Shown piece after piece: positions 1-64,000 of a stretch of DNA of 64,000 nt; positions within the stretch are counted from its first letter, which is position 1; each line of letters starts with the position of its first letter. The stretch comes from Torymus aiolomorphi (lineage: Eukaryota; Arthropoda; Insecta; Hymenoptera; Torymidae). The stretch is taken from positions 23,734,209 through 23,798,208 of the forward strand of contig CM070874.1 in the NCBI GenBank assembly GCA_036365515.1, read 5' to 3'. Below the pieces are notes generated by a model. It saw only the letters and a program-made list of their open reading frames with translations. It had not been told where the DNA came from and did no database searches. Position numbers and translations under genes: made by a program.

Positions 1-872
1 CGCCGGCCGGGCCACTCCGCCAGCGGAAGAGTGAGAGGAGGAGAGAGAGAGAGGCGGCAGCCGAGGCTCGAGCAGCCACGAGGCCCGACGCCTCGCAGCG
101 AGGAGGCGAGAGTGCGAGAGCGTGAGAGAGAGAGAGAGAGAGAGGGACAGACCTCGGGCGATGCGCTGGCCAGCGCCAAAGTAAGTGTGCGCTTTCCTTG
201 TATTTTTGCCGCGTAGGTTTTGCGTGCGAGCGGCCACGCGTAAGTAGTGTTGCGCGGCTATCCGACGTCGCCTGCGTAGAGGCAAGCGGCCTCGTGTTCG
301 AGAGCGCGGCGGCCATTTTGTGGCGTCTCGCGGCGCGGTGACGCCGGCCGTGCGACCGGCCGGCTCCGCGTAAGTCTCGGCCTGCTCGTTCGATTTTGTA
401 GGTGATGTTCGGGCTTCGCGCCCCTTAGCGCGATCCTTTTTTGGACAATAAACCTTCTTTATTTTACTTTTTCTTCGTTCGTGTCGAGTCTGTCATTTCG
501 CGAGTAACCGTTCCCTACCTCCCCGAATACCGCCCTCTACCTTTTCAGCAGCTGCAGCTAGTCGGAGGCATCACCTCCTAGAGGAGCAACGTCAACGGGG
601 AAATTGTAAGTTCAAGTCGCTCAGGTTAACCTGAGCGGCGTTGTACGGGAACACCGGCGAGAGTAAGTAAAGCTAGTGCATATCTAGCCGCCGGTGAATT
701 GTGCGCCGAAGTTAGCGGTAGCGGCAGAGCGCAGCGCCGGGTCTAGTAGAAGGCGGCCTAAGCTTTCGACACTAGAAAACCCCTAGCTGCTCCGGGCGTA
801 GTTGACGCCCGCATAATACCTTCGCGCACCCCAGGGAGGGATTCATACCCTCTTGTAAATTCACCCCGTTAC
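1..872 (+). repeat. 5' LTR of element A, partial
   Basis: It aligns with 8825-9698 of the 3' LTR. It contains a GA-rich tract, an AATAAA signal at 447-452, several GTAAGT donor-like sites (181, 606 and others) and a pyrimidine-AG acceptor ending at 548. It ends in CCCCGTTAC. About 340 bases of the 5' part, corresponding to 8482-8824, lie upstream of the window. Confidence 0.92.
181..548 (+). other. Putative intron inside the LTR, spanning the poly(A) signal
   Basis: A GTAAGT donor at 181 and a CTACCTTTTCAG acceptor ending at 548 bound a 368-nt segment that contains the AATAAA at 447. The following 57-nt segment (549-605) ends at a second GTAAGT. The same acceptor, short exon and donor order occurs in the diverged LTR at 43057-44150. 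That conservation is the main support; splicing itself is inferred. Confidence 0.5.
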
Positions 873-1892
873 AACTGGCGCGCATTAACGTGTTGAAGCA
901 CATTAGATTAGGGAACGGCGAATTTTACAGTAATTGGTTGGTCGTCGAAACAGGTCGAGACGCGCGTTGCGAATAATTAATTATCGCGGTGATAATTAAT
1001 TATTACAAAGTGTACAGTGTATGCAAGGGTAACCAACTGGTGGTTTCTAACCTTGCTTGGAGGAATTTACCCGGTCTGCACGTATTTAGTGAGGAACATT
1101 GCTTGTGAAGGCCGAGCATTTGTTGAAGTATTTAGCGAGGACGACAAAGAGATTAGGTAGCAATTATCTATTAATTATTTATTATATTATAAGATTTATT
1201 AAAATTGTTTTATATAGGTCCTAGCGTTTTATCTTTCTGTTCGTCATCACACGTGCACACCGGGGAGTAAACTAACGGATTACGCACCCAATATTTAAAT
1301 ATTGGGATTTCGTTTGGATTTTCGGATTTAAGGCTTAATTCACGAAGACGCCTGCGCGGGGGATACCGTAAGATGCACGCGCAGTAATTTTGGGCCCGCG
1401 CATGCGTAGAATCCGAAAATAAAAAGTGAAAAGTCACTATCGCGAATTCGGTTGCCCATCCCACGAGGAGGTGGGCGCATTCACTAATTTCGGTTTTGCG
1501 CATGCGCAAAAGGTCGAAAGATCAAATTTTTGTTTTTACCCGCAGAATCGTCTGCGCATGCGTCGGCGGTACTAATACATATAGTGATTTTAGTGCCGCG
1601 CATGCGCAGCGCCCGAAAATCGCGAATTTCAGTTTTGACCGGGAATCGGTTGCGCGGGCGACTATTACGCTTGCGCAATACGCCAAAAGCGACATAACCT
1701 CCAGACAAGTGAGTAAAAGTGAGTTAACCTCGGTATAGCGTAAATACCAAACCACCAGTTGGGAAGATCGTTACTTCCTGAGCCAGTGGTAATCCGGTAG
1801 GTACCTTGTGAAGGATACCACTGGCCGTGCAAAAGCATTGTAAATTACGGGATTGAAGAGGAATCCCCTTGCACACGCACAACCAGAGAACG
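873..1892 (+). other. Element A untranslated leader with GCGCATGCG palindromes
   Basis: No convincing coding region. The palindrome core GCGCATGCG or a close form recurs near 1398, 1498, 1553 and 1598, each followed by related text such as CCGAAAAT or CGAAAG. AT-rich stretches lie at 970-1010 and 1160-1215. The region could hold packaging or splicing signals, but none is demonstrable here. Confidence 0.45.
876..893 (+). other. Weak primer-binding site position
   Basis: Three bases after the LTR the sequence reads TGGCGCGCATTAACGTG. It starts with TGG, complementary to a tRNA CCA end, but I cannot match the rest to a particular tRNA. The related LTR at 43 kb has a much clearer tRNA-Lys site at the same place. 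Confidence 0.35.
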
Positions 1893-2555
1893 ATGTCGTA
1901 CAACATCCAGGAAGCTGTGGAGGATTGGGTGTGGTCGATCTCGTCACGCGAGATCGATAGCCACCTGTCGGAGTTGCAATTGAGGCGACACGACTCCACA
2001 TTCTTGAGAATGCACAGGCTAAGCCAGTGGGTGCTGGGTAACTATACGCTTCAAGACTTCGAGGGGCCGGAAGAGCCGGGGGATGTAATCCCCCGGCGGA
2101 TGGCACTAAGGGAAAACCTCTTACGGAGGATCCTTTTAGAAGACGACGGCTCCTTCGTCGAAGCGTCCAGTTGGGATTTACACCCCCTGGACGTAGTGCT
2201 CAAAAGCGAGCAGATATTGGAGATACTGCGTAGGACGACGGCGGAGGCCGTGTCCGATACCCAGCACTCACCACACCCAAACGCCACAGTCAGTAGCCGG
2301 GACACTGCGCAACAACAAAAGGAGCAACGCACACAACTACCTCTACAGCAGCAGGACAGCGAAGAAGAAGAAACTCGCGGCGACGACCAGCAAGCGCAGC
2401 CAGGAGAGATGCTTCGCCTCCTGGCAAAGGACGGCTCCGAGTTTTATATCCCTCGGGAAGTCGGCTCGCTATTAGCGGAATTAATAGCGAAAGTAAGGTC
2501 GCTGGAGGAACCAACAGCGACACGCCGCTTCCAGCACGCATATAGCGGAACCTAG
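1893..2555 (+). pseudogene. gag: Element A gag, N-terminal segment
   Basis: This open segment of about 220 codons starts at ATG 1893 (MSYNIQEAVEDW); the in-frame sequence just upstream has no ATG. It encodes an acidic, Gln-rich protein without a recognised domain, ending at TAG 2553. Its position ahead of the capsid-like segment suggests the N-terminal part of Gag. The capsid part continues in the next frame from about 2557, so either one base has been gained or lost near 2540-2570, or this is a separate small ORF. The indel reading is preferred because the other coding parts of this copy are also damaged. Confidence 0.6.
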
Positions 2556-2556
2556 G

Positions 2557-3576
2557 CAAGGTCACAACGTGCAGTTTGAAGACACGTACACCGTCACCAG
2601 CAACGATGCGTGGATCGGTTCGCCATCGACACCACCGCCAGCTCGGCGTGATGGTCAGGCTGGTTTACAAGGAGTAAACGCAGCCTGGGTGGGGGGTGAC
2701 CGCCGAGGTTCGGCGAGAGGCTCGAGCTGGCCGACATATGGCGCGCCAGGCGCGATAGGGAACTTCTCGAGGTCGAGTATGTTCGACTCGCGAGACATAG
2801 GCCAAATTGTGAGGAAATGGCAAATTCGATTCTCTGGGGCGAAGAGCCAGAGTATCGACGTATTCCTAGCGAGGCTGGAGGACTGTCGAGTCCTGGCAAA
2901 CCTCTCCGAAGAAGAGGTGTTGTCGTCGCTGTCAGAGCTGTTCACTGACACGGCGGCCACGTGGTACCGTAATGAGAAAGAGAAATGGGCCACGTGGCAA
3001 GATTTCGTGACTGCAGCGAAACGCTGGTACGGGACGACGAAGAGGTACCAGCAGCGGTTGATAGCAGAGGCGAACAACCGCACCCAAGGGGCGGACGAGG
3101 CCGTGAGAGATTATATCACGTGCCTCATTGCGATAGTGAGGAAAATATCGCCGCCCCCCAGCTCGGAGCAACAGCTGGATCAGCTGCACAGAAACCTACG
3201 ACACCAGCTGCAAGCGATGGTCCGTAGGTCAGACTTCAGCACAGTAGAGGAGCTACTGGAGTTGGCAGTGGACGCGGAGCAAAAGTTGGAGAATTCCAAG
3301 ACGTTCCGACCTCCACCACCGCCAACAGAGGCGCTACTGCCGGAAATGGCATATAAACCGCCGGCAAACACCGACGCACCACGAAAGCCGAAAGGCGATG
3401 CCAAGGAAAGCAAAGTGGCTGCTGCGGTGGTCGAGAAGGACGCCAAGCTGGAGGGCTTGGAGGAAATGCTTCGGCGAGTGCTAAGCGAGCGTCTTTCCGA
3501 CCGGCGAGGCTCCGCAGGAGAGCGCTCCGGGCTTTCGCCCGGAAACGCCCCCTGGACCGCGCAGAGGGCGCGGTAA
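2557..3576 (+). pseudogene. gag: Element A gag, capsid-like segment
   Basis: The frame encodes about 335 residues. The central part (WQIRFSGAKSQSIDVFLARL, then TAATWYRNEKEKWATWQDF) matches the retrotransposon Gag fold seen in Ty3-type elements (Retrotrans_gag, PF03732-like, recognised by eye). It is followed by a proline-rich stretch and a basic, charged linker. The frame ends at TAA 3574. The Cys-rich knuckle that should follow lies in another frame, so an indel probably occurred around 3545-3576. The product would assemble the particle that packages element RNA. Confidence 0.75.
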
Positions 3577-3793
3577 CCAGCCATCTGGACGTGGCGGGGC
3601 AAGAAGGCCCCCAGAACCGAGGCAGGGGGCGAAGGCGACGAGCCCACCGAACGGCTCCGCGCCCTCCGCCAGCCCCGAGGGTAACCCTCCGAAAGGACCA
3701 AGGCCGCCGCTGAGTTGCTACTCATGCGGCCTTGTCGGCTGTATGGCGCGCTACTGTCCTAATTGTGCGGGAAACGGGAAAGGGAGCGCGTAG
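3577..3793 (+). pseudogene. gag: Element A gag, zinc-knuckle end
   Basis: In the frame with codons at 3716, 3719 and so on, the sequence gives CYSCGLVGCMARYCPNC and then stops at TAG 3791. The spacing is C-x2-C-x4-C-x4-C, a zinc-knuckle layout with Cys where His is usual, plus one more Cys. This is the nucleocapsid-like end of Gag. It overlaps the pol frame, which is open throughout this interval. Confidence 0.65.
3769..3775 (+). promoter_or_regulatory. Candidate -1 ribosomal frameshift site GGGAAAC
   Basis: The heptamer is phased G GGA AAC in the zinc-knuckle frame, the canonical X XXY YYZ arrangement. It lies 15 bases before the gag stop at 3791. A -1 slip places the ribosome in the frame that encodes protease and RT. 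This is the expected Gag-Pol arrangement for many Ty3-type elements. I did not model a downstream stimulatory structure. Confidence 0.65.
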
Positions 3794-5019
3794 AGGGGAT
3801 CACTACCGCCCCCCTCCCCGACGAGGTCCCCAAAACCGAAGATGTTTTGGCCGCGTGCGATAGCCGCCCTGCCGCGAAAGAGTCCGCGGTACCCTCGCCA
3901 GTTGCGAACCGAGGAGAGGCCTCGGCGAAGCAATCGACCGACGCAGAAACAAGGTGGTGGCTGCGAATTGAGGTCGGCGAGTTTAATCTCCGCGCTTTGT
4001 TGGACCCGGGAGCATCCACGACGGTGATGGGCTCCGTCGGACTCCAACTAGCTACAGCGCTGGACCGGCAGTTTGTAGCGTCCGAGAAGAGAGGGGTAAG
4101 GCTAGCGGATGGAAGCCGCAGCCCCTTGCTAGGCCACGTGATGCTGCCCATCACTGTGGCTGGCCTCACTCGCGATATCCGAGTCGCCATAATGCCGAAT
4201 TTAGATGCCGACTGCTACTTAGGAGTCAACTTTGTACGAGCGTTCAGGGCCGTACTAAACCCGGATACGGATAGGCTATTCTGTAAGGAGACGGAAGCCT
4301 ACGTCGAGCTGGAAGTAGCCAGCTTGACCCCCGATCCTAGCTCGGTAGCGGCAATTGGGCTCGAGGACGCTACAGACCTTCAGCGAGAGGAGCTGAAGGC
4401 CATGGTGGACGAGGTCCTAGGCAAGCTCCCGCCAGGATTAGGTTGCGTCAGAGGCGTGGAGCATGAGATTCATGTAGGAAACGCTCAACCAATCAAGCAG
4501 CGCCATTATCCAGTGTCGGATAAGGTGCAGGAGGAGATGCATCGCCAGGTTTGCGAAATGCTGAACCAAGGCATCATCGAGCCCTCCAAGAGCGGGTGGT
4601 CGAGTCCCGTCGTGATGGCGCCGAAGAGTGACGGCACACGACGGTTCTGCAACGATCTGCGGAAGGTGAATGCAGTCACCGAACCCGACGCCTATCCTCT
4701 GCCGAATATGCAGGATATTCTGCGGAAATTGAGGAAGGCGAAGTTCATCTCCACGCTTGACCTCAAGAGCGCGTATCATCAGATACCATTAGTGGAGGAG
4801 GCGCGGCCCATCGCCGCTTTCACGGTGCCGGGGCTGGGCCTGTTCCAGTTCCGGCGGATGCCGTACGGACTGACGAACGCGCCGGCCACCTTCCAGCGGC
4901 TCATTGACCAAGTGCTCGGACCCAAGCTGGAGCCTTACGTCTACGCCTACCTCGACGACATCATCGTAGTCGCAGAAACGTTCGAGGAGCATAAGAAGTG
5001 CTTGAAAAGGGTGTTGTAA
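3776..5019 (+). pseudogene. pol: Element A pol, protease and RT palm
   Basis: The frame reached by the -1 shift encodes an aspartic protease with the active-site motif LLDPGAS (Asp codon near 4003). A reverse transcriptase follows, with FISTLDLKSAYHQIP, the FRRMPYGLTNAPATFQ motif and the catalytic YLDDIIV box near 4950. A TAA at 5017-5019 interrupts RT just after the palm, where related elements read on (KRVL, stop, then RLVAAGLTLN in the same frame). The stop therefore looks like a nonsense substitution. The active-site residues seen are intact. Confidence 0.88.
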
Positions 5020-7234
5020 AGGCTCGTCGCCGCTGGACTAACCCTCAACGCAGAAAAATGTGTTTTCTGCAAGCAAGAGGTAGCATACTTGGGCTTCTTG
5101 GTTAACCGGGACGGCACGAGGCCGAACCCGGCCAAGATCGAGCCAATCAAGAATTTTCCGCAGCCGATTCCTGGGTACTTCATCGTGGTATAGGAAGTTC
5201 ATCCCGAACTATGCCACGATCGCCGAGCCGCTCACGAGTCTGACGAAGAAGAACCAGAAGTACGAGTGGCTCGACGAGCAGCAACGCGCCTTCGAGTTGT
5301 TGAAGGCGATGATTATGACCGCTCCGGACCTACATCGCCCTGATCCCGACGGCCTTTTCATCGTGCAGACCGATGCGAGCGATGTAGGCCTTGGCGCGGT
5401 GCTGCTACAGGAAGTAGAGACCCAAGAGTGGGTGATCGAGTTCGCGAGCCGGGTGTTAACCCCGGCAGAGCGAAACTATAGCGTTACGGAGAGGGAGTGC
5501 CACGCGGTGATCTGGGCGATACAGAAGTTTCGCCCTTACATCGAAGGCTACGAGTTTAGGGTTGTGACAGACCACAGCAGTCTGCGGTGGCTCTGTCAGA
5601 TGAAAAATCCCACGAGCAGGCTCGCTCGGTGGGCGTTGGAGTTGCAAGGCCACAAGTTTTCGATCGAGCATAGAAAAAGCGCCTTGAACCACGTGGCCGA
5701 CGCCCTCTCCCGGATATACGAGGATGAGGAAGGCCCGGAGGTGGCTGCGGTGTCCTGGTCAACGGACACCGAGGACGCGTGGTATCGAGAGTGGAGCGCC
5801 AAAGTCCGAGAGCAACCCAACGATTTTCCAACCTATAAACTCGTCGCGGGCAACCTTTACCGGTACCGACCGAACCCGGACGTTGACGCGGCCCTCGGCG
5901 ACGATGAGGATGCTTGCAAGCTGGTAGTACCAGAGGAGCATCGTCGCGAGGTGTTGCAAGAGTGCCATGACGACGCCACCGCTGGACATCTCGGACGAGA
6001 AAAGACGTTTGCCAAAGTAGCCCTGCGCTACTACTGGCCACGTTACTACGCGGAAACGCAAGAGTACGTGCGCCACTGCGAAACGTGTCAGCGGTTTAAG
6101 GTGGAACAAAGAGCTCCAGCCGGCCTCATGGGTCGACGAGTCGTCGACAGACCCTGGCAGGTCGTCGCTGGAGACATAATAGGACCGCTGCCTCGCACCT
6201 CTAAAGGTTTTGAATACATTGTGGTATTTCAAGACCTTTTCTTCAGGTGGGCGAAGGCTTCGCCGATACGGAAGGCTAACGCAAAGACGGTGGTAGGAGA
6301 ATTGGACCGGAAGGTTTTCCTCCGGTTCGATTGCCCAGAAGTGTTCCTCTCCGACAACGGCACAGAGTTCAAGAACTGTGTCGTAGAGGAATTCTTGAGG
6401 GAGCGAGGTGTGCATCACACCAACACTCCCACCTACCACCCGCAGGCTAATCCGGTGGAGCGCGTCAATCGTACTTTAAAAACGATGGTCGCCTCTTACC
6501 TTAAGGAGCGGCACACCACATGGGACGAGAAGCTTCCGGAACTTCTCTTCGCCATGAATATGGCGGTGCATAGCTCTACCGGAGTCAGCCCCGCCATGTT
6601 GCTTTACGGTAGGCAGCCAGAGCCCCCTGGTACGCAGCGTAGGCTGCAAGAGGTCGCAGCAGAGACCCCGGCACAAGAAGAAAGTTTGGCCCGTTGGAAG
6701 GAGCGGCTCGACGCCCTTCCAACCCTTCATCAACGAGCCGCCTCGCAGGCGAGAGCGGCTCAAGATCGCCAAGCCAGCTATTATGACGCCGGCAGGCGAG
6801 AGCCAGATTTCAAGCCGGGAGACAGGGTCTGGAAGCGCAGCCACCCACTCTCCTCGGCCGCGAAGGGCGTCGCGGCGAAACTAGCGCCTAAGTTTGAAGG
6901 GCCGTATTGGATTACGGCCGTGCTAGGCTCCAACACCTACAGATTGGTAGGTGAGGGGGGCCAAATTGAGGAGATAGTGGCCGCTGACCAGCTTAAGCCT
7001 TATCGCGGTGAGTCGCCTGAGTCGAGTGGAGTCGACGCGGAAAGCGGCCCCAGGGGAACACCTGCGAGCGAACCACCCGCCCCTCAGGGGACAGGGGAGC
7101 CCCCCGAGAGCACGCGGGGGAGACCGCGGAGGGCGCGCGGCGCAACTACGGGTCCCGCCGAACCAACTTCGGTAGGACAGCGAGCCCCGAATGCTCCTCG
7201 CAGGGGACGCGGTCGTCCCCGCAAGCCTCCGTAG
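5020..7234 (+). pseudogene. pol: Element A pol, RT thumb, RNase H and integrase
   Basis: Codons 5020-5165 continue RT in the previous frame (CVFCKQEVAYLGFLVNRDG). Near 5168 the frame changes and part of the connection appears missing. The new frame runs to 7234. It holds RNase H (TDASDVGLGAV, ERECHAVIWA, TDHSSL), an H-H-C-C integrase zinc domain (ECHDD, GHLG, CETC), an integrase core with GDIIGP, SDNGTEF and NPVERVNR supplying the D, D, E triad, and a C-terminal GDRVWK to KFEGPYWI module. The tail is Pro/Arg/Gly-rich. Integrase would insert element cDNA; this copy lacks a continuous pol. Confidence 0.88.
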
Positions 7235-7321
7235 CGCTGCGCGCCTAGCGCTTCTTCCCCCCTCCCCCCCCGAGACGTGCGATAAACTACGTGCGGATAT
7301 AGTGAAACTGGCCTAACCTGA

Positions 7322-7336
7322 GATGTTCTTTTCCAG
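7322..7336 (+). promoter_or_regulatory. Putative 3' splice site immediately before the third ORF
   Basis: The sequence TTCTTTTCCAG ends at 7336 and the ATG of the third ORF begins at 7337. With GTAAGT donors in the LTR, this suggests a spliced subgenomic mRNA, as used for env-position genes in some Ty3-type elements. Inference from sequence only. Confidence 0.45.
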
Positions 7337-8221
7337 ATGTTGGAGATCCCCGAGCAGACGTTGGAGGAGGCCATGGTCGCGCTAATAACCTTCGACTTGG
7401 GCAAACCCGTCGAGGGCGTGGCCCAGACGATGCTCCACCTCCTGCGCCAACGTCGGCAGCGCCTTGAGGACGAGGCTAGGGAGCGGCTGCAGGAGCAGCC
7501 CCTCCTAGAGGAGGCCGACGCCCACGAGGAGAGCCGGGCGGGTACCAGCCCCGGCGTGCCCCGCTTCGCCCCCAAGGAGGAGCCTGCCACGCCGCCCCGC
7601 GGCGCAATCCCCGCCGGCTACCCGCGGAGGGTCCAGCGCGATGCCGCCTCGCAGACCGAGGCCCACCTTCTGCCCGCGGAGCCCACCTGGGACGAGTTGC
7701 GCGCCGGGCTGTTGACGGTCCGGGAGATGGACAGCGCCGCCAACTAGGCCCGCGCCGAGGTTTTCGCGGCCTTGGAGCGGCACGTCGGGGTCCACGGGAA
7801 GCAGCCCCCGGAGGTCGACTCCTGGCGCTGGATGATGCTGGCCAAGCAGGAGGAGGCCGAGCACCTGATCGCCTGGCGCGCGGAGCGACGTTCCCGCATG
7901 CAGCGGGAAAAGGAGGTGGAGGAGGCACGTCTCCGTGCCGCGTCGGAGCGGGCCCTGGAGGAGGCCCGCGCCCGCCGCATTGCCGAGGAGGCCGAACTCC
8001 AGGCAGCACGCGCTCGGTGGGACCAGGCCTGCCGAGACGAAGAGCGGGCGGCCGTCGACCTGGGCCTCGCGCGGGAACGCTCGCCCGTCCGGCCGAACCC
8101 GCCAGGAGCGGGACGCCCCCGTTTCTGCTACGTGTGCGGATGGCCGGGGGTGCGCCTGCCGCGCAAATGCCCCCGAGCGGCCACGCATCCGCCGAAAACC
8201 ACGGCGCCTCCCCGTGGCTAG
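7337..8221 (+). pseudogene. Element A third ORF, coiled-coil protein with knuckle-like end
   Basis: About 294 codons in one frame, broken once by TAG 7745. It lies 100 bases after pol, where some elements carry env, but shows no signal peptide or membrane segment. The N-terminal half is acidic with Pro-rich parts. Residues about 150-235 are dense in Glu, Arg and Ala in a coiled-coil-like pattern. The C-terminus carries CYVCGWPGVRLPRKCP, which resembles the Gag knuckle (CYSCGLVGCMARYCP) with the third Cys position changed to Val. I do not recognise the family. A second Gag-like or RNA-binding role is possible but unproven. GC content is very high, above that of pol. Confidence 0.6.
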
Positions 8222-8481
8222 CCCGGGGAGGGACGCTCTCGGTTCAGCAGGCCCTCCCTTCGAGGCTCCGAACCGTACAGTTTTTTTTTTGGTTGAAATT
8301 TTTTTTTGTACATAGTTTTTTTTCCGTGTAAATATTTTGGTGTACATAGTGTATAGGTGATGTGCCCGAGAGGCTGAAATAAAAGGAGGAGCCTCCACCT
8401 AACCTGTTGTTTTCGCCTTATTTCTGCGCCCTTCCTCTTTTCAGATGTCGCGTACGGGGTACGCCAAATCTGGGTGGGGGG
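8222..8481 (+). other. Element A 3' untranslated part, internal poly(A) signal and polypurine tract
   Basis: After the third ORF come T-rich runs (8281-8330), an AATAAA near 8379 and a second pyrimidine-rich acceptor CCTCTTTTCAG ending at 8444. The stretch GGGTGGGGGG at about 8472-8481 abuts the 3' LTR and is the likely polypurine tract for plus-strand priming. Confidence 0.55.
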
Positions 8482-9698
8482 TGTAACGGGTGCATGCAAT
8501 AAGGGTGAAAGAGCCGCATGTACCGCGCCGCGAGATTTGAATCGCGCGCGCTTGCACGTACAGCGGCTCGCCGCGCGCCAAGCGGGACGCGCGGGAGGCG
8601 AAGCAAGAAGAAGAAGGAGGCGCCGCCGCGACGCTCCGAAGGGACGCCGCGGCCATTGACGAGTCAGTCTAGTCCTGTAGCGCAACAGGTGTGCACGTGC
8701 TATTTTGCCTCTCCAGTGCCGTGCCTCCGAGTGCCCCGCGAGTGCCACATCACGCCCTGCGGGAATAGCCTTCCGCGCCTCCGATCCGCCGCCAGCCCCG
8801 CAGCGACGCAACGCCGGCTGCCTTCGCCGGCCGGGCCACTCCGCCAGTGGAAGAGTGAGAGGAGGAGAGAGAGAGAGGCGGCAGCCGAGGCTCGAACAGC
8901 CACGAGGCCCGACGCCTCGCAGCGAGGAGGCGAGAGTGCGAGAGCGTGAGAGAGAGAGAGAGAGAGAGAGGGACAGACCTCGGGCGACGCGCTGGCCAGC
9001 GCCAAAGTAAGTATGCGCTTTCCTTGTATTTTTGCCGCGTAGGTTTTGCGTGCGAGCGGCCACGCGTAAGTAGTGTTGCGCGGCTATCCGACGTCGCCTG
9101 CGTAGAGGCAAGCGGCCTCGTGTTCGAGAGCGCGGCGGCCATTTTGTGGCGTCTCGCGGCGCGGTGACGCCGGCCGTGCGACCGGCCGGCTCCGCGTAAG
9201 TCTCGGCCTGCGCGTTCGATTTTGTAGGTGATGTTCGGGCTTCGCGCCCCTTGGCGCGATCCTTTTTTGGACAATAAACCTTCTTTATTTTACTTTTTCT
9301 TCGTTCGTGTCGAGTCTGTCATTTCGCGAGTAACCGATCCCTACCTCCCCGAATACCGCCCTCTACCTTTTCAGCAGCTGTACCTAGTCGGAGGCATCAC
9401 CTCCTAGAGGAGCAACGTCAACGGGGAAATTGTAAGTTCAAGTCGCTCAGGTTAACCTGAGCGGCGTTGTACGGGAACACCGGCGAGAGTAAGTAAAGCT
9501 AGTGCATATCTAGCCGCCGGTGAATTGTGCGCCGAAGTTAGCGGTAGCGGCAGAGCGCAGCGCTGGGTCTAGTAGAAGGCGGCCTAAGCTTTCGACACTA
9601 GAAAACCCCTAGCTGCCCCGGGCGTAGTTGACGCCCGCATAATACCTTCGCGCACCCCAGAGAGGGATTCATACCCTCTTGTAAATTCACCCCGTTAC
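8482..9698 (+). repeat. 3' LTR of element A
   Basis: It begins TGTAACGGG after the polypurine tract and ends CCCCGTTAC. The part from 8825 matches the 5' LTR. The intron-like donor is at 9007, the acceptor ends at 9374, and the second donor is at 9432. An AATAAA lies near 9273. The first 100 bases contain a TTTGAAT segment, in a region that resembles a tRNA T-arm on the minus strand. Confidence 0.92.
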
Positions 9699-9734
9699 TA
9701 TATATAGTACGTGTTTTATAGTACGTACGATGTG

Positions 9735-11145
9735 CAAATTATTTAAATTTGGATTTTATTGATAATCTGTCAATCACGTTGGATTCTTCGTGTCAAAATA
9801 CGTATAGATTTCGAAAATGGCGTGAAAAAGTTGAAAATTAATGTTTAAAAAATTACTAATATTGCTAATTACCTAAATCTGTAATTTTATGAGTATTCGC
9901 GCGATTTTCAAAATCTATACATACACTGAAAAAAATAAAACGTTGGCACTCCTTTTTCCCGCGAGGACATATAACTCCTTCACGAGAAAGGTGAAACTGC
10001 TTTAAAAAAAAGGAGATTCTCCTTTTTTTTCAACTAGAAACTCGTGTTTTTCGGAAAGTGGAAAATACGTTTTTTAAAAAAGTAATTTCTACGTTTTAAA
10101 GAAAGTAACTTTTTCATCTACTGTTTATTATATGCAAAAGCAATAAATTTGTAAAATTTATAAAATTAATGATGCAATTAAATTTTCTTTACAGCCAATT
10201 TCGATGATAAAGTAGGCGAAAATCAAAATATAACAGTAGATTATAAAAATCTTCCAAATTTTGCGCCCTGCCTTTTAATTAAAAAGCCAAGCAATACATT
10301 CATTGTTACCAAATATGCCATTTAGTGTATGTTATTAAATAAAACTATTCAAAAGTATTATAAAATATAATATTTATTTTATTTTTTCCAAGAAACGTAT
10401 TTCATGATTTTCAAAAGATAACCTAAAATAAAATTTTATGATCTAAAAATGTGTTGGAACAGTACAATCTCATTTAATTCAATCAAATTGATTAGATTAT
10501 ACTAAAAGATTTACAACATAACCTTAATTTTTTCTATGTATATTACAGAAATCGTTTATGCTGCAGTATAACGTTTTAAAAAAGGAGATACAGCTTAATA
10601 AAAAAAGGAGAATCTCCTTTTCTTACGTTGTATTGCCTTATTTAGAAATACGGTAAAACTACTTTAAAAAAAGGAGATTCTCCTTTTTTTTAAGCTGTAG
10701 CTCCTTTTTCTCGAAAAGTAGAAGCTGCATCTTTTTATGAGTAGAGTGAACTTTTTTTAAGCAGTTTTAACTTATTATTTTTTTCAGTGTATAAGATGAC
10801 GACAAATACATCTAAAATATTGGATTACCAAAAAGTAGAACTCCATGAATGATTTGTAACAGTAAAATTGTCTTAACTAAGAACATGATAACGATGTAGC
10901 ACCTGAGGCCTTATATTTTCAGCCGAAAGAAATGACTCATTTACCAATTTTAAAATTTTTCCATTTGGATTTTTTGTTAATCTGTCAATCAAAAGTTGGG
11001 TTTGTCATGTCAAAAAACGTATAGATTTCGAAAGTCGTACAAATACGTTGAAAGTTATTAAAAATTTATGTTTAAAATATGTCAACTCTTAACAAAACTA
11101 AATCTTTAATTTTCAAGTTATTTGTACGATTTTCAGATCCTTCAC
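9735..11145. repeat. Two diverged direct repeat copies flanking a MITE
   Basis: Copy 1 (about 9735-9922) and copy 2 (about 10950-11145) share an ordered set of phrases: GGATTTT, AATCTGTCAATCA, CGTATAGATTTCGAAA and CGATTTTCA near the end. They are about 180-195 bases each and clearly diverged. The unit is not identified. The MITE at 9924 inserted at the end of copy 1. Confidence 0.55.
9924..10789. mobile_element. TA-flanked MITE with repeated AAAAGGAGATTCTCCTTTT hairpins
   Basis: Terminal inverted repeats are CACTGAAAAAAATAA on the left and its complement TTATTTTTTTCAGTG on the right. A TA dinucleotide lies at each end, suggesting a Tc1/mariner-type target. There is no coding capacity. The interior carries at least three near-perfect palindromes around GGAGATTCTCC or GGAGAATCTCC (about 10004-10030, 10600-10622, 10664-10690). 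Confidence 0.65.
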
Positions 11146-11252
11146 ATACTAAAATTAATCAAAATTTTATGAAATTGAGAACTTTAAAATATTGATAAAT
11201 AAATTTATGTGAGTAAAGATTAAACTCAAATGATATTAGCTGAATAACAGTT

Positions 11253-11595
11253 TGTAGCCGAGTAACTGATTCGCAGACAAGTTGTATGGTTTGTAGGTTT
11301 GGAAGGTCAGGAGAGTAAAACATTTGATACAGTCTTTGCCTCAAATTAATTGTTTTATTCAACTTAATTAAATACTATGTACAGTGCCAAAAGGCAGGAG
11401 AATAGTGAATGTGGGTTTTAATAGTTCGTGCGTGTTTCGTGTCGTGTTGACGCGCTTGTGGCTCGCGAGAGACTGACTCGCGGTCGAGCTGTAATGGACG
11501 AATTGGGTGTCTTTGAAATATTATTGCTGTATGTATGATGAGACTTTAGGGGGCATGAAATACGATAGCGGAAAACTTAGGCAGCTTTCCGAACA
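11253..11595 (-). repeat. 3' LTR of the BEL/Pao element
   Basis: It matches 17264-17606. On the minus strand it starts TGTTCGG and ends GGCTACA. The stop region of the integrase ORF overlaps its start by about 20 bases. Confidence 0.93.
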
Positions 11596-14537
11596 TCCCG
11601 CCCGCCTTGGCCAGGAACTGGCGAAATGTTATCCACCTGCGGCATGATGCTGGTCTTCGCTATTGGTCGGGTGTAGCTAGATGATGCAGTCTTGACTTCC
11701 ACGACTCGAACCACGCCGTCTTGTCCAGGGTGCACAGCAGTGATCCGAGCCAACGGCCATTTGCACGGTGGATAGAGTTCGGAGCGCAGCAGGCAAAGAT
11801 CGCCCACCTTGACTGGATTTTCCTTGTTATGCCATTTTGATCGAGTTTGTAGATGTTGGAGATACTCCTGAGACCAGCGTTGCCAAAATTGCTCGTGCAT
11901 GTGGCGGAGCATTTGCCATCTATCCAACCGAGGCACCGCAACGTCAAGCAATGAAGGCTCAGGAACGGTGAGAGTCGGCTCACCGATCAGAAAGTGACCA
12001 GGGGTCAATGAATTTAAATCCTCTGGATCATCTGAGAGAGGTTGAAGAGGGCGCGAGTTGAGGCACGCTTCGATTTGGGCGAGCAGCGTCGTCATTTCCT
12101 CGAAGGTTAAAAGAGCTTCCCCAATTACTCTTTTGAGATGAAACTTGACAGATTTGACCGCTGCCTCCCAAAGGCCTCCAAAGTGCGGAGCACCAGGCGG
12201 ATTGAAGCGCCACTCAGTTCCATCGGTAGCCAGAAGCCGCGCAATTTCGGCATGTTGAGTGCCAGCTTGATTGAACAGGAGTCTGAGTTCTTTGTCAGCG
12301 CCGATAAAGTTGAGACCACAGTCGCTTGTGAGTGAGGCGCAAACGCCTCTTCTTGCGGTGAAGCGCTTATACGCATTCAAAAAGTCAGCTGTGGTGCAGC
12401 TCGAAACTGCCTCGAGGTGTACTGCACGGGTGGAGAAGCAAACAAAGACGCAAATATACCCTTTGTAGGATTTCGCACCTCTGCCTTTTGAGAACCGCAG
12501 ATGGATGGGTCCCGCGTAGTCCACGCCTGAGTGCAGGAACGGTCGAAATTGCTGAACTCTTTTGAAGGGCAGATCGCCCATAAGCTGCGTGGTAGGCTGA
12601 GCTCGTTGACGCCAGCAACGCGTACACCTGAAGATTGTTAATTTAACGACTTGTCGTCCACGAAGAATCCAAAAGCGCTGTCGGAGGTGATTGAGCATGA
12701 GCTGCGTGCCTCCGTGAAGCGTCTTGGAGTGAGCATCTAAAACTAAAAGTTTGGTAAGATTCGAGGTTTGAGGTAAAATTAAAGGGTGCCGTTCATCTGG
12801 GTGTAGTAATGAGTGCCTCAGTCGTCCACCAACTCGGAGATGTTCCTGAGCATCCAGGGTAGGATAGAGGCGGATCAAGGCGCTTCTGCGAGGCAATGGA
12901 TCACCCTTGTTTAAACAGCTGATTTCTTCGGCAAAGTAAATATGTTGCACCCAATGAACTAGTCCCAAGAGTGCTCGCAATAGGCAATTGGGCGTGAATG
13001 TTGTAGCTTGCCAATATATTGATTTTGCTCGTTGCAGGAATTGCAGGCATCGAGCAATGGTATTTACAAGTCGAGAAAGCGAACTAAATCTAGTGATGAC
13101 TTCAGGATCTGCTGGCATCGCAGACACCGTGAAGCACGAGAGAGATCGTCGCTCTAGCGTTTCATGCGATTCGTCAAGGTCACACGTACTTGAGCTATTC
13201 CAGGGTGCACTCGAGCTGATGAGGAATGCTGGGCCATGAATCCACATGGATGATTTGACCAAGTCTGATGCCAAAATGCCTCTTGATGGCAAATCGGCAG
13301 GATTTTCGACTCCAGGCACGTGAAGCCAGACAGCATTTGAGAGTGTTGTCTGAATCTCTGAAACTCGATTCGCTACGTACGTCTTCCAAGTAATGGGCGG
13401 TTGCTTGACCCAGGCGATAGTGATGGTAGAATCCGTCCAACAAAAACACTGCGCATTCTCGAGACAAAGGGTTTGACGAACTCGCTTCATAAGACGCACG
13501 AGCATCACTGCGCCACAGAGCTCCAAGCGTGGCAAAGATACCTGCTTGAGCGGAGCTACTTTGCTCTTTGAGGCCAGTAAGATGCTTTGGACGTTGCCTT
13601 CCTTGGAGACAGTACGCAGGTAGAGACAGGCAGCGATGGCTCGTTCCGAAGCGTCAGAAAAACCATGAATTTCCGAAAAGGCAGTATCGCTGGAGCTCCC
13701 AGCCCAACGAGGCACCGAGAAGTGGTGAAGGTGTGGCAGGTCATCGATGAGCAGAAGCCATCGTTGCCTTAAAGTCGAAGGCAACGGATCATCCCATCCG
13801 ATTCCATCGCACCACAGTGACTGCATGAAGATCTTGAATGATGTCGTCACGGGAATGATCCATCCAACCGGGTCGTACAGTTGAGCGATCATGGAGAGGG
13901 CTTTTCGTTTGGTGAGATTCTCGTCGCTTGCAGGGAACTCAAATTTGAACGAGAAGACGTCGAGCAAAGGGTGCCAAGCCACGCCCAGCATGGGTAAGGT
14001 TTGTTCTTCAGGCCATGAGAGAAGTTGAGTGCCTGTTTGCTGAGTCTCAGGCACGTCAGCTAACAGTGCTGGATCGTTGGCTGTCCATTTGCTGAGTGGG
14101 AATCCGCCTGCCTTGAGCAGTTCCACAATTTCGGTCGTGAGTGCGAGAGCCTCCTCCAGAGTGTCTGCTCCAGCAAAGATGTCATCGACATAAATCTGAT
14201 CCAGTAGTACTTGAGCGGCATGAGGGAACTTAGTACCTTCATCTTCGACTAATTGCCTGAGCGTCCTGAGAGCTTGATACGGTGAAGGGCCAAGGCCGTA
14301 GGTGACGGTGCAAAGATTGAAGACGGTAATTATTGTTCCTCCGAAAGTGTTTCTCGATGTCGGCGGAAAATGCGAGGCGAAAGACTCGCCAGCATAGTAG
14401 CACGTCGAATGGGTCGAGTTGGAGCTTCGGACCGACGTGAAGGCACTCGTTGATGGAAAGTCCAGAAGGTAACTTGACCGATCCATTGAATACAACTCGC
14501 AGTTTGCCGATATCACCATGTGTCTTGAAAATTCCAT
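11577..14537 (-). pseudogene. pol: BEL/Pao pol, RT C-terminal part, RNase H, integrase
   Basis: A 986-codon open segment. It starts in RT remnants and soon reads CTVTYGLGPSPYQALR and the catalytic box QIYVDDIFAG. It passes through the Pao-type RNase H region (EIHGFSDASERAIAACLY, WTDSTI) and an integrase with HxxxH (HSKTLHGG), CTRC, GVDYAGP, SDCGLNF and GGLWEAAVK supplying D, D, E. The SDNG-type motif reads SDCG here. The end resembles the DUF5641 tail common in BEL/Pao integrases (LCLLRSE). It overlaps the upstream segment in another frame because RT carries an internal deletion near 14240-14420. Confidence 0.88.
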
Positions 14538-16040
14538 GGTGGGGCAGTAGAAAGCTGGCTGAGTCCTTGGAGACTGATTCCAGAGGTGACAACTCTTTCA
14601 TGTGACCAAGAGAGCGGTACTCCGACATAAACTTGTCGTACTTCGCCTGAAATTCAGGCTGCCTTATAAACCGATTCTCGGTTCTTAATAAGGCACGAAG
14701 GGCAGCTTCTTGAGAGTTGCCAAGGTTATCTATGTTGGGCTTGAAGGGTAGACGTAGCACATATCTGCCATCAGCAAGGCGTTTATGTGTAGTTACGAAG
14801 TGATTTTCGCAATCACGTTCGTCTTTAGAAAGAGTTGCTGAAGTATTGAGTATCACCTCCTCCTGTTGCCAAAAGCGAGTGAGAAGAGCTGCGAGATCCA
14901 GATCGACGTGACATGAGAGGCTAGATACGGTGGCTGGATCGCTCGATGCAGTGCTGACAGCACCTGTAAGTATCCATCCAAGTCCAGTTGCCTGAGCGAT
15001 GATGCCATTATCGGTGGCCTTGCGAATGCCTTCCTCTATCAGCTGGGGATAGAGATCAGCGCCGATGATGATTTCGATTGGATCGGTTGAGTCCATTCTT
15101 GGGTCGGCAAGAGTCACACCGTCCAAGAAGGCATTGGTAGATGACACTGATTGAGCAACAGGAACGTAGTCGGTGAGACGAGGTAAAATAAGTGCAGTCA
15201 GTTTCCATCGATGACTACTTTCAAAGTGAGGCGAGATTAGAATCGCCGACTTTGATTTAGCTGTATAGCTAGGTGTCGCACCAACGCCGGTGACAGGCCC
15301 GAAAGCTGACTGGCGAGGCGCTCTTATTCTCTGAGCGAGGGATTCAGCAATGAACGAGACTTCCGAGCAGGGATCTACAAGCGCTCGTGCATAAGACGTG
15401 CGGTGGTGATCGGATGATACTTGAAGTAATGCCGTGGCGAGCAGAATGGCTCGTGACCTTGAAGAAATTTGCGTAGCATGAGATGTAGTGCCTATGGAGG
15501 CTGGAGGGTGAGCAGCAGAGGTGGTCATGACGGAACTAGCAGACGATCCGTCGGTTGCTTGGAATTGAGCGGTACTTGGCCCAGAATTGCAATGGAGCAG
15601 GGTGTGGTGGCGACCACGACAAGTAGCACACGTGCCTTTGGATCGGCACTCGGCAAACCGATGTACTCCAAGGCAATTAAAGCATAGTTGCTTTTCTAAA
15701 ACAAATTTGTAACGATTATCATGGGAACAAGCGAGAAAGTTTTCGCACATATTAATGTAATGTTCTCCCTGACAGTAAGAGCAGCGACGAACACGGTGCG
15801 TTGCAGCATTGTGCACGGTAAGTACAGGTGCCTTAGATTTCTTCGAGACCGAAGATATCTTCCTTGCCGACGGCTGGTGGTCGGCCGGTAAGGCAGTTCC
15901 CTGACTCGGCGATGTCTCTAGTCCCTCAATGCGTACTTTGAGAAAACTATCGAATTCATCCCATGTTGTGGGTGTAGAGGTATCTCCAAGGAGCAGATCC
16001 CAGTCTCTCCGGGTCCTTGGATCGAGACGACTTACGGTGA
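14239..16040 (-). pseudogene. pol: BEL/Pao gag end, protease and RT N-terminal part
   Basis: The frame is open from about 16040. The longest Met-initiated stretch (15816-14239, 525 codons) starts at three zinc knuckles (CSYC, CFNCLGVHRFAEC, CATCRGRHHTLLHC). A Pao-type protease follows with ALVDPCSEVSFI; the usual DxG motif reads D-P-C here, so the catalytic Gly position is altered. RT follows (FLLPHHGIFK, KLRVVFNGS, INECLHVGP) and breaks after AFSADIEK, where the expected segment leading to the YVDD region is missing. The remaining residues before the stop are out of frame. Confidence 0.85.
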
Positions 16041-16799
16041 GATGAACGAAGAATCATCCATTTTGTCCATCGGTCTGTTCAATGCCTCCACAGTTTCTCT
16101 GACTTCTGTAGTTCCATTTCTAAGTGCCTTCAGGGCACTGGAAGATTCGGTGGAGGCAGGAGCGAGCTGAAACAGGGACTCCAAACACAGATAAATTAGT
16201 TTCCGCGTGTTGTCATAATGTGTTGTCAATCGGGTCCAAGCGCGAGCGTAGTTGTCGTTCGTGACAGGAATGTTTTTGATGAGGTCCGCCGCTTCGCCCG
16301 AGAAACTGCTTTTTAGATAATAGAGGCGTTCAGCATTGGTTAGTTTAGGATCATGCTTCAAGAAGGCCGAAAACATGTCTTTGAAAGGCGCCCATTCAGC
16401 GTACTTGCCTGCGAAGTGAGGGATGGAGATGGTCGGCATTTTCCGAGATGACGATTCGTGAGCTGGAACTACAGCGGTACCTCCCGGTGCTCCACTTTCC
16501 ACCAGCGCATCTAAGGCATCGAGGAATTGACCCTTTTGCTCTAGAAAAACTTCTTCTGCTGCTTCCATGAAGTTGTCCGTAAAGTACGCGTTCTTGTCAT
16601 CTTCTTCGGTTGCGACATCTATAGTTTGTTCGTGCCTGCTTTGAATACCAGACCATCTTTTCTCGAGCGCTTCCAGTCTTGAACGGATTGATCCTTTGGA
16701 CGTTTGCTGACCCTTTTTCTTGAGGTTGAGGAAGGCGCGGGACATCAGATTGGCTTCTTTCTTTTGCTCTTCAATAAGGTCGCTTGCTTCCGACGGCAT
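16032..16799 (-). pseudogene. gag: BEL/Pao gag N-terminal part
   Basis: It starts at the ATG at 16799 (MPSEASDLIEEQKKEANLMS). The predicted protein has a charged helical N-terminus, then PTISIPHFAGKYAEWAPFKD and ERLYYLKSSFSGEAADLI, typical of the DUF1759/Pao Gag region. Near 16032 the frame changes: the continuation (VSRLDPRTRRDWDLLL) is in the frame of the next segment. A one-base indel in a single original ORF explains this. Confidence 0.85.
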
Positions 16800-17240
16800 G
16801 ACTAGTCCGCTTGAAGCGAAAGAGATTTTTGATTGTTTCTATCGCAAGGCGGTGCGATAGACGAAAATGTCAACACTTTAAGGTAGAGTGGATAGTTTCT
16901 GAGAGGTGTTTACTAGTGCGAGAACGATAGTCGGCACGGTAGGCTCAGCTACTATCGAACCACGAAGGGGAATGCGAATGCCTAGAGACAGCAAACGCAG
17001 AGTTGCGAGCCCGCGTTTCGGAGCGACCACAACACTGAGATGGCTTGAGTTAAGCCAGGAGCGAGCGAGATGTAAACAAAGCTCGCTCGACTCGTCTTAC
17101 ACACACGCACTGACACAGGTAGAGACTGGTCGAGAATATGAAATTGGAATTCTTTTGTTTTTTTTTTTCAATTGGCCTTTCCGCGTATTCTTCACTTGAT
17201 TAAACTCTTGATGATAAGATCCTAGCGGTTTTCAAGGCAG
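16800..17240 (-). other. BEL/Pao 5' untranslated leader
   Basis: Lies between the primer site and the gag ATG. There is a T-rich run on the plus strand at 17158-17170. I see no coding region or other element. Confidence 0.6.
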
Positions 17241-17259
17241 GATCCGGCTCGAAGGACCA
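17241..17259 (-). other. Primer-binding site, tRNA-Tyr type
   Basis: On the minus strand the sequence is TGGTCCTTCGAGCCGGATC, a few bases after the LTR. It is complementary to the 3' end of insect tRNA-Tyr (…CCGGCTCGAAGGA plus CCA) from general knowledge of that tRNA. Confidence 0.8.
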
Positions 17260-17263
17260 GAAA

Positions 17264-17606
17264 TGTAGCCGAGTAACTGATTCGCAGACAAGTTGTATGG
17301 TTTGTAGGTTTGGAAGGTCAGGAGAGTAAAACACTTGACACAGTCTTTGCCTCAAATTAATTGTTTTATTCAACTTAATTAAATACTATGTACAGTGCCA
17401 AAAGGCAGGAGAATAGTGAATATGGGTTTTAATAGTTCGTGCGTGTTTCGTGTCGTGTTGACGCGCTTGTGGCTCGCGAGAGACTGACTCGCGGTCGAGC
17501 TGTAACGGACGAATTGGGTGTGTTTGAAATATTATTGCTGTATGTATGATGAGACTTTAGGGGGCATGAAATACGATAGCGGAAAACTTAGGCAGCTTTC
17601 CGAACA
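17264..17606 (-). repeat. 5' LTR of the BEL/Pao element
   Basis: It matches 11253-11595 over 343 bp with very few changes. It is followed on the right by the CAGTT duplication at 17607-17611. Confidence 0.93.
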
Positions 17607-17672
17607 CAGTTCATAAAATACTTACGTAGTTAGAAAGAAAATACAAAATAGTCCAATTTTTCATGTACACGT

Positions 17673-18700
<1,028 letters not shown>

Positions 18701-20237
18701 CACAGGCCCACAAAAAAAAGTATATTGCTCTGGGGTTGAGACAACGTTATTCCTATGTATTTTGACCCACTGAATACGAATCTGCAATAAAAAAGGGGGG
18801 TTGCTCAGCGAATTTCGAAGATAACCTCAAAAAATCGAAAAAAACACGTTTTCTAAAAAGGCTTAAAAACAAAGAATATGATTTGTCTCAGGTTGAAACG
18901 ACATCGTGAAGGCTTAAAAAAAGAGAATTTAATATGTCTTAACCTGATATTTAGACTTGAAGAAAAACTGAACACAATAGCAGGCTGAAGGCGGATCTGA
19001 AGATGGCATGGTTATACCTCTGAGAGTGGGAAAATTTGGTAATATTCTCATAGTTGTCGTCTGCAAGTCCAGTATGGTGATCAGAAGATGACTGTAACAG
19101 AATTTAGTGACGAAAAACCTGCATGAGGCCTTAAATGAAGGTGGTCTTTTGAACAAGAACTAAATTGGTTTAATTGGTTTCGTTTTTTCTACCTCATCTG
19201 CATATCAAACTTGGATTGATGAAACAATTTGTTAAAGCTCTCGATAAAGAAGGTCGATGCTTTAAGTACTTGGAAAGAGTCTTTACAACTGTAACTGCAG
19301 CTAAATTGAAGGAAGGTATTTTTGACGGACCTCAAATTCGCAAAATGTTTAGAGAGAAAGAGTTTGTCAAAAGTATGAATGATACAGAGAAGGCAGCCTG
19401 GTTGAGCTTCAAAGATGTCGCAACAAAATTTTTGGGAAATAACAAAGATGAAAACTATAAGAGCATCGTAGAAAATATGGTAGAAAACTTTAAAAACTTA
19501 GGTTGCATAATGAATTTGAAGCTCCACTTTTTTTATTCGCACCTTGATAAATTTCCACGGAATCTTGGGGATTTCAGTGAAGAGCAAGGTGAAAGATTTC
19601 TTCTGGATCTGAAGGAATTTGAACGTAAATGACAAGGAAACTAGAGCGTAAATATGATGGCAGACTATTGCTGGATGCTGAAAAGAGAAACAACCCAGAG
19701 GCAAAAAACGACATAGAAATCCTTTACATAGGTCATTCGATGACAAACGCATACGCAAGCGTAAACCAATTTAGTTCTTGTTCATAAGACCACCTTCATT
19801 TAAGGCCTCATGCAGGTTTCCGTCACTAAATTCTGTTACAGTAATCTTCTGATCACCATACTGGACTTACAGACGACAACTATGCGAATATTACTAAATT
19901 TTCCCGCTCTCAGAGGTATAACCATGACGTCTTCAGATTCGCCTTCAGCCTGCTGTTGTCTTCAGTTTTTCTTCAAGTCTAAATATCAGGTTAAAACATA
20001 TTAAATTCTCTTTTTTTAAGTCTTCACAATGTCGTCTCAACCTGAGACAAATCATATTCTTTGTTTTTAAGTCTTTACCTCTAGAAAACGTGTTTTTTTA
20101 CGATTTTTTGAGGTTATCTTCGAAATTCACTGCGCAACCCCCCTTTTTGATTGCAGATTCGTATTCAGTGGGTCAAAATATACAGGAATAACGTTATCTC
20201 AACCTCAGAGCAATATACTCTCTTTTTTGGGCCTGTG
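18701..20237. mobile_element. DNA transposon with long TIRs and TAA duplication
   Basis: Inverted arms of about 450 bp start CACAGGCCCA and end TGGGCCTGTG. TAA lies at both flanks (18698-18700 and 20238-20240), a 3-bp duplication typical of PIF/Harbinger-type insertion, though I see no such transposase. Between the arms lies only the decayed ORF at 19174-19760. Confidence 0.75.
19174..19760 (+). pseudogene. Decayed ORF inside the TIR element, C-terminal part of an uncharacterised arthropod protein
   Basis: The open part encodes about 150 residues (core KLGLMKQFVKALDKEG, GPQIRKMFREKEF, then FLGNNKDENYKSIV and HFFYSHLDKFPRNLGD). It then hits TGA at 19630. The same frame continues with recognisable text (QGN, stop, SVNMMADYCWMLKRE). 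A frame change then gives HRSFDDKRIRKRKPI, so at least two stops and one indel are present. From memory this resembles the C-terminus of an uncharacterised, repeat-associated protein family common in arthropod genomes. No function is known to me. Confidence 0.6.
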
Positions 20238-20240
20238 TAA

Positions 20241-21163
20241 TCAAAATAATTGAAAGCTTAGTCTGGTGGTTCATTTGCGAGTGTTGCGTTGCATGTGTTG
20301 TCTGTTTCACGCTTTTCAGCTTCGCCGTGGGTTTCAGCCGCCCCAGACTGTCGTTCACGTCGGCGCGCCCAGGACAGAAGGCTCATCATCGAGGAGGTAG
20401 CCGGTGCACTTAGTCTGGCGCTCATTAACTACAAATTTGGCACATGGTAAAAATCTTATGCATTGCGCGGGGCAATTTTGCAATGTTACAAAATGGCGCT
20501 GCAACGTGGGGTCGACACGAAACGCGGTGAATGGCGACGCAATTAGAACAGACATCGCGACTCAGCGGAATTTCAATGGATTTTTCTAGAAATAAATTTA
20601 GAATTACGTTAATACAGAGGGGGAGGAAAATAAATCGATTTTGGAAATTTGGTTTGTTATCAAGAACTTTGCCAAAATTAGAGATTAAAATTTTACTAGC
20701 CTGCGTATGGATAAAATAGGGGCGATAGATAGGAGAATTCTGAAAAGACATAAAGTAAGCAATTAATTAATTAACTAACAAGAAGCGTCTCTCAGATCCG
20801 GATCATGGATTCTCATCAGCTTGCAGGAACTTTCTTCTTTTACCAAAATGAAAGCCTAAGCGATACTAGACCTTAACGCTTTGAGAATTCAGAGATACGA
20901 GCCCTAGAATTACTTAAAAATTGAATGGTATTTTCCACTAAAATTACAGTTTTGGCGGATGAACCTTCCTCTAATACCTATAAACAAGCATACAGAGATG
21001 ATTACTAGCTTGATTATGATATCATATACTAAAAAATCTCTAATGAAAGTACCCTTAATTATTTTACATTACGTTATTTGATGACGTAAAAGCCCTTAAA
21101 TGCTTATTTGGCGATAAAATCTTTTATTTATACATGTAAATAAGCATTCAGACATTATTATCA
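20241..21163. other. Intergenic sequence, nothing assigned
   Basis: A moderately GC-rich part (20280-20560) grades into AT-rich sequence. Short open frames have no recognisable domain. Confidence 0.5.
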
Positions 21164-21425
21164 CTTAAGTTATGGTTTTATATGGTAAAATATATTATAA
21201 TTTTTCACAAAACTACTATTGTTAAATTTACATTACCTTGTTTGAAGTTACAATGCCTTCAAGGCGACCAAGGCTTCCAAGGCGACAATTGCTTATAGTG
21301 CAATTTTAATGAGAAATATTGGGAAAGAAGGCATTGTATGACTTCAAACAAGGTGATGTAAATTTAACAATAGTATTTTTGTGAAAAATTATAATATATT
21401 TTACCACGTAAAATCATAACTTAAG
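21164..21425. repeat. Foldback inverted repeat, arms about 90 bp
   Basis: The left arm (about 21164-21253) reads CTTAAGTTATGGTTTTA and the right arm (about 21335-21425) is its reverse complement with few changes. The spacer of about 80 bases holds AAGGCGACCAAGGCTTCC-type short repeats. Likely a small MITE. Confidence 0.75.
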
Positions 21426-23506
<2,081 letters not shown>

Positions 23507-23929
23507 AAACAAGACTCGAGTGGTGCAACAATCTAAACTTTATTCACAATTTGTTGGGTGTCGATCTTTCAACTTCCTAAAGAAGTCCTTATCAAGACAC
23601 TAAAAAACAATGAACACAATTTTTAATGAAAATAAAAAACATGGAATTTCTTTACACTTCAAATGTTAAACTAACTTACATTTATAATATCGCACGCACA
23701 TTTACATTATGTTAACAGAGAACTATTATTAGTACGTTTCTATTCTTTTTCTTAAATTTCACAAGGAAATACGTCAAGAGTTTAACTATCATACTTAATG
23801 TATCAATGACTGTGAGAGCTCGGGAAATTCGTCGGTTATTTATATCAAAGTTGATGTTTGTTTGTGTGTGTATATGTACTAAAGTCAAAAATCCGTTACT
23901 GAATTCACTTGAGTTATACTATTGATAGT

Positions 23930-25690
23930 TGATCTAAGAAGCTTTTATATGTATTTTTTAAATTGTTTTTATCAGTCATTCGATTAATGTTATTCTTATT
24001 TATGTGAATGTGCATCATTTCTGAAAATAAACGATTATACTTATTACTTTATTTATCAATTATTCTAGCTTTTTTAAGGCCAATTTTATGTTTTATCTTT
24101 TTCCCATGTTCAGCTAATGCGGATTTTTCACTTTTATTCGCTATATCTCTTCTGGGTTCATTCAATCTAGTTTTGAATTGTCTACAGGATTGGCCTATAT
24201 AAGTAGCTTTACAATCAATACAGTCAATTTTATAAACAACATTACTAACATTTTCTTTCTTAGTTACATCTTTCCCTAACTTAATAATATTGCTTAGTTT
24301 GATTGTTGTTTTGTTGACCTGTTTTGAACCATATTTGTTAAGTGTATGTATAATTTCATTCGAAAAAGTTTGGATGTATGGTAGTGTTATTCACTTTTGG
24401 TATGATTGACGATATTATTTTCTGAGCCTATAGTAGTATTTTTTGAATTTTCTCTATGCTTAAGAATAATTAGACGTTTCATAATGGTTTTATTTATAAA
24501 ATTAATAGGGTAATCATTATTAGTTAAAAATTTTCTGATTAAGTTAAAATTTTTTTCATGAAATTGTTGTTCAGTATGTTTAATGACTTTATCAACTAAC
24601 ATAATGATGATACTTCTTTTTTGGGTGACAGAATGGTGAGAATTAAAATTTAAGTATCTCCCAGAAAAGGTGGGTTTTCTGTACCAGTTTGTTGATATAG
24701 ATTGATCACAATTTCTAATTAATTGCAAGTCCAAAAAACTAATCATCATGTTTTTTTTGTTTTTCTATAGTGAACTGTAAATTGCTGTAACTATTAAAGA
24801 CAGAAAGGGTGTAATCAACTTTCTTACTTGGTAAACATAAGATAATATCATCTACATGTCTGTAATAAAATGGTAATACAAAATGTAGTTTGTTGAGGCA
24901 ATCTAACTCTAGATCCTCCATAACAATATCGGCAAGTAATGGGCTTATCGGACTACCCATTGCACAACCAAATGTTTGCTGATAAAACTTCCCATTAAAT
25001 TTAAAAAAAAGTTTTTTGTAGAATAAATGAGATGCCATCAACAAACTCATCACATGATAACTTTATGTAATCTTTCAGATAATCCCATCTTCTTACAAGC
25101 GCTTTTTTAATTAATGATTGATCAACATTAGAAAATAAGCTTACAATATCTAAACTAACTATAACATAATCTTTTGGTAAGATAACATTCTTGAGTTTTT
25201 CTTTTAAGTCATAACTATTTTTTAAATAAGATTGCGATTTTATAAAATAAGTTGTACAAAGTTTGTTTAAAAATTTGGCAAGTTGACAGGTCGGCGATTT
25301 AATAGCTGATACAATGATTCTTAATGGATAATTTTCTTTGTGTACCTTAACTAGACCATGACATTTGGAGAGATTGAGAGTGCTTGTGTTTATATTGATG
25401 TTTTCATTTTCGAAAATACCTTTATCATTCCACTTTTTCAATAGTTTGTTGGTACAGTTATTGAGTTTTGTGAGAGATTTTTCTTCAATAGTTTATAATA
25501 TTTTTCATCAATAAGCGCTTATTCAACTCTCAAAACATAATTATCTTTTTCAATAACAACCGTAACATTGCCTTTGTGTGCTTTTGTGATAAGGAATTCC
25601 TTATGTTTTTTTCAGAATTGTTGAGTTTTGACAATATTATATTCCAGGGTTCTATCAATGTAACTAGAGTGTCTTTGTTTCTTTGTATAA
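23930..25690 (-). pseudogene. Penelope-like RT and GIY-YIG endonuclease, minus copy
   Basis: RT segments on the minus strand are 25441-25001 (KCHGLVKVHKENYPLRIIVS, SLDIVSLFSNV), 25053-24739 (GCAMGSPISPLLADIVMEDL, then YRHVDDIIL with the catalytic DD intact) and 24749-24387 (SFLDLQLIRN, NWYRKPTFSGRYLNFNSHHS). Frame changes fall in homopolymer runs near 25010-25050 and 24745-24760. Upstream (25690-25441) an interrupted frame resembles the PLE region with ITKAHKGNVTVVIEK. Downstream toward 23990, text like ATYIGQSC marks the GIY-YIG region, now frameshifted. Confidence 0.82.
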
Positions 25691-25769
25691 TTTAAAATCT
25701 TATTTAATAGTTTTTGTCGGATTTCATCATTATTTTTTCCATTATAATAAAAACTGTTTTCAATGTTTT

Positions 25770-27290
25770 TACAAAAATTGGAATGAGAAAGGTATTTTCG
25801 AATATGAAAAGATCAATATAAACACAAGCACTCTCAATCTCTCTAAATGTCATGGTCTAGTTAAGGAACACAAAGAAAATTATTCATTAAAAATCATTGT
25901 ATCAGCTATTAACTCGCCGACCTATCAACTTGCCAAATTTTTAAACAAATTTTGTACAACTTATTTTAATAAACGGCAATCTTATGTAAAAAATAGTTAT
26001 GACTTAAAAGAATAACTCAAGAATGTTATCTTACCAAAAGATTATGTTATAGTTACTTTTGATGTTGTAAGCGTATTTTCTACTGTTGATCAATCACTAA
26101 TTAGAAAAGCGCTTGTAAGAAGATGGGATTATCTCAAAGATTACATAAAGTTATCATGTGATGAGTTTGTTGATAGCATCTCATTTATTCTACATAACAC
26201 TTTTTTTCAATTTAATGGGAAGTTTTATCAGCAAATATTTGGTTGTGCAATGGGTAGTCCGATAAGCCCATTACTTGCCGATATTGTTATGGAGGATCTA
26301 GAGTTAGATTGCCTCAACAAACTACATTTTGAATTACCATTTTATTGCAGACATGTAGATAATATTATTTTATGTTTACCAAGTAACAAAGTTGATTACA
26401 CCCTTTCTGTCTTTAATAGTTATAGCAATTTATAGTTCACTATAGAAAAACAAAAAAACATAATGATTAGTTTTCTGGACTTGCAATTAATTAGAAATTG
26501 TGATCAATCTATATCAACAAACTGGTACAGAAAACCCACCTTTTCTGGAAGATACTTAAATTTTAATTCTCACCATTCTGTTACCCAAAAAAGAAGTATC
26601 ATCATTATGTTAGTTGATAAAGCCATTAAACAGACTAAACAACAATTTCATGAAAAAAATTTTAACTTAATCAGAAAATTTTTAACTAATAATGATTACC
26701 CTATTAATTTTAAAATAAAACCATTAAGAAACGTCTAATTATACTTAAGGATAGAGAAAATTCAAAAAATACTACTATAGGCTCAGAAAATAATATTGTC
26801 AATCATACCAAAAGGTCAATAACACTACCATACATCCAAAATTTTTCGATGAAATTACACATACACTTAACAAATATGGTTTTAAACAGGTCAACAAAAC
26901 AACGAACAAACTAAGCAATATTATTAAGTTAGCGAAAGATGTAACTAAGAAAGAAAATGTTAGTAATATTCTTTATAAAATTGACTGTACTGATTATAAA
27001 GCTACTTATATAGGCCAATCCTGTAGACGATTGAAAACTAGATTGAATGAACAGAGAAGGGATATTGCGAAAAAAAAGTGAAAAATCCGCATTGGCTGAA
27101 CATGTGAAAAAGACAACATAAAATTGACCTTGAAAACGCTAGAATAATTGATAAAGAAAGCAATAAGTATCATCGCCTATTTTCAGAAATGATGCTTATA
27201 CACATAAATGAGAATAACATTAATCGAATGACTGATACAAACAATTTAAAAAATACATATAAAAGCTTCTTAGATCAACTATCAATAGCA
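25770..27290 (+). pseudogene. Penelope-like RT and GIY-YIG endonuclease, plus copy
   Basis: It starts within the N-terminal part of RT (WNEKGIFEYEKININTSTLN). RT motifs are GCAMGSPISPLLADIVMEDL (GSPISPLLAD from about 26250) and a palm box reading CRHVDNIIL, where the second catalytic Asp of the DD pair is Asn. In-frame stops occur near 26013 and 26432. The GIY-YIG region near 26980-27060 (LYKIDCTDYKATYIGQSCRR) is followed by a frameshift. Inactive copy. Confidence 0.82.
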
Positions 27291-27882
27291 TAACTCAAGT
27301 GAATTCAGTAACGGATTTTTTACTTTAGTACATATACACACATAAACCAACACCAACTTGGATATAAATAACCGGCGAATTTCTCGAGCTCTCACAGTTA
27401 TTAATACATTAAGTATGATAGCTAAACTCTTGACGTATTTCCTTGTGAAATTTAAGAAAAAGAAATAGAAACGTACTAATAATAGTTCTCCGTTAACATA
27501 ATGTAAATGTGCGTGCGATATTATAAATGTAAGTTTGTTTAACATTTGAAGTATAAAGAAATTTCATGTGTTTTTTATTTTCATTAAAAATTGTGTTCAT
27601 TATTTTTTAGTGTCTTGATAAGGACTTCTTTAGGAAGTCAAAACATCGACACACAACAAATTGTGAATAAAGTTTAGATTGTTACACCACTCGAGTCTTG
27701 TTTCACTAAAAACAACCAACAATCACTCTAGTCTCTTAAATATATGTAAGTAAATATTTTTTGCTGTCAATAACTGCCCAAAAATCATAATTTTACTTAA
27801 ATTTGAGATTTTTTAGCAATTTTGGACTGTAAAAATATTTACTTAAATAATTTAGATACATACAACTCTTCAGCCAATAGTC

Positions 27883-28667
27883 TGTGACGGAGCGTCTCCG
27901 TCACTATTTGAACCTCGCGCCCCGGGGACCAGTATCGCGAGCGTCCACGCGCACGGGTGGCACTGCACGCCCGCACAGCCCCACCCAGGCGTTTGCGCTA
28001 ACGCTCGCCGCGTATAAAGTTGACTGCAGCAGACGGAGAAAGCTAGTTCGCTCAGGACAGCGGCGGGGTACTTCTCCCGCTTCGCAGATCTGAGCCCGTT
28101 ATTGCAGCAGGTACTTCTATGGCAAACTAAGCTTCTGGCGACGAGCATTCTCCCTACGCGGCGGCCGTATATTAATGGCACGACCGCGGGTACCGCCGGG
28201 TCACGCCGGAGAGGCCGCACGATCTTCTGGGTCTCTATCCACGATCGACGCGGCCGCGGGTACTGCCGGGCTGTTACCCCCCCCCCCCCACTCGCCCACG
28301 GGAACTGCCGGAGTGTAGTAGCGTACAAAAGTCGGGCCTTCAGCCCGCAATTAGGTTAAGTCGCGTTTAAATTTATTTAACATGTTCGATTATTATTATT
28401 AATATTTTTACTTTGTAATTCCGTTTAATCATAAATTATTTGCGAGTAATGAGTTGCTAATGCACCGGTTTATCGCTTATTGTTTCAGAACCATGAGTCA
28501 CCGTAGATCCACTACTGGGTGTACATAGTTATATATATTCCTATTTTTTTAGATAATAATGAATATATTCATTGATTCTACTTTTGTTCGATTCACTAAA
28601 CCCTTCCATCTTCCAGCTGACTCTGGTTTTACTCTAGAGCAATCGGCGGGAGATACTCACCGTTACA
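27883..28667 (+). repeat. 5' LTR of element C
   Basis: It starts TGTGACGG and ends CCGTTACA, an inverted terminal pair. It matches 33268-34175 with substitutions, indels and a TA expansion in the right copy. A TTGTTTCAG acceptor-like site lies near 28489. Confidence 0.82.
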
Positions 28668-28685
28668 TGACGCCCGAACAGTCGG
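28668..28685 (+). other. Primer-binding site of element C, tRNA-Lys-like
   Basis: TGACGCCCGAACAGTCGG follows the LTR directly. It resembles the tRNA-Lys(UUU) complement TGGCGCCCGAACAGGGAC with several mismatches. Confidence 0.55.
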
Positions 28686-28879
28686 ATTTTCGTAGCAAAT
28701 CATTAGTCGCAGGGAAACGTTTTAAGGGTACGACAGTACTATAAATAAAATTTAACCTATTCTACCGTACCGAACATTGATCGTACAGCTTAAAGCGCCG
28801 TGTCTACACTGACACACAAACACGTGTAAGCGCCTCATAACTAAAGTTTCAGGGATTTATAACTTGTCAGAGGGTGGGG

Positions 28880-29772
28880 AATTAGCGAGGAAGGCACAGT
28901 CGAGAGGCTAAGGCAAAGGCTGGTAACCCACGCAAGGGAAAATCCGAAAACCGTCGGAGGGAAACCAGAAGACCCAGACGACTACGACGAGGAAGAAGAC
29001 AAACTCCGAAACTGCCAACTCATCGACGATAATACGACACAAGAGCAACATATAAGGATGAACGTCACCATGACCGAACAGACAAGGGCAATCGAGCAGA
29101 TGAGGAAGTGGGAGCTCCACTCCGACGACAGAGACGCCTACAGTTTCCTCGAACGTCCGTAGGAACTGCAGACGGCGTACGGGTTCTCTGACGACCAAAT
29201 ATTCCAGGGTTTCGCGGAACTTCTACGCAACGACGCACAACTGTGGTACCGAAACACAGTAAAAACCGACTACCCTTAGGGAACTGAAGAAGAGCCTCCG
29301 AGACTATTACATACAACCAGGCGAGCTGCGCCATCTGGACAGGCTAATCCTGCAACGGCGTCAAACGCGGAACGAGCCAATCAAAGCATTCGTAATAGAT
29401 CTCTGCACGCTGATGCACCGCCACGGAGGATATAACCTCGAGAAGCAGCTAGATATGCTGTAGTATAACGCCAAAGCTGAATATCGACTGTACCTCAAAC
29501 GGAAAGAGATCATTTCCATGAATGAGCTCATACAAATGGGCCGGGAACTAGATGAGACACAGCGGCTAGTGGCAAAAAGAAACAACAGCCACCCAGCAGC
29601 GCCACCTTCAGCAGGAATCATGACCGTTACGGCGTATGATAGGCAGACGTGTTGCTGGCGATGTAAGCAGCGTGACCACAATCGATTCAACTGCAAGAAT
29701 GAGTCAAAGAAGTTCTGTTCGCGATGTGGGAAGGACGACGTGTTATCTCGAGACTGCAAATGTATGAGGTAG
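28880..29772 (+). pseudogene. gag: Element C gag
   Basis: Frame fragments show an N-terminal acidic segment (PEDPDDYDEEEDKLRNCQ) and a capsid-like region (GFSDDQIFQGFAELLRNDAQ, then LWYRNTVKTDYP). Near 29650-29760 are two zinc knuckles: CWRCKQRDHNRFNC (canonical CCHC) and CSRCGKDDVLSRDC with the His position lost. Stops at about 29161, 29278 and 29461 and frame changes make it non-functional. Confidence 0.75.
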
Positions 29773-29839
29773 GGAAACAGCAGGACACGGTGCCAAACAC
29801 AATCGAAAACCGATACTTCATCACAGTCAAGTAGGCGAA

Positions 29840-30170
29840 TTCATAGCAGAAGCACTGATCGACCCAGGAGCGGCTACATCATTCGTCAACCGAGAGATGG
29901 CGCAACGAGGCATCGATATAGGATGGCAAGAAGCAAACGAAGAATGGGCAGCAGGTCTAGCAGACGGTAGCAAATCATAGATAACAACCTGCGTTACCGG
30001 CAGAGTAGAGATCGATAAAACCGAGATCACACATAAATTTCTCGTAATGGATACTCTAGGACACCATATGATCCTAGGGATGGACATACTCCAGAATCTA
30101 AATATCCGACTCTACCTAAACGGTAAACTGCTGAGCCCAAAATCCGCTACCGGTAACCATGCTTCTGCGC
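29840..30170 (+). pseudogene. pol: Element C protease
   Basis: The sequence gives EALIDPGAATSFVNREM, with the aspartic protease D-P-G-A motif. An in-frame stop follows near 29977, then HKFLVMDTLGHHMILGMDIL, the expected second half of a retropepsin domain. Confidence 0.72.
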
Positions 30171-30189
30171 AATATCGTCACCTATAGAC

Positions 30190-31063
30190 TTCCAAGAATT
30201 AACAGCAGAACAAAAAGATAAGCTTAACAAGCTTATCGACAGGGCGAAAAAGCGTTTCGAAGCAGTGGCAGGCGTAACATCGATCACGAAGCATGAGATG
30301 CAACTGCAGAACCAGACCCCAATAAAGCTGAGATATCGACCGAGGAACCCAGCAATGCAAAAGATCATCAACGCCGAGGTGGAAAAGATGCTGGAAGAAG
30401 GGGTAACCAGTCGTCATCGCAAAGAAGAAAAACGGCAAATATCGGTTCGGTATCGATTTGAGACGAGTGAACAAGATATCAAAGAAGGACACATACCCCC
30501 TTCCGCAGGTCAACGCTACCCTAGATAAATAAAAAGGGGCCAAGTACATCTCCACAATCGATCTGAAAAACGGGTACTGGCAGGTGGCGCTGACAGAGGA
30601 GAGCCGCGCACTCACGGCATTCACTGTGGCGGGCAAAGGTTTATTCGAGTTCACAGTCATGCCATGTGGTCTTCACGCTGCTCCAGCAACATTCCAGAGG
30701 CTATTAGACCACGTCGTGACATCAGGGATGGCACCGCACGTCTTTGCCTACCTTAACGACATCGTGACCGTGGCAGACACATACGAACAGCACATGGAGA
30801 TCCTCGCCAACGTCTTCGATCACCTACAAGAAGCTAAGCTGCATCCAAACTGGAAGAAATGTCATTTCACATGCAAGCGCCTGCGATACCTTGGGCACAT
30901 CGTCGATAAGAACGGGCTACAAACGGATCCAGAGAAAGTTAGAGCCGTCACAGAACTAAAAGAACCACAGGGCGCTAAGCAACTGCGACGTTTCCTAGGA
31001 TTTGTGTCATGGTACAGGCGGTTCATAAAAGACGCCGCCAGACTAGCCTCCAACAGTCAATAG
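30190..31063 (+). pseudogene. pol: Element C reverse transcriptase
   Basis: Motifs are recognisable: PIKLRYRPRNPAMQKIINAE, YISTIDLKNGYWQVAL (different frame), ALTAFTVAGKGLFEFTVMPC and APATFQRLLDHV. The palm box reads AYLNDIVTV, so the first Asp of the DD pair is Asn. Thumb text (LRYLGHIVDKNGLQTDPEKV, LRRFLGFVSWYRRFIKDAA) follows to the stop at 31061. Frame changes occur near 30420 and 30530. Confidence 0.85.
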
Positions 31064-31473
31064 ACTACTAACAAAGAAGAGCAAATGGGAGTGGAGGAAG
31101 GCACAACAAATAGCGTTCGATCAACTTAAGGCGAGCCTAACACAGACACCGGTGCTAGCATGCCCTGATTGATCGAAACAATTCACGCTACAGACGGACA
31201 CAAGTCGCGAGGGCCTCGAAGCAGTACTCACGCAAGGAGAGGGGGACAACGAGCAAGTTATCGCCTATGCTAACCCTATGCTAACCCCTCAACAAGGCAG
31301 AACGCAACTACTCCGCCACGGAGTTGGAATCTTTGGCGGTAAAGTGGAGAGTGTGGAAGATGCGCGACTATCTGGAAGGATACCACTTTACCATCCTGAC
31401 AGACCATCAATCCCTTAAATGTAGCGGACATCAAACAAACCAATAGTTGTAAAAAATTATTATTGCCTTATTG

Positions 31474-31518
31474 CCAACGTTTCGGGAGCGTTTGTATACT
31501 CCCCTCCTCAGGGCATAG
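31474..31518 (-). ncRNA. Hammerhead-like motif, minus strand
   Basis: On the minus strand: CTGAGGA core (C-U-G-A-N-G-A), stem II GGGAG with CTCCC, then GAAACGTT. Stem I UGCC pairs with GGCA after the GUU cleavage triplet. Stem III would be the minimal, palindromic ACGU kind reported for PLE hammerheads. One extra G sits between the core and the best-paired stem II. Confidence 0.65.
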
Positions 31519-31557
31519 GCAATAGGATCGACCAACATGTTTAATTGATATTGTTTA

Positions 31558-31606
31558 CTATGCCCTGAGGAGGGGAGTATACAAACGCTCCCGAAACGTT
31601 GGCAAT
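31558..31606 (+). ncRNA. Hammerhead-like motif, plus strand
   Basis: Same motif as the minus-strand one, in the right arm: CTGAGGA at 31565-31571, stem II arms GGGAG and CTCCC, GAAAC at 31593-31597, GUU at 31598-31600. The two motifs point away from each other. Confidence 0.65.
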
Positions 31607-31829
31607 AAAGCAATAATAATTTTTTATAACTATTGGTTCTTTTGATGTCCGCTACCTTAATAAAATACATACAGCACGAACGTACACTCAACTATATCCC
31701 TTAAATGGTTGGACGGAATTGAAAACCCATCCGGCCGCCTGGCGAGATGGGCTATGGAGATCAGCAAGTGGGACTATAAAATCCAATATCGCTGAGGAGC
31801 CGAGAACACGATCGCAAACGCCCTCTCTC

Positions 31830-32640
31830 GACAACCCCTACCAACGTACGAGATAACAACTATGAAGTACGACTGGTACAAACGCACCCTGCAGGAAGTC
31901 GGAAAAACCCCACCAGCCACCCGGAGTTCTGCATACGAAACGGACAACTGTACCGACATATACCCTACTCCCTCGAATTCAATGATACCGACACGTCCGA
32001 AGAATGAAAACTTTGTATAGCGACCGAGCAACGAGAAAAAGTTCTTGCCGAACCACACAGTGCACCAAACGCAGGCCACCTGGGGATAGCTAAAACCCTC
32101 GCACGGCTATCACGTTTTTACTACTGGCCAAAAATGCAAAGCGACGCGACGAAATACGTAAGAAACTGCAACAGCTGTCAACGATTTAGGGTATAACAAA
32201 AGCAACCGACCGGGACGATGCACGCGACAAACGTGACGCAGCCATGGGAGATGGTGTCGACATACCTGTTCGGCCCGTTGCCTAGGTCAAAGATGGGCAG
32301 CGCACACCATCTGTCAGGTGATAAAGGATGTATGCCTCCACCACGGCTGCCCCCGCAGAATCGTAAGCGACAATAGACGGTAGTTCATAAGTAAAGAATT
32401 CAAGCAGCTACTTAAAGAACTGCACATAGAACACCGATGACCACCCTCATACACGCCGCAATGCTACCCAGTAGAACGCACGAACAGAATCATAAAGACG
32501 ATGGTGCGCCAGTACATCGACCGATCGCAGATGACGTGGGATTAGTACATACAAGAAAAAGCGTTCGCATATAACACAGTGCCGAGCGTCATGCCGTGCT
32601 CGCAAACCACCGGTGGCTGAACTCCCATCTAAGCCATGCC
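31830..32640 (+). pseudogene. pol: Element C integrase
   Basis: The zinc-domain text GHLGIAKTLARLSRFYYWPK and CNSCQRFRV is visible across frames at about 32075-32190. The core is suggested by QPWEMVSTYLFGPLPRSK near 32240, followed by scattered frame changes. No complete D, D, E set can be read. From about 32640 to 33130 basic, Pro/Arg-rich text follows with no recognised domain. Confidence 0.65.
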
Positions 32641-33129
32641 GGGGTGACGAAACACCGCGGAAGCCACTACCCCCCTCCCCACGACCAAGGACCAGGTTAG
32701 AGAAAGGGGGTAAGCCGCTCTGGCCACTAAGCCGACACGAGGCAGAAAAGCGCCGGTGGAGAAGGTCATGGCAGGAAGGAAAAAGGCGGAACAGAGGCAG
32801 TAGCAGAAGCAGCCAGCAACGACGCCGGAGCAATGGCGAGCGCCAGAGCCACCGGTCACTCCGACCTCAGCGGCACGCAGAGCAGTCATCGAGGTGTGGA
32901 ACAGGACTCCCAGCCGTACTCCTCCAACACTAAGCACCGTCACCCCCATCACGTCAACATCATCCTGGAAAAGGGCGGCATACCTCCCGTCCCCGCAGCC
33001 AGATTTAACATAGAGGGGAAGCGCAACATCAATGTTCTGCCAAAGATGAAGGTGCAGCTTCCTTAGGGGCTGGAGGTAAACGTCCTGGTGGGGGTGAAGA
33101 GGTACCGAGTGCGGATGGATGAGAGGAGA

Positions 33130-33267
33130 TGAGCGCTGCGGCTCAATCCAGAGACAGGCGAGGTGTCGAAGACCACAGAAACCACCATAAGTCTCGAATC
33201 AAATATACTTGCATTTTTTTTATGCGAAAGAGCGAGCCGATGTCTCGCTCACCGAAGTAGGGGGGGG
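33130..33267 (+). other. Element C polypurine tract region
   Basis: Ends in GTAGGGGGGGGGG immediately before the right LTR, as expected of a polypurine tract. Confidence 0.6.
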
Positions 33268-33994
33268 GGTGACGGAGCGCCTCCGTCACTATTTGAACCT
33301 CGCTTCCCGGGGACCAGTATGGCGAGCGTCCATGCGCACGAGTGTCACTACACGCACGTGCAGCCCCACCCAGGTGAACGCGCCGGCGCGCCGACGGCAC
33401 GCACGCGCAATTGACGCTCACCGAATATAAAAGCGACTGCAGCAACCGAAGCAAGCTAGTTCGCTCAGAGCAGCGGCGAGGTACTTCTCCCGCTTCCCAG
33501 TTCCGAGCTTGCTCTGCCAGCAGGTACATCTGTGGCTGAGTGAACTCCTGGCGACGAGCATTCTCCCTACGCCGCGGGGACTGCCGGGCGTAGGTTAACG
33601 GCACGAACAGGGGTACCGCCGGGTAAGGCCGGAGAGGAAATTCTGGGCCTCTATCCCCGATCGATGCGACCGCCGGTACTGCCGGATCATGATCGAGAAG
33701 GCCGCAGGGACCACTGGGCCTCCACACTCCGAACAACTGCGGGTACTGCCGGGCTGTTAGCCCCCACTCACCCGCGGGACCTGTCGAGGTGTAGTAGCGT
33801 GCGAAAGTCGAGCCTTCAGCCCGCAATTAGGATAAGCCGCGTTTAGATTTATTTAACGTGTTTGATTATTATTATTAATATTTTTACTTTGTAATTGCGT
33901 TTAATCATAAATTGTTTACGAGTAATGAGTTGCTAATGCACCGGTTTATCGGTTATTATTTCAGAACCAAGAGTCACCATAGATTCACTACTGC

Positions 33995-34054
<60 letters not shown>

Positions 34055-34175
34055 CAATTCTTTTAAATAATAATAAATATATTAATTGGTTCTACTTTTG
34101 TTCGATTCAGTAAACCCTTCCATCTCCCAACTGACCCAGGTTTTAATCTAGAGCATCCGGCGGAAAATATTCAAA
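33268..34175 (+). repeat. 3' LTR of element C, decayed end
   Basis: Matches 27883-28655. A (TA)n tract near 34000-34051 replaces a short TATATA in the left LTR. The last bases diverge, so the LTR end is lost. Confidence 0.8.
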
Positions 34176-34240
34176 AAAATGTTTTAAGAAGATAAATATC
34201 GATATTTGTTAATTTTGAGAAAAATTTTTTCATGGTTATA

Positions 34241-37235
34241 TGAGGCGTTACACGTCAACTGCCCCAGCGCCGCGCGCGAGCACCAAATCGTGCTATTTCT
34301 AACTCATATTTATGATATTAAAATGTAACTAAAAAAGTTGTTTCGTAAGCGTTTCCGACGTATTTTTTCCTCAGCTTTCCAATAGTGTAGGCAGTTTTCC
34401 GAAATTTTCCATTTTCACTTTCAAAAAGTACAAAACGTCTTATTTTTCAAAAAGTGTATTTTTAATATTTTTTCTACCATTTAGATCGAAACCTGAGCAT
34501 TTTTTACATAGAAAATGATTTTTTTTCTGAATTTGCTCAGGACGTTTTCTTCGAGAAATAGAACGCAAAAGAATAGCGCAACGGCTCTCCTGAGCGCGGG
34601 CCGTCGCGCGGCACTGCACGATTCATTTTTCTTTCGATAGGTGGCTTTCATATCGGAATTTTATATCCGTACGTGAATCGCGATGTCGAAAGTATATAAT
34701 TGCAATGACTTTTCATCTTATTCCTCTTCGAAATTTTTTCGAATTTCTGTCAATTCAGTCAAACTTGGATTTCATAGTGTCTTACGTGTATTTGATGATT
34801 AAATCATCGGTAACTCTTTGTTTCGTTATTTCTTTTGTTTATTATAGTAACTAAAATGAATTCTACTTGGTAATTAAAATGCATAAATCTTTTAAATAAA
34901 AATGATCACCCTTCATATAAAATAAACGATTTGATCGACTTTCCAACACTTTTAAGAAGCGAATATCCCTTAGTACCAGAAAAAGCAAAAATTTGTTCTC
35001 ACTGTCAACGCCGAATTTACAAACATAAATCGAGTTTACCTGCAGCTGATGCTAAAAAAGCTAAAATAGTGTGTAACGATGAGTATCACAAAGCTGCTGT
35101 TGCAGTTCTTGAATGAAGAAAAACATTTCAGAATCAACAAATAAGCAAGAGAGAATTCAGTTACTAAATCTTGCGCCTGAGTTTTGGTCTCGTAGGGACT
35201 TAATGCGAGAATTCGCTTGCACTGAATGGGAAGCTCGCGAAGCAAAAAATTTAGTAGCTAAAAGTAGAATTTTTTCAATATCTGCTAATAAAAGTGGCAA
35301 GCTTCTTTCAACTGGAACTGTAAATTCAGTGAAAACATTTTATGAAAAAGATTATGTAAGCCGAATTATGCCAGATTTAAAAGATTACATATCTGTTAGC
35401 AGAGCAATGGTAAAAGAGAACATGTTCAAAAAAGATTACTGCTTGGTAATTTAAATGAACTGTATAGTTCATATAAAAAAGAAAATGAACACGTTAATAT
35501 TGGTTTTGCTAAATTTACACAATTGAGGCCACCACATTGTGTTTTAGCTGGAAGTAGTGGTACGCATAATGTATGCGTGTGTGTACATCACGAAAACGTA
35601 AAGCTCATGCTAAGTGCTATGGATCTAGAAAATTTAACAAGAAATACTAGATGGCCTCTTAAAAACTACCACGATTGTATCTAAGCAATTATGTGTAATG
35701 ATGCACACGATAGATGCTGTTTAGATTGCCCCAATATGTCCATATTACGTAAACATTTGCTTGAATGTTTTGATAAAAGTGATATTTTTCAAATAGAGTA
35801 TGAATCATGGTTTCAAACAGATCGGTGTATAATAGCTTCTAAAACTGTAAATGATCATGAATTTATGGAGATACTGGGAGAAAAATTGATAAAATTAAAA
35901 TCTCACGATTTTTTTGCTAAGAATCAATCACTTTTTGTAAGTGACTTAAAAAACAACCTTCAACAAGGAGAATTTTTTGTTTGTTGTGATTTTGCCGAAA
36001 ATGGTGCGTTTGTTATACAAAATTCTACACAATCGTTCCACTGGAACAACAACCAAGCAACTGTTTTTACAGTTGTTGTGTATTATAAAGAAAATGAAGA
36101 GCTTAAACATGTAAGCATTGCTGTGATTTCCGACAATCTAAATCATGATACTGTTGCCGTTTATGAATATCAAAAAGTTATAATATCTTACCTCAAAACC
36201 AAATTCATAGTAAAAAAAGTCTATTATTTGACTGATGGAGCAGGTCAGCATTTTAAAAATAAATCTAATTTTCTAAATCTTCTTTTTAATGAGAAAGATT
36301 TTGGTGTTACAGCTGAGTGGAATTTTTATGCCACGGCGCATGGCAAAGGTGCATGCGATGGTATAGGCGCCAACCTAAAGAGAGGTGCAAAGCGAGCGAG
36401 TCTACAAGTTTCTTCTAATAATCATATTTTAACGCCAGAAAAGCTTTATAAGTGAGCGAAAGATTATTGCAAAGAAACCAAAGTTTATAGCAGTAAAGAA
36501 TCATATGAAGATACTGTCTTGAAACTAAAACCAAGACTGGATAAGGCTAAATTCATACCAGGCATATTACAATACCATGCTATTATTCCAATTGATGAAA
36601 GTACATTGAAGCTCAAAAAAACATCTTTAAGTTCTGAATGTCAAATCTTTCCGTGAAAAACTGATAGAAAAAACAAAGGAACATTATCTGCACTGAGAAA
36701 AAAGCATTAGTATAGTTACTATATTGCTGTTAGCTATGAAACTCTGTTTTTCTTTTTTATAAAAAAGCCAATAAAATATTATTTTTACATTACGAAGAAT
36801 TCGAAAAAACAGGTAAAGATTATGAAAGGTTATTAGGTAGTGAGACAGGCCTAGTTTACGCGGCGTCGCGCGCGACGTCCCGCAGGAGAGCCGTTGCGCT
36901 ACTCTTTCACGTTCTATTTCTCGAAGAAAACATCCTGAGCAAATTATGAAAAAAATCATTTTCTATGTAAAAAATTCTCAGGTTTCGATCTAAATGGTCA
37001 AAAAAAATATTAAGAATACATTTTTTGAGTTATAAGACGTTTTGTACTTTTTGAAGGTGAAAATGGAAAATTTCGGAAAAACGGCCTACACCATTGGAAA
37101 GCTGAGGAAAAAATACGTCGGAAACGCTTATAAAACAATTTTTTTAGTTACATTTTAGTATCATAAACATGAGTTAGAAATGGCACGATGTGGCGCTCGC
37201 GCGCGGCGCTGAGGCAGTTGACGTGAAACGCCTCA
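34241..37235 (+). mobile_element. DNA transposon with about 370-bp TIRs, unassigned superfamily
   Basis: The left arm starts TGAGGCGTTACACGTCAAC and the right arm ends with its near complement GTTGACGTGAAACGCCTCA. TA lies at both ends, so a TA duplication is plausible. Arms run to about 34608 and from about 36862. They include TTTTCCGAAATTTTCCATTT and a GAGAGCCGTTGCGC-type inner end. The interior encodes one decayed protein (34931-36656). Confidence 0.85.
34931..36656 (+). pseudogene. Transposase-like protein of an unassigned, widespread family
   Basis: One original ORF is now in pieces: 34931-35116 (CSHCQRRIYKHK, a Cys pair), 35113-35454 (WSRRDLMREFACTEWEAREA; KDYISVS), 35439-35690 (LRPPHCVLAGSSGTHNVCVC), 35691-36455 (CDFAENGAF, QSFHWNNNQATVFT, TDGAGQHFKNKSNF, HGKGACDGIG) and 36456-36656. 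There are two frame changes, an in-frame TAA before 35691 and a TGA at 36453 where Trp seems likely. Spaced Asp residues (CDFAEN, TDGAGQ, CDGIG) could form an RNase H-like catalytic set. Related uncharacterised proteins occur in arthropods and cnidarians, as I recall. Being inside TIRs supports a transposase. Confidence 0.7.
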
Positions 37236-37238
37236 TAT

Positions 37239-37505
37239 GTGTGCGTGTGCGTGTCGGCGTGCGTGTGCGTGTGCGTGTGTGTGCGTGTGCGTGTGTGTGT
37301 GCGTGTGTGTGCGTGTGGGTGTGTGCGTGGGTGTGTGCGTGGGTGTATGCCTGGGTGTGTCCGTCCGTGCGTGCGTGCGTGCCTGCGTGCCGTGCATGCG
37401 TGCGTGTGTGCGTGTATGTGTGATTGTGGATGTGTGTGTGTGGGTGAGTGGGTGGGTCGATGTGGTGTGAGTGTGGGTGTTTCTGTGTATGCATGTATGT
37501 GCGTC
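37239..37505. repeat. GT-rich degenerate microsatellite
   Basis: TGTGCG, TGTGTG and TGCGTG variants run for about 265 bp. Cys/Val-rich frames across it are artefacts. Confidence 0.95.
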
Positions 37506-37674
37506 TAAGATTTTAAACAATTATTACACTCAATAATTGTTATGACGCTAATGTGCATAAAGGCAAAAAACAATCTCATGTCCTTTTTATTAAAGTCCCA
37601 AATCGAAAAAAGTTGTCAAAAATAAGAGATTATAACAATAAGTCAAACACTTATTGCAGTCTAAAAAATTCACG

Positions 37675-37739
37675 GGTGTTTCGTCCAGGCTACTAGATTG
37701 GACTCATCAGTGATGATCTAGTAGCCGTCATCAGACACC
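37675..37739 (-). ncRNA. Type III hammerhead ribozyme, array copy 1
   Basis: Read on the minus strand. Stem III GGUGU pairs with ACACC (open end). C17 follows and cleavage is predicted after it, between 37734 and 37733. Stem I UGAUGA pairs with UCAUCA around an 11-nt loop. The core CUGAUGA follows, then stem II GUCC with GGAC around a 13-nt loop, then GAAA. All conserved core positions are met. The loops contain GGCUACUAGA and UCUAGUAGCC, which are fully complementary over 10 nt. The product would be a 353-nt monomer with 5'-OH and 2',3'-cyclic phosphate ends, by general hammerhead chemistry. Confidence 0.9.
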
Positions 37740-38027
37740 TGGCGCTCCATCGTAGCGGCCAAAGGTTTATAGACTGAGCCACTCTTTTCACTAGTGGAAA
37801 AGAGAGGCTCCATCTGTCGGTGCGTTACACAAGCACCGCGTTAAATATAAATTTAAATGAAGCTAATTGCCTAGTGTAATATTTAATAATTGTTATGACG
37901 CTAATGTGCATAAAGGCAAAAAACAATCTCATGTCCTTTTTATTAAAGGCCCAAATCGAAAAAAGTTGTCAAAAATAAGAGATTATAACAATAAGTCAAA
38001 CACTTATTGCAGTCTAAAAAATTCACG

Positions 38028-38092
38028 GGTGTTTCGTCCAGGCTACTAGATTGGACTCATCAGTGATGATCTAGTAGCCGTCATCAGACACC
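38028..38092 (-). ncRNA. Type III hammerhead ribozyme, array copy 2
   Basis: Sequence of the 65-nt motif is the same as in copy 1, including core, stems and complementary loops. Confidence 0.9.
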
Positions 38093-38380
38093 TGGCGCTC
38101 CATCGTAGCGGCCAAAGGTTTATAGACTGAGCCACTCTTTTCACTAGTGGAAAAGAGAGGCTCCATCTGTCGGTGCGTTACACAAGCACCGCGTTAAATA
38201 TAAATTTAAATGAAGCTAATTGCCTAGTGTAATATTTAATAATTGTTATGACGCTAATGTGCATAAAGGCAAAAAACAATCTCATGTCCTTTTTATTAAA
38301 GGCCCAAATCGAAAAAAGTTGTCAAAAATAAGAGATTATAACAATAAGTCAAACACTTATTGCAGTCTAAAAAATTCACG

Positions 38381-38445
38381 GGTGTTTCGTCCAGGCTACT
38401 AGATTGGACTCATCAGTGATGATCTAGTAGCCGTCATCAGACACC
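38381..38445 (-). ncRNA. Type III hammerhead ribozyme, array copy 3
   Basis: Same 65-nt motif as copy 1, with intact core. Confidence 0.9.
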
Positions 38446-38733
38446 TGGCGCTCCATCGTAGCGGCCAAAGGTTTATAGACTGAGCCACTCTTTTCACTAG
38501 TGGAAAAGAGAGGCTCCATCTGTCGGTGCGTTACACAAGCACCGCGTTAAATATAAATTTAAATGAAGCTAATTGCCTAGTGTAATATTTAATAATTGTT
38601 ATGACGCTAATGTGCATAAAGGCAAAAAACAATCTCATGTCCTTTTTATTAAAGGCCCAAATCGAAAAAAGTTGTCAAAAATAAGAGATTATAACAATAA
38701 GTCAAACACTTATTGCAGTCTAAAAAATTCACG

Positions 38734-38798
38734 GGTGTTTCGTCCAGGCTACTAGATTGGACTCATCAGTGATGATCTAGTAGCCGTCATCAGACACC
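38734..38798 (-). ncRNA. Type III hammerhead ribozyme, array copy 4
   Basis: Same 65-nt motif as copy 1, with intact core. Confidence 0.9.
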
Positions 38799-39086
38799 TG
38801 GCGCTCCATCGTAGCGGCCAAAGGTTTATAGACTGAGCCACTCTTTTCACTAGTGGAAAAGAGAGGCTCCATCTGTCGGTGCGTTACACAAGCACCGCGT
38901 TAAATATAAATTTAAATGAAGCTAATTGCCTAGTGTAATATTTAATAATTGTTATGACGCTAATGTGCATAAAGGCAAAAAACAATCTCATGTCCTTTTT
39001 ATTAAAGGCCCAAATCGAAAAAAGTTGTCAAAAATAAGAGATTATAACAATAAGTCAAACACTTATTGCAGTCTAAAAAATTCACG

Positions 39087-39151
39087 GGTGTTTTGTCCAG
39101 GCTACTAGATTGGACTCATCAGTGATGATCTAGTAGCCGTCATCAGACACC
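39087..39151 (-). ncRNA. Hammerhead ribozyme copy 5, core G12 changed to A
   Basis: The plus strand reads GTGTTTTGTCC where other copies read GTGTTTCGTCC. On the minus strand the GAAA becomes AAAA, so G12, the catalytic general base in hammerheads, is lost. Stems and loops are otherwise unchanged. This copy is probably inactive. Confidence 0.85.
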
Positions 39152-39439
39152 TGGCGCTCCATCGTAGCGGCCAAAGGTTTATAGACTGAGCCACTCTTTT
39201 CACTAGTGGAAAAGAGAGGCTCCATCTGTCGGTGCGTTACACAAGCACCGCGTTAAATATAAATTTAAATGAAGCTAATTGCCTAGTGTAATATTTAATA
39301 ATTGTTATGACGCTAATGTGCATAAAGGCAAAAAACAATCTCATGTCCTTTTTATTAAAGGGCCAAATCGAAAAAAGTTGTCAAAAATAAGAGATTATAA
39401 CAATAAGTCAAACACTTATTGCAGTCTAAAAAATTCACG

Positions 39440-39504
39440 GGTGTTTCGTCCAGGCTACTAGATTGGACTCATCAGTGATGATCTAGTAGCCGTCATCAGA
39501 CACC
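39440..39504 (-). ncRNA. Type III hammerhead ribozyme, array copy 6
   Basis: Intact 65-nt motif; the last copy before the array inverts about 20 bases further on. Confidence 0.9.
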
Positions 39505-39686
39505 TGGCGCTCCATCGTAGCGGCCTAATTTAACAATTATTAAATATTACACTAGGCAATTAGCTTCATTTAAATTTATATTTAACGCGGTGCTTGTGTA
39601 ACGCACCGACAGATGGAGCCTCTCTTTTCCACTAGTGAAAAGAGTGGCTCAGTCTATAAACCTTTGGCCGCTACGATGGAGCGCCA

Positions 39687-39751
39687 GGTGTCTGATGACG
39701 GCTACTAGATCATCACTGATGAGTCCAATCTAGTAGCCTGGACGAAACACC
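39687..39751 (+). ncRNA. Type III hammerhead ribozyme, array copy 7 (inverted part)
   Basis: Same motif on the plus strand: GGTGTC, stem I, CTGATGA, stem II, GAAACACC. Predicted cleavage falls after C39692. Confidence 0.9.
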
Positions 39752-40039
39752 CGTGAATTTTTTAGACTGCAATAAGTGTTTGACTTATTGTTATAATCTC
39801 TTATTTTTGACAACTTTTTTCGATTTGGGCCTTTAATAAAAAGGACATGAGATTGTTTTTTGCCTTTATGCACATTAGCGTCATAACAATTATTAAATAT
39901 TACACTAGGCAATTAGCTTCATTTAAATTTATATTTAACGCGGTGCTTGTGTAACGCACCGACAGATGGAGCCTCTCTTTTCCACTAGTGAAAAGAGTGG
40001 CTCAGTCTATAAACCTTTGGCCGCTACGATGGAGCGCCA

Positions 40040-40104
40040 GGTGTCTGATGACGGCTACTAGATCATCACTGATGAGTCCAATCTAGTAGCCTGGACGAAA
40101 CACC
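40040..40104 (+). ncRNA. Type III hammerhead ribozyme, array copy 8 (inverted part)
   Basis: Same motif as copy 7, 353 bases further on, with intact core. Confidence 0.9.
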
Positions 40105-40520
40105 CGTGAATTTTTTAGACTGCAATAAGTGTTTGACTTATTGTTATAATCTCTTATTTTTGACAACTTTTTTCGATTTGGGCCTTTAATAAAAAGGACA
40201 TGAGATTGTTTTTTGCCTTTATGCACATTAGCGTCATAACAATTATTAAATATTACACTAGGCAATTAGCTTCATTTAAATTTAAATTATTACACTCATT
40301 GAAGACTATATTTGGTTAAAATTTCAAGAGATTATCTTAATTTGTTTTTTAGAAAAAATTATTTTAGAAAGAAATTTGTACAGAAAAAAAAGTCCATTAC
40401 GAAAGAAATACTTAAGGTTGAAAATTTTTTGAAAACATTTTCGAATGGCGTTTTCTCAGAGAATACTTGATTTATCGACATAAAATTTTAACCACTTATT
40501 AAACTTATTGAAGACTATAT

Positions 40521-41179
40521 CGTCGGTACATACGAAAAAAGGCGCGCTGGTAAACTGATACGAAAAAAGGCGCGGTAGGAATTTGATACGAAAAGAGGCG
40601 TGCTGCAGCGATTGACGGCGAAAAAAGGCGTGCATTCAAAAATTGTCGGCGAAGAAAGGCGCGCTGCATGATTTACGGCGAAAAAAGGCGTGCTCCAACG
40701 ATGGACGGTGAAAAAAGGCGCAATATATAAGATTTAACGCTCAATTTTATATAATTTTGTATATCCATATATATATATGAAAATAGCGCGCGACACGACT
40801 TACAGAATAAGGTGATTAGGGGAATGGACATCAACGAACGAGTTATTGTTTAAAAATTGATATATTTTTATTTTATTGATATATTTTAAATGGTTTAAAA
40901 TATATGAATTTTTAAACAATAACTCGTTCGTTGAAGTCCATTCCCCTAATCACAAAATATTACTACGAACGTCTCATTTTCAAAATTACAGAATAAGGCC
41001 CCAGGAATTGACGGCGAAAAGAGGCGCGCTGTACGATTGACGGCGAACCACTACCAACACAGCACGTCCTTTTTCGCCATCAACCATATCAGTGCGCCTT
41101 TTTTCGCCGTCAAAGTCACAGCACGCCTTTTTTTCGCCGTCACTTTTTGTAAGCGCGTCTTTTTTCGTATGTACCGACG
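40521..41179. mobile_element. TIR element with AAAAAAGGCGCG subterminal repeats
   Basis: Ends are CGTCGGTACATACGAAAAA and the complementary TTTTTCGTATGTACCGACG. Inside each end, 25-35 base repeats built on GACGGCGAAAAAAGGCGYGC face outward in opposite orientation. The uninterrupted phrase GAAGACTATATTTGGTTAAAAT in neighbouring repeats shows the empty site, with a small AT-rich duplication. No coding capacity. Confidence 0.75.
40812..40953. repeat. Hairpin nested inside the TIR element
   Basis: Arms of about 48 bp start GTGATTAGGGGAATGGAC and end GTCCATTCCCCTAATCAC, with an AT-rich spacer. Likely a second, nested MITE. Confidence 0.75.
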
Positions 41180-41590
41180 ATATATGGTTAAAATTTTAAG
41201 AGATAATTTTCATTCGTTTTTCAGAAAAAAACGTTTCATAAAAAAGTAGAGTTTCCGTTATTGAACAACAACAAGAGTAAAAATTATCCAATCGTTTTGA
41301 AATCTGGAAAAGATGTAGCATCTATATATCATCAGACCGAGTTCGCTAACAAAAAAAATTCGTCCATTACGAAAAACGATATTTGAGATTAAGAATTTTT
41401 TTTACTTTTCGAATCTCGTTTTCTGAGAAAATACTTGATTTATCGACAAATTTATCCACTTACTGAACTCATTGAAGACTATATTTGGTTAAAATTTCCA
41501 TAGATTATCTTCATTTCTTTTTCAGAAAAAAAAAAGTTTCATATAAAAGTAGAGTTTCTGTTGTCGGACGATAATAAGAGTGGCTTCCTC

Positions 41591-42080
41591 AAACTTTATT
41601 TGCTTATTCCTTTAATGAATTTTTAATAACAAAATTTAAAATTTTTGCAACAATTTATGACATAATTATAATTAAATTCATTTATGAAGATTAAAAAGTA
41701 TTAATTTTTTAATTAGATATCAAACATCAATAAAATAATAGGTATGATTTTTTTTTTTAAATTAAGTGTGAAAAATAAATAAAATAATTGATTGTAATAT
41801 TATCAACCTTTTAAAATTCCTAAATAACCTTTACTTCAAATTATATTTTCTTTGTGAAATTTCACACATAGGGTACTTGTCTCTAGTAGTATGCCTGTCC
41901 GTATTTGTGTGCTCTTTCTGTAATTTCCGATGTAAGAAAAAGGTTCTAACCTCAAAAATAATAAATGGCTATTACAAAACAAAAGCAGATATACAACACC
42001 CGTGTAGCAGTGCATAGCGCATGTCATTTCCATTTTCTAGTATACATAAATGCGTTCCCGAATAATTACGATTTTAAAAG
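41591..42080. other. AT-rich sequence, nothing assigned
   Basis: No feature visible beyond base bias. Confidence 0.5.
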
Positions 42081-42084
42081 AGGG

Positions 42085-42965
42085 CTAAAATAGTTTTAAC
42101 CTCAAATATCTCTGAAATTCATAAACGAATTCTTTTATCCTAAAAATTCTTCTAGTAAATAATATACAAACTCTATATCTCCACCAAAATTCAAAGAAAT
42201 TAAAACAATTTTAATGTAGTTATATTGTGCGAAAACAAAGAAAGTCATTTTCAAAAATACTAAAATTTTAAGTATCAAACATCTCAAAAAATAACGATAT
42301 AATCTGGATGAAATTTTACACAGGTATTGTCTATATCGCATACAAAATCGTCTATAAATTTCAAGGTGATACATGAAGTCGTCATTGAGAAATTACGATT
42401 TTGAAAAAAACCGTAAAAGAATTTTAACCTTAAATATCTCTAAAAATCATGAGACAAATCTTTTACCTAAAGAACTTATACAATAATATATAGACTCTAC
42501 ATCTCCACAAAATTTTAAAATGATTAAACCAATTTTTGCTTTCTTTAGTTATCATGCGACAAATAAAATAACTTTGTAAAATACGAAATTTTCAAAATCA
42601 AATATCTCAAAAAGTAATCGTACGATCTTGATAAAAATTCACACACATATTATATATATCACATACAAAATTGTCTATAAATTTGGAACTGATACATGGA
42701 GCCGTTCTCGAGAAATTACGATTTGAAAAAATTATTAAAAAAATTTTAACCTCAAATATTTCTGAAATTTCTAGACTAATCATTTTGCCCAAAGAACTCG
42801 ACCGAGAGCTATCCAAAATCTATCTCTACAAGGAATTACAAAGCGATTAAGTCAATTTTACTCCCGTAATCGTTGGACATACAAAACTCATTTCTTTCAC
42901 ATTTCAATTTTTTTCTCAGAAACTAGTCAACAAAATGAATTTCAATTTTTACAGATTATAGCTAT
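42085..42965. repeat. Tandem repeat of about 325 bp, about 2.7 copies
   Basis: TTTTAACCTCAAATATCTCT or a close form recurs near 42094, 42421 and 42744. ACATGAAG/ACATGGAG and GAGAAATTACGATTT recur at matching offsets. The copies are diverged. Confidence 0.7.
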
Positions 42966-43056
42966 TTATATTCTGCATTATCACGATTTTTCTCAAGAAA
43001 ATTGACCGTTTAGTTTAGGAGTTATAAGCTTTTTAAAAAAAAACACGTTTTTGTTA

Positions 43057-44150
43057 TGTAACAGGCGCCGATACAAAGTAAGGGAATCGCGTATACTGCG
43101 TCGCGGGATTCGAATCTCGCGCGCTTACACGTACCGCGATCGGCAGAGCGCCACGCGGATCAAGCGCCAAGCAGATGAAGAAGGAGACAAAGCCGCCGCG
43201 CCGCTACGAGTGGGAACGCGCGGCCAGGTTGTCGACCGTCGTGACACGCAACAAGTCGCGTTTTGGTGAGCCCCGCATCTCAAGTTTTTTGTGTGTGTGT
43301 ACCGCGCCTCCACCACTGCAGCGAATCGCGAGACGGCGTCACCACCCATAGGCGGAGTGACAGCAGCAGAGAGAGAGAGTACGCGAGTGCAAGGACGGGC
43401 ACGAGAGGGAGAGAGAGGCAGCGTTGCGTAGACTGCGTGCGATGGCTGGCCAGCCACGAGTAAGTAGGCTCTACACTGGTAACAGCGTTTCTTGGTGACG
43501 GGAGCGCGAGATCATTTCCCCCGTCACCTGCGAATAAGCGGCTCCGCCGTAACCGCGAGCGTGCGTGCGGTATCGAAAGTCTCGGCCTGGCGGTTATTAT
43601 TTGTCCTAACTTTGTCCGGGTTTCGCGCCCCTTAGCGCGATTAACTTCCAAGAATAAACCTCTTTATCTTGTTTTATCTTAAATAGTCGAGTCACGAGTA
43701 TTTATTGAGCGCGCCTTAACCTATGCATGATTCCCGAATACCGCACTCTACTCTTTTCAGTTGCTGCAGCTAGTCCCAGGCATTGCCTCCTAGAGGAACA
43801 TCGGTAGCGGGAGTAAGTATCTCAATAGCCGCTCGAGAGGTTAGACCGAGCGGCACTGTACGCGGGAAAGACCGGCTGTGCTGGTAACGCTAGGTCATAG
43901 CGAGCAGCCGGTAGTTCGCGGGCAGCAGTTGGCAGCAGCGGCAGAGCGCAGCGACGGTTCTAGTGGAAAGCGACCTAGGCTTTCTACAATAGAAGCCGGG
44001 CTCGCATGTTCGGAACCTGTGCCGAGGCGCTTCTGCCGGACTACAGGTGATTCTACAACGGTGATTTGCCCGGGCGTAGAATACACCCGTATATTACACC
44101 GCGAGCCTCTGAGAGGGATTAATACCCTCTTCATAACTGAACCCCGTTAC
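43057..44150 (+). repeat. LTR of a Ty3-like family related to element A (LTR B)
   Basis: It starts TGTAACAGG and ends ACCCCGTTAC. It shares with LTR A the 5' tRNA-like segment, CTTAGCGCGATT before AATAAA (43653-43658), CCGAATACCGC, the TTTTCAG acceptor, CTGCAGCTAGTC, CTCCTAGAGGA and a GTAAGT donor. It is otherwise clearly diverged. No internal region follows except the primer site. No second LTR is present, so this is a truncated or recombined element. Confidence 0.82.
43460..43760 (+). other. Putative intron inside LTR B, spanning AATAAA
   Basis: A GTAAGT donor at 43460 and a CTACTCTTTTCAG acceptor ending at 43760. The short exon 43761-43812 ends at another GTAAGT. Same order as in LTR A despite divergence. 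Confidence 0.5.
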
Positions 44151-44153
44151 GAC

Positions 44154-44171
44154 TGGCACCCAACGTGGGGC
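44154..44171 (+). other. Primer-binding site of LTR B, tRNA-Lys type
   Basis: TGGCACCCAACGTGGGGC differs at one base from TGGCGCCCAACGTGGGGC, the complement of the insect tRNA-Lys(CUU) 3' end including CCA. Confidence 0.8.
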
Positions 44172-44214
44172 GCCATGTAACGGGGTGGATACGGAGGAGA
44201 AGAGTAAAAAATAC

Positions 44215-44287
44215 GTGCCGGCATTGGTAATCGAACCCAATCCGTCCGGACCGGAGGCGAGTGTCTCTACCGCGAGACTACCAACGC
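44215..44287 (-). ncRNA. tRNA-like sequence, left arm
   Basis: On the minus strand: GCGTTGG start, perfect D-stem GTCT/AGAC, then a T-arm-like GGGTTCGATTACC. Against the right arm, one T-stem pair has changed from C-G to T-A, which looks compensatory, but another pair is lost. The anticodon stem is poor. Degenerate. Confidence 0.4.
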
Positions 44288-44929
44288 ACTGCTCCCTGGC
44301 CCTCTATCTGGTGTGCTAACCGCAGGTGCCGGTAACACAAGGCCCTACTCTTGCGCCGGCTAGCACTGTATCACACCTCGTTATATCCCCCACCCAAATT
44401 ACGAGCGTTAACATCCTCGAGCGAGTGTATATACCCTAAGAAGGCTTCTCCATGCTCAACCGCCATTCAGGAGTAATCTCAACTGAATGCTTCTGCGGGA
44501 GTCTCATAGACTCTGTTCTACGTGGATGCTGGATCAGTACAAGAGAAATCCTCTCATTTCCTTGACTGAAAACACACCTCGTTATATGGTGCATCGGCCG
44601 GGAAGCGGGGTTTTTCACTCAAGTCTGATCGCGCGAGGGCCGCATGTTTTCAGTCAAGGAAATGAGAGGATTTCTCTTGCACTGATCCAGCCTCCACGTA
44701 GAACAGAGTCTGCGAGACTCCCGCAGAAGCATTCAGTTGAGATTACTCCTGAATGGCGGTTGAGTATGGAGAAGCCTTCTTAGGGTATACACTCGCTCGA
44801 GGACGTTAACGCTCGCAATTTAGGTGGGGGATATAACGAGGTGTGACACAGCGCTAGCCGGCGCAAGAGTAGGGCCCTGTGTTTTCGGCACCGGCGGTTA
44901 GCACACCAGATAGAGGGCCAGGGAGCAGT

Positions 44930-45002
44930 GCGTTGGTAGTCTAACGGTAGAGACACTCGCCTCCGGTCCGGACGGCTCGGGTTCGATTCCCGATGCCGGC
45001 GC
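44930..45002 (+). ncRNA. tRNA-like sequence, right arm
   Basis: GCGTTGG can pair with CCGGCGC at the end (two G-U pairs). D-stem GTCT/AGAC and T-stem TCGGG/CCCGA are perfect, with loop TTCGATT. Two extra bases separate T-stem and acceptor, and the anticodon stem CTCGC/CCGGA pairs at only three positions; the loop would read CCG. Overall layout recalls tRNA-Gly. Likely a tRNA-derived element head, not a functional tRNA. Confidence 0.45.
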
Positions 45003-45041
45003 GTATTTTTTACTCTTCTCCTCCGTATCCATCCCGTTACA

Positions 45042-45949
45042 GTTAATAACAAAAGAACCGTGACAGCTGGAGAAATTTTTTTTTTAAATATAGGTATTTA
45101 AGGGAATGCCTTAGTGGAAAGAAACAACTGATTGAGGTTAGGTCTACCTGTTTTACCGACCGATACATGGTATGAAAAAAATATAAAATTGGCATGTAGC
45201 GCCTCTTTCGGCATGAGTCATATCTACCAAGTAGTGTAAAAATTAGACTCACAGATAGCGCAAAAGCTCATGAGTTTTTTGCGCTTTTTTGGTAAAAAAA
45301 ACAATACGTTTTTTTCAACATTATTGATTACTTATAATGTAATCAATTTTGCTTTAATAAATACGTATTTATTAGTAATAAAGAGCAATAGACACGCTCA
45401 TTAGATAACACTACGACTATTTTTATTAACTATATTATATTAGGCATACCAATTATGCTCGTACTGTAATATTCGTAAAATACGCAATAGGTTCAAAATT
45501 ATCGCTATTACATACGCTAAATTTATAATTTAGTAATACTTGATAATATTATATTTTTATAGATATATGTATATTGAAACACAAGATAAAGAGCAATCAC
45601 GCTCCTTATACGCTCTGACTATTTTGGTTACATATACTATAATTGCAAATCCGTACTAAACGTATAATTGAGCAATACTCTATATTTTTATAATTTGAAT
45701 AAAAAAATATTTTATAATACAAAATAAAGATCAATCAAATTGCTCACTACATAGTAGTTTGTCTATTCTGGTTACGAATACTATATTCCGTGTATAAATA
45801 TACATCAGCACTAAAATTAAAATATAATACCAAAAATAAATGTAATTATTAATACAGCTATTTTGGCATATATAAATAAGATGAACAATCATTGAAAAAA
45901 GAATTTGATTCAAGATCAATATAGAAATTATCTATTGTTGAAGATTAAA
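45042..45949. other. AT-rich sequence with diverged AAGAGCAAT repeats
   Basis: AAGAGCAATAGACACGCTC, AAGAGCAATCACGCTCC and a third variant recur near 45381, 45589 and 45727 with similar following text. Otherwise nothing is assigned. Confidence 0.4.
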
Positions 45950-47390
45950 TATCATACAAAATTATGACAATTATTAATTGATAAAGAACTTCTCAATTAC
46001 TGCAGTATTTTACGATAACATGCAATATCATAAACATAAAATTTGATTGCAGATCTATACGGCAATCGACTCCTGCAGTATTAAATAAAACTCTGCAAAA
46101 TTATAACTACAGCATGTTATTTATTATAACATATGCAAAATGATCTTTGATAATAAATTGATAAATAAATAATCAAATACTATAATATTTCACGATAACA
46201 TGCGACATTATAAACATAATATTTGATTGCAAATCCATACGGAAATCGATTCCTGCAGTATTAAATAAAACCATGCAAAAATATAACAACAGCATTTGAT
46301 TTCAGATTAAAAAAAAATAGTTACATATAACATAACATACACATTTAGTTATAAAAAATATTGTATTGCAAATCAATAAAGGAATGATCTATTACTGCGG
46401 ATTAGACAATATGAAATTATGATAATTATTAATTGATAAAGAAATCATCAATTATTGTGATATTAAATAAAATCATGCAATATTGTAACACATGCAAAAC
46501 GATCTTTGATTATAAATTGATAAAGAAATTATCAATTACTGAATTATTTTACGATAATAATCAATATCATAAACGTAATATTTGATTGCAGATCAATACG
46601 GAAATCGATTCCTGCAGTATTAAATAAAACCATGCAAAAATATAACTACAGCATTTGATTGCAGGTTAAAAAAATATATACGTATAAAATAACATGCACC
46701 TTTACTTATAAAAAATATATTATTTGCAAATCAATAAAGAAGTGGTCTATTGCTGCAGATTAAATAATATACAAAATTATGATAATTATTAATTGATGAG
46801 CAGTAATCATCAATTACTGTTGTATTGAATAAAATCAAGCAATATTATAACATATGCAAAATGATCTTTGATAAGAAATTGAAAAACAAATTCTTAATTA
46901 CCACAGTATTTTACGATAACATGCAATATTATAAACATAATATTTGATTGCAAATCCATACGGAAATCGATTCCTGCAGTATTAAATAAAACCCTGCAAA
47001 AATATAACTACAGCATTTGATTGTAGATTAAAAAAAATATTTACATATAAAATAACATACACATTTAGTTATAAAAAATATTGTATTGCAAATCAATAAA
47101 GGAATGTTTTATTACTGCGGATTAGACAATATCATATGAAATTATGATAATTATGAATTGATACAGAAATTATCAATTATTGTTGTATTGAATAAAATCA
47201 TGCAATATTGTAACACATGCATTTCATTGCAGATTGATAAATAAAATAATATCCGATATTATATATAAATAATATTATATTGCATATCAGTAAAAAAATG
47301 ATCAATTACTGTAGTATTTTACGATAACATGCAATATCATAAACATAATATTTGTTTGCAGATCGATTCAAAAACGATTACTGCAGAATT
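45950..47390. repeat. Satellite of about 360 bp, about four units, one shortened
   Basis: TCCTGCAGTATTAAATAAAA recurs at 46071, 46251, 46610 and 46972, spaced 180, 359 and 362 bases. Companion phrases TTTGATTGCA, ACGATAACATGCAA and AAATTATGATAATTATTAA keep order. The short spacing marks a unit with a deletion. Confidence 0.75.
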
Positions 47391-48341
47391 GTAGTATGTA
47401 CGTGATACAGGAGACAGCTGTCAACAATCACAGTAAAGCTTGTAAACTAGGACAGCCTCTGCAACAGTGCATTCACTAGTGTTGTTCGCAGCGCAGGAGA
47501 GCTGTACTCATAATAACTCCTGCAGTGCAAAGGTTGTAATATCACATTTTGATATTACACTCAAGATAACCTATATATTTAGAGTCGTCATATATAATAT
47601 AGAAATGTCAACTAGAAAACTTACATAGAGAGCGCAGATTTAGGGAAGGCTCTGAGCAGCCTACATCAACCCTCTAAGCGTAACGACTTACTTGTAATGT
47701 ATTTCCCTAGTAACATTAGACTGTTAATAGAGAGCATGCGAGCTCTCTATAGGTCCCGACGATTATTAGGTGATGGTAATAGGAGCTGAGCTGCCTCAGG
47801 CGTAGTGACGTTAGCCTCTTGACGGCTCGTTTGCACCCCCTTGGGCCTTGCAGACTTTTATCTCACATGCTACATTGTACCTGTAATATAAAGAAAAGGA
47901 TTAAACAATAAGATGAAACAGTAGCTGAAACGATATCTGTTACAATCACAATTGCCCTGTAAACGCTCTTGGATACTAACCACGCGTGCAACCCACAACT
48001 TCATAATCCATTCTGATGCCTCTGTACGTGACTTATAGTATGACATTGAAAGTACACCAGCTGAATGTACAGCGACAATTATTGTGTAGCTTGATTGGCA
48101 CCAGGTGTCTAGCTACATGAAGTTAAAAGAGATTAGAAATCACTCGCAGAACAGTGACTTCGACAGCTTGTCTCCAGATACATACAGCATCCTCGTGGCA
48201 CCACTGAAAACCAAGGAGCATGAGACAGAGGACAGAGCGCTTATACAGTTACATTTTATGCACAAATTGGTATCTGTGCAAGTGTTCGATGAAATTTATC
48301 GATGCTGATTTTCTTTACATTACCATTTAAGTTTTGTAAGT
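47391..48341. other. Mixed-composition sequence, nothing assigned
   Basis: GC content is higher than around it. A 67-codon open frame at 48105 has no recognisable domain. It may be unique host sequence. Confidence 0.4.
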
Positions 48342-48354
48342 GATTCTGAAACTT

Positions 48355-49290
48355 AATTATTTTATGAAGCTAATGGCCATATCTACCAGTGAAAGGTGAT
48401 TTTTTTACAAAATTAAAAAATAAAAAACACCATAATCTTCGACGTTTCGGAGACTTTATTCATATCTCCCTCTTCAGGAATCTATAATTAATAATTTAAG
48501 AAATTTAACACACTGTTTTTTTTTTAAAAAAAAAAAAAAAAAAAAATACTAATATACGACGACTTACAATCCTTAATTACATATCGTAATGTCAAGTAGT
48601 TTATGCGGGCAACAATCCGCTCGTCAGTGATTTTAGAAAACACTTTTCTCGCTTTATATATTCAAGTAACATTTAAATGTGTAAGTGCGTATCTAATTCA
48701 CCACTACAACATAAACAATGAAAGAGTGGGAGAAAGGCAAACCGTAAGAGTCGAAGAGAGCGAAGAGAGGTACCAGGGCGACACGTATTGGCGAAAGTAA
48801 CCCTAATAACCTTAGTCTCTATAATACAAGACTATGGATACTTCCATTATACATGCGTTCCTAGTAACCTTTTAGCTAACGTACATGGATGTTATATTTC
48901 TTTAGAGACCAAAAATTCACAATTATTTATCAGAGTATTATATACATACGGTAGTCTACTAATTTCAAATTGTTTATTAATAAAGTTATTTTGTGTATGA
49001 ATAAATAGAGCTTCGGAGAATAATCTTTTTTCTTTATTGTTTTCGATATCTAGTATCTTTACGTTTTGAAAATTAATTGTGTGACTATTATCTTGTGTGT
49101 GAATAAATAATGATGAATTTTGATCTCTATCACAGTACGTTTTTTGATGTTCTTTTATTCTAACATTCAGACGCCTACTAATTTGCCCTACGTATGACGC
49201 GTTACAATTGTTACAATTTATCTTATAAACTACATTTGCATTATTATATTTTACATTTTTGTCCTTACCTAATTTTATAATATTATTTAC
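48355..49290 (-). repeat. Inverted copy of the PLE 3' end
   Basis: On the minus strand it encodes the GIY-YIG end of the PLE protein (ASYVGQISRRLNVRIKEHQK) and the 3' untranslated region with its hammerhead-like motif. It matches the right-hand end with very few differences. An A-run near 48524 differs in length. Confidence 0.88.
48435..48482 (-). ncRNA. PLE hammerhead-like motif, minus strand
   Basis: On the minus strand: CTGAAGA (C-U-G-A-N-G-A), stem II GGAGA with TCTCC, GAAAC, then GUC. The ACGU palindrome at stem III is the minimal form described for PLE hammerheads. Stem I pairs for about 3 bp (UUC/GAA). Confidence 0.65.
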
Positions 49291-49314
49291 TTAATTAATT
49301 TTATTAATTAATAA

Positions 49315-49636
49315 ATTAATAACAGATTTGATAATAAGTTAGCATTAAATTACGTAAAAAACTTTGAATCCTTTTTAAAAAATGACATTGATGAAGAGAA
49401 TATCCCAAAGTTAAGAGTAAAGTTTCTTAACACGATTAAAAAATTTTATAATAAAGATCTTGCTACAAATTCTCATGTAGATAAAAAGTTTAAAATAGAT
49501 TTAGAAAAAACAAAGAAGTTCATAAAACATCACCCATATATCTTAATAACTAGAGCTGATAAGGGAAATGCAACTGTCATAATTAAAAAGTCCACATATT
49601 CAGAAAAAACAGAACTATTATTTTGTGATGAGAAAT
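49315..49636 (+). pseudogene. PLE protein, N-terminal part, cut by the LINE
   Basis: The plus strand encodes VKNFESFLKNDIDEENIPKL and HHPYILITRADKGNATVIIK, the conserved PLE segment before the RT palm. It ends at ELLFCDE where the LINE tail begins. The matching rest starts at about 55129. Confidence 0.75.
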
Positions 49637-49883
49637 TTATTTATTTTATTTATTTATTAAACGAGAGTAAGTACATAGGTATTACAATAATATCAATATA
49701 CATTTTTACATTACATGCGTAACCCAGCAGAGGAAGTATTTCCTGTATGCTGGTCTGGTGTCTTAAACTAACTTAAAACTAAATTGAAATATTGTCCCTG
49801 ATTGTTTGTCGATCTTGTATCCCCGTAGCTAGCAGCTACGGAGTCAAGTCGACAACCACACATTATTCATGACTCTTCTTCTA

Positions 49884-50792
49884 TCACCAATATCTAACCA
49901 ACATTTGTCTTGCTGTTGTAAATGATTCCGTGGATGCGTTTCTGTCTCTTGCAAATATGATTCTTTCGTAGCTGTTTAGTCTTGTTGGGCAGGTGAGTCC
50001 CACTGCACAGGTAACTCTGTAGTGTGGGAACATCAATCTGTGTTGGTTGGCTGAGTCACATTTACATGTTGATGTAAAAACTATGTCGTCTACTACTATG
50101 AGATCGTTGTATTTCGGGTGCTGTTCTAGAGTATACATTGAGTTTGTAAATGTTTGTTTACCTCGAATGCCTCTGTCGAAATACAGTAGTGCTTTATTAC
50201 AGCCTAGATAGTTGAGATCTCCGTAAGACATGCGGTAGGTGTTATCTTGCAGTATAGGCTTTCCCGGTGCGCCACTTGCTTCCATTGACATGGTTTTTGT
50301 ATTGTTATCCTCAGCCATTTTATCTATCGTACTAAATACAGTTTCTATGGGATTATATTTTTCGTTGTTGTGTTCCTTTTTTATTTCAATATCTTTGGAT
50401 TTTTCTTTGACAAAGTGTATATGTTTTATTTCATTATTTCCGTTAGTAATACGATAGTCACAACACTTATTGCTTAAAGTTGTATTTTTGTTGCTCTCTG
50501 AGAGCGTCCACCTGTTAGCAATCATATTTGCAATTTCGATGATAATTTGTTGATTAATATTGAGTTTTCGGATTTTGTTCCAGTTGTAATTAGATAATCG
50601 ACGATGAGAACGTTTATAATGTAGTGTGCATAACCCGTGTGCGCATATATATGTTCTTATATCCAGTAACAGTTTATCGGACTCTAAACTCCCCATGGAC
50701 TTCCAATGTAGGAGGTCTGTGTCCGATATCTTTATTAGTGAATAATATAGTTGCTTTATCTGTTTACAGTTAATATTATTAGTATTATTCAT
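49884..50792 (-). CDS. LINE ORF3, uncharacterised 302-residue protein
   Basis: It starts at ATG 50792, 15 bases after the ORF2 stop, and is uninterrupted to 49884. The N-terminal part has a Cys/His cluster (YICAHGLCTLHYKRSH) in a basic context. The centre is Lys/Asn/Glu-rich. The C-terminal part has a second cluster (FTSTCKCDSANQHRLMFPHY, then RVTCAVGLTCPTRL) that could bind zinc. I recognise no family. Close spacing suggests translation by reinitiation after ORF2. A third ORF after ORF2 is unusual for CR1/Jockey elements as I know them. An intact frame in a sequence of this AT content argues that it is maintained. Confidence 0.7.
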   Translation of the reverse strand: MNNTNNINCKQIKQLYYSLIKISDTDLLHWKSMGSLESDKLLLDIRTYICAHGLCTLHYKRSHRRLSNYNWNKIRKLNINQQIIIEIANMIANRWTLSESNKNTTLSNKCCDYRITNGNNEIKHIHFVKEKSKDIEIKKEHNNEKYNPIETVFSTIDKMAEDNNTKTMSMEASGAPGKPILQDNTYRMSYGDLNYLGCNKALLYFDRGIRGKQTFTNSMYTLEQHPKYNDLIVVDDIVFTSTCKCDSANQHRLMFPHYRVTCAVGLTCPTRLNSYERIIFARDRNASTESFTTARQMLVRYW

Positions 50793-50807
50793 GGGTGTTT
50801 TATTATG

Positions 50808-53657
50808 CTAGATGTTTGCTTTTATCCAGATCTTGATTTTATATTTCAGACTTTTTTTATTCGTTATTGTTTTAAGGTCATTAGGCAGTTTGTTGTAGGT
50901 AGTTAGTGCTCTAATGTAGCTGTTTTTGATGCTGATGCGTTTACAACGTTTAGGTATTGGTATACTTTTATTCCTCATTACTTTGTCGGATTCTATATAT
51001 TTGTCTTGTAATTCTTTGTAATGAAATATTAGTGACTCAAAGGTAAAAATTTGCTCTATATTTAGTGGATTTCTGTCATAAATAAAATTGTTTTTATTTA
51101 TAAGTTTAAGCAGTCTGTTTTGCAGGCTTTGTAAGCTTTTGGTTCTACCTGCGTAAGCGCCTCCCCAGGCTATAATACCGTAGGAGGTGATACTGTGGAA
51201 CAACGCATAGTAAATCATACGCAGATTGTCTGTGTCCATTATAATAGACAGTTTGTATAAGATGAAAGTAAGGTATTTGGTCTTATTATATATATTTTTG
51301 GTGTGTATATCCCATTTCATGTTGCTATCGAAAGTTACTCCTAGGTATTTGGTGTTTTCTACTCTTTTGATGTTTTTTCCTTGTATGCAAATGTTCATAT
51401 TTTTAGGCGTGCTTTTATAATTGCTGCCGAATTCCATGTATATTGTTTTGTCCTTGTTGAGAGATAGTTTATTTAGTGCTAGCCAGTTGGCTATATCTTG
51501 TAGGTAGTCGTTCATTTTAGTTTCTACTTCTTGCCAGGTTTTACCTATTGCTATGATCGCAGTGTCGTCAGCGTATGACAATATTGTATCTTCAGGCATT
51601 GAAGATAACATATCATTAATATAAATAATGAACAGCAGTGGTCCAAGTATTGTACCTTGCGGTACTCCCATATAGACAGTTTTGTATTGGCTATAATCAT
51701 TACCTATTTTCACCCTTTGTTTCCTATTACTTAGATAACTTTTTATGAGGTTATATGCGCTACCTCTGATGCCGTAGTTATATAGTTTATCAAGCAAAAT
51801 TTGATGATCTACTGTATCGAATGCTTTCGCTAGATCGAGGAATGTAATAGCTATTGGGTCGCTTGCATCTATGTGGTTATAGATTGTGTTAGTTATTTGA
51901 TATAGTGCATCTTTAGTGCCTCTATTTTTCCTGAATCCAAATTGTTTATTTGAGATCAAGTTACATTTATCTATGAAAGATGATATTCTACTATGCAGTA
52001 GTTTTTCCAATACTTTTGCAACATTTGAGATCAGGGAAATTGGTCTGTAGTTTGTTGGCAGATGCTTTTCTTTGGCTTTATGTATTGGTATAATATCCGC
52101 AAACTTTAAAGCATCAGGCCAAATTTCTTTCTCTAAGCATAAGTTGGTTATGTGAACCAGTGGGTCGGAGATGTGTGATATTATAACTTTGAGTGAGAGT
52201 GTATTAATACCATCACACCCACCATTTTTATTTTCCATGTTTAATATTGTTTTTTGTATTTCTTGATGATTAGTAGGATATAGAAAAATACTCTTGTTAT
52301 TCTTAGTAGGCAGCCTTACTCTTTTGTTTGGTGGAGTTTTAATTTTGTCACACAGTTGTTTACCAACGTTGCAGAAGAAGTTGTTGATATGTTCAGAAAT
52401 TTCTTTTGAGTCGGTTATTTTTTTATTGTTATTATCCATGATAAAATTAATGTTGTTATTTATTTTACTATTTTTTCCAATTTTGTTATTAATTAATCTC
52501 CAGAGATTCCTTTGATTATTTATGTTTGATTGTATTTGCTTTCTATCATGGTCCTTTTTTGCTTGGTTGATAATGTGGTTAAGTATCTTAATGTAGTTTT
52601 TGTAATTTTCTTTTTTTACAGAGTTAGTAGGATCCTTCTTCCATATATTATATAGTTTTTCTTTATTTTTACACGAATTTATTATTGCTTTTGTTATCCA
52701 ATTTTTCCTCGGTTTCATGTTGTTTTGTTTATTGCTATGCGTCTTAATTATTGACCTGTTTAGGCATGTTTGAATTTTTTGTATAAGGTTATTTAAGGCT
52801 TGGTTGGGATCTGTTATTAATGAGATATCTGCCCATTTTATAGTTCCTGCTGTTTTTTCCAATTTATTGTAGTTAAATCTTTTTCCTAATTTGGTACTGG
52901 ATTGTTTTTTAATATTTTTTAATGACATCATTATGGGAAAATGGTCGGTAAAAGGTGTTTTTAGTAAGTAGGTTTTATATTTAATTTTGTCTAGTTTAAT
53001 GAAAAAGTTATCTATACAGGTGCCATTGCTATTGTTATTAATATCTGATGGTCTAGTTATACTTTTAAATCCTGGGCAGTAACCATTTTCTAATAGGATT
53101 TGTAAAAAGTCTTGATCTAAAACATCTTGGCTTAATATATCAAAATTGAAGTCTCCTATTATTATATTATTTTTTTGTTTCTTGCTTATTTTTAGAAAAT
53201 TTTTAATATTTATTAAGAATTCAGTTTTATGTATGTCATGTGATCGGTAAATTGATGATAATGTTATGTTTTTGTTATTTTCAAGTGTGATTTTCGTGTT
53301 CATTATTCTAAGTTTATTTATTTGTATAATTTCCGTGGTTTCTGTGATGTCTTCACTTATATATAATACTACACCATCCGATTGATTTATGTTGCTTTCA
53401 TTATAGTACATTCTATATTTTGGAATATTAAAAAATTCGTGGTGTTCAAGTTTCCATGTTTCAGTACATACTATAATACAAGGCTTTGTAACAAGCCTGT
53501 TTAAGAATACTAATAGTTTATTGTAATTAGCATTTAAACTTCTTATATTAACGCAAAGAATTAATTCTTTGACTGTAGCTAGGCATCTATTTAATTCGGT
53601 TACACTATTTGTGATATGTTCGTTGTCAAATATTACCTCTTGAGAATCAAGATTCAT
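50808..53657 (-). CDS. LINE ORF2: AP-type endonuclease and reverse transcriptase
   Basis: 949 codons without interruption. Residues about 1-245 are an exonuclease-endonuclease-phosphatase domain (CTETWK with the catalytic Glu, IIGDFNFDI, then FTDHFPIM). RT spans about 510-780 with NYRPISLISNVAKVLEKLLH, FLDLAKAFDTVDHQILLDKL, GVPQGTILGPLLFIIYIND and the catalytic SYADDTAI. The C-terminal part follows the RT thumb (GVTFDSNMKWDIH). The start codon overlaps the end of ORF1 by 11 bases in another frame, suggesting termination-reinitiation. Catalytic residues are present, so ORF2 could be active. It would nick the target and reverse transcribe LINE RNA at the nick. Confidence 0.93.
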   Translation of the reverse strand: MNLDSQEVIFDNEHITNSVTELNRCLATVKELILCVNIRSLNANYNKLLVFLNRLVTKPCIIVCTETWKLEHHEFFNIPKYRMYYNESNINQSDGVVLYISEDITETTEIIQINKLRIMNTKITLENNKNITLSSIYRSHDIHKTEFLINIKNFLKISKKQKNNIIIGDFNFDILSQDVLDQDFLQILLENGYCPGFKSITRPSDINNNSNGTCIDNFFIKLDKIKYKTYLLKTPFTDHFPIMMSLKNIKKQSSTKLGKRFNYNKLEKTAGTIKWADISLITDPNQALNNLIQKIQTCLNRSIIKTHSNKQNNMKPRKNWITKAIINSCKNKEKLYNIWKKDPTNSVKKENYKNYIKILNHIINQAKKDHDRKQIQSNINNQRNLWRLINNKIGKNSKINNNINFIMDNNNKKITDSKEISEHINNFFCNVGKQLCDKIKTPPNKRVRLPTKNNKSIFLYPTNHQEIQKTILNMENKNGGCDGINTLSLKVIISHISDPLVHITNLCLEKEIWPDALKFADIIPIHKAKEKHLPTNYRPISLISNVAKVLEKLLHSRISSFIDKCNLISNKQFGFRKNRGTKDALYQITNTIYNHIDASDPIAITFLDLAKAFDTVDHQILLDKLYNYGIRGSAYNLIKSYLSNRKQRVKIGNDYSQYKTVYMGVPQGTILGPLLFIIYINDMLSSMPEDTILSYADDTAIIAIGKTWQEVETKMNDYLQDIANWLALNKLSLNKDKTIYMEFGSNYKSTPKNMNICIQGKNIKRVENTKYLGVTFDSNMKWDIHTKNIYNKTKYLTFILYKLSIIMDTDNLRMIYYALFHSITSYGIIAWGGAYAGRTKSLQSLQNRLLKLINKNNFIYDRNPLNIEQIFTFESLIFHYKELQDKYIESDKVMRNKSIPIPKRCKRISIKNSYIRALTTYNKLPNDLKTITNKKSLKYKIKIWIKANI

Positions 53658-55124
53658 TTTCTAACGTATCAAATCTTGGTTGAGCTGTAGATGTAGGGGT
53701 TGCTGGAGATAATGTACCGGCAGATGTGTTGGTCGTTAATCTAACTCTTCTAGTAGTTATCCATTGCTGTGAGCGGGAATTGCTTTGTTTGCCGATTTCT
53801 AGGTTGCCAAAGTACCGACGGTAGGTAGGCTGCAGTGGATAGTCTGTCATTTCAATGTATTTTTTTATTTTGTGTTTTAGCACTTCACACTGATCACTGT
53901 CTATTGCACTATGATTTATATTGTAATTAGTTTTGTATTTGTTGTTGTTAAATTCACAGTTTGCGCATTTAAGAGTATCACATTTACACTCAGCAGCTGC
54001 GTGATTTCCTGCACATTTGTAGCACTTGTCCTCATTATCGCATTTTTTGCCACTGTGGCCGACTCTTGAGCATTTAGTACATGGATTTGTGTTTATTATG
54101 TCAAATACTCTGCAATTTTGAAACCCTATAAATAACTTGTTTTTATTGTCTCTTATATGTTTGTAGATTGTAGGCGTTACTTCAACTATTGCACTCATTG
54201 TTTTAGCTTTTTCACTTGAGTTTATGTGTAGAACTTTGCACTTGTCATCAATATTGTTAAAGTTTCTTTGGTTAATGTCTTGTTCTAGTTCTTTATCATT
54301 AAACACTTTTTCAATGTTAATAATTTTCACTATAGGTTTTTTTTATTTCTTCTTTTTTGATTTTTGCATTAGTTGATAATTTTTTAGATAAGGTCTTTTC
54401 AATTGCATTTATACTTTCTTCGTTCATACAGTTTATTAATATAGTATCATTATTTATTTTTGTCACTTTTTTTGTTTGGATTGTTTTGTCTTTAGCAAGA
54501 TAATGCAGTACAGTGTTTTCTAGGTTTATATTGTCTTTGTTGTTTGTTTTTAACAATTAGTTTTGGTACTCTTTTAGCTTTGGGTTTAGTATTTGTTAAA
54601 ATTTCTGCATAAGTGTGGGGCTTGATGTTTTTAAAATTGTTATTTTGTCTTTCTTTTACGAGTAATTCGTTTAGTAAGGCGTTCTTTTCTTGTGTTTCTT
54701 TAAGTAATTGTTTTAGCAGGTTATTTTCAATTTTCAGTGAGTCTGATTCATTGTAATCTTCATATATGGTTTTATTGAGACCATTTTCTTCTGTTGTCTC
54801 ATGCACTATGTTATTCACCATGTCTTGTTTAATTTGTTCACGGTTTTCATGCTTTAGCTGTGCTATGAATTGCCACGCTGCTTCACTGAGCGTGCCATAT
54901 GGCAACTTTGAGGTTAGTGAGAGGTTAGGATGATCTTGGCACACAATAAATGAGTTGCTGAGGAATTTAATTGGTTTTCCTATGTTATATTTTGTAACTA
55001 TTTCATCAGTATGGTAGAAGTTTCCACACACTATGCACACCACTGCCCCAACGCTAATGCTGGGATGGCACTTGTAATATTTATTAAGAGAGGCATCGGG
55101 CGGCTCCTTCTCCTCCGACGCCAT
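53647..55124 (-). pseudogene. LINE ORF1: zinc-binding nucleic-acid protein, two frameshifts
   Basis: Three overlapping frames make one protein: 55124-54492 (MASEEKEPPDASLNKYYKCH; a Cys/His-rich PHD-like start, then a coiled coil), 54556-54317, and 54330-53647. The last part carries CCHC knuckles CTKCSRVGHSGKKC and CYKCAGNHAAAEC plus a further Cys/His set. The frame changes fall near 54545 and in an A-rich run near 54335-54345. Homopolymer-linked errors in the assembly or real mutations are both possible. ORF1 proteins bind element RNA. The ATG at 55124 is nearly at the LINE 5' end. Confidence 0.82.
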
Positions 55125-55128
55125 GTCG

Positions 55129-56738
55129 AAACTCGATATTATGAAAAAATTAAAAAGAATCCGTTGCCTAGTCTTGAAAGAAAAACTAATGAGTTAATTA
55201 AATGGCTCAATAAAATAGATTTTATGGGTAATGAAAAAAAGTTTCTTCCAATTTTACAAAAATTTAACATATCAAAAGCATACGGATTAATCAAAATACA
55301 TAAAACTGGTTTTCCAGTAAGACCTATAATTTCGACTGTAAATTCACCAACGTATTTTGTTTCAAAGTTTTTTGCAAAATTCTTACAGAATAATCTTAAA
55401 ACTCCTAAATCTCACATAGATAATAGTTTAAAATTAAAAGAAAAAATCGATAACTTGTATATTCCATTAGATCATGAGATCATAAGTTTCGATGTAATCA
55501 GTTTGTTTACGAATGTCCCAGAATATTTAGTTTGTAATGCTATAGAAAAAAGGTGGCATCAATTGTATAATATAATTAACATTAATTGTTCTGAATTCCT
55601 CCATGTTATTAAGTTTATCTTAAATAATAATTTCTTTCAATTTAACGAAAAATTTTATAGACAGACTTTTGGATCAGCCATGGGTAATCCAATAAGTCCA
55701 ATACTGTCAGACATAGTCATGGATGATTTAGAATCTTACTGTATTAATAAATTACAATTTAAACCGCTATTTTATTATCGTTATGTGGATGATATTGTAC
55801 TGTGTATACACAAGAATGACATTGATAATACGTTAAAGATATTTAATGCGTACGATTTGAATTTACAATTTACGGTTGAAAAACCCAAGAACAATAGTAT
55901 AAGTTTTTTAGACATTGAAATTATTATAAATGATCATAGAAATATTATTACAAATTGGTATAAAAAACCAACTTTTTCAGGCCGGTATCTAAATTACAAT
56001 TCTCACCATACCCAAAGTAATAAAATTGCTATTATTTATTGTTTAATTGATCGAGCAATAAAATTATCACATAGTAGTTTTCAGGAAAAAAATATTTCGT
56101 TCATAAAATTATTATTAAAAAACAATGATTATCCACAAGACATAATAGATTATCATATTAAAAAAAGGTTAAAAAAGATAAAATTTAATAATAACACTTC
56201 ACAGAATACCACACTAATTTTCAATAATGTAAATAAGAAAAAATTTATTGTTCTACCATTTGTCAAAGAAATGGAATGTTCGATAAAAAACTTTTTTAAT
56301 AAATGTAACACTAATGTAATTTTTAGTACGATTAATAAACTAAATAATATTATAAAATTAGGTAAGGACAAAAATGTAAAATATAATAATGCAAACGTAG
56401 TTTATAAGATAAATTGTAACAATTGTAACGTGTCATACGTAGGGCAGACTAGTAGGCGTCTGAATGTTAGAATAAAAGAACATCAAAAAAAGTACTGTGA
56501 TAGAGATCAAAATTCATCATTATTTATTCACACACAAGATAATAGTCACACAATTAATTTTCAAAACGTAAAGATACTAGATATCGAAAACAATAAAGAA
56601 AAAAGATTATTCTCCGAAGCTCTATTTATTCATACACAAAATAACTTTATTAATAAACAATTTGAAATTAGTAGACTACCGTATGTATATAATACTCTGA
56701 TAAATAATTGTGAATTTTTGGTCTCTAAAGAAATATAA
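55129..56738 (+). pseudogene. PLE protein, RT and GIY-YIG endonuclease
   Basis: The frame is open from inside the LINE, but PLE sequence starts at about 55130 (RYYEKIKKNPLPSLERKTNE). RT motifs: GLIKIHKTGFPVRPIIST, SFDVISLFTNVPEYL, GSAMGNPISPILSDIVMDDL, YRYVDDIVLCI with both catalytic Asp, and NWYKKPTFSGRYLNYNSHH. The end is a GIY-YIG domain (VYKINCNNCNVSYVGQTSRR). About 535 residues are intact. The gene is split by the LINE from its N-terminal part at 49315-49636, so the locus is now inactive, but the C-terminal part shows that it decayed little before or since. Confidence 0.9.
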
Positions 56739-57144
56739 CATCCATGTACGTTAGCTAAAAGGTTACTAGGAACGCATGTATAATGGAAGTAACCATAGTC
56801 TTGTATTATAGAGACTAAGGTTATTAGGGTTACTTTCGCCAATACGTGTCACCCTGGTACCTCTCTTCGCTCTCTTCGACTCTTACGGTTTGCCTTTCTC
56901 CCACTCTTTCATTGTTTATGTTGTAGTGGTGAATTAGATACGCACTTACACATTTAAATGTTACTTGAATATATAAAGCGAGAAAAGTGTTTTCTAAAAT
57001 CACTGACGAGCGGATTGTTGCCCGCATAAACTACTTGACATTACGATATGTAATTAAGGATTGTAAGTCGTCGTATATTTGTGTTATTTTTTTTTTTTTT
57101 TTTTTTAAAAAAACTGTGTTAAATTTCTTAAATTATTAATTATA

Positions 57145-57192
57145 GATTCCTGAAGAGGGAGATATGAATAAAGTCTCCGAAACGTCGAAGAT
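57145..57192 (+). ncRNA. PLE hammerhead-like motif, plus strand
   Basis: CTGAAGA at 57150-57156, stem II GGAGA/TCTCC, GAAAC at 57179-57183, GUC triplet at 57184-57186. Identical in form to the one in the inverted arm at 48435. An extra G lies between core and best-paired stem II. Confidence 0.65.
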
Positions 57193-57325
57193 TATGGTGT
57201 TTTTTATTTTTTAATTTTGTAAAAAAATCACCTTTCACTGGTAGATATGGCCATTAGCTTCATAAAATAATTATCTACAATACTCTACCATTAGCTGAGA
57301 TCAACAACTTAAGATTCTGAAACTT

Positions 57326-57855
57326 CCACAACTAAACTTTTATTTTACATAGTTTACAACCATAGTATGTATTTCGATATTAATGTGAAAAAGCGATTTT
57401 ATCCTTGTGTGGACGTTTACGCCCGAGCGAAGAAAGAAAGATACACGCGGACAAAAACATTTTCTTGCTCATGTATCGAATAGTATTTTTTAAGACATGC
57501 GAAAGCTTGATTCAGCGTATGCGTTTTTATTCAAGAATGTGAGTAATCGAGCCTTGAGCATGGAGTGGAAGAAAAAGTTGATATAATAAGTATACTAATG
57601 TTTTCCCACTGCTTTTAAAGCTTTTTTTCCACAATTTGCAATGATAAATTTTTCACCTTTATTATGTCAGGAATTGTCACCATACTCTTAATTTATATAA
57701 TAATAACTTGCCCTTGATCCGTAATCACTCACAAAATCCAAAAAGTAATATGAATAATATCAGCATAGATAGTTTCAATCCAACACTTGTGTAGATGCCA
57801 ACCTTCTTTCACATTTAAGCTATTTTTATAAATAGATGTTAAATTGCAATATTTA
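57326..57855. other. AT-rich sequence, nothing assigned
   Basis: No ORF, repeat pair or RNA gene is visible. Confidence 0.5.
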
Positions 57856-58440
57856 TACACGGTGTCTCATTTTAATCTATGCAGCCAAATATCTCCGAAT
57901 GCAGGCCAGATACAGAAAAATGATTCAGATGAAAATTGTTCGTGACGATGGGGGTCAACTTTTGGTCACCTTCAATTTGACCTTGAGATTATTTTTCAAG
58001 ATCATTTCAAGGTTAAGATCATTTTTTCAAATTAGAACCCCTATTTCTGACGTCGGAATCAGATAGAGCGGGAAATTTTACGATCAAAACCGTTCTTTAA
58101 ACATTTTTTTGTGACCTCCACAAAGTTATATCAAGGTCAAATGCTTAAAAATTCGTCAGAACGCGAAATTTCATAGTTGTCTCAAGCAGAACAAGCCTTG
58201 ATAAACCAAGCCAATCAAAGGATGTCTTCTTTGTAGATACAGCTCAGCATGCCGCCTAGCTGCTGCACGATAATTGCCATTACATTCCTCTAAAACCATT
58301 ATCATGTCAACTATTTGATCAGCTGGATAATTCACAGATACAATAAAAAAGGGATCTGTACCCAACACCAGACCCATCAACTCTTATGAATTTTGATGTG
58401 CTAAAACCGAATCTGGGGCCAGAATTATGCCATCACCTTC
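57856..58440 (-). pseudogene. Transposon remnant with DUF4817-like helix-turn-helix N-terminus
   Basis: On the minus strand 58380-58171 encodes VNYPADQIVDMIMVLEECNG and NYRAAARRHAELYLQRRHP. These resemble the DUF4817-type N-terminal domain of insect transposon proteins. The frame stops after QGLFCLRQL. Further left, CACGGTGTCTCATTTTAA at about 57858 looks like a terminal repeat of such an element. The catalytic domain is absent, so this is an internally deleted copy. Family assignment is from memory. Confidence 0.5.
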
Positions 58441-58677
58441 CATTTTTTATTAAAACTCAAGAAATCACTCCCACTTACGAAAATTCATGATTTTATGGGA
58501 ATAAGCGTTACGTAAAAAAATATAAAGTAAAAGAAATTTTTATCTTTATCACAGGAATAGCGATGTCAAAAGTTTAAAATCTAATAATTGATAACAAGAT
58601 TAACTAATTGTAAGTAAGAGGTTAAAATACAAGTGTTAACTATTACATTGTTGAAAATAAGCAAGAATTGAATTTTC

Positions 58678-58680
<3 letters not shown>

Positions 58681-58756
<76 letters not shown>
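58681..58756. repeat. (TA)n microsatellite
   Basis: Nearly pure TA repeat with TACATA interruptions at both ends. Confidence 0.95.
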
Positions 58757-58763
<7 letters not shown>

Positions 58764-58800
58764 TTATCTATATATATATAATTATCTATATATGTGTTTT

Positions 58801-59360
58801 GAACACATATATAGAAAAAAAAAGTGATTGATAAGTTAGTTACTTTCCTTATCTATTATCTTACGCCCTGAACAGCCATTAGATTCACTTATTAAATTAA
58901 CATAAATCGTCGGGCGTTTCCTTCAATTGATAAAATAATATTGTCTGCTTCGGCTGAAAATAATGCGGGGATTTGGGTAATAAAAATTGAGAACGATTAA
59001 GTAGCGGTTAGGGTCTGGAAAGGATTGTCAGCCCAGTGGCGCAAATGGTAGCATAGCTGCCCGGTAAGCAGAAGGTTGTCGGTACGACCCCGGCCTGTGC
59101 CGTTATTTTGTCGTTCTCATTTTTTATCTTATACGTTTACCTTCCCTTTCCATATCCTTTAAAAATTCTTGACTGCACTTTAATTATTATAATACTGTGC
59201 ATAATTCTTTGACTGCTATTTATTGTGTCAAATAGCTTCTAAAAATTTTAATATGTATTTAAACACATACATAGAAAAAAAAGTGATTGACAAGTTAGTT
59301 ACCTTCCTTATCTATTATCTTTCGCCCTGAATAGCCGTTAGATTTACTTATTAAATTAAT
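58801..59360. repeat. 100-bp direct repeats flanking a tRNA-like sequence
   Basis: 58801-58900 and 59261-59360 share GTGATTGA-AAGTTAGTTAC, CCTTATCTATTATCTT and CGCCCTGAA-AGCC with about 10 percent difference. A tRNA-like sequence sits between them at 59030-59101. Confidence 0.75.
59030..59101 (+). ncRNA. tRNA-like sequence (Thr-like anticodon), probably a SINE head or pseudogene
   Basis: The 72-nt layout fits a tRNA: acceptor AGCCCAG/CTGTGCC (two mismatches), box A TGGCGCAAATGG, anticodon loop CCGGTAA (GGT), variable loop AGGTT, T-stem GTCGG/CCGGC with loop TACGACC. Position 33 is C instead of U and the T-loop lacks the usual TTC. Not convincing as a functional tRNA. Confidence 0.5.
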
Positions 59361-59379
59361 TGAATATACTTTTTTTCTA

Positions 59380-59879
59380 TACGTATAAAATTTAAATTAA
59401 GTTTAAGTACAACTTTAAGAATGATATTTTTACTATTTCACATTGGAAATATTATTTTTATGAAATATCAGAGGCGCAGAAACAAGTTAAAGAAACAAAT
59501 TTATAAGTGTACCACTGAATGTGTTAATAAAGCGAAGCATGAAAATAGATGGGCAAAAATAGTGGAAATTAATTGCTTCCTGTAGGCACGTGAATGTGTT
59601 ATTCTGCTAAACTATTAAAATTTTAAAAATTATTTGAAATTAAAAAATTAAATTAATAGTTTATTAAAAAATTAAACTATTAATAGACATACGAAAACAC
59701 TCATGGTCTCTGATGAAAAATGTTTTAACAATGAAGCTCCAAAAGAAAGTGCAGTTACACCATCGGCAAATATTCAACGGAAAAGCTGTAGATTATCATG
59801 CAGATCTGATGCACCATGCCATCTCCAATGACCACACTCTTGATCGGTTTACTAGAGTTAATGTTGCTGCTGATGAGTA
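59380..59879. other. AT-rich sequence, nothing assigned
   Basis: A 60-codon frame from 59713 has no recognisable domain. TCAGAGGCG occurs at 59469, the same nine bases found at the array/PLE junction at 63330. Confidence 0.4.
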
Positions 59880-62800
59880 TAAGAGTAATGATTAATTTGA
59901 ATCTTTCTGAAATTATTTCTGAATTATTTAATGATATAATTCTTGAAATGATTTCTGAATTGTTTTATGTTTTCTTTCAAAAAATCTGTTCAAGGTTCCT
60001 TCAGAAAGAAATCGTATAGATATTTTTTTCGCTATTTTATTAAAAACAATTTTATTCCAAAAATCGTTTTCAAAAGAATCCTAAATTATTCCTTGTATTA
60101 ACGCACATGAGTTTCCTGGAAGATTTCATCTAATAATTCATGAAAGGTTTTTGAATAGATATTAAATTATATTTGTGAACGATTAATTTGTATCTTTCTG
60201 AAATTATTTCTGAATTATTTCATGAAACAATATTTGCAATAATTTCTGAACTATTTTATGTTTTCTTTCAAAAAATCTATTCAAGGTTCTCTCAGAAAAA
60301 ATCGTATAGATATTTTTTTCGCTATTTTATTTAAAAAATTTTGTTCTAAAAACATTTTTCAAACGAATTCTAAATTATTTCTTTTCTTAATTCACACGAG
60401 TTTCCCGGAAGATTTCATGTAATAATTCATAAAGGTTTCTGAATAGATATTAAATTATTTTTGTGAACGATTAATCTGTATCTTTCTGAAATTATTTCTG
60501 AACTATTTCATGATATAATTCTTGAAAAGATTTCTCAATTGTTTTATGTTTTCTTTCGAAAAATCTTTTCAAGTTTCTTTCAGGAAGAATTCACGTAATT
60601 ATTTTTTCCCTTATTTTGATTAAAAAATTTTATTCTAAAAATCTTTTTCAACCGAATTCTAAATTATTTCTTTTATTAATTCACACGAGTTTCCCGGGCG
60701 ATTTCATGAAATAATTCATGAAAGGTTTTTCAATAGATATTGAATTATTTTTGTGAACGATTAATTAGTATCTTTCTGAAGTTATTTCTGAATTATTTGA
60801 TGAAAGAATACTTGCAATCATTTCTGAACTATTTTATGTTTTCTTTCAAGAAATCATTTCAAGGTTCTTTCAGGATGAAATCGTGTAATTATTTTTTTCG
60901 CTATTGTATTTAAAAAATTTTATTCTAAAAATATTTTTCAAACGAATTCTAATTAATTTCTTGTATTAATTCACACGAGTTTCCCGGAAGATTTCATAAA
61001 ACAATTCATGAAAGGTTTTTGAATAGATATTGAATTATTTTTAGAACGATTAATTTGTATCTTTATGAAATTATTTCTGATTTATTTCATGATATAATTC
61101 TTGTAATGATTTCTGAATTGTTTTAGGTTTTCTTTCAAAAAATCTTTTCAAGGTTCTTTCAGAAAGAATTCGTGTAGATATTTTTTTCGCTATTTTATTA
61201 AAACAAAATTTATTCGAAAAATATTTTTCAAAAGAATCCTAAATTATTCCTTGTATTAACTCACATGAGTTTCCTGAAAGATTTCATGTAATAATTCATG
61301 AAAGGTTTTTGAATAGATATTAAATTATTTTTGTGAACGATTAATTTGTATCTTTCTGAAATTATTTCTGAATTATTTCATGAAACAATATTTGCAATAA
61401 TTTCTGAACTATTTTATGTTTTCTTTCAAAAAATCTGTTCAAGGTTCTCTCAGAAAAAATCGTATAGATATTTTTTTCGCTATTTTATTTAAAAAAATTT
61501 ATTCTAAAACCTTTTTCAAACGAATTCTAAATTATTTCTTTTCTTAATTCACACGAGTTTCCCGGAAGATTGCATAAAATAATTCATGAAAGGTTTTTGA
61601 ATAGATATTGAATTATTTTTGTGAAATTTTAAATTGTATCTTTTTGAAATTATTTCTGAATTATTTCATGAAACAATATTTGCAATAATTTCTGAACTAT
61701 TTTATGTTTTCTTTCAAAAAATCTGTTCATGGTTCCTTCAGAAAGAAATCGTATAGATATTTTTTTCGCTATTTTATTAAAAACAATTTTATTCCAAAAA
61801 TCTTTTTCAAAAGAATCCTAAATTATTCCTTGTATGAATTCACATGAGTTTCCTGTAAGATTTCATGTAATAATTCATAAAGGTTTCTGAATAGATATTA
61901 AATTATTTTTGTGAACGATTAATCTGTATCTTTCTGAAATTATTTCTGAACTATTTCATGATACAATTCTTGAAAAGATTTCTCAATTGTTTTATGTTTT
62001 CTTTCGATAAATCTTTTCAAGTTTCTTTCAGGAAGAATTCACGTAATTATTTTTTCCCTTATTTTGATTAAAAAATTTTATTCTAAAAATTTTTTTCAAA
62101 CGAATTCTAAATTATTTCTTTTATTAATTCACACGAGTTTCCCGGGAGATTTCATGAAATAATTCATGAAAGGTTTTTCAATAGATATTGAATTATTTTT
62201 GTGAACGATTAATTAGTATCTTTCTGAAGTTATTTCTGAATTATTTCATGAAAGAATACTTGCAATAATTTCTGAACTATTTTATGTTTTCTTTCAAGAA
62301 ATCTTTTCAAGGTGCTTTCAGGAAGAAATCGTGTAATTATTTTTTTCGCTATTGTATTTAAAAAATTTTATTCTAAAAATATTTTTCAAACGAATTCTAA
62401 TTCATTTCTTATATTAATTCACACGAGTTTCCCGGAAGATTTCATAAAACAATTCATGAAAGGTCTTTGAAAAGATATTGAATTATTTTTGTGAATGATT
62501 AATTTGTATCTTTCTGAAAATATTTCTGAATTATTTCATGATATAATTCTTGTAATGATTTATGAATTGTCTTAGGTTTTCTTTCAAAAAATCTTTTCAA
62601 GGTTCTTTCAGAAAGTATTCGTGTAGAAATTTTTTTCGCTATTTTATTAGAAACAATTTTATTTAAAAATCTTTTTCAAAAGATTCCTAAATTATGCTTT
62701 GTATAAATTCACATGAGTTTCCCGGAAGATTTCATGTAATTCAAAGGTTTTTGAATAGATATTGAATTATTTTTTGAAAGATTAATTTGTATCTTTCTGA

Positions 62801-63330
62801 AATTATTTCTTAATTATTTCATGATATCATTCTTCAAATGATTTCTGAATTGTTTTATGTTTACTTTCAAAAAATCTTCTGAAGGTTCTTTCAGGAAGGA
62901 TTCGTTTAATTATTTTTTTCGCTATTTTGTTTTAAAAAATTTTATTCTAACAATCTTTTTCAAACGAATTCTAAATTATTTATTGTAATAATTCACATGA
63001 GTTTCCCGGAAGATTTCATGAAATAATTCATGAAATGTTTTTGAATAGATATTGAATTATTTTTGTGAACGATTAATTTGTATCTTTCAGAAGTTATTTC
63101 TGAATTATTTCATGAAAGAATACTTGCAATAATTTCGGAACAATTTTATGTTTTCTTTCAAAAAATCTTTTCAAAGTTCTTCCAGGAAGAATTCGTGTCA
63201 TTATTTCTTTCCCGATTTTGATTAAAAAATTTTATTCTAAAAATCTTTTTCAAAAGAATTCTAAATTAATTCTTGTACTAATTCACACGAGTTTCTCGGA
63301 AGATTTCATGAAATAATTCATGAAAGGTTT
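59880..63330. repeat. Satellite of about 290 bp, about 12 units, with higher-order structure
   Basis: GAACGATTAAT (or variant) recurs near 60177, 60464, 60758, 61038, 61334, 61622, 61911, 62202, 62492, 62778 and 63067. Two unit types mostly alternate: one with ATAATTCTTGAAATGATTTC, one with AATACTTGCAATAATTTC. Units near 60464, 60758 and 61038 best match those near 61911, 62202 and 62492, an offset of about 1447 bases or five units. Confidence 0.9.
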
Positions 63331-64000
63331 TCAGAGGCGTTTTTTATACACACACAATCAAATTTTATGAATAAACAGTTCGAAATTACAAGGCAACCTA
63401 ACGAATATAATACGTTTATAAAAAATTTCGATTTCTCATCTCCGAAATAATGTACTTTCCGTTCTATGACTTTGTAAAGGTATCACGAACGCACACATGT
63501 AGGAGGTATGACTACACAGCGTGGAAGTAGGCTTAGTCCATTTACTAAAACATCGATAGCGCCACCTCCTCCTGTGTGTCGCCCTGTTACCTCTCTCCGT
63601 CTACGAGCTCTGTCAGCGACGCCTCTCCCACCATTTCTACTTCACGTCACCATTTATATGTATTAGTTATATCTGTGATAAAGTATATTTTCGAACACAC
63701 ACACATTTGGTTAGTATATAAGCGGGAATTTTGTAAAATCTAGTTATTGATGAGCGGATTTTTCACTGCGTAACTAGATTGACACTGTCTTATTGTAAGT
63801 TTTTGTTCATATATTTAATGTGATTTAGTTACTTACGTTTAACATACCTGTAATAATTTATGTAAAAACATTTTTTTGAATAGAATCCTGATGAGGGACA
63901 CAAATAAAAGTGTCCGAAACGTCGAAACACGACAAATGTTGTTTTTTATTTACAAAAACATTACCTGGTAGAGAGATAAGCCATTAGGATCACTATATAG
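63331..64000 (+). mobile_element. Truncated Penelope-like element 3' end
   Basis: The plus strand begins within the last PLE codons (FIHTQSNFMNKQFEITRQ, stop near 63450). A 3' untranslated region follows with CTCTCTCC-type text as in the PLE at 57 kb, a hammerhead-like motif at 63883 and GATAAGCCATTAGGATCAC near the window end. RT and most of the endonuclease are missing. The window ends before the right flank. Confidence 0.75.
63883..63930 (+). ncRNA. PLE hammerhead-like motif, plus strand
   Basis: CTGATGA at 63888-63894, stem II GGACAC/GTGTCC, GAAAC at 63916-63920, GUC at 63921-63923. The stem II sequence differs from the 57 kb copy while pairing is kept, which supports a structured RNA. 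Stem I is short. Confidence 0.65.

Follow-up and report, generated by a model that had tools for sequence, protein, structure and literature searches.

The hammerheads of the animal retrozymes published so far are of type I, with Penelope-like elements (PLEs) or LINEs proposed as the movers of these retrozymes (PMC7229834, PMC7761336, PMC11722881). PLEs have been proposed for this role on the grounds of coexistence, of hammerheads in both and of tandem occurrence in both (PMC7229834, PMC7761336). Type III hammerheads have been described in termite delta-like RNA, from two termite genomes as isolated motifs, and from flies (PMC7936874), and the structure searches reported in the same paper, which covered some hymenopterans, hemipterans and a cockroach, did not find that architecture. 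Insect elements that carry type III hammerheads are mentioned in one clause of PMC7761336, as work in preparation, and the type III aspect of the locus described here may therefore not be wholly new. Searches of an open-access library of papers brought up neither an animal retrozyme of type III nor ends common to a retrozyme and a PLE.

The locus is an array in a 64-kb window (the whole stretch of DNA that was analysed, 64,000 nucleotides of Torymus aiolomorphi). The kinds of transposable elements present in the window point to an arthropod. Like the metazoan non-LTR retrozymes (PMC7229834), it consists of short tandem repeats with one hammerhead per unit and without an LTR design, and it agrees with the features given for them in the length of the tandem units (150–450 bp; here 353 bp), the GC content of the unit (below 50%; here 38%) and the length of the duplication (more than 4 bp; here 14 bp). 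It differs from them in having a type III instead of a type I hammerhead, a predicted circle that blocks the ribozyme, a head-to-head layout and a PLE-like end module. In our reading, the element would behave as animal retrozymes do while lacking one published defining feature, the type I hammerhead. With the plant LTR retrozymes the array shares the type III hammerhead and a ribozyme blocked in the predicted circle, but those elements are dimers of 600–1000 bp with LTRs and 4-bp duplications, in contrast to tandem 353-bp units and a 14-bp duplication (PMC4918200). The PLEs whose hammerheads are of the minimal type I (PMC11167929; also present as copies in the window) resemble it in their head-to-head arrangement, in duplications of 12–14 bp (in the window), in ends about 40 nt apart and in a similar end module, whereas the array unit has no reverse transcriptase and its hammerhead differs in type and sequence. 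The delta-like RNAs of termite and toad and the hammerheads of fly and termite genomes (PMC7936874) share with it the type III fold and the occurrence in insects, and their loops I and II are base-paired, as those of the array could be. Those hammerheads, however, have a longer helix I with an internal loop and a contact of 4 nt between the loops (GCCR with YGGC) where the array has a complementarity of 10–11 nt, and in the termite genomes they are isolated motifs rather than tandem ones.

Organization of the Array

The array occupies positions 37533–40284 and comprises 7.8 near-identical units of 353 bp. Tandem Repeats Finder returned a 353-bp period at 37532–39525 and 39531–40288, and cutting at the predicted cleavage site yielded six full units, five on the minus strand and one on the plus strand, each exactly 353 bp long, in agreement with the 353-bp repeat at 37533..40284 recorded in the first-pass annotation. 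The six full units vary only at unit position 51 (G12 to A, in one unit) and at position 136 (in one unit). The array is built head to head: an inverted part of 5.6 units (37533..39525, minus strand) runs from unit position 327 at 39525 to unit position 201 at 37533, and a sense part of 2.1 units (39531..40284, plus strand) runs from unit position 192 to 239. The two are separated by a 5-nt filler (39526..39530), for which an alignment to the unit is absent on either side. The outer end of the inverted part at the left duplication is unit position 201 or 202, one base being ambiguous, and the two outer ends of the array are offset by 37 nt in unit coordinates.

No second copy of the unit was found in the 64-kb window at a meaningful E-value. 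Exact patterns gave no matches in viral contigs or in prokaryote genome contigs, collections that say little about relatives. The unit contains no open frame of more than 60 codons, and a search of it for a Pol III promoter returned one weak A-box-like match and no B box.

Hammerheads Encoded by the Units

Eight 65-nt type III hammerhead motifs were identified in the array, with the core intact in seven and G12 changed to A in the eighth. Six lie on the minus strand, at 37675..37739, 38028..38092, 38381..38445, 38734..38798, 39087..39151 (the G12A copy; unit position 51) and 39440..39504, and two on the plus strand, at 39687..39751 and 40040..40104, with predicted cuts after 39692 and 40045. 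Each motif runs in the order stem III, C17, stem I hairpin, CUGAUGA, stem II hairpin, GAAA and stem III, and seven of the eight show three stems, an open stem III, a core of CUGANGA and GAAA, and an NUH cleavage site. Stems I, II and III are 6, 5 and 5 bp long; the lengths noted earlier for stems I and III were correct, while stem II has 5 bp and not 4. The first CUGAUGA, at the cleavage site, was considered as the core and ruled out by inspection, as UGGAC lies between the would-be stem II and GAAA.

The Rfam type III model RF00008 (Hammerhead_3) matched all eight motifs, seven at 36.9 bits (E-values of 1.5e-5 in 3.8 kb searched and 2.5e-4 in 64 kb) and the G12A copy at 33.2 bits (1.7e-4 and 0.0029, respectively). 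A search at the RF00008 gathering score of 48.5 bits lists none of the eight. These lower scores are likely due to the large loops of 11 nt each, compared with the smaller loops of most type III motifs. With Rfam hits admitted up to an E-value of 10, a ribozyme was found on one strand only of each unit. A strict type III descriptor, which excludes the G12A copy by design, retrieved the other seven motifs, all inside the array, as its only matches in the window, and one motif in 1.92 Mb of Markov-simulated sequence searched on both strands. The count of eight motifs with seven full cores, made in the first-pass annotation, was confirmed; a covariance model had been named there as a check, and the type III model does match every motif, all of them under the gathering score.

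The assignment of a type III hammerhead to each unit is supported by the sequence and by the covariance model, though at scores under the gathering score. The G12A hammerhead at 39087..39151 is probably impaired. Self-cleavage of dimers or multimers to 353-nt monomers, and the formation of circles, is plausible.

Alternative Pairing of the Two Loops

Loop I and loop II of the hammerhead are complementary over 10 nt, or 11 nt with one base of stem I included, and the same loop letters can also pair as a nested 11-bp hairpin. In a pseudoknot-free prediction, the hammerhead fold has an energy of -12.5 kcal/mol, compared with -23.5 kcal/mol for the best fold with the 11-bp hairpin. The loop I–loop II duplex alone is predicted at about -16 kcal/mol, and a kissing-loop fold could therefore compete with the hairpin. 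When the 353-nt unit is folded as a circle, the predicted probability is at least 0.99 for 10 of the 11 pairs of the hairpin, as against 0, 0 and about 0.04 for hammerhead stems I, II and III. The predicted circular fold is more stable than those of 60 shuffles (z -3.7).

A comparison set was obtained with a looser hammerhead pattern, which matched at least 120 viral loci. The viral matches listed include at least 37 distinct type III motifs, with a loop–loop complementarity of at most 3 nt as against 10–11 nt in the array, a comparison unmatched for size, most of those viral loops being small. According to PMC7936874, most type III motifs have a loop I of 6–8 nt and a loop II of 4 nt. Pairing between the loops is in itself nothing new, a pseudoknot that links stems I and II being predicted for about 40% of the hammerheads in PMC3088659. 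The ribozyme is described as free in most animal retrozyme circles and as blocked in plant retrozymes and viroids (PMC7229834). From the predicted folds, we infer that the loops may act as a two-state switch between the kissing and the hairpin form.

Evidence for a Single Insertion

The array is directly adjoined on both sides by the 14-nt sequence AATTATTACACTCA, present as an exact match at 37519..37532 on the left and at 40285..40298 on the right, and the interval between these two target-site duplications coincides exactly with the coordinates first given for the array. A shared word of at least 14 nt was the longest in 17 of 3,000 random pairs of flanks (40 nt against 70 nt, from this window), so that chance is an unlikely source of such a match even if its position is disregarded. 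A related repeat at 41451..41531 (plus strand) shows the unoccupied target; its gapless alignment with the joined flanks has 70 identities in 81 positions, divided into 5/7 on the left, 10/14 in the duplication and 55/60 on the right. A longer gapped alignment of the joined flanks gave 89/115 with the same repeat, and 55/75 with a second related repeat at about 40446–40520. As judged from these alignments, the support for flanks that continue a related repeat is strong on the right (55/60) and modest on the left (5/7 in the gapless alignment, and 89/115 in the longer gapped one).

The possibility that the 14-nt flanking word is the end of a unit was ruled out: its copies are direct while the halves of the array are inverted, and the joined flanks continue the related repeat. 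Given the 14-bp duplication and the flanks that join into a related repeat, the array most likely arrived as one piece. The description of the locus as satellite-like in the first-pass annotation is in this respect misleading, one insertion being the best reading of the duplication and the related empty site.

Correspondence with the Ends of a Penelope-Like Element

A reading frame at 54954..56735 (plus strand, stop to stop) has, by sequence, the make-up of a PLE: an RVT_1 reverse transcriptase domain (E 1.4e-7) is combined with a GIY-YIG-like segment, which at E 0.0013 stays below the Pfam cut-off. The first part of the frame is probably not PLE. An inverted copy of the 3' part of the element lies at 48355..49318 (minus strand), with 97.4% identity to the sense copy over 965 columns (49318–48354). 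The two copies are bounded by a 13-bp duplication, GATTCTGAAACTT, at 48342..48354 on the left and 57313..57325 on the right, and a LINE-like reverse transcriptase frame (50808–53657) is located between them. The sense copy extends 40 nt beyond the inverted copy, and the PLE 3' module (57241..57312, plus strand) accordingly has two ends, one at 57272, the counterpart of the outer end of the inverted copy, and one at 57312, the sense end.

Pattern matches to minimal type I hammerheads of the PLE were found at 48441..48477 (minus strand) and 57150..57186 (plus strand), and further matches of the PLE type elsewhere in the window at 31476–31511 (minus), 31565–31600 (plus) and 63888–63923 (plus); the same pattern gave two matches in 20 shuffled windows. 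Rfam hits in the 64-kb window up to an E-value of 2 do not list these PLE-type hammerheads. The first PLE end lies 86 nt past the predicted hammerhead cut (57186 to 57272). For the green anole PLE, a start at 111–118 nt and a hammerhead cut 26 nt into the frame are given, about 85–92 nt apart (PMC11167929). Two of the PLE-type hammerheads belong to a foldback at 31422..31695, which has 12-bp duplications (31410–31421 and 31696–31707) and a 41-nt tail and lies inside a Ty3-type element; the joined flanks of the foldback form an open frame across the site.

The ends of the array were compared with every place on either strand of the window outside the array and its duplications. For the 70 nt ending at unit position 239, the sense end of the array, the best of 122,156 places was 57312, the sense end of the PLE, with a score of 39 compared with 36 for the best place outside that neighbourhood. 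For the 28 nt ending at unit position 202, where the inverted part has its outer end, four places were tied as the joint best of 122,332 with a score of 30, the next score being 23. Two of the four, 48354 and 48355, lie where the inverted PLE copy has its outer end, and the other two, 57272 and 57273, at the same site in the sense copy. When unit position 201 was taken as the end, six places tied, including the unrelated 59177, and a 70-nt anchor ending at unit position 202 did not find the PLE in the window scan. Unit position 239 was the best of the 353 possible anchor positions, and when the PLE end was shuffled 2,000 times with its dinucleotides preserved, no shuffle reached that score.

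The PLE-like module of the unit covers unit positions 170–239 (40215..40284, plus strand) and finishes at the sense end of the insertion. The similarity is short, with 49 identities in 76 columns, and its unanchored local score was reached by 10 of 2,000 shuffles. The predicted structure of the shared module was no better than that of shuffles, and the ends of the foldback showed no resemblance to the module of the unit. Other high-scoring places for the module, at 45501 (plus), 21359 (minus) and 59177 (minus), were set aside, as they look like gapped AT-rich chance alignments. Three insertions, which came up incidentally rather than in a systematic survey, have a duplication and an end offset of 14 bp and 37 nt (array), 13 bp and 40 nt (PLE) and 12 bp and 41 nt (foldback). 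Since the two outer ends of the array match the two ends of the PLE, the comparison suggests that the array was moved by a PLE enzyme.

Proposed Origin and Competing Explanations

We consider it reasonably probable that the array goes back to a single insertion event, in which PLE machinery integrated a small non-autonomous retrozyme. The units would be transcribed as multimers and cut by the hammerheads into 353-nt RNAs, which a host ligase may close into circles. The PLE protein would recognise the shared module (unit positions 170–239) and cut both target strands about 14 bp apart, and each strand would then prime reverse transcription, one at about unit position 202 and the other at 239. 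Several rounds on a circle, or runs along a multimer, would produce two tandem cDNAs joined head to head, whose outer ends would lie some 40 nt apart.

Both strands of the target are cut and extended by the purified PLE protein of the green anole, which favours AT-rich DNA with 5'-ATT-3' and initiates at two adjacent internal sites of its RNA; these two sites delimit the "tail", known as an optional extension of 30–40 bp in genomic PLE copies (PMC11167929). Ribozyme mutants of the PLE RNA left insertion in vitro unaffected in the same study, and therefore circles are not required for insertion and the hammerhead need not belong to the insertion step. The likely task of the hammerhead in the array would be the cutting of multimers into units. 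Against the PLE reading, it rests on one array, compared at the level of the window.

A more specific form of the PLE reading is put forward only tentatively, as a possibility that we would not presume: the type III retrozyme might be a direct parasite of one PLE family, carrying the two-start module of the PLE, with its loops as a two-state switch. The PLE protein, primed from both target strands, would copy the circular RNA of the retrozyme. The loops would kiss during the cutting of the nascent multimer and form the nested hairpin in the finished circle, where the hairpin would shield the circle from being cut again and keep it as a template.

Insertions of the LINE type also yield long duplications and head-to-head copies, which counts in favor of a retrozyme inserted by a LINE, or another reverse transcriptase, with twin priming, its likeness to the PLE ends being due to chance or to an old, unused relationship. 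The LINE-like frame at 50808–53657 would fit such a source, and LINE-like 15-bp duplications are described for a sea-anemone retrozyme (PMC4918200). Nevertheless, the two ends of the array fall on the two insertion ends of the PLE, which rank first or joint first among about 122,000 places, and the array offset of 37 nt is close to the 40 nt of the PLE; we regard a LINE-type origin as unlikely. The tandem, near-identical units might suggest that recombination at the locus amplified and inverted an ordinary satellite array, its hammerheads being relicts; this is quite improbable in view of the 14-bp duplication exactly at both ends, the continuity of the joined flanks with a related repeat, and a hammerhead core intact in seven of eight motifs. 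More improbable still is that retroelement machinery captured an infectious circular RNA, viroid-like or delta-like, of which the array would be a DNA copy. The type III hammerheads with loop pairing in termite delta-like RNA (PMC7936874) and a circular fold that surpasses 60 shuffles agree with such a source, but Rfam places a ribozyme on one strand only per unit, frames of more than 60 codons are absent, and the PLE-like module would be left unexplained.

Implications

The first-pass annotation had called a type III hammerhead in an insect tandem repeat unusual, which holds for a tandem retrozyme-like element; type III hammerheads as such had already been reported from insects (termite delta-like RNA and termite and fly genomes, PMC7936874; insect elements, PMC7761336). 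The complementarity of the loops, the target-site duplication and the link to a PLE were absent from that annotation, and the more interesting part of the observation lies beyond its content.

The array suggests that animal retrozymes are not limited to type I hammerheads, and its fully complementary loops may be a natural lock of the ribozyme. It further suggests that head-to-head arrays are a possible trace of priming from both target strands. As the ends of a retrozyme-like element match those of a PLE within one window, the proposal that PLEs move animal retrozymes becomes directly testable at two predicted start positions.

Additional Repeats and PLE Sequences in the Window

Further sequences of Penelope-like elements (PLEs) were found in the window besides the main copy, whose reading frame occupies 54954–56735 on the forward strand. 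The end part of a second PLE, cut off by the end of the window, was observed at 63328–63447 and 63888–63923, with a protein relatedness of 65% across 40 residues and a minimal hammerhead of its own. Remnants of further PLE reverse transcriptases, in both orientations, were also present at 23932–27275, with identities of approximately 31–52% to the reverse transcriptase at 55 kb. Two PLE-type hammerheads, minimal type I motifs located by pattern match, were detected within a foldback at 31410–31707, which has two 112-nt arms (91% complementary), is bounded by 12-bp duplications, and is surrounded by a Ty3-type element.

A second tandem array, at 59890–63331, comprises 11.9 copies of a 290-bp unit (86% matches), in which no ribozyme was detected by Rfam, and a GA repeat of 123 copies (99% perfect) spans 18119–18364. 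The stretch at 59030–59102 was tRNA-like by Rfam, barely exceeding the threshold (31 versus 29 bits), and was not called as a tRNA by ARAGORN; it is perhaps a SINE head. A long hairpin at 40816–40949, matching plant microRNA families in Rfam with scores far below their thresholds, is probably a small foldback element.
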